Origin: Pseudomonas sp. N3-W | Lineage (GTDB): Bacteria > Pseudomonadota > Gammaproteobacteria > Pseudomonadales > Pseudomonadaceae | Assembly (NCBI RefSeq): GCF_024970185.1 | Contig: NZ_CP103965.1 | Coordinates: 1,360,001-1,424,000, forward strand | Length of the DNA stretch: 64,000 nucleotides | Reading direction: 5' to 3' | Shown here: positions 1-64,000 of the stretch, piece by piece | Layout of the letters: each line of letters begins with the position of its first letter | Position numbering within the stretch: the first letter of the stretch is position 1 | Notes under the pieces: generated by a model | Databases searched by the model: none | Told to the model about the DNA's origin: nothing | The model's input: the letters and a program-made list of their open reading frames with translations, nothing else | Position numbers and translations under genes: made by a program

Positions 1-63
1 GGCCAGTTGATCGTCGGCAGTTCCGTCATCAGTGCCGGTATCTACGCCCAGGATCAACTCTAG
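1..63 (+). CDS. 3' end of lambda gpI-like tail assembly protein (partial)
   Basis: An open frame enters from the left edge and stops at TAG 61-63, leaving 20 residues ending in AGIYAQDQL. It lies directly before the tip protein J gene, where lambda-like tails carry the gpI tail assembly protein. The hydrophobic, glycine-rich tail fits that family, but the fragment is too short to prove it. Confidence 0.5.
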   Translation, partial: GQLIVGSSVISAGIYAQDQL

Positions 64-90
64 CGCCTCATGTTTTATTGACGTCCACCC

Positions 91-114
91 AGCCCGCCTT
101 GAGCGGGTTTTATT
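91..114 (+). terminator. Hairpin plus T-run just upstream of the J ribosome binding site
   Basis: CCCGC (93-97) pairs with GCGGG (103-107), extendable by A-T and G-T pairs, followed by TTTTATTT. The ribosome binding site and ATG of the tip protein follow within 20 bases. It may be a weak terminator or a transcript-processing or insulating hairpin. Confidence 0.5.
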
Positions 115-131
115 TCGCCTGAAGGAAAGCC

Positions 132-3100
132 ATGACTGACCTCATTCTCGCTGGCAGCAAAGGTGGCGGCGCCAAGCCGCGCCCCTCCGTGGAGGCGCCA
201 GACAGCCTGCAAAGCACGGCTTACGCTCGTATCCTCGATCTCGTCAGCGAAGGTGAGATTGTCGGTCTGAAAAACGATACACGCTCGGTATTTCTGGACG
301 AAACGCCGCTGGCCAACGAAGACGGCAGCTTGAACTTCAACGGTGTGACCCTCGATGTTCGCACCGGTAGCCAGGACCAGGCGCACATCCCCGGTTTTCC
401 TGCAGTGGAAAACGAAACGGCGGCAGGCGTTGAACTACGCAGCGATCAACCCTGGAGCAAGGCTTTCACCAATCTGCAACTGTCTGCCGTGCGTATTCGC
501 CTCGCGGTGTCGCGACTGGCCCAAACGGATACCAGCAACGGCGACACCAACGGTTATACGGTCCAGTACGCCATCGACCTCGCCACCGATGGCGGCGCCT
601 TCGTTCAAGTACTGACGACAGCGTTCAGTGGCAAGACCACCACCAAGTATGAGCGTTCTCACCGTATCGACCTGCCGGTTGCCAAAAGCGGCTGGACAGT
701 GCGGGTTCGTCGTTTGACGCCGAACTCCGCCAGTGGCGCTATCGCCGACACCACCAGCGTCGAATCGAGCACCGAAGTGATCGATGCCAAGCTGCGCTAT
801 CCGGGCTCGGCCATTATCGGTCTGCAATTCGATGCCTCACAGTTCCAGTCGATTCCGTCCCGTTCCTTTGAACTGCTGGGCCGAATCATTCGCGTGCCGA
901 GCAACTACGACCCGCTGAGCCGCGTCTACACCGGCGTATGGGATGGCACATTCAAATCCGCCTGGACTGATAACCCGGCGTGGATCTATTACGACCTGCT
1001 GCTGCACCCACGTTATGGCCTGGGCCATCTGCTCAATGCCGGCCAGGTCGACAAGTGGGAGCTGTACCGCATCGGCCAGTACTGCGACCAACCCGTCTCC
1101 GACGGCAAGGGAGGCACCGAGCCGCGCTTCACCTGCAACCTGTACCTGTCGGTGCGTGCCGATGCATTGAAAGTGCTGCAAGACCTGGCCACCACGTTCC
1201 GGGGTATGTCGTACTGGGGTGCCGGTTCGGTCATGGCCGTGGCCGACATGCCGGAAGACCCGGTCTACACCTATTCCAATGCCAACGTCATCGACGGCAA
1301 GTTCAGTTACGGCGGATCGGCAAAAAAGACCCGCTTCACCGTGGCGTTGGTCAGCTGGAATGATCCGACCGACTTCTACCGGCAGAAAGTCCAATACGTC
1401 GACGACGCCGAGGGTATTGCCCGTTACGGCGTGCAACAGACCGAAATCAGCGCCACCGGCTGCACCTCCCAGGCTCAGGCTCAGCGGATCGGTAAATGGG
1501 CGCTGCTGACCAATCGTCTGGAAACCGAAAGCGTCACCTTTGCTGTCGGTCTGGACGGAACGCTGGCGCGCCCGGGCCAGATCATTCGGGTGGCCGATAA
1601 TGACCGCGCTGGTCGGCGAATTGGTGGCCGGCTGCGCGACTCGACCCTCAATACGTTGAACCTTGATGCGCACGTCACTGCCGCGGCGGGAGACACCATC
1701 ACGTTGGTCATGCCGACCGGCAAGGCCGTATCGCGAGTGATTCAGTCGGTGGACATCAGCGGTGAAATCCAGCGTGTAGTCCTGACCCAGGCACTGAGCG
1801 AGCTGCCACCAGCCCAGTCGATGTGGGCCATCGACTCACCAACCTTGGCCACGCAGCAGTTTCGCGTGTTGTCGATTGCCGAGGATTTCACCGATAAAGA
1901 AATCAAGTACAGCATCAGCGCCGTTAAGCATGTGCCGAGCAAGTACGGCGCCATCGACAACGGCTCGCGTATCGAGCGTCCACCCGTCACAGTCATTCCG
2001 CCTGGCGTTCAGGCGCCGCCGGCCTCGGTCACGATCAGCAACAACCACTTCGTCGATCAAGGCAGTGCAGTCGGAGTGATGACCATCGAGTGGGCTCGTC
2101 CGGCAAACGGCATCGCCTTCGAGGTTTACTGGCGCAAGAACGACAGCGAGTGGGTATTTGCCGGACGCACCGGCGGTACGTCGATGGAGGTGCGAGGTAT
2201 TTACGCCGGTCGCTATGTGGCAAAAGTACGGGCAATCAACGCGCTGGACATCGGCTCGGTCTACGCGACCTCGGTGGAAACCCGGCTTTCTGGCAAAACC
2301 ACACCGCCGCCATCGGTGACTTTCCTGAAGGCTGACAGCCTGCTGTTTGGTATCGGTTTGAAGTGGGAGTTTCCAGCGGGCGCCGAAGACACTCAGCGAA
2401 CAGAGATCTGGAACAACAAGGTCAACGACCTGGCCACCGCCGAGAAGCTGGCCGATTTCGCCTATCCGCAGGCGAATCACGATATGCAGAACATCGTGCC
2501 CGGCACGAGTCTGTTTTTCTGGGCGCGCCTGGTAGATCGCACTGGCAACGTCGGGCCATGGTTCCCGGCGGTCAACGGCATCAACGGCCAGTCGAGTTCT
2601 GATCAGTCCGAGTACGACAAGTATTTCAGGGACAAGATCGGCAAGGGCGCACTCTACCAAAGCTTGCGCGAGGAAATTGAGCTGATCTCCGGCGATGGGC
2701 CGGAGTCGGTCAATGAGCGGCTTAAAGAGGCGAAGGCGGAGCTTGAAGGGCTGCTCGGCCAGATCACTGGTGCCGAGGCCTACGATCCAGAGAAACCGTA
2801 TTCAGCCGGCCAGTTCGTGCGCCAGGGCGAGCATCTCTACCAGGCGATTGACGCCGTGCCGGCCGGCATCACGCCGCCGAACGCCGTGTACTGGAAGGAC
2901 ATCGGCACGATCCTGCAAACGACCAACGCGCTCGCCCAACAGGTGGCGTTGGTGGCAACCAAGATCGAGGAGATTGACGGCCAGATCGTTGCGACTGCTA
3001 CCTCGGTCGAGGCGCTGCGTTCCGCTGCTCGGGGTGATGATGGTGCGGGCGATCTGGCTGGGGCGGTGAAGGGCTGGCAGTCGACCGCAGATATCGCGGT

Positions 3101-4013
3101 CGAGAGACGCACACGCGCCACGGAAAACGAGGCGATGTCGCAGCAACTGACAACGCTCGGCGCGCAGGTCGGGGAAAACAAGTCCGGGCTGACTGTGCTG
3201 GAGCAGGTGGTGGCGACGAATCAGGAGACGGCGGCCACCCAGGTAACGCAGCTCAAAAGTGAGATCGCTGCTCAAGCAAACAAGATTGCTGGCCAGGCCC
3301 TGGCCATTACCGGCCTCGACACCAAGGTCACCAGTCTGGACGGTCAGGTCACGGCGCAGTCCTCGAGTAACGAATCACTGCGCGCCTCCGTGCGTGGCGA
3401 CGACGGGGCCGGCGATCTGGCATCTGCCGTAAAGTCCTGGGAGTCAACGGCGAGTTTCACCGCCGAGAAGCGCGTTCAGGCCACGGCCAACGAAGCGCAG
3501 GCCAGAACGTCGGAGTTGTTGCAATCCAGCATCGGCCAGACCAACGCCTCGGTTCAGCAGGTGAGCCAGACGCTGGTCAACGTCAACGGCAAGGTGTCGG
3601 CCATGACCACCATCAAGGCCCAGACCATCGCCGGTGGGAGGAAAGTGGTCGCGGGCCTGTCGCTGGGCTCCGATTGTGAAACGTCGGAGTTTTTGGCCTT
3701 CGCCCAGCGCTTCGCTGTGGTGGATGAGGTGTCCGGTCAGATCGTAACGCCGCTGGTTGTTGAGGGCGGTCAGGTGTTCATCAATGCCGCACTGATCAAT
3801 ACGGCGTTCATCAAAGAGCTGGTGCTCGGCATGACGCTTCGGTCTGCGGCCCTGAACTCTCAAGGACTGCCGTTGCTGGAAATCAACTTGCCGGCCGGGA
3901 CGCTGACGCTTCGTGGACAAACGGCTGATGGCTCGATGTTGCTCAACAACTACGGGATGTTTGCCTATGACGGCAATTACGTGGAACGCGCTGCGTTCGG
4001 GAAGATTGGTTAA
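132..4013 (+). CDS. Tail tip / host specificity protein J (lambda-like)
   Basis: This 1293-residue protein is the central tip protein of a flexible siphovirus-like tail. It forms the distal hub and, with the side fibres, contacts the target surface. The N-terminal half has the usual J features: a start rich in small residues (LAGSKGGGAKPRPSVE), the early SLQSTAYARILDLVSEGEI stretch, and the region with WIYYDLLLHPRYGLG. Fibronectin-like beta segments follow around residues 630-800. A long helical, coiled-coil-like region with two copies of a RGDDGAGDLA-type unit lies at about 960-1120. The C-terminal end resembles the DUF1983 domain common at J C-termini. A RBS (GAAGGAAAG) lies before the ATG. 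Length is close to lambda J (about 1130). Product class is confident; receptor unknown. Confidence 0.93.
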   Translation: MTDLILAGSKGGGAKPRPSVEAPDSLQSTAYARILDLVSEGEIVGLKNDTRSVFLDETPLANEDGSLNFNGVTLDVRTGSQDQAHIPGFPAVENETAAGVELRSDQPWSKAFTNLQLSAVRIRLAVSRLAQTDTSNGDTNGYTVQYAIDLATDGGAFVQVLTTAFSGKTTTKYERSHRIDLPVAKSGWTVRVRRLTPNSASGAIADTTSVESSTEVIDAKLRYPGSAIIGLQFDASQFQSIPSRSFELLGRIIRVPSNYDPLSRVYTGVWDGTFKSAWTDNPAWIYYDLLLHPRYGLGHLLNAGQVDKWELYRIGQYCDQPVSDGKGGTEPRFTCNLYLSVRADALKVLQDLATTFRGMSYWGAGSVMAVADMPEDPVYTYSNANVIDGKFSYGGSAKKTRFTVALVSWNDPTDFYRQKVQYVDDAEGIARYGVQQTEISATGCTSQAQAQRIGKWALLTNRLETESVTFAVGLDGTLARPGQIIRVADNDRAGRRIGGRLRDSTLNTLNLDAHVTAAAGDTITLVMPTGKAVSRVIQSVDISGEIQRVVLTQALSELPPAQSMWAIDSPTLATQQFRVLSIAEDFTDKEIKYSISAVKHVPSKYGAIDNGSRIERPPVTVIPPGVQAPPASVTISNNHFVDQGSAVGVMTIEWARPANGIAFEVYWRKNDSEWVFAGRTGGTSMEVRGIYAGRYVAKVRAINALDIGSVYATSVETRLSGKTTPPPSVTFLKADSLLFGIGLKWEFPAGAEDTQRTEIWNNKVNDLATAEKLADFAYPQANHDMQNIVPGTSLFFWARLVDRTGNVGPWFPAVNGINGQSSSDQSEYDKYFRDKIGKGALYQSLREEIELISGDGPESVNERLKEAKAELEGLLGQITGAEAYDPEKPYSAGQFVRQGEHLYQAIDAVPAGITPPNAVYWKDIGTILQTTNALAQQVALVATKIEEIDGQIVATATSVEALRSAARGDDGAGDLAGAVKGWQSTADIAVERRTRATENEAMSQQLTTLGAQVGENKSGLTVLEQVVATNQETAATQVTQLKSEIAAQANKIAGQALAITGLDTKVTSLDGQVTAQSSSNESLRASVRGDDGAGDLASAVKSWESTASFTAEKRVQATANEAQARTSELLQSSIGQTNASVQQVSQTLVNVNGKVSAMTTIKAQTIAGGRKVVAGLSLGSDCETSEFLAFAQRFAVVDEVSGQIVTPLVVEGGQVFINAALINTAFIKELVLGMTLRSAALNSQGLPLLEINLPAGTLTLRGQTADGSMLLNNYGMFAYDGNYVERAAFGKIG

Positions 4014-4309
4014 TGGTTTACTACGGGGCAAGGACAAGAAACGCAGCAGGCGCAGTAACGCTCGACACTTCAACGATGACGGTCCGATCCATTTTGACAA
4101 AACAAGTGACCGTTCCCCCCATCACCAGCGACTTCACCAGTTTCATCAACATGCCGGAGATCACCGCGCAATCGTTTGTGTGCGTGACGCTTGCCAGTCA
4201 AACGAGTGAAGGGGCGGCACTCCCTTCGGTTTTTTGGTCGCCCGGTCAGCTCAGGGTCAGGCGTGGGCAGGGCATTGTGCTCAATGTGTTTATCCTGACC
4301 TATCAATAG
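4013..4309 (+). CDS. Small conserved-position phage tail protein, function unknown
   Basis: This 98-residue protein starts at an ATG that shares its A with the TAA stop of J, so translational coupling is likely. It has no signal peptide or membrane segment and contains alternating beta-like stretches. The place between J and the side-fibre genes suggests an accessory tip or fibre protein. I do not recognise the family. Confidence 0.65.
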   Translation: MVYYGARTRNAAGAVTLDTSTMTVRSILTKQVTVPPITSDFTSFINMPEITAQSFVCVTLASQTSEGAALPSVFWSPGQLRVRRGQGIVLNVFILTYQ

Positions 4310-4317
4310 GAGTGGTC

Positions 4318-5043
4318 ATGACTTACGGCTTCAGGTCACGCAATGGACTGAACCTGTTCCAGATCGACAGCGAAAACAGAGTTTTGAACGTAGCCGCGTC
4401 GGGTAGTTACACGATCGGCAAGCCAGCCTGGGCGCCGAAGACAATTACTCAGGCAGTGATTACATACCCGGCGGCAATCACAACCACGGAAGCCCCCCAT
4501 GTATTCCTCAATCCAACGAACCAGGGCATGTACCACACGCTGATGCACACCGGTGGCCCCGGTAACTGGACCGGGTTTTACTTCTTGTTGCAGTTGATGC
4601 CGCCATTCAACAGCTCGGATTGCAGCGGCAAATGGTTGGTGGCGACATTCCGTTCCACATCACCCCCCAATCAGTACGACCTTCGGCTGCGCAATGCGGC
4701 AGGTGAGCAGATATTCGTCGGCGCCGACAACTTGCTGCTGATGACCGGATTCCCGGTCAATGAGGGGTGGTCACACGATAGCCGTGGCCAATCGCAGTCC
4801 GGTGTGATGTGGAGCGGCTTTCAGATGCCGTGGACTGGCTCGTTTGATGATTACTTTCTTGCCTCCACCTTGCTGGGTGGGAAAAGCTATAACGGCAACA
4901 CCGCGCGTGAAACGCCCTGCGGATTTCATGCCGGTGTGCGCAATACCTTGAATGGCTACATGGGTGCGCTGATCGGGACGGAAACGGGCTTCGACAAGAA
5001 CGGCAGAACCACATTCGCAGCCAGGCCAATGCGGCCGCTGTAA
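4318..5043 (+). CDS. Putative tail tip accessory protein, lambda-like unit
   Basis: This 241-residue protein begins MTYGFRSRNGLNLFQID. The frame is open from 4234, but I start at ATG 4318 because AGGAG lies 7 bases upstream and the earlier part overlaps the previous gene out of frame. The opening resembles small phage proteins found next to J in Pseudomonas prophages (a DUF6453-like start; this is recall, not a search). It is rich in aromatic residues and glycine, consistent with a beta-rich surface protein. A fibre-tip or decoration role is inferred from position only. Confidence 0.65.
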   Translation: MTYGFRSRNGLNLFQIDSENRVLNVAASGSYTIGKPAWAPKTITQAVITYPAAITTTEAPHVFLNPTNQGMYHTLMHTGGPGNWTGFYFLLQLMPPFNSSDCSGKWLVATFRSTSPPNQYDLRLRNAAGEQIFVGADNLLLMTGFPVNEGWSHDSRGQSQSGVMWSGFQMPWTGSFDDYFLASTLLGGKSYNGNTARETPCGFHAGVRNTLNGYMGALIGTETGFDKNGRTTFAARPMRPL

Positions 5044-5061
5044 AACTGAAAATTACCCAAG

Positions 5062-5085
5062 GCCCGCCCAGTGCGGGCTTTTTAT
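5062..5085 (+). terminator. Hairpin plus T-run upstream of the F-type fibre gene
   Basis: GCCCGC (5062-5067) pairs with GCGGGC (5073-5078) around a 5-base loop, followed by TTTTTATT. The ribosome binding site GGAGG and the ATG at 5101 follow within 23 bases. It may be an attenuating terminator between tail genes. Confidence 0.6.
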
Positions 5086-5100
5086 TGTCTGGAGGAACCC

Positions 5101-5880
5101 ATGGCTTCCTGGTTCACAGAAGGAAATGTAGCCGTCACCAACGGCTCAACAGTCGTCACTGGCACCAATACCAAGTTTTCCAACTGCCGGTCGGGCGATA
5201 TGTTTGTAGGGCCTGACAGCGCTATTTATCAAGTGACCAATCCGTCGAGCGATACAGCGGTGTCAATCTCACCGGCTTATCGCGGCGCGACAACGGCAGG
5301 GGCGGTGTACGGCATTGTGCCTGTGAATGGTTACCCCAAAGCGCTGGCTGATGCGGTCAATCAGATGGTTCAGCAGTGGGGCTCGACACTGGCCGGGCTG
5401 GGAGCGGTCTCGACTGAAAATGTCGTTCCCATCGCGAAAGGTGGTACGGGCGCGACGACGGCAGCGGCAGCAAGGACAGCGCTTGAGCTGAAGAGAACCG
5501 CCATCACCGATATCGTCGGCACGGTGGCTCAGTCGGGCGGTGTCCCGACTGGCGCCATTATTGAGTCAGGCAGCACTTCCAGCGGTTCATACACCAAGTT
5601 CGCTGATGGGACGCTGATCAGCATTATTAAAAATGCGGGGCCTTTCCCTGTAGCGGCAAACGCTGCGACGGTAGTGGGCCCTTTTGCAGTCCCTGTGGCG
5701 TTCGCGAGTGGGGATTTCTTTTGCTATGCCGTCGCCGCCCCCTCCGCAACCTACGATACGTCCGGCGTGGTCGGCGCGTACGCGGTATCGCAAACCAGTA
5801 TGTCGTTCGCGTACAGGAACGGCCCGGTCGGGCAAAGCATCGGTAATTTGAAAATTTTGTGTATAGGGAGGTGGTTCTGA
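5101..5880 (+). CDS. Side tail fibre protein of the F-type (lambda-like) tail
   Basis: This 259-residue protein opens with MASWFTEGNVAVTNGSTVVTGT, the start typical of short lambda-group tail fibres that attach to the tip. A PIAKGGTGATTAAAARTAL segment near residues 115-135 is a hallmark of phage fibre shafts. The C-terminal third, beta-rich and ending in IGRWF, is probably the receptor-binding tip. A strong RBS (GGAGG) precedes the ATG. The next gene overlaps its stop by one base and encodes a chaperone-like protein, the usual fibre-chaperone order. Confidence 0.85.
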   Translation: MASWFTEGNVAVTNGSTVVTGTNTKFSNCRSGDMFVGPDSAIYQVTNPSSDTAVSISPAYRGATTAGAVYGIVPVNGYPKALADAVNQMVQQWGSTLAGLGAVSTENVVPIAKGGTGATTAAAARTALELKRTAITDIVGTVAQSGGVPTGAIIESGSTSSGSYTKFADGTLISIIKNAGPFPVAANAATVVGPFAVPVAFASGDFFCYAVAAPSATYDTSGVVGAYAVSQTSMSFAYRNGPVGQSIGNLKILCIGRWF

Positions 5881-6584
5881 TGCGGATCAAATTATGGCCG
5901 ACGCGATGCGATGATGTTTTGCGAATCGAGAAGCGTGGCGACGTGCTGACGGTGAATGGTGAGGTATTTGATTTCACCCGGCTCGCCGACGGCGGCACGC
6001 TGCCAGGCGGTGCGGTCACCAGCAGGTGGTTCATGGGTGACATCGATAGGGTGGACGGGGAAATCAGGTTGGCCATGTTCCTGCCGATCCCGGCGAACTA
6101 CACCCAGGAGCAGGCTTTTCCGGCGCCTCTGGAAAATGTGCCTGATGGCGCCGTAATGCTTCCGCCATCGCCGATCGATACGCCGGCACCGGAGTGGGCA
6201 CCGGTGCAGGGAAGTGTCGGTGCAATCGACTGGACACTGTTGGTTACGGCTGAAATGAAGGCGGCAGCGGCGGCAGCGGCGCAACTGGCCGAGGCCAGAG
6301 CAGAGCTGGCTGCCAAGAGCGCCAGGGCCGGAGGGCAGATTGCCCGTATTCAGGATCGTGTCGACACTCTTGGGTATGGCATCGATGCTGGTGAGGCAAC
6401 TGAAGAGGATGAAGCGGAACAAGCCGCGTTGCAGGTAAGCCTGAAAGCCTGGAAGGCGTACAAGTTTGCCTTGGGCAAAGTCACAGGCCAAGCCACATGG
6501 CCAGTTGGCCCAGTATGGCCCGTTGAACCTGTCGCCCCGGAAATTGAAGCTGCACCGCAGATGGTTGCTGCCAACTCTATTTAA
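5880..6584 (+). CDS. Tail fibre assembly-like protein of the F-type unit
   Basis: ATG 5880 overlaps the TGA of the fibre gene (TGATG), giving 234 residues. The N-terminal part begins MRIKLWPTRCDDVLRIEKRG and resembles a small phage domain of unknown role. An alanine-rich helix spans about residues 120-160. The C-terminal LKAWKAYKFALGKV followed by Pro-Val-Glu-rich sequence resembles the end of Tfa-type chaperones (R/KxYRxALR...P). The family match is by eye. The likely job is folding or trimerising the preceding fibre. Confidence 0.7.
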   Translation: MRIKLWPTRCDDVLRIEKRGDVLTVNGEVFDFTRLADGGTLPGGAVTSRWFMGDIDRVDGEIRLAMFLPIPANYTQEQAFPAPLENVPDGAVMLPPSPIDTPAPEWAPVQGSVGAIDWTLLVTAEMKAAAAAAAQLAEARAELAAKSARAGGQIARIQDRVDTLGYGIDAGEATEEDEAEQAALQVSLKAWKAYKFALGKVTGQATWPVGPVWPVEPVAPEIEAAPQMVAANSI

Positions 6585-6721
6585 TCGAATCAGCCCGATA
6601 CCCGGCCTTGAGCAGGATTTTTTGCCTGAAAAAAGTATGCCATCACGCAATAGCAGCTATGGCAGGCCCTGCCGAACACCTGCGGCAAGGCCGGCGTTTT
6701 GTTCCTGCACATCACAGCGTG

Positions 6722-6964
6722 ATGCAGCGCTACCAGGCCGTCAGTCTCCTACAAAAAACTGTCGGGGCCTGCGTGATCTGCGGCGTGTCCGCAATCATGT
6801 TGCTGTACGCCGCTGGCGTGTCGATCTGGACTGCGTGCGCGTTCGGTTGCCTCACGGCGATGGCCGGGGCGGATGTGGCCATCGGGCTGTATGAGCGCTG
6901 GGCGGCCAAGCGCATTGGTGTTTGTGAAGTGCCGCCGCGAGATTCCAATCCCGATCCACAGTGA
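6722..6964 (+). CDS. Putative holin at the start of the P2-like tailocin
   Basis: Read from ATG 6722 this is an 80-residue protein with two hydrophobic segments: about residues 13-34 (VGACVICGVSAIMLLYAAGV) and 37-58 (WTACAFGCLTAMAGADVAIG). A charged tail rich in Arg, Asp and Pro follows. Holins open the inner membrane so that the endolysin can reach the cell wall. In the P. aeruginosa R-pyocin cluster a holin also opens the operon just before the genes seen next here. The frame is open from 6608, with another ATG at 6659, and no start has a convincing RBS, so the N-terminus is uncertain. Confidence 0.6.
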   Translation: MQRYQAVSLLQKTVGACVICGVSAIMLLYAAGVSIWTACAFGCLTAMAGADVAIGLYERWAAKRIGVCEVPPRDSNPDPQ

Positions 6965-7001
6965 ACCGGCATCCCCGGTCGCCCCGAACAGGAGGCCATG
7001 A

Positions 7002-7514
7002 ATGGCTGTCGCCCTCGAAAAACCTTCGCAACTGGTTGCCGCTATTGCCGAGACGCTGCGTAGCGCGATTCCCGGTTTGAAGGTAGGGAGCCCGCAAGAC
7101 TTCGACAGTACCGGCGACCCGACCTGGGTGCTGATTACGATCGACCATGATGCACCGGGCGAGCGCGCCAATGATGGGCGCATCGCCCACGTTCTCACGG
7201 TGTCGTTGCAGGCCGTGGTTGCCAGTTCGGCACTGGCGGCCTGCGATCTGGCTTGCGACCTGAAAAACCGCGTCGCCGACAATCGCTGGAAACTGCCCGC
7301 AGATCAATGCGACCTGCCGATGACCATCGACGGCTTGCCATCTACGTTCATCAACGCCGCTCGCACCTACAACGCCTGGACCGTCTCATTCATCCAGACG
7401 CTGTACCTCGGTCCGACGTTGCTGGACGACCCGTCGGGCACGCCGAAATACGCCCGTACCTGGGAAGTCTCGAATATCGATGACCCGGACCAATACACGG
7501 CACTTGAGGACTAG
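7002..7514 (+). CDS. Tail terminator-like protein of the P2-like tailocin
   Basis: This 170-residue protein occupies the slot between holin and spike filled by a conserved protein in R-pyocin clusters. The body (about 20-150) has the alternating pattern of tail completion proteins of the Gp37 type: LRSAIPGL, TWVLITIDHD, AHVLTVSLQAVV, WTVSFIQTLYLG. Such proteins cap the tail after the tube reaches full length. An AGGAGG site precedes the ATG. A functional counterpart (19189-19773) begins the Mu-like unit. The terminator role is inferred from pattern and place. Confidence 0.6.
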   Translation: MAVALEKPSQLVAAIAETLRSAIPGLKVGSPQDFDSTGDPTWVLITIDHDAPGERANDGRIAHVLTVSLQAVVASSALAACDLACDLKNRVADNRWKLPADQCDLPMTIDGLPSTFINAARTYNAWTVSFIQTLYLGPTLLDDPSGTPKYARTWEVSNIDDPDQYTALED

Positions 7515-7517
7515 CCC

Positions 7518-8129
7518 ATGTTTGATGAGCTGTTACGGATGCAACTCGGGCCGCTCATCGAGCGCCTGGCCGAGATGGAAACCGAGTTCGAAGACCTGTA
7601 CCGACGCACCGACAGTCTGTGTCGCATCGGCGTTTGTGAATCGGTCGATGCGCCGAGCAACACCTGCAAGGTGCGCCATGGCGAATTGCTCAGTCCTGCC
7701 ATCCGTTTTTTCAATCCGAGCGCCGGGGCGCAGAGCGAGTCGCGGATCCCGTCGGTGGGCGAGCAATGCGTGCTGCTCAATTACGGTGGCGGCGAGGGAG
7801 GCGGCCAGTCGGTTGCGCTGTTCGGCCTCAATGGCGGGCAATTTCCGCCGGCCTCGACGCTGGCTTCGCTGACGCGTCGCACTTATCAGGACGGCAGCGA
7901 ACACAGCTACGACGATGCCAGCCATGTCCTGCACTGGCAAAACGGTCCGGTGACATTCAGCGGTTCTCGCGAGTCGCTTGAACTGAGCATCGGCGCGGCT
8001 CGCCTGGCAATGACGCCCCAGACGATCCAATTGCAACTGGGGGCGGTCGGCTTGCTGATCGATGCGTCCGGTGTACACCTGAGCGGCCCGGTGGTGGATC
8101 ACCAGGGGCGCGTCATCAGTCCTGCCTAA
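7518..8129 (+). CDS. Baseplate spike protein, P2 gpV-like
   Basis: This 203-residue protein follows the preceding gene by 3 bases. GpV trimers form the central spike beneath the tube. The N-terminal helix (LLRMQLGPLIERLAEMETEFEDLYRR), an OB-fold-like region with RIPSVGEQCVLLNYGGGEGG, and a C-terminal run of short beta repeats (LELSIGAARLAMTPQTIQLQ) fit the family. I see no HxH metal motif at the tip, unlike the Mu-like spike at 26454-26963. The W, J and I baseplate genes follow in P2 order. Confidence 0.88.
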   Translation: MFDELLRMQLGPLIERLAEMETEFEDLYRRTDSLCRIGVCESVDAPSNTCKVRHGELLSPAIRFFNPSAGAQSESRIPSVGEQCVLLNYGGGEGGGQSVALFGLNGGQFPPASTLASLTRRTYQDGSEHSYDDASHVLHWQNGPVTFSGSRESLELSIGAARLAMTPQTIQLQLGAVGLLIDASGVHLSGPVVDHQGRVISPA

Positions 8130-8138
8130 GAGTTTTCC

Positions 8139-8471
8139 ATGATCGGAATCGATAGAAACACCGGGGCGACGGTCGACGACTGGCTGCAGTTTGTGCAGCG
8201 CGCCACCCGAGCGTTGACTACCCCGTTGGGCACCCGCCAGAAGCGGCCTTTGTATGGCTCGCTGATCCCGGGGCTGCTGGGTCAGAACCTCGGCGACGAC
8301 GTGCTGATCCTCGCCCAGAGCCACGCCGCACAAGCCTTCTACAACCCGCAGAACGGCATCGACGATTTTCAGCCACACGTCATCGTCGCCAGTCGCCTGG
8401 GTGCCGGGTTGTTGTTGCGTTTCGCCGGCACCTGGAAAAACCGCCAACAGACGTTCGAGGTAAAGGCATGA
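8139..8471 (+). CDS. Baseplate protein, P2 gpW / T4 gp25-like
   Basis: This 110-residue protein contains the gp25-like core LTTPLGTRQKRPLYGSLIPGLLG near residues 24-46. The fold joins the sheath to the baseplate wedge in contractile tails. It sits between V and J as in P2 and the R-pyocin, and its TGA overlaps the ATG of the next gene by 4 bases. Confidence 0.9.
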   Translation: MIGIDRNTGATVDDWLQFVQRATRALTTPLGTRQKRPLYGSLIPGLLGQNLGDDVLILAQSHAAQAFYNPQNGIDDFQPHVIVASRLGAGLLLRFAGTWKNRQQTFEVKA

Positions 8472-9463
8472 GCATGTTGATCCCCGGCCAGAATCAATTG
8501 GCCGAACCGGCGATCGTCAACGTCGAAGCGTTCGAGGATTTACTCGCCGAATTCAAGACCTTCGTTGTCGAATACGTCGGCGCCCGCTCTCCCGAGAGCG
8601 CGGCAAAACTCAGTGTCAGCCTGGAAAACGAAAGCGAATTGCTGGCGATGGCCCTGGAGGCTTTCTGTGTCCGGCTGCAAACCCACGAACGCAAATACAA
8701 CGCCCGCATCAAGCAGATGCTGGCGTGGTGGGCGACGGGCAGCAATCTCGATGCACGGCTGGCGGACATGGGCCTTGAACGACAGTTGCTCGACCCGGGC
8801 GATCCGGCGGCGTTCCCGCCCGTACCGCCGATTTACGAGAGCGACGACGACGCCCGCTTGCGTTACTACCTGGCGCCCCATGCGCCGGCAGCAGGCTCGC
8901 GGATGCAGTATCGGCGCGAGGTCTTCACCCTGGGCGAGCGGCCGGCGGTGAAGGTCGAAAGCGCGTCGGCGGGTGTGGTGACGGTCACTTATACCTTCGA
9001 TCCGGACGGCTTCGCTGCGCAGGTCAAGGACGGCAACGGACGACGCACGGCGCCGGGCGAGGTGATGGTCACGGTACTGGCCCGAGAGGGCGACGGCACG
9101 CCATCCGCCGACCTGCTCAACGGTGTTCGCCAACATTTCGCGCGGCCTGATGTACGTCCCGAAACGGACCTCGTGACGGTGCAGGGCGCGCAAATCAGGA
9201 CCTACAAAATCCGCGTCGTGGCGAAGATCAACGCCGGTCCCGATTCGGGGCTGACCAAGGTCGCTGCGCAACAACAATTGCAGGCCTATGCCGATTCCTG
9301 TCATCGCCTGGAAGGGCGAGTGGACCCGAGCTGGATTGACTACACGTTGCACAGCGCTGGCGCAGTTCAGCTGCAGATTCTTGAGCCGCTGGCGCCGATT
9401 GTGACGACGGCTTTCCAGGCCCCGTATTGCACAGGTGTCGAGGTCGAGGTGGATACGTTATGA
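8468..9463 (+). CDS. Baseplate wedge protein, P2 gpJ-like
   Basis: This 331-residue protein belongs to the baseplate J/gp47 family that builds the wedge arms around the spike. It has LIPGQNQLAEP near the start, the YESDDDARLRYYLAPHAPAAGS segment around residues 120-140, and a C-terminal beta/alpha part (TYKIRVVAKINAGPD). It overlaps gpW and gpI by 4 bases each. The length is normal for P2 gpJ (about 300). Confidence 0.92.
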   Translation: MSMLIPGQNQLAEPAIVNVEAFEDLLAEFKTFVVEYVGARSPESAAKLSVSLENESELLAMALEAFCVRLQTHERKYNARIKQMLAWWATGSNLDARLADMGLERQLLDPGDPAAFPPVPPIYESDDDARLRYYLAPHAPAAGSRMQYRREVFTLGERPAVKVESASAGVVTVTYTFDPDGFAAQVKDGNGRRTAPGEVMVTVLAREGDGTPSADLLNGVRQHFARPDVRPETDLVTVQGAQIRTYKIRVVAKINAGPDSGLTKVAAQQQLQAYADSCHRLEGRVDPSWIDYTLHSAGAVQLQILEPLAPIVTTAFQAPYCTGVEVEVDTL

Positions 9464-10095
9464 GTGACGACACACCTCACCCGAGCCTGTTGCCGGCCAA
9501 CAGTTCGCCCCTGGAAAGGGCGCTTGATATTGGTTTCGGTCGACTGCTTGAGCGCATTACGCCACCGTTTCCGGAGTTGATGAACCCCACCCAAACACCG
9601 TTGGCGTTCCTGCCGTATCTCGCAGCGGACCGCGGTGTCAGCGAGTGGAGCTCCGAAGCGCCCGAAGCTGAGAAGCGCTTGACGGTTGAGCTTGCCTGGC
9701 CCACCGCACGGCAGGCGGGTACTCGAAAGGCGCTGGAAAACGCCGCCAAGGGTTTGCAACTGATGCCCGAGGTGCGCGCCTGGTACGAACAGACACCGCA
9801 GGGCCAGCCATACAGCTTTTCCGTCAGAGCCTTCACCGAACAACCTTACAGCGAAGAAATCGATGCGCGCCTTGATCGACGTCTAGCGGACGCCAAAAGC
9901 GAGCGTGACACCTTAAAGGTCTCCGTCGGCCTGAGTGCCTTTGGCAATCACGTCATCGGCGCCGCCACCGTGTGCGGCGAGTTGACCACGGTTTATCCGA
10001 TTGTAATCGAAGGGCTCGAAGCCTCGGGCCAGGTCTTCATGGCCGCCGGGCTCTACGCCGTCGAAACCTCCACTATTTATCCTCAGGGGTCCTAA
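9460..10095 (+). CDS. Tail protein I (P2 gpI-like), fibre attachment baseplate protein
   Basis: The ATG at 9460 overlaps the J stop and gives 211 residues. The family pattern is clear: SLLPANSSPLERALD at the N-terminus, TPLAFLPYLAADRGVSEW near residue 50, and TRKALENAAKGL. GpI sits at the baseplate rim and anchors the fibre. The C-terminal repeats near 160-205 are glycine- and valine-rich. The fibre gene follows without a gap. Confidence 0.92.
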   Translation: MSDDTPHPSLLPANSSPLERALDIGFGRLLERITPPFPELMNPTQTPLAFLPYLAADRGVSEWSSEAPEAEKRLTVELAWPTARQAGTRKALENAAKGLQLMPEVRAWYEQTPQGQPYSFSVRAFTEQPYSEEIDARLDRRLADAKSERDTLKVSVGLSAFGNHVIGAATVCGELTTVYPIVIEGLEASGQVFMAAGLYAVETSTIYPQGS

Positions 10096-11640
10096 ATGGC
10101 CGACTACTACACCCTGCTTACCAATGCGGGGATCGCCTATGAAACTGCCTGCAAAGCGGCGGGCCTGCCGATCAAGTTGTCTCAGCTTTCCGTCGGTGAC
10201 GGCGGTGGCGCAGTTTACAACCCGGCGGCAACCGACACTGCGCTCAAGCGCGAAGTCTGGCGCGGGCCGCTCAATGCCCTGTTCCAGGACGAGAAAAACC
10301 CGAGCTGGTTGTTGGCTGAAGTGACCATTCCACCGGAGGTTGGTGGCTGGTATGTGCGTGAAGCGGGGATCTGGACCGATACCGGCATCCTCTATGCCAT
10401 CGTCAAATATCCGGAGTCATTCAAACCGGTATTGGCGACGTCAGGGTCGGGGAAAGAGTTTTACATTCGCTCGATTTTCGAGACCAGCAATGCGTCGTTG
10501 GTGACGTTGTTGATTGACGACACCGTGGTTAAAGCGACCCGTGCGTGGGTGACTTCCTATGTCGCTGAGGAACTCGCCAAACTCGACAGCAAGCAATCGG
10601 TGCGCGTGGCGACCACCTCTAACATTGCTTTAACCGCGCCTCAGATAATCGACTCAGTGGCCGTTGTCGCCGGGGATCGGGTGCTCGTAAAAAATCAGGC
10701 ACTGGCAAAGGACAACGGAATCTGGGTTGCCGCTGTGGGTGCCTGGAGTCGCGCAAAAGATGCCGACACAAATCCCAAGGTGACATCGGGCCTGATTGTG
10801 TCTGTCGAGCAGGGAGCGTCGCTTGCCGATACGATTTGGCAACTGGTGACCGATGGGGCGATCGTGCTTGGCACCACGGCCCTGACGTTCCAGAACGTGA
10901 CTCAAGGGTTTGCACCGATCAACTCGCCGGAGCTGATCAGCCCAACGGCGAATACGCCCCCTCTGTTTGATAACAGCAAGAAACTGGCCACGACCGAGTG
11001 GGTGAGCGCCAAAGGGTTTGAGCTGGGTGGATTCTATCCGTTTACCGCTGCACTCACCGGGATAGCGGCGCATGTTGGCGGCCTGGTTCACGCCTACGGT
11101 AGCGGTCCAGCCTCCTATAGTATTCCCGACTCGGTGGCTAATGGTATTCAGATCGGCGGCACGATTCGGCTGCAGAATTGGTCAACCGCAAACCTGATTC
11201 TATCGGTACAGGGCGGGGACATGATGCAGGAGAGTCTAAATATTCCGCTGTCTAACGACAATCTAATGCTTCCACCCGATACCTATGTGGACATCACTTG
11301 CGTTCGCCACGGGGCTTGGGTGCTGCTGGGTACGGGGGTTGTCGGCAAGACTTTACCGTTTGCTACGCTGATGGCCTCCAATGGCTATCAGAAACTACCT
11401 TCCGGCATGATCGAGCAATGGGGAATCATTCCAGCAATTCCTGCAAACGGCTCAGTATTAATTACCTTCCCCATTGCATTCCCAAGCGCCAGTGCAGGGT
11501 TTGCTATTGCCGGTGGCGCATCGGGTCCGGGCATACCCGGGGTTAACTGCTACAACATCTCGGCCACTCAAGTTCGGTTCTGGAATCAGTCCACCACGGT
11601 AGCCACTCAGGCTGGCGGGTATCGAGTTGTCGGCTTTTAA
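10096..11640 (+). CDS. Tail fibre of the P2-like tailocin (gpH-like)
   Basis: This 514-residue protein is the likely receptor-binding fibre. Residues 1-160 match the conserved phage tail-collar/DUF3751 N-terminus (YYTLLTNAGIAYETAC, VGDGGG, WYVREAGIWTD), which fixes the fibre to gpI. The middle (about 170-280) holds a repeat-type module with VRVATTSNIALTAPQIID. The last 90 residues (GYQKLPSGMIEQWGI to YRVVGF) resemble the gp53-like tip domain of phage fibres. A similar tip ends fibre 4 of the Mu-like unit, pointing to domain exchange. Length is within the normal range for R-type fibres. The Tfa chaperone follows. Confidence 0.92.
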   Translation: MADYYTLLTNAGIAYETACKAAGLPIKLSQLSVGDGGGAVYNPAATDTALKREVWRGPLNALFQDEKNPSWLLAEVTIPPEVGGWYVREAGIWTDTGILYAIVKYPESFKPVLATSGSGKEFYIRSIFETSNASLVTLLIDDTVVKATRAWVTSYVAEELAKLDSKQSVRVATTSNIALTAPQIIDSVAVVAGDRVLVKNQALAKDNGIWVAAVGAWSRAKDADTNPKVTSGLIVSVEQGASLADTIWQLVTDGAIVLGTTALTFQNVTQGFAPINSPELISPTANTPPLFDNSKKLATTEWVSAKGFELGGFYPFTAALTGIAAHVGGLVHAYGSGPASYSIPDSVANGIQIGGTIRLQNWSTANLILSVQGGDMMQESLNIPLSNDNLMLPPDTYVDITCVRHGAWVLLGTGVVGKTLPFATLMASNGYQKLPSGMIEQWGIIPAIPANGSVLITFPIAFPSASAGFAIAGGASGPGIPGVNCYNISATQVRFWNQSTTVATQAGGYRVVGF

Positions 11641-11650
11641 AGGGGACTTT

Positions 11651-12076
11651 ATGTTTGCTTCAAAATCTACTCGCGGATTTTACGATGCGTCTATTCATAC
11701 ATTGATGCCGGATGACGTCATTGAGATCTCTGCCGAACACCACGCCGAATTGTTGGCGGGGCAGGCTGAAGGTCAGGTTATTGATTGGGGAGACGATGGC
11801 TGTCCGATGCTGGTTGATTCGCCTGCGCCATCTTTGGCCGAGATCGCGGCGATTGAACGGGCATGGCGCGACGGCCAGCTTGCAGCGACTGACGGCATCG
11901 TGACGCGTCATCGTGACGAGTTGGAGGAAGGTTCGCCAACGACGCTGACCTTGACGCAATACACCGGCTTGCAGACATACCGCCGCGTGCTTCGCAACTG
12001 GCCGGAAGCCGGGGAGTTCCCCTTGGTCGAACACCGACCATCCGCGCCGGAATGGCTGCAAGCCCTTCCCCAATAA
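11651..12076 (+). CDS. Tail fibre assembly chaperone (Tfa) of the P2-like tailocin
   Basis: The start is ATG 11651, with AAAGGGGAC just upstream; an earlier in-frame codon lies inside the fibre gene. The 141-residue protein has the Tfa C-terminal signature LTQYTGLQTYRRVLRNWP with PEWLQ at the end. Tfa proteins help the cognate fibre tip fold and trimerise. It closely parallels the chaperone of fibre 4 (34872-35318), in line with the shared tip type. Confidence 0.9.
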   Translation: MFASKSTRGFYDASIHTLMPDDVIEISAEHHAELLAGQAEGQVIDWGDDGCPMLVDSPAPSLAEIAAIERAWRDGQLAATDGIVTRHRDELEEGSPTTLTLTQYTGLQTYRRVLRNWPEAGEFPLVEHRPSAPEWLQALPQ

Positions 12077-12107
12077 ACGCCCCGCACCGACGGGGCGTTT
12101 TCTTTTC
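12075..12107 (+). terminator. Rho-independent terminator after the P2-like fibre cassette
   Basis: AAACGCCCCG (12075-12084) pairs perfectly with CGGGGCGTTT (12091-12100) around a 6-base loop, followed by a T-rich tract. It probably lowers transcription between the fibre cassette and the sheath genes. Confidence 0.75.
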
Positions 12108-12125
12108 CGCTAATCAACACCCCAC

Positions 12126-12155
12126 AGCCCCTGCCTGAAAAACAGGGGCTTTTTC
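12126..12155 (+). terminator. Second terminator-like hairpin, upstream of the small gene before the sheath
   Basis: AGCCCCTG (12126-12133) pairs with CAGGGGCT (12143-12150), followed by five T residues. The next RBS and ATG lie 20 bases downstream. Two hairpins in tandem are unusual inside an operon that must be read through. Confidence 0.65.
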
Positions 12156-12173
12156 GTCTCTGGAGAAACCCAA

Positions 12174-12359
12174 ATGGCAGAACGCCAAACCTACACCGTC
12201 ATCGTCCCGTTCCCCACTGGCCGCGGCCACTGGTCGACCGCTGGCGAAGAGCTCGACCTGCTCGACGTGGAAGCCAATGCACTGCTCAGCGCCGGTCGTC
12301 TGGCGCTGAAATCCACATCTATCCCGGCCGAACAGGCCACTGCCCAGAAGGCTGAATAA
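12174..12359 (+). CDS. Small protein before the sheath gene, function unknown
   Basis: This 61-residue protein sits 2 bases before the sheath gene with a good RBS (TGGAGAAA). The sequence TYTVIVPFPTGRG followed by GEELDLLDVEANALLSAGRL loosely recalls the DUF2635 protein (19770-19952) that precedes the sheath in the Mu-like unit. I do not recall this gene in the P. aeruginosa R-pyocin, where chaperone and sheath genes adjoin. A sheath-assembly role is speculation from position. Confidence 0.7.
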   Translation: MAERQTYTVIVPFPTGRGHWSTAGEELDLLDVEANALLSAGRLALKSTSIPAEQATAQKAE

Positions 12360-12361
12360 CC

Positions 12362-13528
12362 ATGGCTGAGGTTTTGAACTTCGAGCACAACGGCATTACC
12401 GTCAATGCCACTGAATCTCCCGAGGCCATGGGTGGCCTGGGCGACAACGTGATCGGTCTGGTCGGCACCGCGCCGAAAGCCGATCCGCTGATTCCGCGCA
12501 ATGCGCCGTTCCGCATCAACAGCTTCACCACTCAAGGGCTGCTGGATCCGACCGGCGCCGAGTCGGGCACGCTGTATCACGCGGTCTACCAGATCCTCAA
12601 AGTGGTCAAGGTGCCGGTTTACGTGGTGATCGTCGAAGAGGGCACGACCCCGGCCGACACCCAGAACAACGTGATCGGCGGTGTCGAGCCGTTGACCGGT
12701 CGCAAACTGGGCCTGGCCGCGCTGAGCGGCGTGCCGGAAGACCTGACCATCATCGGTGCGCCAGGCTTCACCGGCACCAAGGCGGTGGCCAGCGAGTTCG
12801 CCTCGTTCGGCAAGCGCATCAAGGCCCGCGTGGTGCTGGATGGCAAGGATGCCTCGGTCGCTGATCAAGTGACCTACAGCAAGGATCTGGGCGGCGATGA
12901 TCTCGGTTTCGACCGCTGCCTGCTGGTGCACAACATGCCGGCGGTGTACTCCAAAGCGGCAAAGAAAAACGTGTTCCTGGCGCCATCGAGCCTGGCCATC
13001 GCCGCGCTGGCCAAGGTCAAGCAATGGGAAAGTCCGGGCAACCAGGTGACCTACGCCGAAGACGTGTCGCGGGTGGTTGAATACAACATCCTCGACACCT
13101 CCACCGAAGGCGATCTGCTGAACCGCTACGGCATCAGCTACTACGCCCGCACCGTCCTGGGCGGGTTTTCGCTGCTGGGTAACCGCTCGATCACCGGCAA
13201 GTTCATCAGCTACGTCGGTCTTGAAGACGCCATCAGCCGCAAGCTGGTGAAGGCCGGCCAGAAAGCCATGGCCAAGAACCTGACCAAGTCCTTCATGGAC
13301 CAGGAGGTCAAGCGCATCAACGACTGGCTGCAAACCCTGGTCGCCGACGAAACCATTCCCGGCGGCAGCGTGTACCTGCACCCGGAATTGAACAGTGTCG
13401 AGAAGTACAAGAACGGCACCTGGTTCATCGTTATCGACTACGGCCGCTACGCGCCGAACGAACACATGGTTTATCAACTCAACGCCCGCGATGAAATCAT
13501 CGAGCAGTTCCTGGAGGACGTTCTCTAA
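12362..13528 (+). CDS. Contractile tail sheath protein (P2 FI-like)
   Basis: This 388-residue protein forms the sheath whose contraction drives the tube into the target envelope. It has the FI-family features: HGITVNATE near the N-terminus, VIGLVGTAPKAD, a central FLAPSSLAIAALAKV, and a C-terminal part with YLHPELNSVEKYKNGTW. Length matches P2 FI (396) and the R-pyocin sheath (about 386). Its stop overlaps the tube gene by one base. Confidence 0.95.
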   Translation: MAEVLNFEHNGITVNATESPEAMGGLGDNVIGLVGTAPKADPLIPRNAPFRINSFTTQGLLDPTGAESGTLYHAVYQILKVVKVPVYVVIVEEGTTPADTQNNVIGGVEPLTGRKLGLAALSGVPEDLTIIGAPGFTGTKAVASEFASFGKRIKARVVLDGKDASVADQVTYSKDLGGDDLGFDRCLLVHNMPAVYSKAAKKNVFLAPSSLAIAALAKVKQWESPGNQVTYAEDVSRVVEYNILDTSTEGDLLNRYGISYYARTVLGGFSLLGNRSITGKFISYVGLEDAISRKLVKAGQKAMAKNLTKSFMDQEVKRINDWLQTLVADETIPGGSVYLHPELNSVEKYKNGTWFIVIDYGRYAPNEHMVYQLNARDEIIEQFLEDVL

Positions 13529-14034
13529 TGTTTACCAACCGCGTAAGACAGGCCATCGCGGCCACCCTGCAAGGCCTGCCGTTGTCGGCGACTGTTGAAG
13601 ATTTCACCCCGCCGAAGATCGAGTTCGATATGGAACCGATGGCCGGCGGCCGCTTTATCGCCGAGGAAATGGCCAAGAGCGGCAAAGTGCTTGGGGCCAC
13701 ACTGACGCTGCAAGGCGCTGGTCCGCAAATCATGTTGGCGCTGGGCGTCAAATTGGGCGACGACATTTTGCTGAACGTGCGTGAAGCGGGTCAGGACCAA
13801 GATGGCAATACCTGGTTCACCTACCACACCGTCGGCGGCAAGTTGAAATCCCTGGCTGAGGCCAAGCTGAAAATGGGCGACAAACCCACCACTACGCTTG
13901 AGTTGTCCTGCCGCACGTACAACCGTCTGGAAAATGGCATCCCGGTGATCGACATCGACGTGCGCACCCAGAAGTTCATGCTCAACGGCGTGGACATTCT
14001 TGGCGATGCTCGCCGGGCTGTGTTGCTGCCTTAA
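13528..14034 (+). CDS. Major tail tube protein (P2 FII-like)
   Basis: This 168-residue protein builds the inner tube. The family pattern is clear: LPLSATVEDFTPPKIEF, MEPMAGG, the central ALGVKLGDDILLNVREA, and VIDIDVRTQKFMLNGVDIL at the end. Length equals P2 FII (172). The ATG overlaps the sheath stop (TAATG). A REP pair follows before the next gene, which breaks the tight spacing of the operon. Confidence 0.95.
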   Translation: MFTNRVRQAIAATLQGLPLSATVEDFTPPKIEFDMEPMAGGRFIAEEMAKSGKVLGATLTLQGAGPQIMLALGVKLGDDILLNVREAGQDQDGNTWFTYHTVGGKLKSLAEAKLKMGDKPTTTLELSCRTYNRLENGIPVIDIDVRTQKFMLNGVDILGDARRAVLLP

Positions 14035-14078
14035 AAGGCACCGCGACATCCTGATGCCGGCTGGTTAAACACCCCCCC

Positions 14079-14168
14079 TGTGGGAGCGAGCCTGCTCGCG
14101 AAAGCGATGTATCAGTCAACGTTGATATCGAAGCTGATAGCCCCTTCGCGAGCAGGCTCGCTCCCACA
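14079..14168. repeat. REP pair (REPIN) between tube and gpE genes
   Basis: TGTGGGAGCGAGCCTGCTCG at the left end is repeated in inverted form at the right end, separated by about 45 bases. Each half is itself palindromic. This is the common P. fluorescens REP type, seen again at 46566, 53159 and 59269. Confidence 0.9.
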
Positions 14169-14251
14169 AAGTACTCGTCAGTCTGGAGATTCAGGCTAAC
14201 CAACCGGCATTGCGCAACACCTTCCCCCCAGATCACCAAGGAATTCATTTC

Positions 14252-14830
14252 ATGTCCTGGACGCCTCCCGTTCACGCCCTGTTGTCGCCAATCACTGCCG
14301 ACGATCAGTCGACCCTCGAGCAGATTCAGCTCAAACCCCTGTTTTACGCCGCGCAGAAAGAGGCCCTGGCCCGTGCCGGCGATGATGAGGACGATCAGTT
14401 CTTCGAGCTGGCGCTGCTGGCCACCGGGTTGTCGGTCAAGGAAGTCGACCAGCTCAAACGCCCGGACTACGTGAGCATCGCGCAGTACGTGCATGAGATG
14501 TCGACCCGTCCATCGTCGTACTTCCTTGAACAGGGAGAGGGCGAGCAAGCGGCGGACCCCGATCAAGTGCAACTGCTGCAACCGCTTAATGCGGTGGGCC
14601 ACAGCCTGACCTCGCTGACCCTGGAAATGCCGGTGCTGCGCGCCACCAAGGCGATGAAGAAACTGAAAACCGCCAAGGAACGCGCCGAGTTCATCACCGC
14701 TCATTGCACTGGGCTGATGCTGCCCGATCTGGACCTGCTGACCGTGCCCGACTGGACACAGCTTCAGGTACGCATCGACGATTTTTTAAACAAACCGGCG
14801 GACTTCTTTCGGAGCGCGACATCGAAGTAA
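14252..14830 (+). CDS. Tail assembly chaperone gpE (zero-frame product), P2-like
   Basis: This 192-residue protein is the unshifted product of the E/E' pair that binds the tape measure and guides tube polymerisation. AAGGA precedes ATG 14252. The middle is helical (TKAMKKLKTAKERAEFITAHC). The position between tube and tape measure genes is diagnostic in P2-like tails. It is longer than P2 gpE (about 90), as in other Pseudomonas tailocins. Near its 3' end it carries the slippery run described for the fusion product. Confidence 0.85.
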   Translation: MSWTPPVHALLSPITADDQSTLEQIQLKPLFYAAQKEALARAGDDEDDQFFELALLATGLSVKEVDQLKRPDYVSIAQYVHEMSTRPSSYFLEQGEGEQAADPDQVQLLQPLNAVGHSLTSLTLEMPVLRATKAMKKLKTAKERAEFITAHCTGLMLPDLDLLTVPDWTQLQVRIDDFLNKPADFFRSATSK

Positions 14831-14952
14831 TCCTCGATGTCGTGCCGCTCATTTACCGGGTAAGTGAAGCGGAAATTCTGGAATGGGACGCCGGCAAGGC
14901 ATTGCGCCGCTACGAGATCGTGATGAGTCGTCTTGGCGTGAAAGAGGAGTAG
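14252..14952 (+). CDS. gpE-E' fusion made by -1 ribosomal frameshift
   Basis: If ribosomes slip back one base at T TTT TTA AAC (14782-14791), translation continues to the TAG ending at 14952, giving 233 residues. The added part includes SERDIEVILDVVPLIYRVSEA and ends SRLGVKEE, which resembles the P2 GpE (E') family. Without slippage no start with a good RBS serves this reading frame, although it is preserved up to 6 bases before the tape measure gene. P2, lambda and Mu all use such fusions. The shift is inferred from sequence. Confidence 0.8.
14782..14791 (+). other. -1 frameshift slippery site T TTT TTA AAC
   Basis: In the gpE frame the codons are gaT TTT TTA AAC. This gives two overlapping slippery heptamers, T TTT TTA and T TTA AAC, the second being the classic coronavirus-type sequence. 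The -1 frame opens directly into E'. Confidence 0.8.
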
Positions 14953-14958
14953 AGGAGG

Positions 14959-17322
14959 ATGGCAGACAGCAAGTATGCGCTGGCCGGTGCGACCAGCAAC
15001 GCGCTGCCGCAACTCGGCACGGCGTCTGAAACGTCGGCGCTTTCCGGATTCAACGATCCAATGGCCGGTTTGAATCTGGCGCTGACCACGGCCAGCCTCG
15101 ACATTCGCCTGATGGTGGCAGAGCAGGTCAAGCTCCGTGAAGCCCTGACCTTGCTGAACGTGGCCCTGTCATCGCAGCAGTCGCTGCTCAAGGCGAATGC
15201 CTCGGCGCCAGCGGCAAGCAGTGAGCCGAAGTCCAAACTCAAGGCTGAGATTGAGCAGCGTGCGCCGCTGGATTCGCTGAAGTCTTCGATGGCCATTGAG
15301 ACGGCGATGGTCGAGCTCAATCAGGTGCTGAAACTGGACAACGTCCAGTTGCAGAAACTGTCGGAAAGCAACCTGAAACTCGCCACTGAAAAGCAGGTCG
15401 CTGCAAGCGGGGCGACCGCTGTTCAGCTGGCTCAGGTTGAATTATCGGCAGCGAAGGCGGGTATCGGGGCAGGCCTCGAGCCGGCTCAAAAGCAGGAAGC
15501 ACTGCTGAACTTCACCCGCGACAGTGCGGTGACGGCGTCGGCATTCGGACTCGACGTCAAGGCGGCCAGCGAAATGCTGATGGGCTGGCGCACGTCGATG
15601 AATCTGGATCGAGGTCAAAGCCAGAACCTGGCGGATGCGACCCACTATCTGGGCAACAGCGGCCTGAATGCCAAAGCGGCCGACATCGGTTCTGTGGTGC
15701 AGAGCGCTGGCGAGGCAGGTATCACTTCGGGATTGACCCCGGAACAGGTGGCGGCGCTTGCGGCGGCGTTCCTCAACAGCGGAGCGGACAGAGCCAGTAC
15801 CGATGCGGGTTTGAAAAGTTTCACCACCGGGCTGGCGAAAGGGGACGCGGCGTCACCGAAGCAACGCGAAGCCTGGGCCGCACTGGACCCCAGGTTTGAA
15901 CCCAAGGCGATAGCCGACGGCTTGCGCACTGACCCGCTGGCAACGATCAACCTGGTACTGGAAGCACTGAAGAAAAAACCTGAGGACCAACAGCAGTCTT
16001 TGACCAAGACACTGTTCGGCGATAACGCCGCGATTCTTGAGCTGCTGAAGAAACCGGAAGGAGTGCAGAAGGCCTTTTTGTCGGTGTCCGAGAGGACCGC
16101 CGATGCCTCGGCACCGAAATTCGAGGGCTCGGTCGCGAAAACCGCCGACGCGCTGGGGAATACCTCGCAAGGGCGCTGGAATGCTCATGATGCGAGCCAA
16201 ACCCGTCTGTCATCGGCGGTTGGTAGCGCGTTAATGCCGGTCAGCGATGGTGTGACGACCTCCGTCGATCGGGTGACGGATGGCTTGAGTTCGCTGGCAG
16301 AAGGATCGCCCAAGGCTGCGGCCGGGATTGCACTCGTCGCCGCCGCCCTTGGCTCGCTGCTGGTTGCGCTAGGCGGTGCCGTCATGGGAGAGGTGCTTTC
16401 GAGGGTAGGTAAGAAAGTTCTGAATCAGGCGGCTGCACGTCTGCCCGATAGCGTAGGAGATCTGATTTCCGACGTTGATGACGGTGGGCGCAAGGGTAAG
16501 CGCGGCAAGCCAATGAAATCCCGTACCCCCAAAGCCCGATCCCCAGGACAGGGTCGTCGCTTGATAAGCGACACGGCCAAGACCAGGCCTTTCTTGAAAA
16601 ATGCTACGGCAAAGGCCATGCCCTTCTTGAAGGGTGCCGTGGCCAAGACCAAGCCTTTCTTGAAGACGGCTACGGCCAAGACCCTGCCCTTCTTGAAGGG
16701 CGCTGCAGCAACGGCCATGCCCATGTTGAGTGGCGCCACGGCAACGGCCATGCCTTTCTTGCAAAGTGCCATGGCGAAGGCGATGCCTTTCTTGCAAGGT
16801 GCGACGGCGAAGGCCATGCCTTTCTTGCAAGGTGCGACGGCGACGGCCAAGCCTTTCTTGAAAGTCGCTCCGCTGTTGACCCTGGCCAGTGCCGGCTATG
16901 ACTACTTTAAAGGCTCGCGCAATGGCGATGAAAAGGCCGTTGGCGGTGCTGTCGGCGAGCTCGCAGGCACCGTTGTGGGAACGGCCATCGGCTCATTTTT
17001 ACTGCCGGGACTGGGCACTGCCATTGGCGGTTACGTTGGCGGTATGGCCGGTTCGTGGCTGGGCGAAAAGCTCGCCTCACCGGCTGACAAACTCGCCGCG
17101 CCGGATCAAGTCAGCAAAGACCTGACCCATACCAATAGCCAGACCACCACTCAGCAAAACGCAATGACCGCGAACATCTATATCAACGGTCAGGACCAGG
17201 CCAGTGCCAGTCAGCTGGCGAACCTGGTGGTGCAGCAAATCACCGGGCAATTCGGACTTCTGACGACACCCAACACACTCGCCATGCGCAGCGACGCAGC
17301 CTTGACCGACGGAGGTACGTAA
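14959..17322 (+). CDS. Tape measure protein of the P2-like tailocin
   Basis: This 787-residue protein sets the tail length and fills the tube. AGAGGAGG lies before the ATG. It has helical N-terminal sequence, a hydrophobic block around 448-475 (AAAGIALVAAALGSLLVALG), nine tandem 11-residue repeats of the form TAKAMPFLKGA at about 539-637, and a glycine-rich hydrophobic block near 670-700 (GTVVGTAIGSFLLPGLGTAIGG). The C-terminal MTANIYINGQDQASASQLANLV is typical of P2 gpT-type proteins. Using about 0.15 nm per residue, a tail near 118 nm is expected. It overlaps gpU by one base. Confidence 0.93.
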   Translation: MADSKYALAGATSNALPQLGTASETSALSGFNDPMAGLNLALTTASLDIRLMVAEQVKLREALTLLNVALSSQQSLLKANASAPAASSEPKSKLKAEIEQRAPLDSLKSSMAIETAMVELNQVLKLDNVQLQKLSESNLKLATEKQVAASGATAVQLAQVELSAAKAGIGAGLEPAQKQEALLNFTRDSAVTASAFGLDVKAASEMLMGWRTSMNLDRGQSQNLADATHYLGNSGLNAKAADIGSVVQSAGEAGITSGLTPEQVAALAAAFLNSGADRASTDAGLKSFTTGLAKGDAASPKQREAWAALDPRFEPKAIADGLRTDPLATINLVLEALKKKPEDQQQSLTKTLFGDNAAILELLKKPEGVQKAFLSVSERTADASAPKFEGSVAKTADALGNTSQGRWNAHDASQTRLSSAVGSALMPVSDGVTTSVDRVTDGLSSLAEGSPKAAAGIALVAAALGSLLVALGGAVMGEVLSRVGKKVLNQAAARLPDSVGDLISDVDDGGRKGKRGKPMKSRTPKARSPGQGRRLISDTAKTRPFLKNATAKAMPFLKGAVAKTKPFLKTATAKTLPFLKGAAATAMPMLSGATATAMPFLQSAMAKAMPFLQGATAKAMPFLQGATATAKPFLKVAPLLTLASAGYDYFKGSRNGDEKAVGGAVGELAGTVVGTAIGSFLLPGLGTAIGGYVGGMAGSWLGEKLASPADKLAAPDQVSKDLTHTNSQTTTQQNAMTANIYINGQDQASASQLANLVVQQITGQFGLLTTPNTLAMRSDAALTDGGT
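16573..16869 (+). repeat. Nine tandem 33-bp repeats in the tape measure gene
   Basis: Nine in-frame units of 33 bases encode TAKAMPFLKGA-like 11-mers (for example TAKTLPFLKGA, TATAMPFLQSA, TAKAMPFLQGA). Units are imperfect at both DNA and protein level; the Pro-Phe-Leu core is kept in eight of nine (PML in the fifth). Unit gain or loss would change tail length without a frameshift. Confidence 0.9.
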
Positions 17323-17705
17323 TGCGCCAGCAAATGGTCCTGGGCAGTTTCATTTTTGGCCTGTCCAGAAACTTCGCCTACAGCACGCTGATTCACAAAT
17401 CGAGCGGCGGCTGGACGAACATCGACATTCTCACCAGCAAGCCCAAGTCCATCCAGACTGGCCAGGGTCTGCAAACCCTGACGATTTCCGGCAAATCGAT
17501 GTACGCGAACGCCATGGATCGGCTCGATGAACTGCGCGCCTTGCAGGCGTTGCGCATCCCCATGCCCCTGGTTGACGGCATTGGTCGCAACTGGGGTCTG
17601 TGGCGGATCAACGACCTGTCGGAAACCCAGAACAACATCATCGATGACGGCACCGCGATGGTGGTTGATTGGACGATCGAGTTGATGGAGTTCAGCAATG
17701 CGTAG
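17322..17705 (+). CDS. Tail protein gpU-like (tail completion), P2-like
   Basis: This 127-residue protein follows the tape measure gene with a one-base overlap. It matches the gpU family through MVLGSFIFGL at the N-terminus, the GQGLQTLTISG core near residue 47, and LWRINDLSETQNNIIDDG. GpU acts in tail completion or length control. It overlaps gpX by 8 bases. Confidence 0.9.
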   Translation: MRQQMVLGSFIFGLSRNFAYSTLIHKSSGGWTNIDILTSKPKSIQTGQGLQTLTISGKSMYANAMDRLDELRALQALRIPMPLVDGIGRNWGLWRINDLSETQNNIIDDGTAMVVDWTIELMEFSNA

Positions 17706-17910
17706 AGTTCGAAGCATCGCCGGTGATTCGGTGAACCTGTTGCTGTACCGCGAGCTTGAACGGTGTGATGACGCCGCCGAGGAAGCGCTGTGGCGGGTCA
17801 ATCCGGGGTTGGCCGAATACGCTCCGGTATTGCCGGCGGGGGTGTGGGTGGCCCTGCCGGAAGTGGATTCGCGACCTGTTGCACCCACACCGGTCTCGGC
17901 CTGGGATTAA
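17698..17910 (+). CDS. Tail protein X (LysM-like)
   Basis: This 70-residue protein is a gpX-type protein with a LysM-like core: GDSVNLLLYRELERCD, WRVNPGLAEY, LPAGVWVALPE. In P2 it lies between U and D as here. It probably joins the gpD hub and may contact peptidoglycan. It starts inside the end of gpU. Confidence 0.88.
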   Translation: MRRVRSIAGDSVNLLLYRELERCDDAAEEALWRVNPGLAEYAPVLPAGVWVALPEVDSRPVAPTPVSAWD

Positions 17911-17919
17911 GGAGGCTGC

Positions 17920-18936
17920 ATGTCACTGGGATTCACGCCTGCAGTGGAGATCTACGGCGCCAACGCGGCGCTGCTCAACGAGCGATTGCTCACCTGGCAA
18001 CACATCGATGCGGCGGGGATCGAGTCTGATCAGCTGACGCTCACCATCAGTCTGGACGGTCTCGAAGGCCTGCCGAATCTGGGCGGAAAAATCGGTTTGC
18101 GAGTCGGTTATCTGGAGTCGGGGCTGGTGGATAAAGGCGAGTTCGTCATTACCCGGCGCACGCCGACGCTGTTCCCATTGCGCCTGACGTTGGTGGCCAC
18201 GGCGGCGCCGTTCAGTGCGGCGGATCAGACCGGGTTCAAGCAGCGCCGGTCGGCCAGTCATGGTCCGACAACGCTGGGGGCACTGTTTCGGCAACTGACC
18301 TCCCGACACGGTTTTTCACCGCGTGTCGCGCCTGAGCTGGCACTGATCAAGATCGAACACATCGACCAGTCCAATGAAACCGACATGGGGTTTCTGACCC
18401 GGCTGGCTTACCTGCATGACGCCGTCGCCAAACCGGTCAACGAGTTGTATGTGCTGGCGCGGCGGGGGCAGGCGAAGTCGTTGTCGGGCAAGGTGTTGCC
18501 GCCAGTGAAACTGTCGGTGACCACCAATAATCGCCCCGGTGACAGCGCCTTCATCTCTGCCACGCTGGATGAAACGGCGCGTGCTAAATACCAGGGTTGC
18601 AAGACGACCTGGTGGGATGCGGCGCACGGCAAGGTGCGCGAAGAGCAGAGCGGCATCGCGCCGTTCAAGACCCTGCGCCAGCGCTACCAGAGTGCTGACG
18701 ATGCCCGCGCCGCTGCCGAAGGCGAGACCCGCCGCATGATGCGCGAAGCGCTCAAAGTGACCATCGGCTGCCCCGGCCATCCGGGCTTGTCTGCCGAGGG
18801 CGTCGTCCTGCTTGATCCCACCTGGCCAGACTTCATGCGCGGTCGCTGGTCGATCGACAAAGTCACCGCCAGCGGCGATCGAAAGGAAAGTTATCGCTGC
18901 AAGGTCGAGGCAACCTGCCTGGACGCCAAGACCTAA
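17920..18936 (+). CDS. Baseplate hub protein gpD-like (late control D / VgrG-like)
   Basis: This 338-residue protein closes the P2-like structural operon. GpD-family proteins form the tail hub between tube and spike and resemble the N-terminal part of VgrG. Supporting segments are FTPAVEIYGANAALLNERLL, the central HIDQSNETDMGFLTRLAYLHDAV, and WSIDKVTASGDRKESY near the end. An AAGGAGG site precedes the ATG. In the P. aeruginosa R-pyocin the lysis genes follow D; here a second tailocin is present instead. Confidence 0.93.
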   Translation: MSLGFTPAVEIYGANAALLNERLLTWQHIDAAGIESDQLTLTISLDGLEGLPNLGGKIGLRVGYLESGLVDKGEFVITRRTPTLFPLRLTLVATAAPFSAADQTGFKQRRSASHGPTTLGALFRQLTSRHGFSPRVAPELALIKIEHIDQSNETDMGFLTRLAYLHDAVAKPVNELYVLARRGQAKSLSGKVLPPVKLSVTTNNRPGDSAFISATLDETARAKYQGCKTTWWDAAHGKVREEQSGIAPFKTLRQRYQSADDARAAAEGETRRMMREALKVTIGCPGHPGLSAEGVVLLDPTWPDFMRGRWSIDKVTASGDRKESYRCKVEATCLDAKT

Positions 18937-18992
18937 CCCGTACCCCAGAAACACCATGTCGGGCACAACATTCATGTTCAACCGAGATCCCC

Positions 18993-19085
18993 TGTGGGAG
19001 CCGGGCTTGCCCGCGAAGGGGCCAGCACATCCAGCATCAATGTCGCCTGACCCACCGCTTTCGCGGGCAAGCCCGCTCTCACATT
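18993..19085. repeat. REP pair between the P2-like and Mu-like units
   Basis: The left half CTGTGGGAGCCGGGCTTGCC and an inverted right half ending GCCCGCTCTCACATT are separated by about 45 bases. The type with a GGGCTTGCCCGCGA core also occurs at 26324. A decayed half copy (TTGTGGAAGCCAGGCTTG) follows at about 19128-19152. The 252-base gap between the units holds little else. Confidence 0.88.
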
Positions 19086-19188
19086 TGATCTCTGACAGGT
19101 CCGGTATCTGCGCTCACTGAGATCCCTTGTGGAAGCCAGGCTTGTTCCCACAACAGCTGCACCTTCCATACAACCCTGGAGCGCCCTC

Positions 19189-19773
19189 ATGAAGATCACT
19201 CCGATCCTCACGCAACTGCGTGACCACTGCCCAACCCTGGGCAATCGAGTCGCAGCCGGCATCGACCTTGCCACGTTGCAAGCCAACACCGCGCTACAAA
19301 CCCCGTGCGCCTGCGTCGTGCCGATCGCCGACGTGGCCAGTGCCAGCGTGGCGCAGAACCTGATGCTGCAACCGGTTCGCGACCGTTTCGAAGTGACGCT
19401 GGTGCTCGACACCACGGACGCGACAAAAGCGCTGGATCTGTTGCATGACCTGCGCGCCGAACTGTGGCGTGCGCTGGTGGGTTTCAAGCCGGGTACGGAC
19501 TACGAAGCCATCGCCTATGACGGTGGCGAACTGTCGTCCATCAACAGCAGCCGGGTCTTGTACCGCCTGCGCTTTTACAGCGAATTCCAGCTCGGTCGCA
19601 ATCTGCCAGGTCAGCCTGCAGAAAGCTGGCACGAGCGTGAACTGGACGGCTTGTCGTCCTTTACCGGGGTCACCGTGCGGGTCGATGCCATCGATCCGGC
19701 GGACCCCAATCTGAAACGCCCAGGCCCCGATGGGCGCCTGGAACTGACTTTCTCTGGAGATGTAACCCCATGA
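19189..19773 (+). CDS. Tail terminator-like Gp37 protein of the Mu-like tailocin
   Basis: This 194-residue protein opens the Mu-like unit. ATG 19189 is chosen because CTGGAGCG lies upstream. The pattern ITPILTQLRDHCP, CACVVPIADVAS, RDRFEVTLVLDTTD, SRVLYRLRFYSEF is that of Gp37-type tail proteins encoded just before the sheath in Mu-like tails. Such proteins are thought to cap the tail. It overlaps the next gene by 4 bases. It seems the counterpart of 7002-7514, with little residue identity by eye. Confidence 0.78.
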   Translation: MKITPILTQLRDHCPTLGNRVAAGIDLATLQANTALQTPCACVVPIADVASASVAQNLMLQPVRDRFEVTLVLDTTDATKALDLLHDLRAELWRALVGFKPGTDYEAIAYDGGELSSINSSRVLYRLRFYSEFQLGRNLPGQPAESWHERELDGLSSFTGVTVRVDAIDPADPNLKRPGPDGRLELTFSGDVTP

Positions 19774-19952
19774 GCAAACGCATCACCGTGCTGCCGGCCC
19801 CAGGCCGTGTCGTGCCGGACCCGGAGGCGGGCGATCTGTTGCCCCTCGAGGGCCGTGAAGTGCCGGACAACGCCTGGTGGCGTCGACGTCTGGCCGATGG
19901 CGATATCACTACCAACGCCGTGGAAGCGGCACAACCACAGGGAGCCAAATAA
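19770..19952 (+). CDS. DUF2635-family small protein
   Basis: This 60-residue protein has the DUF2635 pattern: [27 protein letters not shown] and WWRRRLADGDI. These proteins are encoded just before the sheath gene in Mu-like phages; their role is unknown. It overlaps the preceding gene by 4 bases and the sheath gene by 1. Confidence 0.88.
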   Translation: MSKRITVLPAPGRVVPDPEAGDLLPLEGREVPDNAWWRRRLADGDITTNAVEAAQPQGAK

Positions 19953-21448
19953 TGGCGATCGGATTCAGCAACATCCCCGCGGACATTCGTGTTCCGCTGT
20001 TCTACGCCGAAATGGACAATTCGGCAGCCAATAGCGCGTCGTCGGCCATGCGCCGCCTGATCGTCGCTCAGGTCAACGACAACATTGCCCCGGCCGAGAC
20101 CGGCAAACTGGTGCTGGTCTCCAGCGTCGCGCTGGCCAAGAGCATCGGCGGTCAAGGTTCGATGCTGGCGTCCATGTACGAGACGTTCCGCAAGACCGAC
20201 CCGGTCGGCGAAATCTGGTGCCTGCCGCTGCACAACACCGAAGGCAGCATCGCCAAAGGCGTACTGACCCTGACCGGCGCCGCGACCCAAAGCGGCGTGC
20301 TTAATCTGTACGTCGGTGGTGTTCGCGTTCAAGCGGCCATCGTCAACGGTGCCTCCGCGGCACAGGCGGCCACCGCCCTGGCGCTGAAAATCAATGCCGC
20401 TGCCGACCTGCCGGTAACCGCCGCTGCGGTCGAAGGCGTGGTGACCCTGAACGCCAAATGGACCGGCGACAGTGGTAACGACATCAGCCTGCAATTCAAT
20501 CGCCTGGGCAAGAGCAACGGCGAAGAAACCCCGGCTGGCCTGACCTCGGCCATCACCGCCATGACCGGCGGCGCCGGTGTGCCGGATCAAGTGGCTGCCG
20601 TGGCAGCGCTGGGTGACGAGCCGTTCGAGTTCATCACGCTGCCATGGTCGGACCTGGCGACCCTCAACACCTGGCAAGCCGTCATGGATGACAGCACCGG
20701 TCGTTGGTCCTGGGCCAAGCAATTGTTCGGTCACGTCTACAGCGCCAAGCGCGGCACTGTCGGCACCCTCGTCGCTGCCGGCCAGGCCCGCAACGACCAG
20801 CACATGACCATCCAGGCCCTGGAGCCCGGCGTACCGCAACCGTTCTGGGTACAGGCCGCTGCACTGGCTGCACGCACCTCGGTGTTCATCTCCGCCGATG
20901 CCAGCCGTCCGACCCAAAGCGGCAGCCTGCCAGGTCTCGACCCAGCGCCGGCGAGTGAGCGTTTCACCCTGACCGAGCGTCAGTCGCTGCTCAACTACGG
21001 CATCGCCACCGCGTACTACGAAGGCGGCTACGTGCGCATCCAGCGTTCGATCACCACTTACCAGAAGAACGCATACGGCCAGGCCGATAACTCTTACCTG
21101 GACAGCGAAACCATGCACCAGTCGGCGTTCATCGTGCGTCGCCTGCAAAGCGTGATCACCAGCAAATACGGTCGCCACAAACTTGCGTCCGACGGTACCC
21201 GTTTCGGCGCCGGCCAGCCAATCGTCACCCCGAGCACCATTCGCGGCGAGCTGATTGCCCAGTACGCCAAGCTCGAACTGGAAGGCCACGTGGAAAACGC
21301 CGAACTGTTCGCCCAGCACCTGATCGTCGAGCGCGACGTGCAGGACCCGAGCCGGGTCAACGTGCTGTTCCCGCCTGACTACATCAATGGTCTGCGGGTG
21401 TTCGCACTGCTCAACCAATTCCGTCTGCAGTATGACGACGCGGCTTGA
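19952..21448 (+). CDS. Contractile tail sheath protein (Mu gpL-like)
   Basis: This 498-residue protein is the sheath of the second contractile tail. FSNIPADIRVPLFYAEMDNS at the N-terminus, the central TMTGGAGVPDQVAAVAALGDEPF-type segment, and the C-terminal HENAELF-type region match Mu gpL (495 residues). It is larger than, and not obviously interchangeable with, the P2-like sheath. The ATG overlaps the previous stop (TAATG). Confidence 0.95.
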   Translation: MAIGFSNIPADIRVPLFYAEMDNSAANSASSAMRRLIVAQVNDNIAPAETGKLVLVSSVALAKSIGGQGSMLASMYETFRKTDPVGEIWCLPLHNTEGSIAKGVLTLTGAATQSGVLNLYVGGVRVQAAIVNGASAAQAATALALKINAAADLPVTAAAVEGVVTLNAKWTGDSGNDISLQFNRLGKSNGEETPAGLTSAITAMTGGAGVPDQVAAVAALGDEPFEFITLPWSDLATLNTWQAVMDDSTGRWSWAKQLFGHVYSAKRGTVGTLVAAGQARNDQHMTIQALEPGVPQPFWVQAAALAARTSVFISADASRPTQSGSLPGLDPAPASERFTLTERQSLLNYGIATAYYEGGYVRIQRSITTYQKNAYGQADNSYLDSETMHQSAFIVRRLQSVITSKYGRHKLASDGTRFGAGQPIVTPSTIRGELIAQYAKLELEGHVENAELFAQHLIVERDVQDPSRVNVLFPPDYINGLRVFALLNQFRLQYDDAA

Positions 21449-21475
21449 TTGCCGCGTTGTTGAACGAGTGAATTC

Positions 21476-21498
21476 AGCCCACTGCGTGTGGGCTTTTT
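21476..21498 (+). terminator. Hairpin plus T-run between Mu-like sheath and tube genes
   Basis: AGCCCAC (21476-21482) pairs with GTGGGCT (21488-21494) around a 5-base loop and runs into TTTTTATTT. The tube RBS (AAGGGAG) follows at once. It may adjust tube versus sheath expression. Confidence 0.6.
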
Positions 21499-21517
21499 AT
21501 TTGAAGGGAGAAACACC

Positions 21518-21865
21518 ATGGGTCAACTGATTGCGGGCACCTGCTACGTCAAAGTGGACGGCGCTCAACTGACCATCAACGGCGGCTGCGAAGCACCACT
21601 GATGTCCACCAAACGCGAAACCGTCGTACCGGGTTTCTACAAGGAAACCGACGTTGCGCCATCGTTCAAGGTGACGGCGCTGCACACCCCGGATTTCCCG
21701 CTCAAGCAACTGATCGCCGGCACCGACATGACCGTCACCTGCGAATTCAGCAACGGCAAAGTCTATGTACTGGCCGGCGCTTACCTGGTTGAAGAGCCTG
21801 TCTCCAAAGGCGATGACGCCACCATCGAACTGAAATTCGAAGGCATCAAGGGGACCTGGCAATGA
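21518..21865 (+). CDS. Tail tube protein (Mu gpM-like)
   Basis: This 115-residue protein forms the inner tube of the Mu-like tail. LIAGTCYVKVDGAQLTINGG, STKRETVVPGFYKETD and VYVLAGAYLVEEPVSKGDDA are family features, and length matches Mu gpM (118). It overlaps the next ATG by 4 bases. Confidence 0.93.
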   Translation: MGQLIAGTCYVKVDGAQLTINGGCEAPLMSTKRETVVPGFYKETDVAPSFKVTALHTPDFPLKQLIAGTDMTVTCEFSNGKVYVLAGAYLVEEPVSKGDDATIELKFEGIKGTWQ

Positions 21866-22158
21866 GCGGCGCCGTGAAGCTTCAGGTGGCGATCGAAGCT
21901 CACGGCGAGCCTTTGACCGAACTCAACCTGCGCCGTCCGACGGTGCAGGAAGTTCGAGCAATCAAGGCCTTGCCGTACAAGATCGACAAGAGCGAAGAGG
22001 TCAGCCTCGACATGGACGTTGCGGCCAAATACATCGCCGTGTGCGCCGGCATTCCGCCGTCGTCGGTCAACCAGCTGGACCTGGCTGACCTCAACGCGCT
22101 GAGCTGGGCCGTTGCGAGTTTTTTCATGAGTGCGGCGTCGGAGCCATCACCGACCTGA
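21862..22158 (+). CDS. Tail assembly chaperone gp41 (zero-frame product), Mu-like
   Basis: This 98-residue protein begins SGAVKLQVAIEAHGEPL and has LNLRRPTVQEVRAIKALPY, typical of the gp41/E tail assembly family. It helps load tube subunits on the tape measure. The stop follows PSPT. A T TTT TTC slip site lies 11 codons before the stop. Confidence 0.88.
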   Translation: MSGAVKLQVAIEAHGEPLTELNLRRPTVQEVRAIKALPYKIDKSEEVSLDMDVAAKYIAVCAGIPPSSVNQLDLADLNALSWAVASFFMSAASEPSPT

Positions 22159-22289
22159 TCGCAGTCGCCTATGACCTGGCCTGGTTCTGGAAGGTTGACC
22201 CCGAACAGATGATGGCCAGGCCACTGGATGTGCTCCGCGAATCGCTGGAGCACGCGCAACGGATCAATGCGATGCAGCAGGTGCAGTGA
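21862..22289 (+). CDS. gp41-41' fusion made by -1 ribosomal frameshift
   Basis: Slipping one base back at 22119-22125 extends the protein to 142 residues. It adds HECGVGAITDLIAVAYDLAW and ends INAMQQVQ. The shifted frame stops at TGA 22287-22289, overlapping the tape measure ATG by one base, as a real gene end would. Mu-like phages make the same pair of products. The shift itself is inferred. Confidence 0.78.
22119..22125 (+). other. -1 frameshift slippery site T TTT TTC
   Basis: In the zero frame the codons are agT TTT TTC. Both tRNAs can re-pair one base back, and the -1 frame then reads into the 41' extension without a stop. Confidence 0.75.
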
Positions 22290-23992
22290 TGGCGAAGACA
22301 CAGATAAACATGAGCCAGATGAACTTCCAGGCCACGGTGAACATGCTGTTGGTGACGCAAGGCGCCAAGAAGGTGGACACCGAGCTCAAGGGGGTTCGTG
22401 GCAAGGTCACGGCATTCAAGAAAAACATGGAAGACAGCGGCCTCAAGCCGCTGGACTTCGGCGGGTTTGTCTCCGGCGGTGGTTTGATCAAACCCTTTCA
22501 GGAGGGGCTGAAAAAAGCCATCAAGGTCGAGGATGAACTGGCGAAAAAGGCCAAGGGCATCAAGGCGCCGCCGTTACCAAGGAATGCGGTCATACCCAAG
22601 CCACCGGCGCTGCCAAAGGATGCGGTGATACCCAAGTCGCTGGCGCTGCCAAAGGATGTGGTGATACCCAAGGCGCCCGTAGCGTCGAAGAAGGCGAATG
22701 CGCCCAAGGTTGCACTGGGGGAAACCTCTGACAACCTCGCCAGATTCAATGCGACGCTCGACGCCATCTCGCTGAAGATCGGCCAGGCGTTGATACCCGC
22801 CGTCAATGGCATCATCACTGCGTTGTTGCCGATGATGACGTCCATCGGCCAGTTTGTGGCGAACAACCCGCAACTGGTGCAGGGCCTGGCTGCCGCTGCG
22901 GTGGCCTTCACGGTGATCACCACGGCGGCGATGGGATTTACGGCGGTCATGGGCGTTCTGGTTTCGCCCATCGGTATTGTCGCCGCGGCCATCGCGGTAG
23001 CCGCCGGTTTGATTGTGGCCAACTGGAAACCGATCTCGACGTTCTTCGCCGGGCTCTGGCAAAAAATTGCGCCCGTCGTCATACCGATGGCCAAATTCTT
23101 CAAGACGATGTTCGGATTTACCCCGCTGGGGCAGCTCATCAGCAACTGGGGACCGGTCATGGACTTTTTCTCGACCCTGTGGGGCGGTATCAAGTCGGTC
23201 GCGGCGCCGGTCATCGAGTTTTACAAAACGCTGTTTTCCTGGACGCCCCAGGGCCAGATTCTCAGCAACTGGATGCCGTTGGTAAACCTGTTCTCATCGA
23301 TCTGGGATTTGCTGGCAGCGGTATCGGTGCCCGTAAAAGACTTTTTGCAGGGGCTGTTCAACTGGTCTCCCCTTGAAGTCATTCAGGCGATCTGGGGGGG
23401 TGTCGTCAGCGTGTTCTCGAGCATCTGGGACAGCATCAAGATGCCCTTCATTGTGACGTACGCGATTATCCGCAGTGAGTTGGGATGGTCGCCTCTGGAA
23501 CAGATCATGAAGGCCTGGGAACCGGTGACAGCATGGGTTCGCGAGTGGTGGGGCAAGCTGCAGAATGTCATTGCACCGATCAGGAATTTTTTCTCCGGTG
23601 GTTTCGGTGCGCTGATTGCCGAGGCAACCGCCAAGGTCAATGTCCTCACCCAGGCACAAGAGAAAACCAACGCCGAAGGTAAAGGTGAATTTTCCCCGTC
23701 GTTCTTCGGTGCCGATTCCGGGCAGCCGGCGAGCCCGCTGACGACCCCCGGTAATGTGCCGCAGGCATCGTCGATGCAACCGGGCTCGCTAAAGCAGACC
23801 TCCAACACCCTGATCCAGCAAAGCGCCGCCAACAATCGCACACAACTCGAAGGCGGCCTGACCGTGCGCTTCGAAAATGCGCCGGCGGGGCTGCGTACCG
23901 ATCAGCCGCAAACCAATCAACCGGCACTGATGCTCAATTCACGCATCGGTTACCGCTCACTGTCTCTGGGAGGTTCCAATGAGTTGGCGTGA
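22289..23992 (+). CDS. Tape measure protein of the Mu-like tailocin
   Basis: This 567-residue protein starts at ATG 22289, overlapping the frameshift stop (TGATG). Near residues 94-129 are three 12-residue Pro-rich units of the form PALPKDAVIPKS. Hydrophobic stretches (LAAAAVAFTVITTAAMGFTA, IGIVAAAIAVAAGLIVA) lie around 205-250. From about 250 to 435 there are several imperfect repeats of roughly 40 residues with a core like WTPQGQILSNWMPL. It is 220 residues shorter than the P2-like tape measure, so a shorter tail (near 85 nm at 0.15 nm per residue) is expected. It overlaps the next gene by 14 bases. Confidence 0.9.
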   Translation: MAKTQINMSQMNFQATVNMLLVTQGAKKVDTELKGVRGKVTAFKKNMEDSGLKPLDFGGFVSGGGLIKPFQEGLKKAIKVEDELAKKAKGIKAPPLPRNAVIPKPPALPKDAVIPKSLALPKDVVIPKAPVASKKANAPKVALGETSDNLARFNATLDAISLKIGQALIPAVNGIITALLPMMTSIGQFVANNPQLVQGLAAAAVAFTVITTAAMGFTAVMGVLVSPIGIVAAAIAVAAGLIVANWKPISTFFAGLWQKIAPVVIPMAKFFKTMFGFTPLGQLISNWGPVMDFFSTLWGGIKSVAAPVIEFYKTLFSWTPQGQILSNWMPLVNLFSSIWDLLAAVSVPVKDFLQGLFNWSPLEVIQAIWGGVVSVFSSIWDSIKMPFIVTYAIIRSELGWSPLEQIMKAWEPVTAWVREWWGKLQNVIAPIRNFFSGGFGALIAEATAKVNVLTQAQEKTNAEGKGEFSPSFFGADSGQPASPLTTPGNVPQASSMQPGSLKQTSNTLIQQSAANNRTQLEGGLTVRFENAPAGLRTDQPQTNQPALMLNSRIGYRSLSLGGSNELA

Positions 23993-25217
23993 CCGTTTGA
24001 TGCCGGCGTCGTTTCGCGGGGTCGGCTTCTGGGTCGACCAGGCGAAAACCCCGGTCGGCAAAAAGGGCCAGTTGCACGAATACCCGCAGCGCGACCTGCC
24101 GTATTTCGAGGGCCTTGGCCAACAGGCGAAGATCCACGAACTGACCGCGTTCATCGTCGGCCCCGATTGCCTGGAGCAGCGCGACAAGCTGCTTCAGGCG
24201 CTGGAGCTGGGCAATGGCGAACTGGTGCATCCGTGGCTGGGGCGCTTGCAGGTCAAGGTCGGTGAATGCGACATGACCCACACCCGCCAGGACGGCGGGC
24301 TGGTGACGTTCGCGCTGAAGTTCTACCCCGATGAACCGGTGCCGTTTCCGACGGCGGCGGTCAGTACGCAAAAGATGCTGCTGGTGTCGGCGGACAGTTT
24401 TCTCGGTTCGGCGGTGGCGCGCTTCGAAGACGCGATGACCCTGATCAAGGCGGCGCGGATCGGCATCGCCGACCTGCGCAACAGCATCAAGGACATTTAC
24501 GGGGTCATTCAGCAGCAGTTGCAGCCGCTGATCGATCAGTACAAACAGATCAGCGATCTGGTGAAAGCCGTGAAGGAGCTGCCCAAGGAAGTGGCGGCTG
24601 AATTCAAAGGGCTGCTCGGCGACATCAAGGAACTCAAGGACTTCGCCCGTGACGGCTATCGTGGCGTGATTGCCAACGTCTCCCAGCAGGTCGAAGCGAT
24701 CCGCAAGTCTGATGCGCCGAAAATCACCACCGGCAAAGACACCACTGCCGCGGCGCAAGCCCTGGCCAACCTGGTGCAGGACACCTTGCTGGTGCAGGCC
24801 GCCCAGTGGGTGGCGTCGATGCCGGTGGCCAGTGCGCCGGTCAAGTTGACTTCGCGCCCTTCGCTGGAGCAACAGGCGGAACAACCGGTCAAGCGTCAGG
24901 AAGTGCCAGTCATCGACGACTTGCAGGTGCTGCGCAAGGAACTCGATGACGCGATCCGGATGGCCGAGGACAAAGCCGATCCCGCGCACTACCAGGCCAT
25001 GACCGATTTGCGCCAGAAGCTCAAGGCGCACCTGACGGCGGTTGCATCGTCGGGTGTGCGGCTGGTCAGCAAGTCGTTTCAGGAGAGTTTCCCGGCGCTG
25101 GTCGTGGCCTACAAGCAATTGGGCGACGCGACTCGGGTCGAGGAAGTGGTTCAGCGCAACGGCATCGTCCATCCGGGCTTTCCTCCACCGAACGATCTGA
25201 AAATCTCCGGGGAGTAA
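23979..25217 (+). CDS. Mu gpN-like tail/baseplate protein (DNA circularisation N-terminal family)
   Basis: This 412-residue protein has the family start WRDRLMPASFRGVGFWVDQ and an HEYPQRDLPYFEGLG segment. The family name comes from an old phage study; in Mu-like tails gpN is a structural hub protein. Helical middle sequence spans about 130-310. The C-terminus (LGDATRVEEVVQRNGIVHPG) looks like a LysM-type module. It lies between the tape measure and gpP genes as in Mu. Confidence 0.9.
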   Translation: MSWRDRLMPASFRGVGFWVDQAKTPVGKKGQLHEYPQRDLPYFEGLGQQAKIHELTAFIVGPDCLEQRDKLLQALELGNGELVHPWLGRLQVKVGECDMTHTRQDGGLVTFALKFYPDEPVPFPTAAVSTQKMLLVSADSFLGSAVARFEDAMTLIKAARIGIADLRNSIKDIYGVIQQQLQPLIDQYKQISDLVKAVKELPKEVAAEFKGLLGDIKELKDFARDGYRGVIANVSQQVEAIRKSDAPKITTGKDTTAAAQALANLVQDTLLVQAAQWVASMPVASAPVKLTSRPSLEQQAEQPVKRQEVPVIDDLQVLRKELDDAIRMAEDKADPAHYQAMTDLRQKLKAHLTAVASSGVRLVSKSFQESFPALVVAYKQLGDATRVEEVVQRNGIVHPGFPPPNDLKISGE

Positions 25218-25220
25218 GCC

Positions 25221-26264
25221 ATGGATGACCACGACAACCGCGTTACGCTGACGGTCGACAGTCTTGAATACGGCGGCTGGAAAAGCGTTGAGATCACTGC
25301 GGACCTGGAGCGTCAGTTCCGCACTTTCAAGCTCGACATCACCTGGCAATGGCCGGGTCAGACCAGCGTGCGGCGAATCCGCCCCGGTGCGCCCTGCGAA
25401 GTGCGCATCGGCAACGATCTGGTACTCACCGGTTATGTGTTCAAGGCGCCGGCCAGTTATGACGGGCGCCAGATCAGCCTCAGTATTGAAGGCAGTTCGA
25501 AAACCCAGGACCTGGTGGATTGCGCGGCGACCAACAAACCCAGCCAGTGGCATCAGCAATCGCTGTTGCGGATTGTCGAGGATCTGGCGTCGTCCTATGG
25601 CGGACAGGTCGTCAGTGAAATCCCGGAAACCGCCCGGCTCGGCAGCCATACCATCGTGCCGGGGGAAACGGTCTTTCAGTCGATTGACCGTTTACTCACG
25701 CTGTTGCGGGTGTTTTCCACCGATGACGCTCAAGGGCGGGTGGTACTCGCCCGACCGGGCAGCGCCGGGCGGGCCAGCGATGTGCTGGAGTTGGGCAAAA
25801 ACATTCTGTCGGCCAACGCGCCGATGGACTACAGCCAGGTGTTCTCCGAATACCGGGTGATCGGCCAGCAAAAGGGCACGGATCAGAAAAGCGGCGCGGC
25901 GGTCAGCGAGGTTGAAGCGGTGTCTGCAGACCTGGGTTTCAAGCGGCGGCGCACCACGGTGATCAACGAAGGCATGCAGATCACCCCCGAACTGGCGCTG
26001 CAACGCGCCAACTGGGAAAGCGCCACCCGCATGGGCAAGGCCCTGACCACCACTTATCAGGTGCAAGGCTGGCGGCAGGCCAACGGTGATTTGTGGCGCC
26101 ACAACACGCTGGTTCGGGTCAAGGACCCGGTGCTGGAAGTGGATGGCGACATGTTGATCTCCAAGGTCGTTTATTCGCTTTCGGAGCAGGGCTCGGTCAC
26201 GACCCTGCAAGTGGCACCGCCGCATACCTTCGATGCCAATCCGACGCCACCGAAAAAAGCCTGA
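25221..26264 (+). CDS. Baseplate hub protein (Mu gpP / gp44-like)
   Basis: This 347-residue protein corresponds to the gp27/VgrG-like hub of Mu (gp44). Features include VTLTVDSLEYGGWKSVEITADL at the N-terminus, a segment with GSSKTQDLVDCAATN near residue 93, and a C-terminal LWRHNTLVRVKDPVLEVDG. The length matches Mu gp44 (about 380). It stands 3 bases after gpN with an RBS (GGGGAG). A REP pair and about 190 bases separate it from the spike gene. Confidence 0.9.
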   Translation: MDDHDNRVTLTVDSLEYGGWKSVEITADLERQFRTFKLDITWQWPGQTSVRRIRPGAPCEVRIGNDLVLTGYVFKAPASYDGRQISLSIEGSSKTQDLVDCAATNKPSQWHQQSLLRIVEDLASSYGGQVVSEIPETARLGSHTIVPGETVFQSIDRLLTLLRVFSTDDAQGRVVLARPGSAGRASDVLELGKNILSANAPMDYSQVFSEYRVIGQQKGTDQKSGAAVSEVEAVSADLGFKRRRTTVINEGMQITPELALQRANWESATRMGKALTTTYQVQGWRQANGDLWRHNTLVRVKDPVLEVDGDMLISKVVYSLSEQGSVTTLQVAPPHTFDANPTPPKKA

Positions 26265-26323
26265 GTCTGACACTCCCACATTTGTTCAGTGTGCCCACAA
26301 ACCCAGTGATCGACACCGGACCC

Positions 26324-26416
26324 TGTGGGAGCCGGGCTTGCCCGCGATGGCGGACTCACTGCCAAAGAATATATCGCCTGACCCACCGCTATCGCGGGCA
26401 AGCCCGACTCCCACAT
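26324..26416. repeat. REP pair between gpP and gp45 genes
   Basis: TGTGGGAGCCGGGCTTGCCC and an inverted copy ending GCCCGACTCCCACA enclose about 50 bases. It is the same type as the element at 18993. The rest of the 190-base gap shows nothing recognisable. Confidence 0.9.
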
Positions 26417-26453
26417 TGGTCCGCGTTCAGCCTGATTTTTTGAAGGAACCCCA

Positions 26454-26963
26454 ATGAGCCTACTGACACGCCTCCTGGCGCGCGGCACTGTCGTGCTCGC
26501 CAATTCGGCTACCAAGCTGCAATCGCTGCAAATGCGCCTCACCGCCGGCGAAGTGAACGATGACATGGAGCACTTCGAGCCCTACGGTTTCACCAGCAAC
26601 CCGCTGGCCGGCGCCGAGGGCATCGCCACGTTTCTGGGCGGTGACCGTTCCCACGCCATCGTGCTGGTGGTCGCCGACCGCCGCTATCGCCTCAAGGCCC
26701 TGGCCCAGGGCGAAGTGGCGATTTACACCGACGAAGGCGACAAAATCCACTTCAAGCGCGGTCGGGTCATCGACATCGAAACCGCGACCCTGAATATCCG
26801 TGCCAGCAGCGCCGTCAACTTCGATACGCCGGTCATCAACCAGACCGGCAAGATCGTCTCCACCGGCGATCAGATCGCCGGCGGCATCAGCCAGATCAAG
26901 CACGTGCATGGCGGCGTGCAGGGTGGCAGCGGCCAGACCGGTGTGCCGGCGGGAGGTCAATGA
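26454..26963 (+). CDS. Baseplate spike protein (Mu gp45-like)
   Basis: This 169-residue protein is the spike of the Mu-like tail. An OB-fold-like N-terminal half has GFTSNPLAGAEGIATFLGGD. A beta-helix-type C-terminal half (ATLNIRASSAVNFDTP) follows. The end carries HVHGGVQGGSGQTGVP, the HxH signature that binds iron at the tip of Mu gp45-type spikes. Length equals Mu gp45 (about 197) within family range. AAGGAACC precedes the ATG. Confidence 0.93.
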   Translation: MSLLTRLLARGTVVLANSATKLQSLQMRLTAGEVNDDMEHFEPYGFTSNPLAGAEGIATFLGGDRSHAIVLVVADRRYRLKALAQGEVAIYTDEGDKIHFKRGRVIDIETATLNIRASSAVNFDTPVINQTGKIVSTGDQIAGGISQIKHVHGGVQGGSGQTGVPAGGQ

Positions 26964-27361
26964 TGCTGATCAGTCAGAACCTCCATGCCGCGCTGACCCG
27001 CGCGGTGCTGATCAGCCTGTTCACCTGGCGCCGCGCCGCCGATGACGATGCCCTCGATGACGAGGAGCGTTTCGGCTGGTGGGGCGACACGTTTCCTACC
27101 GTCGCCGACGACCGTATCGGCTCACGGCTGTGGCTGTTGCGCCGGGTCAAGCTGACCCGGCAAACCCAGATGGACGCTGAGTTCTATGCCCGCGAAGCCC
27201 TGCAATGGCTGATCGACGACGGCCACTGCAGCGCCATCGACATCATCAGCGAACGCCTCGACGACCAGCGCCTGAACCTGCGCACGGTCCTGACCCTGGC
27301 CGACGGCGAGCGCCTGGACATCAACCCTGATAACAGTTGGCAGGTGATCTATGCCGTTTGA
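26960..27361 (+). CDS. Baseplate protein (Mu GP46-like)
   Basis: This 133-residue protein starts at ATG 26960, overlapping the spike stop, with GGGAGG upstream; a second ATG follows at once. The WWGDTFPT motif near residue 35 and the GSRLWLLRR segment are typical of GP46, the gp25-like member of Mu baseplates. It overlaps gp47 by 11 bases. Confidence 0.92.
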   Translation: MMLISQNLHAALTRAVLISLFTWRRAADDDALDDEERFGWWGDTFPTVADDRIGSRLWLLRRVKLTRQTQMDAEFYAREALQWLIDDGHCSAIDIISERLDDQRLNLRTVLTLADGERLDINPDNSWQVIYAV

Positions 27362-28394
27362 AACCCCTTCGCTGCCGGTGCTGATCAAACGCGCCCAAAG
27401 CGACCTGGCCAGCGATTCGCTGCGCCAGTCCGATGCGCAAGTGCTGGCCCGTACCCTCGGTGGCGCCGCCTATGGCCTGTATGGCTACCTCGACTGGATC
27501 GCCGAGCAGATCCTGCCGGACAAGGCCGATGAGTCGACCCTGGAACGCATCGCCGCGCTGCGCCTGAACCAGCCGCGCAAAGCTGCACAAGCGGCCAGCG
27601 GCAGCGTCAGTTTCACTGCCAGCGCCGGTGCGGTGCTCGACGTCGATACCTTGCTGCAATCGAGCGATGGCCGTGCTTACAAAGTCACTGCATCGCGCAC
27701 CACGATCAATGGCCTCAATATTACCAGCATCGCTGCACTCGATGCCGGCAGCCTGGGCAATGCCGATGCCGGCATGACGCTGATCCCGGTGCAGCCGATC
27801 CAGGGCATCGCCGGCAACAGCTTCGTCGTGCTGGCGCCGGGGCTCAGTGGCGGCATTGCCCAGGAGAGTCTGGAGTCGTTGCGCTCGCGAGTGATTCGCT
27901 CCTACCGGATCATCCCTCACGGCGGCTCGGCGCAAGACTATGAAACCTGGGCATTGGAATGCCCTGGCGTGACCCGTGCGTGGTGTCGTGGCAGTTATCT
28001 GGGGCCTGGCACCGTCGGCCTGTTCATCATGCGTGACGACGATGCGCAGCCCGTTCCGGGACCGGCACAACTGGCGGAAGTCCAGGCCTACATCGAACCG
28101 TTGCGCCCGGTTACTGCCGAGTTGCATGTGCTGCCACCGGAGCAGAAACCGGTGATCTACAGCATGCGCCTGACCCCGGACACCACCGCCGTGCGCGCTG
28201 CCGTCGAGGCGCAACTGCGTGACTTGCACAACCGCGAAGCCGGCCTCGGCGAGACGCTGTTGATCAGCCATATCCGAGAAGCAATCAGCAGTGCCACTGG
28301 CGAAAGCGACCACGCCCTGACCAGCCCGACCCTCGATGTGCAAGCGGCCAGCAATCAGTTGCTGACCTTCGGGGGTTGCGTATGGGGGGCATAA
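27351..28394 (+). CDS. Baseplate wedge protein (Mu gp47 / J family)
   Basis: This 347-residue protein belongs to the baseplate J family. It has FETPSLPVLIKRAQSDL at the start, RIAALRLNQPRKAA near residue 66, PVQPIQGIAGNSF in the middle, and IPHGGSAQDYETWALE near 190, which is characteristic of the family. It overlaps gp48 by about 13 bases. Confidence 0.95.
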   Translation: MPFETPSLPVLIKRAQSDLASDSLRQSDAQVLARTLGGAAYGLYGYLDWIAEQILPDKADESTLERIAALRLNQPRKAAQAASGSVSFTASAGAVLDVDTLLQSSDGRAYKVTASRTTINGLNITSIAALDAGSLGNADAGMTLIPVQPIQGIAGNSFVVLAPGLSGGIAQESLESLRSRVIRSYRIIPHGGSAQDYETWALECPGVTRAWCRGSYLGPGTVGLFIMRDDDAQPVPGPAQLAEVQAYIEPLRPVTAELHVLPPEQKPVIYSMRLTPDTTAVRAAVEAQLRDLHNREAGLGETLLISHIREAISSATGESDHALTSPTLDVQAASNQLLTFGGCVWGA

Positions 28395-28981
28395 GAACTG
28401 CCACGCAATATCAGGCGCAACTTCGCAGCTTGCTGCCCAGCGGTCCGGCCTGGGACCCGGAGCGCGTGCCGGAACTGGAGGAAGTGCTCAAAGGCATTGC
28501 CCAGGAACTGGCCCGTCTCGACGCCCGCGCCGCCGACCTGCTCAACGAAATGGACGCGGCTGGCGTGAGTGAACTGGTGCCCGACTGGGAGCAGGTGATG
28601 AACCTGCCCGACCCGTGCCTGGGCGCCACGCCGCTGTTCGACGACCGGCGTCTTGCGGTTCGCCGACGCTTGCTCGCAGTCGGCAGCCAGGCGGTCAGCT
28701 ACTACGTGGAAATCGCCCGCACCCAGGGCTACCCCGACGCCACCATCACCGAACTCGAAGCCCCGCGCATGGGCCGTGCGCGGTTTGGCGCGTCGCACTT
28801 CGGAACGTGGCAGGCGCAGTTCATGTGGACGCTCAACACCGGTGGCCGATTGCTGCTCGGGCGGCGTTTCGGCGCGAGCTACTGGGGCGAGCGCTTCGGC
28901 GTGAACCCAGGCAGCGCCCTGGAATGCCTGATCCACCGCAGCGCACCGGCGCACACCAAGGTGCACATCAATTATGACTAG
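28382..28981 (+). CDS. Baseplate protein (Mu gp48-like, DUF2313)
   Basis: From ATG 28382 this is 199 residues; a TTG two codons upstream is possible. TATQYQAQLRSLLPSGPAWD at the N-terminus and the end GSALECLIHRSAPAHTKVHI are DUF2313 hallmarks. In Mu this protein links the fibres to the baseplate wedge. The first fibre gene follows after 11 bases. Confidence 0.93.
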   Translation: MGGIRTATQYQAQLRSLLPSGPAWDPERVPELEEVLKGIAQELARLDARAADLLNEMDAAGVSELVPDWEQVMNLPDPCLGATPLFDDRRLAVRRRLLAVGSQAVSYYVEIARTQGYPDATITELEAPRMGRARFGASHFGTWQAQFMWTLNTGGRLLLGRRFGASYWGERFGVNPGSALECLIHRSAPAHTKVHINYD

Positions 28982-28992
28982 GGAATAGAGCA

Positions 28993-30144
28993 ATGGATTA
29001 TCCAAATAGTGTGCCCAGCGCCGGGTTGGTGAATGGGAAGTTTGTTGATGAAAACCCGTTGATGGGCACGCCGGGGTCGTTGATTCCGGCGAGTTGGGGC
29101 AACGGCGTTACGCAGGAGATCGTCAACGTGATCAAGGCCGGGGATCTGACTCCGGACGAGACGAAATACGATCAGTTGCTGCAAGCGATTCAGAGCGTCT
29201 CGGCCAAGGGCTGGAACCTGGATTCGGCGATGCCGATCGGTTCGTTGCCACCGGCAACCGTGGCCACGGCGGATGGGCGTTTGGCAGTGACGCCGATGGC
29301 GGCGTCCACCAGTGGCGGCAAGGTGTCGATTCCGGCAGGGGTGTTGATCAGTCTGGGTCAGGAAGTCGTCGCGGGGCAGGTGGGCAGAAATCGCACGTTT
29401 ACGACGCAAGCATGGAGCAGCGCGGATCTGCTGCCGACTTCTGGCTATTTTCTGCGAGCGCAGGTGATCGGTGGGGTGCTGACGTTCTACATGCAACGCG
29501 GAACGATCTATGACGCCACCCCCGACGGCCTGAAAGGCACCGTCAACGGTGCCGCCGGTGGCGGATTTCAGTCTACGCCGCTGGATATCTGCATTGCCTG
29601 GGTGGTAACGGCAGCGCCGGGGTCGGTGCCGACTGTCCGGCCGATCTACAACCGCAACCGATTGGCCTGGACCCAGACTGTCAATGGCAACGGCGTGGTC
29701 TACCTGCCGCTGGATCCCCATGCGCGGGCGGCGCGTCTGGTGGTGGGCAACCCGATGCCGCATGTCACCGGGATTACTACCGTGTCCTTTGCGCCGGGAG
29801 GATGGATGGGAGGCAACTACTCCTATCTGTCACCGGTCAGCACCGGCGCAAGTGGTTGGGATGGTTGGGGCACGGTTGGCGCCTCGGCCTGCATTTTTAC
29901 CAGCAACGTGGTCAACGACACGACCGTTTCAACCCTGACCGCCAGCTTTGATCATTCGGAATTGCGATCGCTCTGGCAGTGCTATCAGGCCGAGCATACG
30001 TATAACTCCGGCATTGCCGCGAGTGACGAGTTGCTGCTGTCGATGGGGATCAAGACCTTCTCCCAGCCGGACTATTCCAATGGTATTGCCATCAACTTCA
30101 GTTCGGCGGTGAACGTTAACTTTTCCTGGGAGTTGATCCGATGA
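28993..30144 (+). CDS. Tail fibre 1 of the Mu-like tailocin
   Basis: This 383-residue protein starts with the anchor shared by all five fibres in this unit (MDYPNSVPSAGLVNGKFVDE, then GTPGSLIPASWGNGVTQEI, about 60 residues). The anchor probably docks on gp48. The body from about 75 onward differs from the other fibres and ends in a beta-rich part with IAINFSSAVNVNFSW. It is the fibre next to the baseplate genes and so possibly the original one. The assembly gene overlaps its stop by 4 bases. Confidence 0.88.
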   Translation: MDYPNSVPSAGLVNGKFVDENPLMGTPGSLIPASWGNGVTQEIVNVIKAGDLTPDETKYDQLLQAIQSVSAKGWNLDSAMPIGSLPPATVATADGRLAVTPMAASTSGGKVSIPAGVLISLGQEVVAGQVGRNRTFTTQAWSSADLLPTSGYFLRAQVIGGVLTFYMQRGTIYDATPDGLKGTVNGAAGGGFQSTPLDICIAWVVTAAPGSVPTVRPIYNRNRLAWTQTVNGNGVVYLPLDPHARAARLVVGNPMPHVTGITTVSFAPGGWMGGNYSYLSPVSTGASGWDGWGTVGASACIFTSNVVNDTTVSTLTASFDHSELRSLWQCYQAEHTYNSGIAASDELLLSMGIKTFSQPDYSNGIAINFSSAVNVNFSWELIR

Positions 30145-30656
30145 ATGTCATTCAAGAGCTGCATCAGTTCGAGGACGGTCTTCGTCCCGCACAGCCTTCT
30201 CCCGCCCATGACTGGGACGGCGAAAAGTGGGCGCTGGGTGCCGATAAAGTCGCGCTGTTGGAACAGCAAGAAGCCGAACGCCTTTGCGTCAGCGTCGATG
30301 CCGCTGCAGACAGCGCTCGCAACCTGCTGGCCGGAGATCCGCTGAAATCGATGGAATACGCCCAGGCTGCCGCCGATGCCCAAGCCTTTTTGGACGAAGG
30401 TTATCCGAAAAAAGAAGTGCCGCTGTCGGTCGCCGCCTGGGTTGTAAAAGGGCGCACCGCCAAACAGGCCGCCGACCAGATTCTGGGCAAAGCCACACAA
30501 CTTACCGAGCATCTGCTGACCCTGCGCACTTTGCGTCTGAAGGCCAAAGCGCAAATCAAGGCGCATGTGGCCAAAGGCAATATGGAACTGGCCAGAGATG
30601 TCAGCGAAGCAGCCATCGTGGCGATTCGCAACGTGGTGAATGACTCGGCACGTTAA
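30141..30656 (+). CDS. Putative assembly partner of tail fibre 1
   Basis: This 171-residue protein begins NVIQELHQFEDGLRPAQPSP, overlapping the fibre 1 stop by 4 bases (ATGA). It is mostly helical and alanine-rich and does not show the Tfa end motif of other chaperones here. The family is common beside fibre genes in Pseudomonas phages as far as I recall. A role in fibre assembly is inferred from the fibre-plus-partner arrangement. Confidence 0.65.
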   Translation: MNVIQELHQFEDGLRPAQPSPAHDWDGEKWALGADKVALLEQQEAERLCVSVDAAADSARNLLAGDPLKSMEYAQAAADAQAFLDEGYPKKEVPLSVAAWVVKGRTAKQAADQILGKATQLTEHLLTLRTLRLKAKAQIKAHVAKGNMELARDVSEAAIVAIRNVVNDSAR

Positions 30657-30785
30657 CCCGTCGAGCTCTGCGCTGTCCCTCACGCCCACTTGACCGGGGC
30701 CGTTTTTGTTTTTGTGCAAACACGACCTGCTGCGCAGTTGTGCCAAAGGCGTTGCACGGCTTTCTTGATGACAGGGAACACACAT

Positions 30786-31820
30786 ATGGATTATCCAAAA
30801 AGCGTCCCCAGCGTTGGGCTGGTGGATGGCCGATTTGTCGATGAAAACCCGGTGGCTGGAAAACCCGGGTCCTTGATTCCGGCGGTTTGGGGCAATGCTG
30901 TTACCGAAGAGTTACTCAGTGTGATCAGCGGTGCTGGCCTGGCGCCGACGGAGGGGAATAACGGACAGTTGTTCAGGGCCTTGCAGGCGCTGATGGCGAT
31001 GGCTAGCCCAATGCGCTCATCGATCACCAACGTGGCCGTTTCCAAGGCATTGACCAGCGACGACCTCGGGCTCGTACTGATCAACGCTGTCGCTGGCGCG
31101 ACAACAATCAGTTTGCCAACAGTCGACGCTGCATTAGGTATCCGCGATGTCATTGTCAGGCGCGTCGATAACACCAGTACGCGCCTTGTCGTACAGGCCA
31201 GCGGAACGGACAAGATCAAGTTCCACACGCATCTATCTGCGGCGGGCTATCAGTTTTTGGTGTTGATGGGCGCTGGCGACTGGTGGCACTTGCGCAGTGA
31301 CGGCGCTGGAAGTTGGTGGCCAGTAGGGCGCTTTGATAGCACGCCATTGGGTCGTCCGGTCTTTGAGACAACCGCTCTGCTGAACCCGGGCGGCTATGGA
31401 CTTTTGAACAGCACGGTCTTCGCCCGTACGGATTGGCCTTGGCTGTGGGATCACGCACAGCAGTCCGGAATGATGACAACAGAAGCGGCCAGGCTCGGCT
31501 CCGAAGGGGGGTGGACCAGTGGTGATGGAGGGCTGACATTTCGCGGCCCGGAAGGGCGCGGAGAGTTCATCAGGCTGTTTGATGAAGGTCGCGGTGTCGA
31601 CTCGGGCCGCCTCTCCGGTAGTTGGCAAGTTGATATGTTCAAGTCACACAGGCATGAACTGAAAAGCGACATGTTGGGTGTTCCTTCGGGGCCAAGCTCA
31701 GTCGCTCCCGATGCTCTGTTCAATCAAGGGGCAAGCAGTCTTGGTTTTACCGAGGTGATCGGTGGTGTTGAAACGCGCCCACGAAATATTGCCTATCCCG
31801 GCAGAATAAAACTCATCTGA
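30786..31820 (+). CDS. Tail fibre 2 of the Mu-like tailocin
   Basis: This 344-residue protein has the shared anchor (DYPKSVPSVGLVDGRFVDEN). The C-terminal third has GRPVFETTALLNPGGYGL and a phage tail-collar-like end: SGSWQVDMFKSHRHELK, then ETRPRNIAYPGRIKLI. The collar-type tip differs from those of fibres 1, 3, 4 and 5. The 129 bases before it contain no gene, and no strong RBS is seen (ACAGGGAACA). Confidence 0.88.
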   Translation: MDYPKSVPSVGLVDGRFVDENPVAGKPGSLIPAVWGNAVTEELLSVISGAGLAPTEGNNGQLFRALQALMAMASPMRSSITNVAVSKALTSDDLGLVLINAVAGATTISLPTVDAALGIRDVIVRRVDNTSTRLVVQASGTDKIKFHTHLSAAGYQFLVLMGAGDWWHLRSDGAGSWWPVGRFDSTPLGRPVFETTALLNPGGYGLLNSTVFARTDWPWLWDHAQQSGMMTTEAARLGSEGGWTSGDGGLTFRGPEGRGEFIRLFDEGRGVDSGRLSGSWQVDMFKSHRHELKSDMLGVPSGPSSVAPDALFNQGASSLGFTEVIGGVETRPRNIAYPGRIKLI

Positions 31821-31874
31821 TACTGACCCCAGGCAAGTTGTCGGAATGTTTAATATTTATCGATAGAGGTATTG

Positions 31875-32444
31875 ATGACTTATTACTATGTGAATGAACT
31901 TACGAAAGAAATTACCGGTCCGGTCGAATTGCCCATTATTCCCGGTGTGGGGGTCATGTTGCCAGGCAATGCCATCGAGTTGCCAGAGGCGCTCCCTACA
32001 GCAGAGGCCGGATATGTCTGGGTATGGCGCAACGGCGCTGCACAGCAGTTGATTGACTTGCGCAATCGTCCTGTTTATCGAAAAGACAACGGCGGGATTC
32101 AGTTTTGGTATGAACTGGGACCACTGCCCGATTATCTGACGTCTAAACCACGGCCTAACGAGTATTACTTTTGGGTTAATGAGGACTGGGTACTGGATCC
32201 GGTTGCGGAACGTACAGGCAAGATTGCACAGATAAACGTGGAGCGCGACGGTCGTTTGCGTGAAGTGGTTATTCGTGTAGCGCCGTTGCAATACGCCTAT
32301 GAGTTGGGGGAGGCCTCGAGTCTTCAACAAACTACGTTGCTTGAATGGAAGCGTTATACCTTGAAGTTGGCGCAACTGGAGCAGCAAGTAGATTATCCAT
32401 TGCTCGTTGATTGGCCTCTGGCTCCCGGTTCTGTGAAGCAGTAA
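31875..32444 (+). CDS. Tail fibre assembly chaperone (Tfa) of fibre 2
   Basis: ATG 31875 has AGAGG upstream; a TTG one codon earlier is possible. The 189-residue protein begins MTYYYVNELTKEITGPVELP and has a central PRPNEYYFWVNEDWVLD, matching Tfa-type chaperones of enterobacterial and Pseudomonas phages. The end LLEWKRYTLKLAQLEQQVDYP is the Tfa signature. The gene is visibly richer in A and T than its neighbours, suggesting a later import together with fibre 2. Confidence 0.88.
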   Translation: MTYYYVNELTKEITGPVELPIIPGVGVMLPGNAIELPEALPTAEAGYVWVWRNGAAQQLIDLRNRPVYRKDNGGIQFWYELGPLPDYLTSKPRPNEYYFWVNEDWVLDPVAERTGKIAQINVERDGRLREVVIRVAPLQYAYELGEASSLQQTTLLEWKRYTLKLAQLEQQVDYPLLVDWPLAPGSVKQ

Positions 32445-32460
32445 AAACGGAGAGCGGAGC

Positions 32461-33381
32461 ATGGACTATCCAAAAAGCATTCCCAGCGTCGGCTTGGTCA
32501 ACGGTGGATTCGTCGATGAAAATCCTCTCGCCGGAACCCCGGGATCACTAATACCGGCGACCTGGGGCAACGGTGTGACGCAAGAGATTGTGAACGTGAT
32601 CAAGGCCGCTGGCCTGACGCCGGATGAAGCTAAAAACGATCAGTTGGCGACGGCCATTGGTGCCCTGGTGGACTTCAGCAAAATGAAAAACACCCCGACC
32701 ACGTTGAGTGGCTACGGCATTACCGATGCGACGGGGCGGTTGTTGGCGGTGAAGCAGTTCGAGACGGTCGGCATCACTGTCTATCGCCCTAATCCGAGGG
32801 CCAAACGGATTCGCGTGCGATTGATTGGCGCCGGCGGTTCAGGGGGTGGGTGTGCACCTGTCGCGGCGACTTATCAAAGCCTGGGCGGCGGCGGGGGAGC
32901 TGGGGCTTATACCGAAGGGCTGTTTGACGTGACGGCGGAAATGCTGGTCGGGGTTCCCATTACGCTCGGTGCCGGTGGTCTCCCGCGCAATGCAACAGGT
33001 TCGATGGGCGGTGGCGCTTCCTTTGGCGCGCTCATGAGCGCAGCGGGTGGTTTTGGCGGACAGAATCTGATTTTTCTGGCGAATATATCCGGCTTTGTTC
33101 AGGGCGGCGCTGGAGGGCAGGCTGTAGGCGGCGGCAATCTCGCCAACGCTCGCGGCGTTCCAGGTGGCTATGCAATGAGTAATACCAACTGGGGGCTTCT
33201 CTCCGGTGCCGGAGGGGCTTGCCCGTTCGACGGCGGTGGGCCTTTCACGGGCGTGAACGGTAATGGCAATGCAGGCATCAGAGGCTCTGGTGGCAGCGGT
33301 GCCTGTTCAAACAATGCATCGGCCTCGTACGTCAGCGGCGCCGGCGGCAATGCCTTTTGTGAAATCTGGGAGTACGAGTAA
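32461..33381 (+). CDS. Tail fibre 3 of the Mu-like tailocin, glycine-rich tip
   Basis: This 306-residue protein carries the shared anchor (DYPKSIPSVGLVNGGFVDEN), then NTPTTLSGYGITDA near residue 77, a shaft motif. From about residue 120 it is extremely glycine-rich: RLIGAGGSGGGC, SLGGGGGAGAY, QGGAGGQAVGGGN, RGSGGSGAC. Such tips resemble glycine-rich adhesin domains of other phages, which form polyglycine sheets. Four cysteines in the tip are unusual for this protein set. Its stop overlaps the chaperone ATG. Confidence 0.9.
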   Translation: MDYPKSIPSVGLVNGGFVDENPLAGTPGSLIPATWGNGVTQEIVNVIKAAGLTPDEAKNDQLATAIGALVDFSKMKNTPTTLSGYGITDATGRLLAVKQFETVGITVYRPNPRAKRIRVRLIGAGGSGGGCAPVAATYQSLGGGGGAGAYTEGLFDVTAEMLVGVPITLGAGGLPRNATGSMGGGASFGALMSAAGGFGGQNLIFLANISGFVQGGAGGQAVGGGNLANARGVPGGYAMSNTNWGLLSGAGGACPFDGGGPFTGVNGNGNAGIRGSGGSGACSNNASASYVSGAGGNAFCEIWEYE

Positions 33382-33836
33382 TGGCTATTTATGCTCGGGT
33401 TGAAGATGGCATTGTCGTTGAACTGATCGACACCGGTGACTATGCGATCACCCAACTGTTTGCCCCTTCTTTTGTCGCGTCGATGGTCCGTGTGCCGGAA
33501 GGCGTCGTTTTCGAGTTGGGCACTGCGGTTGAGGCTCTCAAACAGGACACCGAAGCCCCACCTGTGACCGTTGCAGGCACGCCAGAAATACCGAATGAAG
33601 AACCGGTAACGGATGAGCGTACCTGGCGCCAGTCGATTCTTTCGGCCAGCCAATGGTTGATGACACGCCACCGTGATGAACAGGAGCTTGGGCGTGTTCC
33701 CACGCTGACGGCCGCGCAATATCTGGAATTGCTGGAGTATCGACAGGCATTACGCGATTGGCCGGCGTCCAACACGTTCCCAGCAGTAGTTACGCGGCCT
33801 TCCATGCCTTCGTGGTTACTGGGTGTGGTTATCTGA
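33381..33836 (+). CDS. Tail fibre assembly chaperone (Tfa) of fibre 3
   Basis: This 151-residue protein ends with the Tfa motif LTAAQYLELLEYRQALRDWP and PSWLLGVVI. The N-terminal part (MAIYARVEDGIVVELIDTGD) differs from the other chaperones here, as expected if each matches its own fibre tip. The ATG overlaps the fibre 3 TAA by one base. Confidence 0.9.
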   Translation: MAIYARVEDGIVVELIDTGDYAITQLFAPSFVASMVRVPEGVVFELGTAVEALKQDTEAPPVTVAGTPEIPNEEPVTDERTWRQSILSASQWLMTRHRDEQELGRVPTLTAAQYLELLEYRQALRDWPASNTFPAVVTRPSMPSWLLGVVI

Positions 33837-33977
33837 CGCGATCGCGGCCAGGGCTCTTACGTCTTATTCAAATAAACCATTCACGCTGTTTGTGTTTCGA
33901 GCTCGGCGCGCTTCGAATGCCTGGCCTGGGCCTCGTGCACCTCATCGAATGGTGGTTTTTTAACTAGGAGATGCAAA

Positions 33978-34871
33978 TTGGATTATCCAAAAAGCGTACC
34001 CAGCATCGGCTTGGTAGATGGCCGGTTTGTCGATGAGAATCCGCTTTCCGGAACACCGGGTTCGTTGATTCCCGCGACCTGGGGTAATAGCGTAACGCAG
34101 GAAATTCTGGGTGTCGTTCAGGCCGCAGGTTTAACGCCGAATGAGGCGTCCAATAATCAATTGCTCGGTGCGTTACGGAGCCCGGCGTTGTTTCAGACTG
34201 CACCCCAGTTTGATGCAGGGCGAACCGCGGCCACCTCTGAATTCGTTCAACGGGCGCTGGGCAATTATGCGAATGCGCGTGGGATATCCACATCGACGCA
34301 GTTGACCGTCGCGGATGTGGGATATGCAATCGGGCTGGGCGGCAATGCCACTTTTACGGTCACCTTGCCAGACGCTGCGACGGTCCCTAATGGTGCAACC
34401 ATCAGCCTGCACTGCCGTAATAGCGCCCCGGTTACTGTTGCCAGCAAGACCGGTTCTCAGATCAGTCCCCAAGGGGCCTACCTCAGCTCAATAGTGATGA
34501 ACACGGGTGAAAGTGCAAACTTTATCCGGGAGTCAGGCACCTGGACTGTTTATGGTACAGCCAGCCTGAAGTATGCGTCGTCATTCTCCGGCATGGTGGG
34601 CAACCCCGGTTATCAGAAGTACCCCAGCGGCAACATTGATCAATGGGGCTATGGCACCACGGACGCCAACGGCGAGGTGTATGTCACGTTCCCGATTTCG
34701 TTTCCAACGGCCTTTGTTTCGGTTGTTGCGACGCATGTCGGGGGGGACGGGGCGATGGTCATCATGATCTCGGGCAGTGCGAGCCAGCAGGGTTGCCGGT
34801 TGAAAGTTCGAGATGCTCACGCTTCAGTATCGGCGGGCTGGGGCGTTACCTATTTTGCGAAGGGTTACTGA
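33978..34871 (+). CDS. Tail fibre 4 of the Mu-like tailocin, gp53-like tip (TTG start)
   Basis: The shared anchor (DYPKSVPSIGLVDGRFVDEN) demands the TTG at 33978, 7 bases after AGGAG. The product has 297 residues. A beta-rich middle lies at about 100-185. The last 95 residues (GNPGYQKYPSGNIDQWGYG to GVTYFAKGY) form the gp53-like tip also seen at the end of the P2-like fibre. The 141 bases upstream show no gene. Confidence 0.88.
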   Translation: MDYPKSVPSIGLVDGRFVDENPLSGTPGSLIPATWGNSVTQEILGVVQAAGLTPNEASNNQLLGALRSPALFQTAPQFDAGRTAATSEFVQRALGNYANARGISTSTQLTVADVGYAIGLGGNATFTVTLPDAATVPNGATISLHCRNSAPVTVASKTGSQISPQGAYLSSIVMNTGESANFIRESGTWTVYGTASLKYASSFSGMVGNPGYQKYPSGNIDQWGYGTTDANGEVYVTFPISFPTAFVSVVATHVGGDGAMVIMISGSASQQGCRLKVRDAHASVSAGWGVTYFAKGY

Positions 34872-35318
34872 ATGAACGAGTTCAATGTTTTATTTAGTGC
34901 GAGTACTTGCGGTGTCTATGTACCGGGGATCAATACGTCTGATATTCCTGGTGATGTTATCGAAATTCCGCGGGCGTACTGGGTGTCGCTGCTGCAGCAG
35001 TTGGCGGTGACGCCGAAAATGATTGGGGTGCGACCCGATAACGGATACCCCGTGCTGATTGATACACCACCCCTGGCACCGCAAGAGGCGGAAACGGCGG
35101 AGCGACGTTGGCGTAACGCACAAATGTCCGCAACAGACGCAATGGTTGCTCGCGACCGCGATGAGTTGGAAGACGGCGGCGGCACAACACTGACCACTGA
35201 TCAGTACACAGAATTGCAGGCCTACCGACGAGCCCTCAGGGATTGGCCGCAGAACTCATTCTTTCCATTCACCGAACGTCGTCCCGCCACGCCTCGTTGG
35301 TTGACCGAAATCCTTTAA
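34872..35318 (+). CDS. Tail fibre assembly chaperone (Tfa) of fibre 4
   Basis: This 148-residue protein directly follows the fibre 4 stop. It ends with LTTDQYTELQAYRRALRDWP and PRWLTEIL. Along its length it parallels the P2-like chaperone at 11651 (DVIEI, PVLIDTPP/PMLVDSPAP, AERRWRNAQMSATDAMVARD), the closest pair among the chaperones here. This agrees with the related fibre tips. Confidence 0.92.
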   Translation: MNEFNVLFSASTCGVYVPGINTSDIPGDVIEIPRAYWVSLLQQLAVTPKMIGVRPDNGYPVLIDTPPLAPQEAETAERRWRNAQMSATDAMVARDRDELEDGGGTTLTTDQYTELQAYRRALRDWPQNSFFPFTERRPATPRWLTEIL

Positions 35319-35441
35319 CAATCCTCATTTCCCGGAGAGTTTTTCGATCTCCGCCATTACCGTACCTCCAGTCTGAACGCTTGCCGAATAGGGCAGGCGA
35401 ATTCTGTCGTGCGCGTTGAATACAACCCAGGAGAAAAACAA

Positions 35442-36650
35442 GTGGACTACCCCCGAAGCGTTCCCAGTGCTGGATTGGTGAACGGCAAGTTTGTGGATGA
35501 AGACCCGATAGCAGGAAAGCCTGGCTCGTTGATTCCGGCCAGTTGGGGCAATGGCGTTACTCAAGAAATTATCAATGCCATTACCGAGGCCGGTTTAACG
35601 CCTGATGAAGAGCAAACCAATCAGTTGGCCATGGCGATCAGGCAGCTGTCCAAACCGGATCCCCTGCAGGGTTATCCGGTTCAGGTGTACCGAAAGAATT
35701 TGATCATTAACGGCGGTTTCGATATTTGGCAGCGTGGAACCTCCAATCAAGGACCCAGCGCCGGCGGTTACATTGCTGATCGCTTTCGTGTCGATTGGAA
35801 CGGTAATGCCGGAGTCAGTATTTCCCGGCAAAACTTTGTTCTTGGCCAGACTGACGTACCCAATGAGCCACGGTACTTTCTACGCTGGCAGCAAGTCACC
35901 GCTGGTAGCGGTGCAACCGTCCACAAGATTTCGCAGAATATCGAGTCCGTCAGAACGCTGGCGGGCAAAACGGCGACAGTCACGTTCTGGGCCAAGTCGG
36001 ATGCGGCGCGTCCACTCAAGGTTACGGTGACACAGTTTTTCGGACCCAGTGGCTCTGATTATGTAGAAAAAACAGTCGGAAACTTCCAGCTTGGAACTTC
36101 ATGGGCGAAGTACACGGCGACATTTCAGGTTCCTGCCCTGGCGGGCAAGATATTAGGCTCGGCTAACAGTGATTTCTTGAGGCTGGCATTCGACTTGCCG
36201 CTCAATGTCTTGCAGTCCGTCGATCTGGCGCAAGTTCAGCTCGAAGAAGGGCCTGTGTCCACGCCCTTTGAGTACCGCAGCGTTGCGCAAGAGCTGACAA
36301 GTTGCCAGCGTTATTACGAAAAGTCGTTCACTACAGGTGTTCCGGTTCAGGCGGGTAACGGCACGGTGACTTGCCTGGCCACCTTTACTCAAATTCCAAC
36401 CGGTAATACCGGGCAGTACGGGATGACGATCAATTTCCTGGTGCAAAAAAGGGTTCAACCGACGGTGCAGTCGTTTTCACCCGGAGATAACAGCAGCCAG
36501 GTCTGGAACCAGTCCATAGGCAAGGCTTGTACCGGAACCACGGTTCAAAGCCTTACTGAACGCAATATCGCCTTTGCAACGGTGACAGCCGTGGGCAGTG
36601 CCCCCGGCCATACATTGCAACTTGAGTGGACAGCAGATGCAGAAATATAG
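35442..36650 (+). CDS. Tail fibre 5 of the Mu-like tailocin, CBM-like tip (GTG start)
   Basis: The shared anchor (DYPRSVPSAGLVNGKFVDED) sets the start at GTG 35442, with CAGGAG upstream. The product has 402 residues. From about residue 85, NLIINGGFDIWQRGTS opens a jelly-roll, carbohydrate-binding-module-like domain (ADRFRVDW, TFWAKSDAARPLKVTV, VQLEEGPVSTPFEYRS). This type is known from phage fibres and tailspikes and suggests glycan binding. A further beta-rich end (about 295-402) follows. It is the last and longest fibre in the array. Confidence 0.9.
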   Translation: MDYPRSVPSAGLVNGKFVDEDPIAGKPGSLIPASWGNGVTQEIINAITEAGLTPDEEQTNQLAMAIRQLSKPDPLQGYPVQVYRKNLIINGGFDIWQRGTSNQGPSAGGYIADRFRVDWNGNAGVSISRQNFVLGQTDVPNEPRYFLRWQQVTAGSGATVHKISQNIESVRTLAGKTATVTFWAKSDAARPLKVTVTQFFGPSGSDYVEKTVGNFQLGTSWAKYTATFQVPALAGKILGSANSDFLRLAFDLPLNVLQSVDLAQVQLEEGPVSTPFEYRSVAQELTSCQRYYEKSFTTGVPVQAGNGTVTCLATFTQIPTGNTGQYGMTINFLVQKRVQPTVQSFSPGDNSSQVWNQSIGKACTGTTVQSLTERNIAFATVTAVGSAPGHTLQLEWTADAEI

Positions 36651-36662
36651 GAGTGCAACGCT

Positions 36663-36860
36663 ATGAGCTATCAACTAACGATAAACGGTGTCATTCGCCT
36701 CGCCGACTCGGCTTTTATTCCCTTGGATGAAGGTAATCGTGACTGGCTTGATTATCTGGAGTGGGTTTCGGTTGGCGGTGAATCGCTGCCGGTCGATTCA
36801 ACTTTGGATAGTAAGCAAGCGGGTCAAGGTGTTTTTGGTTTTCTCAAACGGATCATTTAA
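36663..36860 (+). CDS. Small putative fibre assembly protein after fibre 5
   Basis: This 65-residue protein (YQLTINGVIRLADSAFIPLD, then NRDWLDYLEWVSVGG) resembles the short proteins with the pattern I-R-x-A-D-x-A-F-I-P found at the end of phage fibre operons. GAGTGCAACGCT precedes the ATG. It holds the partner position for fibre 5 but lacks a full Tfa domain. Confidence 0.72.
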   Translation: MSYQLTINGVIRLADSAFIPLDEGNRDWLDYLEWVSVGGESLPVDSTLDSKQAGQGVFGFLKRII

Positions 36861-36918
36861 CAGGCAGGACAGCGGCAATGACGTGTTTTACCACTGAGGC
36901 GCTTTATCGGGGGCGACC

Positions 36919-37482
36919 ATGACCATCACGCTACAGCAACTCCAGGACATCATGCCCAACGCCCGCTCCCAAGCGGGCGTTTTCATTTCCCCCCTCAACA
37001 GCGCCATGACCCACCGCGACATCAACACTCCAAAACGCATTGCCGCTTTCCTCGCGCAGGTCGGCCACGAATCAGGGCAGTTGCAGTACGTGCGCGAACT
37101 GGGCAACAACCAATACCTGAACAAATACGACACAGGCACTCTGGCCCTGCGTTTGGGCAATACGCCAGAAGCTGACGGCGATGGCCAGAAATACCGAGGG
37201 CGGGGCCTGATCCAGATCACCGGTCACGATAACTACCGCGAATGCAGCCTCGGCCTGTTCGGCGATGAGCGTCTGCTTTCGCTGCCGCAACTGCTGGAGC
37301 AACCGCAGTGGGCCGCCGAGTCCGCCGCCTGGTTCTGGGCGCAGAACGGGCTTAACGAACTGGCCGATCGTGATCAGTTCAACTCCATCACCCGGCGCAT
37401 CAACGGCGGGTTGAACGGCCTGGAGGATCGCCTGCAACTGTGGGCGCGGGCGAGGGAGGTGTTATGCCAGCCTTCGGCCTGA
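36919..37482 (+). CDS. Endolysin, glycoside hydrolase family 19 (chitinase-like lysozyme)
   Basis: This 187-residue protein would cleave the peptidoglycan glycan strand to release the particles. The GH19 features are AAFLAQVGHESGQL with the likely catalytic Glu51, KYRGRGLIQITGHDNY near 90-105, and NSITRRINGGLNG near the end. No signal peptide is seen, so export would rely on a holin. A terminator-like hairpin lies inside codons 14-22. In the P. aeruginosa R-pyocin a GH19 enzyme also follows the tail genes. It overlaps Rz by 19 bases. Confidence 0.93.
   Translation: MTITLQQLQDIMPNARSQAGVFISPLNSAMTHRDINTPKRIAAFLAQVGHESGQLQYVRELGNNQYLNKYDTGTLALRLGNTPEADGDGQKYRGRGLIQITGHDNYRECSLGLFGDERLLSLPQLLEQPQWAAESAAWFWAQNGLNELADRDQFNSITRRINGGLNGLEDRLQLWARAREVLCQPSA
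36958..36983 (+). terminator. Terminator-like hairpin inside the endolysin coding region
   Basis: AACGCCCGCT (36958-36967) pairs perfectly with AGCGGGCGTT (36972-36981) around a 4-base loop, ending in TTTC. It lies in codons 14-22, which encode a stretch (PNARSQAGVF) that seems conserved in the family. It could act as an early attenuator of lysis-gene transcription. Confidence 0.45.
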
Positions 37483-37982
37483 TGTCCTGGCGGGTGATCG
37501 GCATCATTGTGTTGGCGGGTGTTTCGGCGGCGCTGGCCTGGCACGTTCAGGACTGGCGTTATGGCCGGCTACTGGCGGAACAGGCCATGCTGCACGCCGA
37601 GACGCTGAACCGGCTCACTTTGGCCTCGGCGACGCAACAACAGGTCGAGCAGGATAAACGTCTGGCCCTGGAACAAACGCTGTCGGCCAGTGAACAAACC
37701 CATTATAGAGCCCTTGGCGATGCCCAACGTGATCAAGGTCGCCTGCGCGACCGTCTTGCCACTGCTGATGTGCGCCTGTCAGTCCTCCTCGACGCCAGCG
37801 ACGCTGCTGTCACCTGTGCAGTGCCCGCCGCCTCCGGCCCCGGCGGCGTGGATCATGGCGCCGTACGCGCCCGACTTGACCCGGCGCATGCTCAACGAAT
37901 TGTCGCCATCACCGATACCGGCGACCGTGGACTGATTGCCCTGCAGGCCTGTCAAGCCTACATCAGGGCCCTGGCCCGCTAA
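37464..37982 (+). CDS. Rz-like spanin, inner membrane subunit
   Basis: This 172-residue protein starts at ATG 37464 with GGGAGGT upstream. A single N-terminal membrane anchor ([18 protein letters not shown], about 11-28) is followed by a long helical periplasmic part rich in Gln, Glu, Arg and Ala (about 35-100). This is the Rz layout. With Rz1 it would fuse inner and outer membranes in the last lysis step. It overlaps the endolysin gene and holds the Rz1 gene in another frame. Confidence 0.85.
37720..37935 (+). CDS. Rz1-like spanin lipoprotein nested in Rz
   Basis: This 71-residue reading frame lies wholly inside Rz. It begins [20 protein letters not shown], a signal peptide with lipobox ending at Cys18 or Cys20. 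A short proline-rich mature part follows ([15 protein letters not shown]), the hallmark of Rz1. It would anchor in the outer membrane and bind Rz. The frame is open further upstream (ATG 37690), but 37720 gives a normal signal peptide. Confidence 0.82.
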   Translation: MPNVIKVACATVLPLLMCACQSSSTPATLLSPVQCPPPPAPAAWIMAPYAPDLTRRMLNELSPSPIPATVD

Positions 37983-38062
37983 CATTTTGATCGATCCTGT
38001 GCCTTGCAAGCGTGATGCGCTCGTGTACGGTAGAAGTCATTCAGCCCGATCAGGAGAGGACC

Positions 38063-38563
38063 GTGAAAGAAATCACCCAGCTGGCCGCCGAACTTGGCAG
38101 GCGCTTGCAGGTTCTCAATGCCCATGTCACCACTGCCGAATCCTGCACCGGCGGGGGCATCGCCGAGGCGATCACCCGGATCCCGGGAAGTTCGGCGTGG
38201 TTCGAGGCCGGTTACGTGACCTACTCCAATCGCCAGAAAACCCGGCAATTGGACGTGCCCGCCGACTTGTTCCCGACGGTGGGGGCGGTCAGTCGCGAGG
38301 TGGTCGAGGCCATGGTCCGTGGCGCGCAGGACAAAAGCCTGGCGCACTTTGCCGTGGCGGTCAGCGGCGTGGCGGGGCCGGATGGTGGCTCGCCGAGCAA
38401 ACCGGTAGGCACGGTGTGGCTGGCCTGGGGGGTGGGCGAACAGGTGTTCAGCGAGGTCCAGCACTTCGCCGGCAACCGCGACGAGGTCCGCCGACAAACG
38501 GTGAAGGCCGCGCTAGAGGGGCTGCTGCGCCATGCGGCGGGAGAAATCTCAAATCAGGGGTAG
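38063..38563 (+). CDS. pncC: Nicotinamide-nucleotide amidase (CinA C-terminal family)
   Basis: This 166-residue protein is the stand-alone CinA C-terminal domain, which deamidates NMN in pyridine nucleotide recycling. The [10 protein letters not shown] motif (near residues 23-32), [15 protein letters not shown] and [19 protein letters not shown] are family marks. GTG 38063 is chosen for the AGGAGAGGA just upstream; earlier codons in the frame lack one. It is commonly called cinA in Pseudomonas and precedes recA. Confidence 0.93.
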
Positions 38564-38590
38564 GCGATCCTCAAACGCTGTGGAATAATA

Positions 38591-38606
38591 CTGGCTACTT
38601 ATACAG
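38591..38606 (+). promoter_or_regulatory. LexA box upstream of recA
   Basis: CTGGCTACTTATACAG fits CTG-N10-CAG and lies 40 bases before the recA ATG. It overlaps the likely promoter region (AATAAT just upstream). It should make recA SOS-inducible. Confidence 0.85.
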
Positions 38607-38646
38607 GTGTTGGCCGTCAGGCCTTATTGATTACGTGAGGACTTTA

Positions 38647-39699
<1,053 letters not shown>

Positions 39700-39707
39700 T
39701 TGATCCA

Positions 39708-40175
39708 ATGACCGCCGTACTCGATACACTCGTCGCAGTGCGGCGAACCGCAATGGACCTGCTCGCAAGACGCGAGCATGGTCGAGTCGAGCTGACGCGT
39801 AAACTGCGTCAGCGCGGCGCCCTCCCTGAAATGATCGACACGGCGCTCGACCGGCTGACGGAAGAGGGGCTGTTGTCCGAGTCTCGATACCTTGAAAGTT
39901 TCGTTTCCTATCGCGCCCGTTCTGGCTATGGCCCGTTGCGGATTCGCGAGGAGCTGAGCCAGCGAGGTCTGCAACGCAGCGACATCGAACTCGCGTTACG
40001 CGAAAGCGGTATCGACTGGCAGGGACAACTGGAAGACACCTGGCGGCGCAAGTTTGCCGGGCACCTACCGATAGACGTTCGAGAACGTGCCAAGCAAGGC
40101 CGCTTCTTGAGTTATCGAGGGTTTTCCATGGAGATGATCGGCCGATTGTTCAGCGGTCGAGGAATGGACGATTAA
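39708..40175 (+). CDS. recX: RecA regulator RecX
   Basis: This 155-residue protein follows recA as in most gamma-proteobacteria. RecX caps and destabilises RecA filaments. The family pattern is seen: [58 protein letters not shown] strong bidirectional terminator begins at its stop. Confidence 0.96.
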
Positions 40176-40214
40176 AAAAACGGCCCGCTATTTCGATAGC
40201 GGGCCGTTTTTTTT
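40175..40214. terminator. Bidirectional terminator between recX and the LOG gene
   Basis: An A-run, the stem ACGGCCCGCTA pairing with TAGCGGGCCGT around TTTCGA, and an eight-T run serve both convergent genes. Confidence 0.92.
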
Positions 40215-40217
40215 GCT

Positions 40218-41336
40218 TTACGACACCCTGGACGGTTCGCGTGTGCGCTGTTGCGCCTGGGGTTTTGGCTGGGCCCAGTTTTCCGGCAGGTTGATGTAGT
40301 CCACCAGTTCCCGCAGGCGTCCGTGATCACGGGCATTGAAGGTAAAGGCCAGTCGCGCCAGATGGCTGAACTGTGGCTCGTCGTGCTCCTCGCCGCTGTA
40401 AGCGTGTTGATGAAAGTGGTCGCTCAGGCACAAATCGGCGAAGGCCGTCTGCATGTGTTCGAGCGCCTGGTCGCTGAGCTTGTGATTCATGCGGATCACG
40501 AACTGATGCTTGAGCCAGCGGCTGGAGTGGAAGTTGCTGTAGAACTGGTTGATCTGTTCCACGGCTTCTTCGGCGCTGTAGACCAGTGTCACCAGCTTCA
40601 TGTCGGTAGGCAGGATGTAGCGATTTTCCTCCAGTTGATGATGGATGAAGTCCAGTGCGCCCTGCCAGAATTTGCCGCCAGGTACGTCCAGCAACACCAC
40701 CGGCACCAGTGGGCTTTTGCCGGTCTGAATCAGGGTCAGCACTTCCAGTGCTTCGTCCAGGGTGCCGAAACCGCCTGGGCACAGCACCAGTGCATCCGCT
40801 TCCTTGACGAAGAACAGTTTGCGGGTGAAGAAGAAGTGGAACGACAACAGATTGGTCGTGCCCTGAACCGTGGGGTTGGCATGCTGTTCGAAGGGCAGCG
40901 TGATGTTGAAGCCCAGGCTGTGTTCCAGGCCCGCCCCTTCGTGGGCAGCCGCCATGATGCCGCCACCGGCACCGGTGATGACCATCAGGTCTGAGCGCGC
41001 GAGCGCGGCACCCAGTTCTCTGGCCATGCCATACAGTGGATTTTCCACGGGCGTGCGCGCCGAACCGAATACGGTGACTTTGCGCCGGCCCTTGAACTGT
41101 TCCAGTACGCGGAAGGCGTGCTCAAGTTCGCGCAACGCTTGCAGGGTAATCTTGGCGTTCCAGCGATTGTGATCTTCTTGAGCCATGCGCAGCACGGTGA
41201 GGATCATGTCGCGGTAAATCGGGATGTTGGGGCTGTTGGGGGAAACCAGGTTGAGTTGTTCTTCGACCTTGCTGGTGAGGTCGTGGCCGTTTTCCTGAAA
41301 ATGACGGCTGAGGAGGTCATTCGGTTGATAAGGCAT
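40218..41336 (-). CDS. LOG-family protein (TIGR00730-type Rossmann fold)
   Basis: This 372-residue protein carries the two LOG motifs: ITGAGGGIMAAAHEGA and the PGGFGTLDEALEVL motif for nucleotide monophosphate binding. LOG proteins remove the base from nucleoside monophosphates. The long N- and C-terminal extensions (about 110 residues each) set it apart from the short LOG type. The exact substrate cannot be read from sequence. The gene faces recX and shares its terminator. An array of small hairpins lies upstream. Confidence 0.85.
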   Translation of the reverse strand: MPYQPNDLLSRHFQENGHDLTSKVEEQLNLVSPNSPNIPIYRDMILTVLRMAQEDHNRWNAKITLQALRELEHAFRVLEQFKGRRKVTVFGSARTPVENPLYGMARELGAALARSDLMVITGAGGGIMAAAHEGAGLEHSLGFNITLPFEQHANPTVQGTTNLLSFHFFFTRKLFFVKEADALVLCPGGFGTLDEALEVLTLIQTGKSPLVPVVLLDVPGGKFWQGALDFIHHQLEENRYILPTDMKLVTLVYSAEEAVEQINQFYSNFHSSRWLKHQFVIRMNHKLSDQALEHMQTAFADLCLSDHFHQHAYSGEEHDEPQFSHLARLAFTFNARDHGRLRELVDYINLPENWAQPKPQAQQRTREPSRVS

Positions 41337-41803
41337 TCAGCTTCTCCTTCTGCACAGAGCCCATGGCCCGACAAGACAGTTGTCGGCGCCGCGACACCTC
41401 GTGTGTCGCCGTCTGCCCAAGCCCATGCCTGGGCGCTCCACCTGACCCGGCCGGTAGTCGGGTCATCCATACAGGCTCTGTTTATCCCTTGAATGAAAGA
41501 AACGTTCGCACAACAAGGCACTCGGTGAGCAGCCTCCTTCGCTGCTCGAAATTGAAACGGGAATAGTTTGAATCTAGACCCGCATGGGCATTTGCGCTGA
41601 CTTGATCATTGCGCCGCAAAGTCTTTCCTGGCAACCGCTTATTGACGACTTGCAAGGTGATTTCGCCGCTCGTCCGAACCTGCACCGGGTGCGTGTGGCT
41701 CTGATTTACTAAGTAACAGGCGTGATACGATAATTTCGCATCAACGATATTGCGCAAGGTTCAAGCAGTTCAGGGATTTGCGGATGCAAGGAGGCTGGGC
41801 GTT
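41337..41803. other. Gene-poor stretch with a hairpin array
   Basis: No convincing gene is seen. At 41366-41464 four stem-loops follow each other: CCGACAA/TTGTCGG, GCGACAC/GTGTCGC, GCCCA/TGGGC and GACCCG/CGGGTC. Read on the minus strand they form a structured leader before the LOG gene. The rest probably holds promoters for the flanking genes. Confidence 0.55.
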
Positions 41804-41998
41804 ATGACCAGAGTGATTCTGGAGATCGATACGCAACTGTATCGATTGCTGAAGTCATCAGCCGAGGCCAACCATTTGAGTCTCGAAGAGGAGTGCTGTC
41901 GGCGTCTGGCTGGTGGGGACCCACGCTCACGCTACTTGCAGGCGTTGTTGGCAGATTTGCGCGCCGAGGATGAACAGCGGCGCGCAGGCTCACAGTAA
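41804..41998 (+). CDS. Small orphan protein, possibly ribbon-helix-helix
   Basis: From ATG 41804 with AAGGAGG ten bases upstream, this is a 64-residue protein: a short strand (TRVILEID), a helix (QLYRLLKSSAEANH), a turn, and a second helix (SLEEECCRRLAGG). The layout resembles ribbon-helix-helix DNA-binding proteins or antitoxins. No toxin gene is adjacent. Its stop abuts the stop of the next gene on the other strand. The function is unknown. Confidence 0.65.
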   Translation: MTRVILEIDTQLYRLLKSSAEANHLSLEEECCRRLAGGDPRSRYLQALLADLRAEDEQRRAGSQ

Positions 41999-42424
41999 CT
42001 ATTTCTTCTTCGGTGCGGCCTGTGCAGGGCAGTCCGATTCCTGGAAGCGGGCAGAAGCTACCGGGCGGTTGGTGTTGTTTTCGGTGAACTCATAACGCAT
42101 GACTGCGCCCTTGGCCATCAGCTTGCGATAGTTCGGGTTGCGGCAGACGCTGGCGCCCAGTTGCAGATAAACCACCTTGGGGTTCGTACGCATCTGCTCG
42201 GCGTAGCCCGATTGCACACTGATGTGGTCGACCAGTTCGGAGCCTTCAACCGTGTAGCCTTGGTCGAGAAGGTTGTCATTTATTTCTCGCGGCAGGCCGA
42301 CGTTACTTTCCGCAGCCACCTGTTCCAGCATCTTGCTCAGATTCAGGTCATTCAAAGAGGCGGCCTGAGCGCTGAAGGACGACGCCAGCAAAAGGGCAGC
42401 GGTGGGAACGATAAGGCGCAGCAT
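41999..42424 (-). CDS. Secreted PA3611-like protein (quorum-sensing-regulated virulence factor family)
   Basis: ATG 42424 gives 141 residues with a clear signal peptide (RLIVPTAALLLASSFSAQA, cleavage before ASLND). The mature part (LNDLNLSKMLEQVAAESNVG, YLQLGASVCRNPNYRKLMAKG) corresponds to P. aeruginosa PA3611, whose locus is also close to recA. The family name comes from expression data; the molecular role is unknown. A longer frame upstream is rejected as a shadow of the next gene. Confidence 0.85.
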   Translation of the reverse strand: MLRLIVPTAALLLASSFSAQAASLNDLNLSKMLEQVAAESNVGLPREINDNLLDQGYTVEGSELVDHISVQSGYAEQMRTNPKVVYLQLGASVCRNPNYRKLMAKGAVMRYEFTENNTNRPVASARFQESDCPAQAAPKKK

Positions 42425-42613
42425 GAAACTCTCCTGATTCAGTGACTGGTGGTTCGACCAGCCCTGTGGCTGTGCGTTCAGTGGCGGCGAATTATAGGGG
42501 AGCAGGCCTGGACGGTACAGGCTTGCGCCCACCGCTCTGGTAAACTGCCGCACTTTAATGCCCTGCCGAGTGTGTTTCGTGTCGATTTCCCTTACCTGCC
42601 GGTGCCGCCTGCG

Positions 42614-43375
42614 ATGAGCCAGGCCACGATTTTTTCGGTGAATGCCGTTGCCCGTCTGCGCGATCAGCGTGAAGAGGAGGGCATCAAGCCGATTCAGGCC
42701 CGTGGCTGGAGGGCGCCTCGCTGCCGTGCCTGCCGCGTGATCGAGAGCCACTGCCTGTGTGCGTGGCGTCCGCAGGTCGAAACCCGCTCCGGCGTCTGCC
42801 TGATCATGACCAACAAGGAAGTGTTCAAGCCGAGCAACACCGGCTGGCTGATCGCTGACGTGGTGCGCGATAACCACGCGTTCATCTGGTCGCGAACCGA
42901 AGTCGACCCGCAACTGCTGGCACTGTTGGCCGATCCCCAATGGCAACCGTATCTGGTCTTTCCCGGTGAATACGTCGAGCCCGCACGCGTGACCAATAGC
43001 GTAGCAACGGATATCGGCAAGCGGCCGCTGTTTATCTTGCTGGACGCCACCTGGACCGAAGCCCGAAAGATCTTCCGCAAAAGCCCTTATTTCGATCGCC
43101 TGCCGATCCTGAGCCTGCTGCCTGAAAAACTGTCGCGCTATCGCTTGCGCCGTTCGACCCGTAGCGAGCACCTGTGTACGGCTGAAGTGGCCGCACTGTG
43201 TCTCGATCTGGCGGGCGATACCGATGCCGCCTCGGCGCTGGATGCCTATTTTGATGTGTTCAGCCAGCACTATCTGGATGCCAAGCATCAACTGGACATG
43301 AATGTGTCAACGCCGGCTCACGCTGAACTGTTGCCTTTTGTCCAGGGCACGCCCCCGCAATCGCCCATACTGTAG
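42614..43375 (+). CDS. DTW-domain tRNA-uridine aminocarboxypropyltransferase
   Basis: This protein has the DTW family layout: a zinc-type cluster CRACRVIESHCLC near residue 37, TNKEVFKPSNTGWLIADV, LLDATWTEARKIFRKSPY (the DTW-like core), and SEHLCTAEVAALCL. Such enzymes add the acp group to uridine in tRNA. ATG 42614 is my start (253 residues); a GTG about 36-45 bases upstream could add a short extension (FRVDFPYLPVPPA). The expected product class is secure. Confidence 0.82.
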   Translation: MSQATIFSVNAVARLRDQREEEGIKPIQARGWRAPRCRACRVIESHCLCAWRPQVETRSGVCLIMTNKEVFKPSNTGWLIADVVRDNHAFIWSRTEVDPQLLALLADPQWQPYLVFPGEYVEPARVTNSVATDIGKRPLFILLDATWTEARKIFRKSPYFDRLPILSLLPEKLSRYRLRRSTRSEHLCTAEVAALCLDLAGDTDAASALDAYFDVFSQHYLDAKHQLDMNVSTPAHAELLPFVQGTPPQSPIL

Positions 43376-43611
43376 AGAATCAGGGTCTTTGGTCTAAGGT
43401 CGTACAACTTGACCACCCAGACTTCGCTGGGCATGCTGGGCGCCGATTGGGGCGCGGCCGAGTTTTGATACGCCGCCGCTTTTCTACGTGAAGAGCCATG
43501 TGATTGGCGTTGAACGTGCCCTGTTGGTGCAGCTCTGTGGCTGTACCTCGAGTTGTTTTGGCGAGGCCCGAATGCATTGGGCATCCCATGAAAAACAGGA
43601 TCATTTGAAAA

Positions 43612-44262
43612 ATGGCCACATACGAAATCCTGATTGCCGATGACCACCCTCTTTTTCGCAGCGCCCTGCATCAGGCGTTGACCCTGGGCCTCGGCCCGCA
43701 GGTCCGTCTGGTGGAAGTGGCAAGCATTGCCGAGCTGGAAACCCGCCTCACCGAAAAAGCCGATTGGGATCTGGTGCTGCTGGACCTGAACATGCCAGGG
43801 GCCTACGGGTTTTCCGGGTTGGTGCTGTTGCGCGGGCAATACCCGCAGATACCGGTGGTCATGGTGTCGGCTCAGGAAGAAGCATCGATCATGGTCAAGT
43901 CCCGTGAGTTCGGGGCCAGCGGCTTCATACCCAAGTCCAGCGACCTGACGGTCATTCAAAACGCCGTGCGCGCGGTGCTGGATGGCGACGTCTTCTGGCC
44001 GCCTCAAGCGTTCGAAGCTGTCAGCGTTTCCGACGAAGCCAAAGCCGCCAGCGCAGGCCTGGCCAGTCTTACACCCCAGCAGTTCCGGGTGTTGACCATG
44101 GTCTGTGAAGGTCTGCTGAACAAGCAGATTGCCTATGAGTTGAGCGTTTCCGAGGCGACCATCAAGGCCCACGTCACGGCGATTTTCCGTAAACTCAATG
44201 TGCGGACTCGGACCCAGGCGGCATTGCTCTTGCAACAACTTGAGTCAATTTCGAGCCACTAA
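43612..44262 (+). CDS. erdR: LuxR-type response regulator ErdR
   Basis: This 216-residue regulator has a receiver domain with the acidic pair Asp10-Asp11, the phosphorylation site Asp58 (LVLLDLNMPG) and Lys108. A C-terminal LuxR helix-turn-helix follows (LTPQQFRVLTMVCEGLLNKQ, SEATIKAHVTAIFRKLNVR). It is followed by dgkA, as is erdR (PA3604) in P. aeruginosa, where it takes part in ethanol oxidation and acetate metabolism control. The partner kinase is not in the window. The 236 bases upstream show no gene. Confidence 0.88.
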   Translation: MATYEILIADDHPLFRSALHQALTLGLGPQVRLVEVASIAELETRLTEKADWDLVLLDLNMPGAYGFSGLVLLRGQYPQIPVVMVSAQEEASIMVKSREFGASGFIPKSSDLTVIQNAVRAVLDGDVFWPPQAFEAVSVSDEAKAASAGLASLTPQQFRVLTMVCEGLLNKQIAYELSVSEATIKAHVTAIFRKLNVRTRTQAALLLQQLESISSH

Positions 44263-44338
44263 GTCACTGCCGATTCACGCTTTTTTGACTTTCGTTGATC
44301 TAGCTTTCCCATTCCTTTTGGTTCAGTTGCCCACTCTT

Positions 44339-44701
44339 ATGTCACCTTTCAAAGGCCAGACCGGCCTAAAACGCATCCTCAACGCCTCCGGCTACTCCCT
44401 GGACGGTCTGCGCGCAGCCTTTACCGGCGAAGCGGCCTTTCGCCAACTGGTGCTGCTCAACGTTATCCTGATTCCGCTGTCGTTTTTCCTCAGCGTCAGC
44501 CGCGTCGAGCAGGCGTTGCTGATCGCCGTGTGCCTGCTGGCACTGATTGTCGAGTTGCTCAACTCGGCGGTTGAAGCGGCCATTGACCGCATTTCCCTTG
44601 AGTTGCACCCGTTGTCCAAGAACGCCAAGGACATGGGCAGCGCCGCGCAATTCGTGGCGTTGACCATGATCGCGCTGGTGTGGGCGGTGATACTGCTTTA
44701 A
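44339..44701 (+). CDS. dgkA: Diacylglycerol kinase
   Basis: This 120-residue inner-membrane enzyme recycles diacylglycerol to phosphatidic acid. Three membrane helices are visible and the signature VELLNSAVEAAIDRIS carries the catalytic Glu (Glu79). ATG 44339 gives the normal family length. Its stop overlaps the end of finR on the other strand by 4 bases. Confidence 0.95.
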   Translation: MSPFKGQTGLKRILNASGYSLDGLRAAFTGEAAFRQLVLLNVILIPLSFFLSVSRVEQALLIAVCLLALIVELLNSAVEAAIDRISLELHPLSKNAKDMGSAAQFVALTMIALVWAVILL

Positions 44702-45624
44702 GCGATGCTGGGCAGGACGATCTCGTCGCTGCGCTGCACCCCGGCGGTGAAGGCACGGCACAGATCGAGGAATTCGCGCATCGCCGACGTCTGATATTTC
44801 TGTTTGTGCCAGATGAAATAGAACTGCCGCGCCAGGTCCAGATCCGGCGTCTCCACCGGCACCAGACTGCCCCGGCGAAACGCATCACGTAGCGCCAGCC
44901 GCGAAATGCAGCCAATCCCCAGCCCTGACTCCACCGCACGCTTGATCGCTTCGGTGTGCTCCAGCTCCAGTCGAATGTTCAACGCGCTGCGGTGGTGGCG
45001 CATGGCCTGGTCAAACGTCAGTCGCGTACCAGAACCCTGCTCACGCAGAATCCACGCTTCGCGGGTCAGCTCTTCCATGGAAGCACGGCCACGCTGGGCC
45101 AGCGGATGCTGCGGCGCACAGAACACCACCAGCTCATCCTCGACCCAGCTTTGCACTTCGATATCAGGATGGCTGCAATCGCCTTCAATCAGACCCAGAT
45201 CAATTTCGTAATGAGCAACTTGTTGCACGATGTTGGCCGTGTTCTGCACATGCAGCTTCACCTGGCTTTCCGGGTGGCGCTGCATGAAGCTGCCGATCAA
45301 CAGGGTGGCCAGATAATTGCCGATGGTCAGGGTGGCACCGACCGCCAGCGAGCCAAAACCGGACTTGCCGTTGAGCAGGTCTTCGATCTCCTTGGCTTGA
45401 TCAAGCAGTGCCACCGCCTGGGGCAGCAGCTGTTTGCCGAGAGCGTTGAGGCTCAGCCGTTTGCCGGCGCGGTCGAACAGCTGGCAGCTGGACTGGCGCT
45501 CTAGCTCGGTGATCGAGGTGCTGGCGGCCGATTGCGAAAGGTTAAGCAGGCCCGCAGCACGGGACACGCTTTCCTGTTGGGCAACGGCGACGAATACTTG
45601 AAGTTGACGGAGAGTAAATCGCAT
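44698..45624 (-). CDS. finR: LysR-family regulator FinR
   Basis: This 308-residue LysR protein has an N-terminal helix-turn-helix (LRQLQVFVAVAQQESVSRAA, LNLSQSAASTSITELE) and a periplasmic-binding-like effector domain. It is divergent from fpr, the arrangement in P. putida, where FinR activates fpr under superoxide stress. ATG 45624 fits the family; an upstream in-frame start adds 25 residues unlike LysR sequences. Confidence 0.9.
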   Translation of the reverse strand: MRFTLRQLQVFVAVAQQESVSRAAGLLNLSQSAASTSITELERQSSCQLFDRAGKRLSLNALGKQLLPQAVALLDQAKEIEDLLNGKSGFGSLAVGATLTIGNYLATLLIGSFMQRHPESQVKLHVQNTANIVQQVAHYEIDLGLIEGDCSHPDIEVQSWVEDELVVFCAPQHPLAQRGRASMEELTREAWILREQGSGTRLTFDQAMRHHRSALNIRLELEHTEAIKRAVESGLGIGCISRLALRDAFRRGSLVPVETPDLDLARQFYFIWHKQKYQTSAMREFLDLCRAFTAGVQRSDEIVLPSIA

Positions 45625-45661
45625 ATCTATATAACCGATAACCCTTATCTTGATAATCCAT

Positions 45662-45690
45662 TTAACAGATATTGTCGTCGCGATTAGAAT
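45662..45690 (+). promoter_or_regulatory. Probable fpr promoter
   Basis: TTAACA and TAGAAT are separated by 17 bases, about 70 bases before the fpr ATG. The AT-rich ATAACC/GATAA-like repeats between 45628 and 45660 could be the FinR operator. Confidence 0.5.
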
Positions 45691-45758
45691 ACGATGCAAT
45701 TGCGCAAGCTGGCTTGGCGCAGAGCATGCGCAGACAAATCTCCAGGAGTCCCACGTAC

Positions 45759-46538
45759 ATGAGCAACATGAACCACGAGCGTGTCCTCAGTGTTCACCAC
45801 TGGAACGACACTCTGTTCAGCTTCAAGTGCACCCGTGATCCGGGCCTGCGCTTCGAGAACGGTCAGTTCGTGATGATCGGCCTGCAACAGCCCAATGGCC
45901 GCCCGCTTATGCGTGCTTACTCGATTGCCAGCCCGAACTGGGAAGAGCATCTGGAATTCTTCAGCATCAAGGTGCCGGATGGCCCGCTGACTTCCCAGTT
46001 GCAGCACCTCAAGGAAGGCGACGAGATCATCATCAGCAAAAAGCCTACCGGCACGCTGGTGCTGGACGACTTGAAGCCTGGCAAACATTTGTACCTGCTC
46101 AGCACTGGTACCGGTCTGGCGCCGTTCATGAGCGTCATCCAGGACCCGGAAACCTATGAGCGTTTCGAAAAAGTGATCCTGTGCCACGGCGTGCGTTACG
46201 TCAACGAAGTCGCCTACCGCGAATTCATCACCGAGCACCTGCCGCAGAACGAGTTCTTCGGCGAAGCGCTGCGTGACAAGTTGATCTACTACCCGACGGT
46301 GACCCGTGAGCCTTTCGAAAACGAAGGCCGCCTGACCGACCTGATGCGCAGCGGCAAGCTGTTCAGTGACATCGGTCTGCCACCGATCAACCCGCAGGAC
46401 GACCGCGCCATGCTGTGCGGCAGCCCGAGCATGCTCGACGAGACCAGCGAAGTGTTGAACAGCTTCGGCCTGAAAGTTTCGCCACGGATGCGCGAGCCGG
46501 GTGATTACCTGATCGAGCGAGCGTTCGTCGAGAAGTAA
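45759..46538 (+). CDS. fpr: Ferredoxin-NADP(+) reductase
   Basis: This 259-residue flavoprotein moves electrons between NADPH and ferredoxin or flavodoxin. The FAD motif RAYS (residues 52-55), LSTGTGLAPFMSVIQ for NADP binding, and the C-terminal MREPGDYLIERAFVEK (bacterial type, ending VEK) are all seen. CAGGAG precedes the ATG. It is divergent from finR. Confidence 0.97.
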   Translation: MSNMNHERVLSVHHWNDTLFSFKCTRDPGLRFENGQFVMIGLQQPNGRPLMRAYSIASPNWEEHLEFFSIKVPDGPLTSQLQHLKEGDEIIISKKPTGTLVLDDLKPGKHLYLLSTGTGLAPFMSVIQDPETYERFEKVILCHGVRYVNEVAYREFITEHLPQNEFFGEALRDKLIYYPTVTREPFENEGRLTDLMRSGKLFSDIGLPPINPQDDRAMLCGSPSMLDETSEVLNSFGLKVSPRMREPGDYLIERAFVEK

Positions 46539-46565
46539 ACACCACTGAACGGCTCTGCTTTCCCC

Positions 46566-46655
46566 TGTGGGAGCGAGCCTGCTCGCGAAGGGTGTGTGTC
46601 ATTCAACTTCAATGTTGTCTGACACGCCCCCTTCGTGAGCAGGCTCGCTCCCACA
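46566..46655. repeat. REP pair between fpr and trmO
   Basis: TGTGGGAGCGAGCCTGCTCG and its inverted copy (with one change, TCGTGAG) enclose about 45 bases between two convergent genes. Same type as at 14079. Confidence 0.9.
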
Positions 46656-46669
46656 GTGGTTTCTGGCGC

Positions 46670-47368
46670 TCACATTTTTGCGGGGATGACTTCCAGCACC
46701 CGGATAACGCCGGCTTGCGGGTAATGCCAACGCACATCCAGATCCCAGAACTGCGCGCCATATTCCCGCTCAGGCGTTGGCGTCTGGTACGCCGGCCGTG
46801 GATCCTGTGCCAGACACTGCTCGATCAACTCAACCAGTGGCTCTTCAAGGCGCTGAGCATGGCCATGGGCCTGTTTCAGGGCCGAGTCCGTCCACTGCAC
46901 GGGAATCAGCTGTGGCGCGGCGCTGGCGATGCTGTTGGAGGCTTTGTCGATGATATCGGCGTAAGGCACGTAGGGCTTGATGTCGAGCACCGGTGTGCCG
47001 TCCAGCAGGTCAATGCCCGAGATGAGCAGGCGATTGGCTTCAACCCTGTCCAGCTTCACCACCGACTGGCCGATGCCATTGGGGCGGTGCGTCGCCCGGG
47101 TGGCGAACACGCCCATGGATTTGTTACCGCCCAGGCGAGGAGGGCGGACTTTGAGTCGTGGCTTTTCTTCCAGTGCCTGATGGAACACAAACAGCAGCCA
47201 GACATGGCTGACGTGTTCCAGTCCTTGCACGGCGTCGCCCTGATCGAACGGCGCCACCAGCTCCAGCACGCCACGGGCGGCAGGCGCCAGTTGTGGCTGA
47301 CGCGGGATGGCGAATTTCTCCTTGAAACAGGAATGCACGAAGCCGATGGGGGAGACGCTGTAGGTCAT
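46670..47368 (-). CDS. trmO: tRNA m6t6A37 methyltransferase TrmO (TsaA)
   Basis: This 232-residue protein N6-methylates threonylcarbamoyladenosine at tRNA position 37. SPIGFVHSCFKEKFAIPRQP at the start, HVSHVWLLFVFHQ, and FATRATHRPNGIGQS are the family motifs. ATG 47368 is chosen because it matches the family start; an ATG 14 codons upstream is also open. Confidence 0.93.
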   Translation of the reverse strand: MTYSVSPIGFVHSCFKEKFAIPRQPQLAPAARGVLELVAPFDQGDAVQGLEHVSHVWLLFVFHQALEEKPRLKVRPPRLGGNKSMGVFATRATHRPNGIGQSVVKLDRVEANRLLISGIDLLDGTPVLDIKPYVPYADIIDKASNSIASAAPQLIPVQWTDSALKQAHGHAQRLEEPLVELIEQCLAQDPRPAYQTPTPEREYGAQFWDLDVRWHYPQAGVIRVLEVIPAKM

Positions 47369-47415
47369 GGTCTGGGGTCGAGGCGGGAAGAGAAAATGGC
47401 GATGAAGCATGAACC

Positions 47416-47505
47416 TGTGGGAGCGAGCTTGCTCGCGATTGCGATGGATCAGTCGACATTGATGCTGGATGTCTGACCGCTATCGCGAGCAAGCTCGCTC
47501 CCACA
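47416..47505. repeat. REP pair between trmO and the DUF1456 gene
   Basis: TGTGGGAGCGAGCTTGCTCG and its inverted copy flank about 45 bases. This variant has an AGCTTGCT centre rather than GCCTGC. Confidence 0.88.
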
Positions 47506-47524
47506 TTTGTTTCGCAGCGTTCGG

Positions 47525-47995
47525 TTATTGCGGGCGAACGCGCAGGGTCAGGCCCTTGAGAAAGTTGCGCAGCAACTGATCGCCACAGGTGCGGTAGTTG
47601 GTGTGGCCGAACTTGCGGAACAGTGCACTCAGCTCAGGCTTGGACACCGGGAACTCGGCAGCCTTGAGGATGGCATGCATGTCGTCTTCTTTCAGTTCGA
47701 AGGCCACGCGCAGTTTCTTGAGGATGATGTTGTTGGTTACCGGTACTTCGATAGGCTGTGGCGGACGGCTTTCGTCCTTGCCACGCTTGAAGATCACCAG
47801 CCCATCAAGGAAGTGCGCCATGACTTCATCCGGGCAGCGTACGAAGCCTTCCTCGTCTTCTTCTTTCTTGTCGAGATAGGTCAACAGGTCTTCCAGGCTC
47901 ACGTCCATGCCGCCGACCTTGATGATCTCGATGAGTTTCTTGTCGCTGATGTCAAGCATGTAGCGCACGCTGCGCAGTACGTCGTTATGAATCAT
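47525..47995 (-). CDS. DUF1456-family protein (YehS-like)
   Basis: This 156-residue protein has two related halves, each beginning N-[DI]-[VI]-L-[RK]-[SK]-[VL]-R (NDVLRSVRYMLDISDKKL; NIILKKLRVAFELKEDD), the YehS/DUF1456 pattern. The function is unknown; it is soluble and charged. It lies between trmO and a pseudouridine synthase on the same strand. Confidence 0.88.
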   Translation of the reverse strand: MIHNDVLRSVRYMLDISDKKLIEIIKVGGMDVSLEDLLTYLDKKEEDEEGFVRCPDEVMAHFLDGLVIFKRGKDESRPPQPIEVPVTNNIILKKLRVAFELKEDDMHAILKAAEFPVSKPELSALFRKFGHTNYRTCGDQLLRNFLKGLTLRVRPQ

Positions 47996-48070
47996 GTGGG
48001 TAGTCCTGATAATGCGTTGTGAGCGCTGCGCAAAGCGGCAGCGCTGAAATGTATGGCGGCAAAAAAAGTC

Positions 48071-48781
48071 TTAGAACTTCTCTTTGCCGGACAGGTAGCG
48101 CCATTGCCCCAGCGGCACTTTGCCAATGGACACGCCGCCGATGCGGATGCGACGGATGGCGACCACCTTCAGGCCGACGGCCTGGCAGAACAGGGCGATG
48201 ACGCCCGGTTGCGGGTTCTTCATGGCGAAGCGCAGACGGTTTTCGTTCTGCCAGCTTGCCTTGACCGGCGGCAGTTCCTTGCCCTTGTACGTCAGCCCGT
48301 GGTTCAGACGGTTGAGGCCGTGAGCCACCATCTCGCCTTCCACCTCGACCACATACTCTTGCTCGATTTTGGCGGCGTCGGCGGTGAGCTTGCGCAAGAT
48401 CTTCCAGTCCTGGGTGAACACCAGCAGACCGCTGGCATTGGCCTGCAGGTCGGTGCTGGCGGTCAGGCGCAGGAAGTGGCCCTTGAGCGGGCGTTTGCTG
48501 AAACTGTGTTCTTCGCTCAGGGTTTGCGGGCTGAGGCTCGCCATGGCCGTGTCCGCATCCATGCCCGCGGGCACGTTCAGCAGCAGGGTCACCGGCTCCG
48601 GCGCAGTGGCCTTGGCGTCCTTGTCGAGTTCCACTTTCTGGTTCTCGACCTTGAACTGAGGCTCGTCGATCACTTCACCGTCCACGGTGACCCAGCCGCC
48701 CTCGATGAACAGCTCAGCCTCCCGACGGGAACAGCCGACGAGTTCGATGAGGCGTTTGGAGAGACGAATCGGGTCAGTCAT
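48071..48781 (-). CDS. rRNA pseudouridine synthase, RsuA/RluF family
   Basis: From ATG 48781 this is 236 residues: an S4 RNA-binding domain (RLSKRLIELVGCSRREAELFIEGG) and a synthase domain. The catalytic-loop region reads STDLQANASGLLVFT, where most relatives have GRLDxxTxGL. The Asp is present but the Gly-Arg before it is replaced. The C-terminal AVGLKVVAIRRIRIGGVSIG is standard. The rRNA target cannot be given. Confidence 0.82.
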   Translation of the reverse strand: MTDPIRLSKRLIELVGCSRREAELFIEGGWVTVDGEVIDEPQFKVENQKVELDKDAKATAPEPVTLLLNVPAGMDADTAMASLSPQTLSEEHSFSKRPLKGHFLRLTASTDLQANASGLLVFTQDWKILRKLTADAAKIEQEYVVEVEGEMVAHGLNRLNHGLTYKGKELPPVKASWQNENRLRFAMKNPQPGVIALFCQAVGLKVVAIRRIRIGGVSIGKVPLGQWRYLSGKEKF

Positions 48782-48865
48782 GACAGGGCCGTAACAAAAA
48801 AGGGGTGGGCATTGTACCTGCTGGACGCCGGTTAATCGCGGGTCCATTTCAGTGTGGATGTTTTT

Positions 48866-48952
48866 TGTGGGAGCTGGCTTGCCTGCGATGCCGACAACGC
48901 GGTCTGCCAGTTGCACCGAGGTGCCTGTATCGCAGGCAAGCCAGCTCCCACA
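48866..48952. repeat. REP pair downstream of the GNAT gene promoter side
   Basis: TGTGGGAGCTGGCTTGCCTG and its inverted copy flank about 45 bases. This is a third REP class in the window, with a GGCTTGCCTGCGAT core. Confidence 0.88.
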
Positions 48953-48965
48953 TTTCTATGTCGTG

Positions 48966-49439
48966 TCAGCCATTGCGTGCCAGTTGTTGCCCTTGGCGCA
49001 TGCGCATGTGCAGCAGCGGATAAGGCTGGCCCATGCCATCAACTTCCGAGCGACCGATCACCTCGAAGCCCTGTTTGAAGTAAAATCCCAGGGCTTGCGG
49101 GTTCTGTTCGTTGACGTCCAGTTCATTGGCGTTCAAGTGTTCCAGGGCGTAACGCAGCAGCTGTTTGCCCAGCCCCTGGCCCCGATGCTCCGGGTCGATG
49201 AAGAGCATTTCGATCTTGCCCGCCGCCACCCCGGCGAACCCGGTGATGCGCTGGCGCGAGTCTCTGGTGCAGATCAGCATCACCGCGTCGAGGTAGCGGG
49301 TCAGCACCAGGTTTTTCAGCAGCTCGATGTAGCTCTCGGGCAGGAAGTCATGGGTAGCGCGCACCGATGCTTCCCAGACACGGGTCAGTTCTTCGTAGTC
49401 GCTGTGTTTTGGTGTATGGATGACCGACTGTCGGCGCAT
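48966..49439 (-). CDS. GNAT-family acetyltransferase
   Basis: This 157-residue protein has the acetyl-CoA binding pattern GKIEMLFIDPEHRGQGLGKQLL and a C-terminal NPQALGFYFKQGFEVIGR. It resembles the YjaB-like group (WEASVRATHDFL near residue 23). The substrate is unknown. Confidence 0.9.
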   Translation of the reverse strand: MRRQSVIHTPKHSDYEELTRVWEASVRATHDFLPESYIELLKNLVLTRYLDAVMLICTRDSRQRITGFAGVAAGKIEMLFIDPEHRGQGLGKQLLRYALEHLNANELDVNEQNPQALGFYFKQGFEVIGRSEVDGMGQPYPLLHMRMRQGQQLARNG

Positions 49440-49502
49440 GCCGCCTACCCCTTTTTGCGGTGAATGACGAGAATCCGTTCTTCACGAAACGATAGCCGTA
49501 AA

Positions 49503-49536
49503 AAAGCCCCGCATCTTGTCAAGAGAGCGGGGCTTT
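49503..49536 (-). terminator. Terminator of rimO
   Basis: On the minus strand AAAGCCCCGC pairs with GCGGGGCTTT and ends in six T residues, 16 bases after the rimO stop. Confidence 0.88.
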
Positions 49537-49551
49537 GTGTATTTTTTGCGT

Positions 49552-50889
<1,338 letters not shown>

Positions 50890-51135
50890 GTCTAACCTCG
50901 GTATTTGTGACGCCTCAAGCCGATCAGGGCAGGGACGGACGGGCGTTTGGGTACGCCTCTGATCAAAAAGTGCGCAATTCTAGCGATGAGCCACGCACTT
51001 GACCAGCTTTATGCAGGGAAATACGACGAGTGCTGCGCTATGCTTCGCGCCGTTGGGCTTTACCGATTTTTTACAGTCAACAAAACGTCTGTAACCTTAA
51101 GTAAAACGGTGCATGCTGCACGGCAAAGCATAGTG

Positions 51136-51149
51136 CTTCTTATAAGAAG
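51136..51149. promoter_or_regulatory. Perfect palindrome upstream of kup
   Basis: CTTCTTATAAGAAG is a perfect 14-base palindrome 27 bases before the kup ATG, containing TATAAG, which could be a -10 element. It might be an operator. Confidence 0.3.
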
Positions 51150-51176
51150 TCCGGGTCTGAGTAGTAGGAGTATTGG

Positions 51177-53078
51177 ATGGGGCAGGCAAGTAGTCAGGCC
51201 GCGGGCACCGAGCATTCGACGGCAAAACCGTTGGGCATGCTGGTCGCGGCGGTCGGGGTGGTTTACGGCGATATCGGCACAAGCCCGCTGTACACCCTCA
51301 AAGAAGTGTTTACAGGCCATTACGGAGTGCCGGTCAATCATGACGGGATCTTCGGGATTCTGGCGTTGATCTTCTGGTCGCTGGTCTGGGTAGTCTCAAT
51401 CAAATATGTATTGTTCATCTTGCGCGCTGACAACCAGGGCGAAGGCGGGATCATGGCGTTGACGGCGCTGGCCCGTCGCGCCGCTGCGCCTTATCCGCGG
51501 TTGCGGGCGGTGCTGGTGATTCTGGGGTTGATTGGCGCTGCGCTATTCTATGGCGACAGCATGATCACCCCGGCGATTTCCGTGTTGTCGGCAGTAGAAG
51601 GCCTGGAACTGGCCTTCGACGGCCTGGAACGCTGGGTGGTGCCATTGTCGTTGATCGTGCTGGTCGGGTTGTTCCTGATCCAGAAACACGGCACTGACAG
51701 GATCGGCAAGCTGTTCGGCCCGGTCATGGTGTTGTGGTTCGTGATGCTGGGCGTACTCGGTATCAATGGTATCCAGCAGCACCCTGAAGTGCTCAATGCG
51801 CTGAATCCGATCTGGGGCGTTCGATTCTTCACCTTGCACCCGGGCATGGGCGTGGCGATTCTCGGCGCCGTGGTGCTGGCGCTGACCGGTGCCGAGGCGT
51901 TGTACGCCGACATGGGCCACTTTGGGCGTAAGCCGATTGCTCGTGCCTGGTTCGCGCTGGTTCTGCCGGCGCTGGTGCTGAACTACTTCGGCCAGGGCGC
52001 CTTGCTGTTGGGCGATCCGGAAGCGGCGCGTAACCCGTTCTACCTGCTGGCACCGAGCTGGGCGTTGATTCCGCTGGTGGTGTTGTCGACGCTGGCCACG
52101 GTGATCGCGTCCCAAGCGGTGATTTCCGGTGCGTTCTCGCTGACCCGTCAGGCGATCCAGCTGGGTTACATCCCGCGCATGCACATTCAGCACACCTCCA
52201 GCGCCGAGCAGGGGCAGATTTATATCGGTGCAGTGAACTGGGCGCTGATGATCGGGGTCGTCCTGCTGGTCATCGGTTTTGAATCCTCCAGCGCCTTGGC
52301 CTCTGCCTACGGCGTGGCGGTGACCGGGACCATGCTCATCACCAGTATTCTGGTGTCGGCGGTGATGTTGCTGCTGTGGAAATGGCCTCCGATACTGGCG
52401 GTGCCAATCCTGATTGGCTTTGTGCTGGTGGACGGGCTGTATTTCGCCGCCAACGTGCCGAAAATCATTCAGGGCGGCGCCTTCCCGGTATTGGCGGGGA
52501 TCGTGCTGTTTATCCTGATGACCACCTGGAAGCGCGGTAAGGAGCTGCTGGTGGACCGCCTGGACGAGGGGGGGCTGCCACTGCCGATCTTCATCAGCAG
52601 CATCCGCGTGCAGCCGCCGCATCGTGTTCAAGGCACCGCCGTGTTCCTGACCGCCCGCCCGGACGCTGTGCCTCACGCCTTGTTGCACAACCTGTTGCAC
52701 AACCAGGTACTGCACGAGCAGGTGGTGCTGTTGACGGTGGTGTACGAAGACATCCCACGGGTGCCGGCGCAACGGCGTTTCGAGGTCGACTCCTACGGTG
52801 AAGGGTTCTTCCGTGTCATCTTGCACTTTGGCTTCATCGATGAGCCGGACGTGCCAGAGGCGCTGAAACTGTGTCACCTGGATGATCTGGATTTCAGCCC
52901 GATGCGCACCACCTACTTCCTCAGCCGCGAGACGGTCATCGCCTCCAAGATTGAGGGCATGGCGCGCTGGCGTGAGGCCTTGTTCGCCTTCATGCTGAAG
53001 AACGCCAACGGCAACCTGCGCTTCTTCAAGCTGCCGGTGAACCGGGTGATTGAGTTGGGTACTCAGGTCGAGATGTAA
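51177..53078 (+). CDS. kup: Potassium transporter Kup
   Basis: This 633-residue membrane protein takes up K+ with protons. The family start [20 protein letters not shown] is clear. About twelve membrane helices fill residues 20-450, and a soluble C-terminal domain (about 460-633) contains [26 protein letters not shown] precedes the ATG. The gene stands alone with a terminator behind it. Confidence 0.97.
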
Positions 53079-53086
53079 ACCCCATC

Positions 53087-53126
53087 AAAAAGCCCCCGTT
53101 GCCAGTCTGGTAGCGGGGGCTTTTTT
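53087..53126 (+). terminator. Terminator of kup
   Basis: AAAAAGCCCCCG pairs with CGGGGGCTTTTTT around a 12-13-base loop, shortly after the kup stop. Confidence 0.9.
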
Positions 53127-53158
53127 GTGTCTGGGGTGTCTTGCTTCAATGCAGTGAA

Positions 53159-53200
53159 GCCCCTTTGTGGGAGCGAGCGGGCTCGCTCCCACAAAGGGGC
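53159..53200. repeat. Single REP, perfect 20-bp inverted repeat
   Basis: GCCCCTTTGTGGGAGCGAGC (53159-53178) pairs perfectly with the next 20 bases after a GG spacer. It is a REP core extended by flanking bases, placed between the terminators of two convergent genes. Confidence 0.85.
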
Positions 53201-53220
53201 TATGTATGTTCCCAGAGCGT

Positions 53221-53258
53221 AAAAAGCCCCCGCAACCTACAGGCTGCGGGGGCTTTTT
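53221..53258 (-). terminator. Terminator of the VirJ/AcvB-like gene
   Basis: AAAAAGCCCCCGCA and TGCGGGGGCTTTTT form a long stem usable in both directions, 18 bases after the minus-strand stop at 53276. Confidence 0.88.
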
Positions 53259-53275
53259 GTCATGCGTGGCTCAGA

Positions 53276-54577
53276 TCATTCCTGTGCCGTTGCATCATCC
53301 TGCGCCTGGCGCTTCTTGATGATGTCTACCAGGCGCTGTGCCAGCGCCGGGTAGTTCTCGTCGAAGTGGTGGCCGCCAGGCAGTTTCACGGCTTCGCCAA
53401 CGGCGGTCTTGTCGGTGCAACCACTCTCGTCGACTTCTTCCGCGCCGTAGATGCACACCACTTTCGCCGGTGGCAGCTTGGCCATTTCCGGGCCGGTGGC
53501 GGCTTCTTTGCCGGCGTTGCCGAGCCAGCCTTCGACTTCGATTTCGAAGCTGCCGGTGCGGGCGAAGGCCAGCAGGATGATTGCATCGACCCGTTGCTGC
53601 TCGGATTCGGCCAGGCGGTTGTAGATCGCTGGCAGAACGTCGGCACCGAACGAGTAGCCGGTCAGAATGAAGCGCTTGGTGCCCCATTTCTGGCGGTAGT
53701 GCTGCATCAGTTCGGCCAGGTCCAGGGCGCTTTGCTCTGGGCTCTTGTGCTGCCAGTAGTAGCGCAGGGTGTCGATGCCGACCACCGGATAGCCGATCTT
53801 GGCCATCTCGCCCGCGACGTCGCGGTCCAGGTCGCGCCAGCCGCCGTCACCGGAAAGAAACAGGGTGACAGTGTCCTTCGCCTGACCCGCCGGCACTTCA
53901 ACCACCGGGATTTGCAGACCGCCGTTGCCCTTGTCGGCACCCACGAGGATCTTGCGCAGCTCGTTATTCAGCACTTGCGGCAAGTTGATGTCGTAGTCGC
54001 TGATGCTGGTTTCGGCGTTCGGTTGATCGCGCACAAACCCGGCACTGGTATCGTCCGGGTTGTCGTTCCAGGCTACCAGCCAATGGCCGTGTGCCGCTTT
54101 CTTCGGCAGCAGTTTGGTGGTGCAGGTGGCTTTTTCCAGCGCCAGGTCCACCGAAATGGCCTGTGCCTTGTCGTCCTTCTGCTCCGCCAGCCAGCGCCAG
54201 GCCAGCACGGCACCTGGGCCGATACCGCTGACCAGGGTTGCCGGGGCGTGGAGTTCTCGCTCGGCCGCTTGCATGGCGCGGTCTTGCAGCAGGCAGTCCT
54301 TGGGCAGAATCACCTGAACGATATGCGCCGAAGCGCTACGGCTCAGCGCTTTCAGTTGCTGGTCGTTGAGCTTTTGTTCGTCGGTGACGGCCACGATCAC
54401 CTGGGCTTTCGCCTGGGTGCCGGGTGTCACTCGAGTCAGCGCGACGCCGTCGGCCGGCGTCAACTGTTCGAGGGTCGGTTCCGGTGCCGGGCGTTTCAGG
54501 TACCAGTAACCGCCACCGAGAATCAGGGCCAGCACTACCAGAGTGGCCAGTACGTACCGCAGGGAGCGTTGAATCAT
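53276..54577 (-). CDS. VirJ/AcvB-family periplasmic lipid hydrolase
   Basis: This 433-residue protein has an N-terminal membrane anchor (YVLATLVVLALILGGGYWYL) and a periplasmic alpha/beta-hydrolase domain with LFLSGDGGWRDLD, nucleophile motif LTGYSFGADVLP (GxSxG), and a C-terminal GGHHFDENY that supplies the His. In P. aeruginosa the homologue PA0919 hydrolyses alanyl-phosphatidylglycerol, and Agrobacterium AcvB hydrolyses lysyl-phosphatidylglycerol. Its ATG overlaps the mprF stop by one base, so it should be co-expressed with the synthase. Confidence 0.9.
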   Translation of the reverse strand: MIQRSLRYVLATLVVLALILGGGYWYLKRPAPEPTLEQLTPADGVALTRVTPGTQAKAQVIVAVTDEQKLNDQQLKALSRSASAHIVQVILPKDCLLQDRAMQAAERELHAPATLVSGIGPGAVLAWRWLAEQKDDKAQAISVDLALEKATCTTKLLPKKAAHGHWLVAWNDNPDDTSAGFVRDQPNAETSISDYDINLPQVLNNELRKILVGADKGNGGLQIPVVEVPAGQAKDTVTLFLSGDGGWRDLDRDVAGEMAKIGYPVVGIDTLRYYWQHKSPEQSALDLAELMQHYRQKWGTKRFILTGYSFGADVLPAIYNRLAESEQQRVDAIILLAFARTGSFEIEVEGWLGNAGKEAATGPEMAKLPPAKVVCIYGAEEVDESGCTDKTAVGEAVKLPGGHHFDENYPALAQRLVDIIKKRQAQDDATAQE

Positions 54578-57222
54578 CAGCGTTTCACCAATCCAGTCAA
54601 GCCGCCCGCAATCAGGGCAGCAGTATCGGCCAGGGCTACCAGCGGATCGAGTCCTGCTGGCACGGCCATATAACGGGGTTCCCAGTCAGGCTGGAACTTG
54701 TCTTTGAAGCGGCGCAAGCCTTGGAAATTGTAGAGCTGCTCACCACGGCGGAAGACCATCGAGCCCAGGCGCTGGGTCAGTGGTGCGCCACGACGGGGTT
54801 GCAACCCCGACAACGGCACCATGCCCAGGCTGAAACGCGCGTATCCATGATTTTTATAATGTTGAATCAGGCCGACCATCATGAACTCCATGGTCAGCTT
54901 CGGAGCATCCGGGTGTGCGCGCATCAGGTCGAGGCTGGCCAGATCATGGCCATAAGTCTCGAGCAGGTTGGCGAACGCGACCGGACGTCCTTCGAAATGA
55001 ATCACCGCGACGCGGAAATGCTTGATGTAGTCGTCGCTGAAGCGGCCCAGCGAGAAGCCTTTCTCGCGCACGTTCTTGCCGGTCAGCCAGGCATCGGAAA
55101 TCACCCTGAGCTCGTCCATCGGCGCGTGCCCCGGTTCGTAGATCTCCAGTGACAGGCCGTCACGGCTGCCACGGTTCCAGGTGTAGCGCAGGTCTTTCAT
55201 CTCTTTGCCCTTGGCTTCGAGATCAAAGCGATGCAGATCGACTCGGGCTTCTTCGCCCAGCTTGATCGCGGTCAGGCCGATGTCCATGTAGTACGGCAGG
55301 TTCTCGGCGCGCACCTGATAGAACACAGGACGAGCGTGGTGAAGATCGCACAGGTCGCGAAACTGCCAGATCATTTCCGCCCGTTGCTGGGTGGGGCCGA
55401 TCGGGTCGTACAGCGCCACCAGGCTGCGGCCACGGCGGGCGTACATCAGAAACGCCTCGTCGTTGGGGTGAAACAGCAACGCCTTGTCACCGGTCAGCGC
55501 GAGGCCGCCGTCGGGCTGGGAGGAGGCCATGAGGATTTTCACGGCGCGATCCAGTTCGTCGGGAGTCGGCAGATGGATGATCGGGCGCGCGGTGCGCAGC
55601 AGCCAGGTCAGGGACACCACCACCAACAGCACAGCGGCGCCGAGCAGCGAGCGCAGGCCCCGGGGTGCGTCTGCGTCGAGGGTGAACTGCCACCACAGTT
55701 GATGGCTGTAGGGGACGTCCTGATAGGCAAACAACAGCAGCCACATCGAGGCACCGAGTACACACAGGCTCGCGACCAGGTACAGCGGCGAGAAGGGCAC
55801 CTCGGTCAGGCGGCTCGGGCGGTAGAAAGAACGACGGAAAACCCCCAGCAGGCTCGCGGTCAGGGTCATCAGGCTGGCTTCTTCCCAGTCGAAACCTTTG
55901 AGTAGCGACAGCACTGCGCCCACCAGCAACAGAATGGTGGTCAGCATCCATGCCGCCGACAAGCGGCGACGCAAGCCCTGGGCCAACAACAGGCAGAGCA
56001 CGCCGACCAGGCTGGCGCCAAAGTGGGAGGCGTCTACCAGGCGGTGCGGGATCAGAAAGCCGATGTGTTCCAGGCGGGTGTCGATTTCTGGCGTGGCACC
56101 GGAAAACAGCAGTACCACGCCCGACAGGAACACCAGCAGCGACAGAATCGGTGCAGCGAGACCGGACGCAGCACGCAGTGACTGCCGGGACTGGAACAGG
56201 CGCTGGCCTTCGTTGATCAGCAGGAATACGCACGCGACCAACAGCGGCAGCACCACATAGATCAGGCGATACAGCAGCAGCGCGGCGGCCAGTGGTGCGG
56301 CACCGAGCTTGTCGGCGAAGGCGGCCAGCAGAATCGCTTCGAACACCCCGACACCGCCGGGCACATGACTGAGCACGCCGGCGGCCAGTGCCAGCAGGTA
56401 CACCAGCAGGAACGCGCCAAAGGGCGGAGCTTCGGGCAGCAACAGATAAAGCACGGTTGCGGCAGCGGCTACGTCCAGGGCGGTGATGAGCAGTTGCAGG
56501 AAAGTCAGGCGACGGCCGGGCAGGCGCAGGGTGCGGCGTCCGGCCTTGACCAGCAGGTTGTCCGGGTAAGGCTGTTCCGGCAGGCGACGGCGATAGATAC
56601 CGATCACCAATACCGACATCAGCAACAACACGCCGGCGGCAACCAGGCCCAGCAAGGTTTCGGAGAGCCCCAGGGCGGCGGAGGCGGCAGGCAGGTTGCT
56701 CAGGGTCGCCAGAGCGGCCAGAGGGGGCAGGGCGCAACCGAGCGAGAGGCTGGCGAACAACGTCATGTGGGCGACGTCGGAGGCCCCCAGGCCATGGCGT
56801 GCATATAAACGGTAGCGGACGGAGCCGCCCGACAGCATCGACAGGCCAATGGCATTGCCGATGGCAAAAGCGGTGAACCCGCCCAGGGCCATTGTTCGCG
56901 GCGCCAGTGTTACGCCGGCGTAGCGGCTGGCGGACCATTCATAACCCAGCAGGATAATGAAGCCGACGACGGTGGCGGCCAGTGCGCCGAGCAGGGCCGG
57001 TTTCGGAACTTCCAGAATCGAATCATGAAGCGCATACAGATCGAGTTCGCTCAACAGGTGGCGACAGGCAATCAGCGCGATAGCGAACAACAGCAAGGTA
57101 ACCGCCAGGCCAATCGGCTGACGGTATTTGCTGACCAGATCAAACAGGCGCAAACGCTCGGGCTTGATAGGGTGGGTCGCTGTGACGGTGTCTTGTGGAT
57201 CAGACGAATTGGCGCGCATCAA
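54577..57222 (-). CDS. mprF: Aminoacyl-phosphatidylglycerol synthase/flippase MprF
   Basis: This 881-residue protein has about fourteen membrane helices (residues 30-540) forming the flippase part. A C-terminal cytoplasmic synthase domain (about 560-870) follows, with TGDKALLFHPNDEAFLMYARRG and LDLMRAHPDAPKLTMEFMMV. It adds an amino acid from tRNA to phosphatidylglycerol; in P. aeruginosa (PA0920) the product is alanyl-PG. This lowers surface charge and raises resistance to cationic peptides. The amino acid used here cannot be read from sequence. Confidence 0.95.
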   Translation of the reverse strand: MMRANSSDPQDTVTATHPIKPERLRLFDLVSKYRQPIGLAVTLLLFAIALIACRHLLSELDLYALHDSILEVPKPALLGALAATVVGFIILLGYEWSASRYAGVTLAPRTMALGGFTAFAIGNAIGLSMLSGGSVRYRLYARHGLGASDVAHMTLFASLSLGCALPPLAALATLSNLPAASAALGLSETLLGLVAAGVLLLMSVLVIGIYRRRLPEQPYPDNLLVKAGRRTLRLPGRRLTFLQLLITALDVAAAATVLYLLLPEAPPFGAFLLVYLLALAAGVLSHVPGGVGVFEAILLAAFADKLGAAPLAAALLLYRLIYVVLPLLVACVFLLINEGQRLFQSRQSLRAASGLAAPILSLLVFLSGVVLLFSGATPEIDTRLEHIGFLIPHRLVDASHFGASLVGVLCLLLAQGLRRRLSAAWMLTTILLLVGAVLSLLKGFDWEEASLMTLTASLLGVFRRSFYRPSRLTEVPFSPLYLVASLCVLGASMWLLLFAYQDVPYSHQLWWQFTLDADAPRGLRSLLGAAVLLVVVSLTWLLRTARPIIHLPTPDELDRAVKILMASSQPDGGLALTGDKALLFHPNDEAFLMYARRGRSLVALYDPIGPTQQRAEMIWQFRDLCDLHHARPVFYQVRAENLPYYMDIGLTAIKLGEEARVDLHRFDLEAKGKEMKDLRYTWNRGSRDGLSLEIYEPGHAPMDELRVISDAWLTGKNVREKGFSLGRFSDDYIKHFRVAVIHFEGRPVAFANLLETYGHDLASLDLMRAHPDAPKLTMEFMMVGLIQHYKNHGYARFSLGMVPLSGLQPRRGAPLTQRLGSMVFRRGEQLYNFQGLRRFKDKFQPDWEPRYMAVPAGLDPLVALADTAALIAGGLTGLVKR

Positions 57223-57454
57223 TCACCTCTTGGATTGTGCGCGACAGGATGGAGGTATCGAGCCAAGTTACCAATCCCTGTAGAAAAATAATCACGAATA
57301 TTAACGCCCTCACCGGTTTTCGGCGATGACACGTCATCGATTGTAAAGGGTCTGCCCGCGACTCAGCATAGTCTGATCTCAGAGCCCGGTTATCCCGAAC
57401 GGTTCAATACACAGTGACAGATCATTGTTGCGAAAGGACTTTTTCAGCAGATAC

Positions 57455-57486
57455 AAAAAAGGCCACTCTTTCGAGCAGCCTTTTTT
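57455..57486 (-). terminator. Terminator of initiator tRNA copy 1
   Basis: On the minus strand AAAAAAGGC...CTCGAAAGAG...GCCTTTTTT forms a stem with a GAAA tetraloop directly after the tRNA gene. Confidence 0.9.
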
Positions 57487-57492
57487 GATGTT

Positions 57493-57569
<77 letters not shown>

Positions 57570-57582
57570 TCTGTGTGGCGGC

Positions 57583-57610
57583 ATTCTACAGGCGAACGGC
57601 GGGGTGTCAA
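57583..57610 (-). promoter_or_regulatory. Promoter of initiator tRNA copy 1
   Basis: On the minus strand, TTGACA and TAGAAT are spaced by 16 bases and lie 14 bases before the tRNA. Confidence 0.85.
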
Positions 57611-57753
57611 CCGTTAATCCAGATATAGGTCAAATAAGCGTAAATGAGTGGCAAGCGGTCGTCCTCGTCATCTTAAGTTTCGGAATCGGAACGCTTTCTC
57701 TATCCAGGCGTGTGCCGGCTGGATAGAGGTCTTTCTACAAAACAGGCGCGCAC

Positions 57754-57785
57754 AAAAAAGGCCACTCTTTCGAGTAGCCTTTTTT
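57754..57785 (-). terminator. Terminator of initiator tRNA copy 2
   Basis: Same stem and GAAA loop as copy 1, with one base change in the stem region. Confidence 0.9.
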
Positions 57786-57791
57786 GATGTT

Positions 57792-57868
<77 letters not shown>

Positions 57869-57881
57869 TCTGTGTGTCGGC

Positions 57882-57909
57882 ATTCTACAGCGGATCGCAG
57901 GGGTGTCAA
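57882..57909 (-). promoter_or_regulatory. Promoter of initiator tRNA copy 2
   Basis: TTGACA and TAGAAT with 16-base spacing on the minus strand, as for copy 1; the spacer sequence differs in part. Confidence 0.85.
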
Positions 57910-58085
57910 CCATCAATCCACAAAAAATCTGTTCCTGTTCAATCGCTTAGCTGTTTCAGGGGGTGGGCTGAAGCGCTGAAAGGCTTGTGCAGCAAGGCTT
58001 TCAGCTCTATCAGACGATGCTTTTCGATTGAGAAAATAAATTCATCAGCGGCATTTCCTACGGTAGATGAAGAACATTCAGACTA

Positions 58086-58101
58086 CTGGTGCTATATACA
58101 G
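58086..58101 (+). promoter_or_regulatory. LexA box upstream of dinB
   Basis: CTGGTGCTATATACAG fits CTG-N10-CAG and lies 68 bases before the dinB ATG. Its right part (TATACAGGTGT, running past the box) is the same as at the recA box. Confidence 0.85.
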
Positions 58102-58169
58102 GTGTCGGTGAGATACTGCTGATCCTGCTGACTTATCCTTCATTTATCTGTCATGAACGCCGCTTTTAT

Positions 58170-59231
58170 ATGACCCAGCGAAAAATCATCCACGTTGACT
58201 GTGACTGCTTCTACGCCGCCATCGAGATGCGTGACGACCCGCGTCTGGCAGGCAAGCCGCTGGCAGTGGGTGGGTCGGCGGACAGGCGCGGGGTGATTGC
58301 GACCTGTAATTATGAAGCGCGGGCTTTTGGTGTGCGGTCAGCGATGTCTTCGGGGCATGCCCTGAAGCTTTGCCCGGACCTGACCATCGTCAAGCCGCGC
58401 ATGGATGCCTATAGAGAGGCGTCGAAGGAAATTCATACGATCTTCAGCGATTACACCGACCTGATCGAGCCGCTTTCTCTCGACGAGGCCTATCTGGATG
58501 TGTCGGATAGCCCGCATTTTGGCGGCAGCGCTACGCGCATTGCCCAGGATATCCGCCGCCGGGTTTCCAATCAGTTGCACATCACCGTTTCGGCGGGCGT
58601 GGCGCCCAACAAGTTTCTGGCCAAGATCGCCAGTGACTGGAAAAAGCCCAACGGTCTGTTTGTCATCACGCCGGATCAGGTCGAGGACTTTGTCAGTGGC
58701 TTGCCGGTGAGCAAGCTGCATGGCGTGGGCAAGGTGACCGCTGACAAGCTGGGCAAGCTGGGGATTGTCGACTGTTCGCAGTTGCGCGAATGGAACAAAT
58801 TGGCGCTGGTGCGCGAATTTGGCAGCTTTGGCGAGCGACTCTGGAGCTTGGCGCGTGGGATTGATGATCGCCTGGTGCACAACGACAGCCGTCGGCAATC
58901 AATCAGCGTGGAAAATACCTACGATGTGGATTTGCCGGATCTGGTGAGTTGCCTGGACAAACTGCCGGAACTGCTGGAAACCCTTGCCGGACGAATGGCG
59001 CGGATCGACAGCAGCTATCGACCGGGCAAGCCGTTCGTCAAAGTGAAATTCCATGACTTTACCCAGACGACGCTGGAGCAGGCCGGAGCAGGGCGGGATC
59101 TAGGCAGTTATCAGTTGTTGCTGACCCAGGCGTTCAATCGCGGCGGTAAGCCGGTGCGGTTGTTGGGGGTGGGGGTGCGGCTGGAGGATTTGCGGGGCGG
59201 GTTTGAGCAGATGGAGTTGTTTGAGCGGTAA
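58170..59231 (+). CDS. dinB: DNA polymerase IV (Y family)
   Basis: ATG 58170 gives 353 residues, the E. coli DinB length. The catalytic motifs are HVDCDCFYAAIE near the start and PLSLDEAYLDVS around residue 100. SAGVAPNKFLAKIASDWKKP and a little-finger domain follow. It carries out error-prone translesion synthesis and should be SOS-induced through the LexA box. The frame is open further upstream but only as leader. Confidence 0.97.
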   Translation: MTQRKIIHVDCDCFYAAIEMRDDPRLAGKPLAVGGSADRRGVIATCNYEARAFGVRSAMSSGHALKLCPDLTIVKPRMDAYREASKEIHTIFSDYTDLIEPLSLDEAYLDVSDSPHFGGSATRIAQDIRRRVSNQLHITVSAGVAPNKFLAKIASDWKKPNGLFVITPDQVEDFVSGLPVSKLHGVGKVTADKLGKLGIVDCSQLREWNKLALVREFGSFGERLWSLARGIDDRLVHNDSRRQSISVENTYDVDLPDLVSCLDKLPELLETLAGRMARIDSSYRPGKPFVKVKFHDFTQTTLEQAGAGRDLGSYQLLLTQAFNRGGKPVRLLGVGVRLEDLRGGFEQMELFER

Positions 59232-59268
59232 TGTCTGGCTTGGGTGTGGTGGTGAATATCAAGCCGCC

Positions 59269-59333
59269 TTCGCGAGCAGGCTCGCTCCCACATTTGGAAC
59301 GCATGAGCCTGTGGGAGCGAGCCTGCTCGCGAA
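59269..59333. repeat. REP pair downstream of dinB, close and outward-facing
   Basis: TTCGCGAGCAGGCTCGCTCC and its inverted copy are separated by only about 20 bases and face the opposite way to the other pairs. It lies between convergent dinB and the lipoprotein gene. Confidence 0.88.
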
Positions 59334-59345
59334 GCTTGTAGAGCT

Positions 59346-60299
59346 CTAGTTCACCCCAGGATCCGCCACCAGTCGCCCGGCATCCCTGGTCAGTGATTTC
59401 AGGAATTCGGCCTGCAGCTCAGGATCATTGCGAGTCAGCTCGATCAGGCTTTGTTCCAGCTCGCTGGCTTCTTCTTCCAGACCCAGTTCCGACAGGCGTT
59501 TGACCCGGTGGACCCACTGGCTCACTTCATCGTCTTCGAGGTCGTCGTAAATCAGCGCGTGGGCCTCAAGCAGTTTGCCGCGCAAGCTGTTGCTGATGGC
59601 CAGGGTCGAATCCGTGTGCACATCGTCCTGGGCATCTTCGACGGTGATTTGCAGGTTGCTCAGATGATTGAGGTCATGTTCGGCAAACGGGCTGTCCAGC
59701 AGGTTCAGGCGCAGCACGCCGTTCTTGTCGGTGCTCATTTCGAACGTGTTCTTGCCGGCCTTGACCTGCACCGGGCGCTCGCTCCAAGGCAGGCTCGAAT
59801 ACTCCGTGCGTTTATCACGCTGGACTTCGTCGATGCTCGCCAGGTTTTGCTGGGCGCGACCATGAGACTGCACGTTCATGAACGGGTTGACCCCGGCAAA
59901 GCCGTAGCTGAGCCAGTCCTTGGTCACGCTGTCTGGCAGCGTGCCGAACGCAAACACATTGACCACGTTCGCTCCGATACCGGCCACGATGGCCACCGCA
60001 CCCAGCGGGATCTCATAGATCTCCCGCCAAGGCTGGTAAGGCGTGTAGCGATCGTAGTTGCGCGTAACTTCGAATTCGGTCACTTCGAAGGTCTTCTGCT
60101 CGTGGATGCGCACCCGACGTTGCGGCAATTCAAGCGACTTCGGCTCGCCGACATCGATCTGCAGGCTGTGGTCGAGCAATTTACGCTCGACCCGCTCCTC
60201 GTGCTCGCTGCGTTGTGACATCTGATTGGCACAGCCGCTGACCAGCAGGGCGCCGCACAGGGCGGCACCACCGAGGCCTAAGGTGTTTCGCTTGAACAT
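59346..60299 (-). CDS. Putative outer-membrane lipoprotein, function unknown
   Basis: This 317-residue protein has a lipoprotein signal ending LLVSGCANQ (Cys23). A hydrophobic stretch (IPLGAVAIVAGIGANVVNVFAFG) lies near residues 97-120. The C-terminal third is helical and acidic (about 230-310). I do not recognise the family. It stands 17 bases after proS on the same strand and may be co-transcribed. Confidence 0.85.
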   Translation of the reverse strand: MFKRNTLGLGGAALCGALLVSGCANQMSQRSEHEERVERKLLDHSLQIDVGEPKSLELPQRRVRIHEQKTFEVTEFEVTRNYDRYTPYQPWREIYEIPLGAVAIVAGIGANVVNVFAFGTLPDSVTKDWLSYGFAGVNPFMNVQSHGRAQQNLASIDEVQRDKRTEYSSLPWSERPVQVKAGKNTFEMSTDKNGVLRLNLLDSPFAEHDLNHLSNLQITVEDAQDDVHTDSTLAISNSLRGKLLEAHALIYDDLEDDEVSQWVHRVKRLSELGLEEEASELEQSLIELTRNDPELQAEFLKSLTRDAGRLVADPGVN

Positions 60300-60316
60300 G
60301 ACTTCTCTATCTGGTG

Positions 60317-62032
60317 TCAGCGGCGGATACGGGCCTGAAGGAAAGACAATACGTCAGCAACCGGCAGCGCTTGCGCTTCGGCTTCAGTACGGCTCTTGTA
60401 TTCCAGGTTGCCTTCGGCGAGGCCGCGGTCACTGACCACGATCCGGTGAGGAATGCCGATCAGCTCCATGTCCGCGAACTTGATGCCGGGGCTGGTTTTC
60501 TTGTCGCGGTCGTCCAGCAGTACTTCGAAACCGGCGGCGGTCAGTTGCGCATACAGCTTGTCGGTAGCTTCGCGGACCAGATCGGTTTCATAGCGCAATG
60601 GGACCAGGGCGATCTGGAACGGCGCCAGTGTGTCGCTCCAGATGATGCCTTTGTCGTCGTTGTTCTGCTCGATGGCCGCAGCCACCACGCGGGATACGCC
60701 AATGCCGTAGCAACCCATTTCCAGGGTCACCGGCTTGCCGTTCTCGCCCAGCACTTCGCACTTCATCGCCTTGCTGTACTTGTTGCCCAGCTGGAAGATG
60801 TGCCCGACTTCGATGCCGCGCTTGATTTCCAGGGTGCCCTGGCCATCAGGGCTTGGGTCGCCGGCCACGACATTGCGCAGGTCGGCCACGGCTGGAACCG
60901 GCAGGTCACGCTCCCAGTTCACGCCAAAGTAGTGCTTGTCGTCGATGTTGGCACCGATGCCGAAGTCGCTCATCAGCTCGACCGAGCGATCGATGATGAT
61001 CGGCAGTGGCAGGTTCAGCGGGCCGAGGGAGCCGGCACCGGCGCCAATGGCGTCGCGCAGCTCGGATTCCGACGCCATGACCAGCGGGCTGGCAACGCCA
61101 GGCTGGTTGGCGGCCTTGATTTCGTTCAGTTCGTGGTCGCCACGGATGATCAGGGCAATCAGCTTGCCTGCTTCTTCAGCGTGAACCACGAGGGTCTTGA
61201 TGGTCTTTTCGATCGGCAGGTCGAAGCCTTCGACCAGTTGCGCGATGGTCTTGGCGTTCGGCGTGTCGACCAGGCGCAGCTCTTCGCTTGGTGCGGCGCG
61301 GGACGTTTCCCGTGGCACGGCTTCGGCTTTCTCGATGTTCGCGGCGTAGTCGGAGCCGTTGCTGAATACGATGTCGTCTTCGCCGGACTCGGCCAGCACG
61401 TGGAATTCGTGGGAGCCGGCACCGCCGATGGAGCCGTTGTCGGCTTCAACAGGGCGGAACTTCAGGCCCAGACGGGTGAACACGTTGCAGTACGCCTGGT
61501 GCATGCGGTCGTAGGTGAGCTGCAGCGATGGCTGGTCCGCGTGGAAGGAGTAGGCGTCCTTCATGATGAATTCGCGGCCGCGCATCAAGCCGAAGCGTGG
61601 ACGGATTTCGTCACGGAACTTGGTCTGGATCTGATACAGGTTGATCGGCAGCTGTTTGTAGCTGCTCAATTCGTTGCGCATCAGGTCGGTGATGACTTCT
61701 TCATGGGTCGGGCCGGCGCAGAAATCGCGGCCATGACGATCCTTGAAGCGCAGCAGCTCCGGGCCGTACTCTTCCCAGCGACCGGATTCCTGCCACAGCT
61801 CAGCCGGTTGAGTGCTCGGCATCAACACTTCAAGAGAGCCGGCGGCGTTCATTTCTTCACGAACGACGGCTTCGACCTTGCGCATGACTCGCAAGCCCAT
61901 CGGTAGCCAGGTGTAGAGGCCCGAGGCGAGTTTGCGGATCATGCCGGCGCGCAACATCAGCTGGTGGCTGATGACGACCGCGTCGGAAGGCGTTTCTTTC
62001 TGTGTGGCGAGCAAAAATTGACTGGTGCGCAT
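60317..62032 (-). CDS. proS: Prolyl-tRNA synthetase
   Basis: This 571-residue class II synthetase charges tRNA-Pro. The bacterial-type start [20 protein letters not shown], motif 2-type segments ([20 protein letters not shown]), the inserted editing domain (about 230-400), and the end with [19 protein letters not shown] are seen. ATG 62032 gives the normal length; upstream in-frame codons are ignored. Confidence 0.98.
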
Positions 62033-62162
62033 GGTTGGCCGTTGTCGGTTGCTGATGACGAGAAATGACGGAGCATTGTACGGGCGAGATCCGCTGGCGT
62101 ACAGGCGTGTGGCCGGCGGTGAGGCAGGAAGGGCGGAAATCTCCGGCCCTTCAGGACATTTC

Positions 62163-63734
62163 CTACGACTCTTCCGCGACCTGGGTGGGTACCCGCTCGG
62201 GTGCCGGCTGCGGCTCGGAGTTGGGGCCGTTGCGGCGGTTTTCCTGATACCAGTGCAGGGCAATCAGCAATAGCGTCGGAACGCCAAGCAGGGCGGTGAT
62301 GATGAAGAAATTATGGTAGCCGAACTTTTCCACCATGACCCCCGAGTAGCCGCCGATCAGGCGTGGCAGCAAGAGCATGATCGAGCTGAGCAGGGCGTAC
62401 TGGGTGGCCGAAAACTTCAGGTTGGTCAGGCTCGACAGGTAGGCGACGAACGCCGATGTCGCCATGCCTGAGCTGAAGTTGTCCAGCGAGATGGTGACGA
62501 TCAGCATCTGCAGGTTGGCGCCCATGTCGGCGAGCATCACGAACAGCAGGTTGGTGGCGGCCGAAGCCACGCCACCGATGAACAGGATCGGCAGGATGCC
62601 GAAGCGCACGATCAGCAGGCCGCCCATGCCGGCACCGATCAGGGTCATGATCAGGCCGAAGATCTTGCTGACACCGGCGATCTGATCCTTGGTGAAGCCC
62701 TGGTCGATATAGAACACGTTCGCCATGACGCCCATGACCGTATCGGACATCCGGTACGTGGCGATCAGGCCGAGCAGCAGGAACGCTTGCCAGCGGTAGC
62801 GCAGAACAAAATCGTTGACCGGGGTTAGCACCGGCGCCAGGCCTCGGCGGCCCATGGTCGAGAGGCACAAGGCGGTCAGGAGGCCGTAAAGGATGGCCCG
62901 CAGGAATGCGCGGTCTTCGAGCAGCAAGTCCAGCGGGCTCGCACCGCCGAACAATACACTGGCGAAGTCGGTGTTGTAGAGCTGCGTCCCCAGGGCCGGT
63001 ACCGATACCAACAGTACGATGAGTACAAATACCGACGCCAGTTGATGCCCAAAGCTGTAGCGCCCGGCCTGCAATTGCGTGCGCAGAGGCACCGGCGGTT
63101 CGCGCATGAACAGGGTGGTCAGCAGGGCCGGGATCATCAGGGCGCCAAACAGCACATAGGTGCCGGTCCAGGCCGAGTGTTTGTAATTGAAACCGGTAGA
63201 GCCGAAGCCTTCAGCGAAGAACAGTGCACCCGCCGTTGCCAGCAGTGCCGCGACCCGATAACCGGACATATAGCTGGCTGCCAGTGCTGCCTGTCGGCTG
63301 TCGTCGGCAATTTCCAGTCGATAGGCATCCACCGCAATGTCTTGCGTCGCCGAGGCGAAGGCGACGACCACGGCAATGGCGATCAGCCAGGAAAGGTGTT
63401 TTTGCGGGTCGCAGAAGCCCATGCCGATCAAGCCGAAGATCACCAGGGTCTGGGAGAGCACCAGCCAGGAGCGGCGACGGCCAAGTTTGCCCAGCAATGG
63501 CAGGCGCCATTGGTCGAGCAGCGGGGACCACACCCATTTAAAGGCGTAGGCGAGGCCGATCAGACTGGCATAGCCAATCGTTTCGCGAGCCACACCGGCT
63601 TCGCGCAGCCAGACCGAAAGTGTCGAAAACACCAGCATATACGGCAAGCCGGCGGCGAAACCAAGGAGCAACAGCACGAGCGTCGAGGGGCTGGCATAGG
63701 CGGCGAGCGCGGCGCGCCAGGTTTTACGGGGCAT
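62163..63734 (-). CDS. ampG: Muropeptide permease AmpG
   Basis: This 523-residue major-facilitator protein has about fourteen membrane segments. [26 protein letters not shown] at the start, [12 protein letters not shown] and [14 protein letters not shown] are AmpG hallmarks. It imports GlcNAc-anhMurNAc peptides for cell-wall recycling and thereby affects ampC induction. Pseudomonads may carry a paralogue (ampP), so assignment as AmpG proper is probable. Confidence 0.92.
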
Positions 63735-63778
63735 GGGCTGGAGTCTGCCTCAAGAGTTACGGAAACAAAGCGCGCACT

Positions 63779-64000
63779 CTAACCGCTGTGCTCTACCGGG
63801 CGCCAGCCATGACGCTGAATATCAACACGATTGTTCAGGATACTGACACCTTCATCGCGCAATCGGGCGCGTTGTTCGTCCCCGGAAGCACTGCCGGCGG
63901 GCAGGCTGATCCTCCCGCCAGCGCCGAGTACGCGGTGCCAGGGCAATTTGGTATCGCCGGGTAGCTGACTCAGCGTCCGTCCCACCCAGCGGGCGGCGCG
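63779..64000 (-). CDS. Alkyltransferase-like (MGMT-family) protein, 3' part, runs off right edge
   Basis: The minus-strand frame is open to the window edge. The visible 73 residues contain RAARWVGRTLSQLPG, LPWHRVLGAGGRISLP and GDEQRARLRDEGV, which match the C-terminal part of YbaZ/Atl proteins. These lack the reactive Cys of O6-alkylguanine transferases and mark lesions for excision repair. The Cys region (PCHR/PWHR) reads LPWHRV here, so it is the Trp-bearing Atl type. The start lies beyond 64000. Confidence 0.85.
   Translation of the reverse strand, partial: RAARWVGRTLSQLPGDTKLPWHRVLGAGGRISLPAGSASGDEQRARLRDEGVSILNNRVDIQRHGWRPVEHSG

What the first reader, a model, noticed from the sequence alone, without database searches (positions are those of the whole stretch)
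28993..36860. Five fibre-partner cassettes with one anchor and five different tips
Five genes (28993, 30786, 32461, 33978, 35442) share about 60 N-terminal residues with the core SxGLVxGxFVDEx and PGSLIPAxWGN, then diverge completely. The ends are a beta-rich tip, a collar-like tip, a glycine-rich tip, a gp53-like tip and a CBM-like tip. Each is followed by its own partner gene (30141, 31875, 33381, 34872, 36663). The anchors differ by many silent and coding changes, so this is not a recent duplication. One baseplate may be loaded with several fibre kinds, giving mixed or alternative specificities.
Basis: partly seen in the sequence, partly recalled or inferred. Interest (0 to 1): 0.82.

Follow-up and report, generated by a model that had tools for sequence, protein, structure and literature searches.

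The report
Ordered five-fibre set of a tailocin
A Pseudomonas chromosome carries a headless phage-tail weapon with five different recognition-fibre genes that share one attachment end; such multi-fibre weapons are already known, but here the fibre genes turn out to keep one order in related genomes while the set of fibres changes from strain to strain.

Summary
Five genes (28993, 30786, 32461, 33978, 35442) share a ~66-residue N-terminal anchor (59-78% identical to the first) and have unrelated tips; no other anchor was found in the genome. Each has a following gene, but the fifth (65 aa) has no recognised chaperone domain. The array lies between the Mu-like baseplate gene gp48 and the lysis genes of a mutS-cinA/recA tailocin island. 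It is not rare: 32 of 249 sampled genomes of the genus have three or more anchor matches. What I add: in 66 arrays the tip families keep one order (419 of 450 ordered pairs; shuffles at most 305), anchors go with tips, all eight families tested show purifying selection, no inversion system was found, and two last-slot families never co-occur. Array content does not follow recA, whereas gp47, gp48 and lysin do overall. Best reading: a multi-fibre R-tailocin, probably co-expressed, whose slots are refilled in place by recombination. Whether one particle carries mixed fibres is untested. New member of a known kind; the conserved order is the interesting part.

The parts
27351..28394 (+). Mu-like gp47 / baseplate J
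   Evidence: PF04865 E 2.6e-55
28376..28981 (+). Mu-like baseplate protein gp48, last structural gene before the array
   Evidence: PF10076 E 1.5e-25; in 88 of 89 loci where gp48 was found, its match ends 13-18 nt (once 53) before the first anchor
28993..30144 (+). Fibre 1 (family F4): anchor plus beta-rich tip
   Evidence: phrog_17588; family of 49 in 89 loci
30141..30656 (+). Partner 1, fibre-assembly-like protein
   Evidence: phrog_8983; weak phrog_8258 tail fibre assembly
30786..31820 (+). Fibre 2 (family F1): anchor plus collar-like tip
   Evidence: phrog_1858 and phrog_523
31875..32444 (+). Partner 2, tail fibre assembly protein
   Evidence: PF02413 Caudo_TAP E 4.9e-12
32461..33381 (+). 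Fibre 3 (family F2a): anchor plus glycine-rich tip
   Evidence: PF21722 E 1.2e-7
33381..33836 (+). Partner 3, tail fibre assembly chaperone
   Evidence: PF16778 E 1.2e-9
33978..34871 (+). Fibre 4 (family F3): anchor plus gp53-like tip; TTG start
   Evidence: PF21882 E 3.5e-15
34872..35318 (+). Partner 4, tail fibre assembly chaperone
   Evidence: PF16778 E 3e-7
35442..36650 (+). Fibre 5 (family F5): anchor plus CBM-like tip; GTG start
   Evidence: weak PF02018; modelled domain about 120-270 matches CBM folds
36663..36860 (+). Partner 5, 65-aa protein without a recognised chaperone domain
   Evidence: phrog_34019 E 1e-23, no Pfam
36919..37482 (+). GH19-type lysin
   Evidence: PF00182 E 3.7e-7
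37440..37982 (+). Rz-like spanin
   Evidence: PF03245 E 6.4e-6
38012..38563 (+). cinA, chromosomal border; recA (recognised from recall, no family search) follows in the 3' part of ORF 37936-39699
   Evidence: PF02464 E 7.1e-52; cinA-recA in the same place in EU982300

Best explanation
The array is the receptor-binding module of a Mu-like R-type tailocin. The five fibres are read through after the baseplate genes; each is folded with help from its own partner, and the shared anchor docks to the same baseplate site (near gp48, like the N-terminus of Mu gpS). A producing cell therefore releases particles with up to five target specificities, as separate particle kinds or as mixtures. Over evolution the tail body is mostly inherited with the chromosome, while cassettes (anchor + tip + partner) are lost or replaced in their own slot by homologous recombination, which keeps the order and changes the content. 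Shown here: the anatomy, the shared anchor, the conserved order, anchor-tip linkage, purifying selection, no inversion system beside it. Inferred: co-expression, docking, target recognition, killing, the recombination route.
For: Mu-like baseplate module directly upstream, lysis genes downstream, cinA; mutS, S24-type repressor, holin upstream. Anchor profile matches residues 42-77 of Mu tail fibre S, E 0.0016. 66 arrays with three or more fibres, 40 compositions, order agreement 419/450 against at most 305 in 2000 shuffles. Nearest anchor has the same tip family in 262 of 266, same array in 0 of 266. Partner's best hit has the same tip family in 263 of 264; without the last-slot families F5 and F2b, whose partners my longest-ORF rule does not pick reliably, 216 of 217. 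Median dN/dS 0.05-0.13 for anchors, 0.06-0.14 for tips in eight families. Seven of 275 fibres are under 220 aa, one of them only because the contig ends. No sigma-70-like promoter in 28300-38600 (0 against 3.9 expected), fitting read-through. Identity correlations with recA: gp47 0.66, gp48 0.76, lysin 0.72 (44 loci); F3 0.05 (27), F1 0.19 (38), F4 0.42 (30), F5 0.54 (19). Content against recA: rho 0.01, 44 loci.
Against: No expression or particle data for this strain. The Mu gpS match is weak and covers half the anchor. The promoter scan knows one promoter type. Content tracks gp47 slightly (rho 0.11, 66 loci). F5 is tied to the neighbouring lysin (0.74) and to F3 (0.56, 15 loci), and F4 and F5 follow recA in part, so exchange is not fully slot by slot. 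Among close relatives (recA 95% or more) gp47 hardly follows recA (0.06-0.27) and F4 (0.34) follows it better than gp47 or gp48 do in the same loci (0.06, 0.26). Pairs in the dN/dS and correlation counts are not independent. Order could be kept by descent with loss alone.
Confidence: 0.73

Rival explanations
1. Silent archive or switch: one fibre is used at a time and the others are stored alleles brought into use by recombination or regulation.
For: A review describes a tail-fibre 'switching' mechanism in P. chlororaphis (passage; original not read). An invertible fibre region with invertase is reported for Erwinia carotovora tailocin.
Against: All five have full frames, start codons and ribosome-binding-like sites; all eight families tested are under purifying selection. 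In 66 arrays no anchor lies on the opposite strand; the one serine-resolvase match (PF00239) of the genome is 585 kb away and the nearest PF00589 recombinase about 157 kb. The six inverted-repeat pairs in the region are 18-28 nt and 71-86% complementary. Anchors of one array are no more alike than anchors of different arrays with different tips (both 69%), against conversion into one expression site. A purely regulatory switch is not excluded.
Confidence: 0.09
2. Mixed-fibre particles by design: each fibre has its own place or share on one baseplate, and the fixed gene order or the slot-specific anchors set the ratio.
For: Each main family has its own anchor consensus and the order is conserved, more than a simple shared socket requires.
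Against: Anchors keep 26 near-invariant positions in 268 sequences, as expected for one common socket. A review reports distinct particles for three fibres in P. chlororaphis. Loci with one to six fibres exist, so no fixed set is needed.
Confidence: 0.15
3. Leftovers of several prophage acquisitions, decaying by chance.
For: The mutS-cinA site is a hotspot for phage-tail clusters; the composition differs between strains.
Against: Low dN/dS, few short fibres (6 or 7 of 275), conserved order and insertion directly after gp48.
Confidence: 0.03

Closest known systems
P. chlororaphis R-tailocin with three tail-fibre genes (Dorosky et al. 2018; not read; known from PMC12090994 section 8 and passages of PMC12961389)
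   Same: Pseudomonas tailocin with several fibre genes; a record titled P. chlororaphis EA105 has this array type with six cassettes (L103)
   Different: Three fibres reported there, five here; I could not check that the published fibres carry this anchor
Prophage 01-like element of P. fluorescens Q8r1-96 (GenBank EU982300; Mavrodi et al. 2009, PMC2647930, passages)
   Same: Same site, Mu-like gp47/gp48 genes, best anchor 90% identical, three anchor places in the record, lysin, cinA, recA
   Different: Shorter array; in the passages seen the paper lists fibre and collar genes but not the shared anchor or an order
Phage Mu tail fibre gpS
   Same: Weak match of the anchor's second half to gpS residues 42-77
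   Different: Mu chooses between two tips by inverting a segment (recalled); no such system found here
Branched multi-spike phages (Ackermannviridae)
   Same: Several receptor-binding proteins per tail; the CBM-like domain of fibre 5 resembles part of CBA120 tailspike 4
   Different: Those spikes form a branched complex (start of abstract of PMC11414711); here every fibre has the same anchor type
P2-like R-tailocin in the same island (window 7-18 kb)
   Same: Its fibre (10096-11640) also ends in a Gp53-like tip and its partner is 47% identical to partner 4
   Different: Different anchor (PF12571) and one fibre

Membership tests
R-type tailocin (Mu-like) | Contractile sheath, tube and Mu-like baseplate genes | tested here: met
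   PF04984/PF17482 sheath 19877-21448, PF10618 tube, PF07157, GpP, gp45, gp46, Baseplate_J, gp48
R-type tailocin (Mu-like) | No capsid, terminase or integrase genes in the island | tested here: inconclusive
   No such Pfam hit among the genes scanned, but not every ORF was scanned. One gene (13528-14034) gets the PHROG label 'head closure' though its Pfam family is tail tube. Nearest PF00589 match about 157 kb from the array
R-type tailocin (Mu-like) | Site between mutS and cinA/recA with repressor and lysis genes | tested here: met
   mutS, S24/HTH repressor, holin; lysin, Rz; cinA
R-type tailocin (Mu-like) | Kills related bacteria as a headless particle | not testable with these tools
   needs induction and killing assays
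Multi-fibre tailocin | Several fibre genes with a common anchor behind one baseplate module | tested here: met
Multi-fibre tailocin | Several fibres present on particles | not testable with these tools
   needs proteomics
Invertible fibre switch (Mu Gin / carotovoricin type) | Adjacent invertase, inverted crossover sites, alternative tips on opposite strands | tested here: not met

The most novel reading that the evidence does not exclude
The array is a slot system: five or six ordered places after gp48, each with its own pool of alleles and its own anchor type, refilled independently, so that a genus shares a common fibre library and each strain draws one combination; the slot-specific anchors would set the share of each fibre on mixed particles.
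Probability: 0.2. Interest if true: 0.7.

Novelty: new member of a known kind. Interest (0 to 1): 0.42.

Why it matters
A recent review calls one fibre gene per tailocin typical and lists 'Why not target more bacteria?' as an open question. This locus and its relatives show that about one in eight sampled genomes of this Pseudomonas genus (32 of 249) has three or more anchor matches, and that the fibre sets keep one order and look selected. That makes breadth of killing, and how fibre sets are assembled and inherited, testable with simple gene removals.

Tried and rejected
Phase variation by inversion: no opposite-strand anchors, no near recombinase. Recent tandem duplication or gene conversion: rejected by anchor identities (69% within arrays, 83-84% same tip family between arrays). 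Promoters or terminators separating cassettes: nothing above chance. Solved relatives by sequence: none for fibre families 1 and 2, only E 0.7-0.8 hits for fibre 4. Anchor in plasmids: no match; in phages three records. The first clustering of tips lumped families and took the lysin for the fifth partner; replaced. Even the longest-ORF rule picked a 69-aa frame instead of the 65-aa gene as this array's fifth partner, so partner lengths of F5 and F2b are uncertain. Two recA outliers (L098, L115) were dropped and the tests repeated; with them the values are 0.04 for content and F1 0.31, F3 0.05, F4 0.40. 'Vertical gp47' weakened in close pairs. The structure job for fibre 1 (alignment A3) had not finished; the fibre 5 model has mean pLDDT 49.6 and is poor outside about 120-270, so its fold matches hold for that part only.

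Full report
What is there. The window (bases 1,360,001-1,424,000 of a one-contig 6.67-Mb genome) covers most of a phage-tail island between mutS (upstream, L145:9222-11801) and cinA/recA (38012 onward; recA recognised from recall and from the order in EU982300). In order it holds an S24-type repressor, a holin and lambda-like F-type tail genes (fibre J-like gene at 132-4013), a P2-like contractile tail with its own fibre (7-18 kb), a Mu-like contractile tail (19129-28981), the five fibre cassettes, a GH19 lysin and an Rz-like spanin.

The five cassettes. The five genes share 66-70 N-terminal residues with 36 invariant columns and 67-72% DNA identity to the first copy. No other match was found in the genome. 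Four partners are fibre-assembly type; the fifth is a 65-aa protein with no Pfam match. The tips differ in kind: phrog_17588-type, collar-like, Gly-rich, Gp53-like, CBM-like. For the last, the better-modelled part (about 120-270; whole model mean pLDDT 49.6) matches CBM4, CBM22 and CBM16 structures. The anchor's second half matches the N-terminus of Mu tail fibre S at E 0.0016, weak support for baseplate docking.

How common. Of 249 genomes drawn from the genus (the window's own included), 83 have an anchor match and 32 have three or more, by my count of the table. Some matches lie outside the array, and at most 24 candidates per genome were scored. I fetched 30 of these 32 plus 10 with one or two, and 68 loci from named genomes (the best 80 of 123 matches were kept). 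Of these 108 loci, 89 remained after dropping those whose fibres all occur in another locus, and 66 had three or more classified fibres (25 with five, 20 with four, 19 with three, 2 with six).

Order. The 66 arrays have 40 compositions, yet 419 of 450 ordered family pairs agree with the majority direction; in 2000 within-array shuffles the mean was 277 and the maximum 305. The usual order is F4 (or F6, F7, F11; sometimes an extra F3 in front), F1, F2a, F3 or F6, then F5 or F2b. The window has F4-F1-F2a-F3-F5. All 31 exceptions involve F3 or F6, families that occur both first and later, with clearly different anchors and tips in the two places. F5 (27 arrays) and F2b (21) never occur together (hypergeometric 7e-7, not corrected for relatedness). 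F6 in first place never occurs with F4 (0 of 9).

Linkage. Anchors with the same tip family in different arrays are 83% identical, anchors with different tips 69% whether in the same array or not. The nearest anchor has the same tip family in 262 of 266 and is in the same array in 0 of 266. The partner's best match belongs to the same tip family in 263 of 264, or 216 of 217 without F5 and F2b, whose partners are not picked reliably. So anchor, tip and, outside the last slot, partner are inherited as one cassette, and the anchors are old paralogues that are not homogenised.

Selection. Median dN/dS over pairs with dS 0.05-1 is 0.05-0.13 for anchors and 0.06-0.14 for tips in eight families (pairs are not independent). 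Seven of 275 fibres are under 220 aa, one of them cut by a contig end. This speaks against debris and against an unused archive.

Exchange. Array content is unrelated to recA identity (Spearman 0.04, 46 loci; 0.01, 44 loci after dropping two outliers) and tracks gp47 only slightly (0.11, 66 loci). In the 44 loci, identities of gp47, gp48 and lysin follow recA (0.66, 0.76, 0.72); F3 (0.05, 27 loci), F1 (0.19, 38), F2b (0.25, 11) and F2a (0.31, 13) do so little; F4 (0.42, 30) and F5 (0.54, 19) are intermediate. Cassettes are weakly correlated with one another in most pairs (F4-F1 0.20, F1-F2a 0.20, F1-F3 -0.04, F2a-F3 0.34), but F3-F5 reaches 0.56 and F5-lysin 0.74. In close relatives gp47 hardly follows recA (0.06-0.27) and F4 does so better (0.34). 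I read this as loss and slot-wise exchange, strongest in the middle slots, on a mostly vertical body.

No switch found. No anchor lies on the opposite strand in 66 arrays; the genome's one PF00239 match is 585 kb away and the nearest of 15 PF00589 matches about 157 kb. No sigma-70-like promoter was found in the region. A regulatory switch is not excluded.

Known or new. A review states that a P. chlororaphis tailocin has three fibre genes assembled into three distinct complexes that expand its range (PMC12090994, section 8 read); others mention multiple fibre genes (PMC10598620, passages) or fibre 'switching' (PMC12961389, passages). The original paper was not held, nor was Ghequire et al. 2015. 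Mavrodi et al. 2009 described the Q8r1-96 element (passages), whose record has three anchor places. A record titled P. chlororaphis EA105 has six cassettes of this type (L103). I saw no description of the conserved order in the searches or in the passages read, but many subscription papers are not in that library and I read one review section and passages only. The locus is a new member of a known kind; the ordered slots are the point worth a specialist's time.

Noticed in passing
window 1-37982 and L145: Three different phage-tail modules (F-type, P2-like R-type, Mu-like R-type) share one mutS-cinA site, with a repressor and holin at the start and a lysin/Rz pair at the end; a second holin-like gene lies at 6608-6964.
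   Followed up: partly
window 10096-12076 and 33978-35318: The P2-like tail's fibre ends in the same Gp53-like tip type as cassette 4 (29% identity) and their partners are 47% identical: the same tip type sits on two different anchors in one island.
   Followed up: partly
window 36663-36860; last slots of other arrays: After last-slot fibres the longest following ORF is short: 82-85 aa in 21 of 21 F2b, 65-93 aa in 19 of 27 F5 and 128-151 aa in 8 of 27 F5 (frame choice uncertain).
   Followed up: partly
L062, L065, L088, L057, L126: Short fibres in arrays: 127 and 128 aa in the last place (L062, L065), 100 aa and 29 aa in third place (L088, L057), 214 and 198 aa in the first two places of L126. 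L114's 160-aa fibre is cut by the contig end.
   Followed up: partly
G002:C11:108358, G183:C1:4069244: Two genomes have one more anchor far from the array, perhaps in a prophage, a possible source of cassettes.
   Followed up: no
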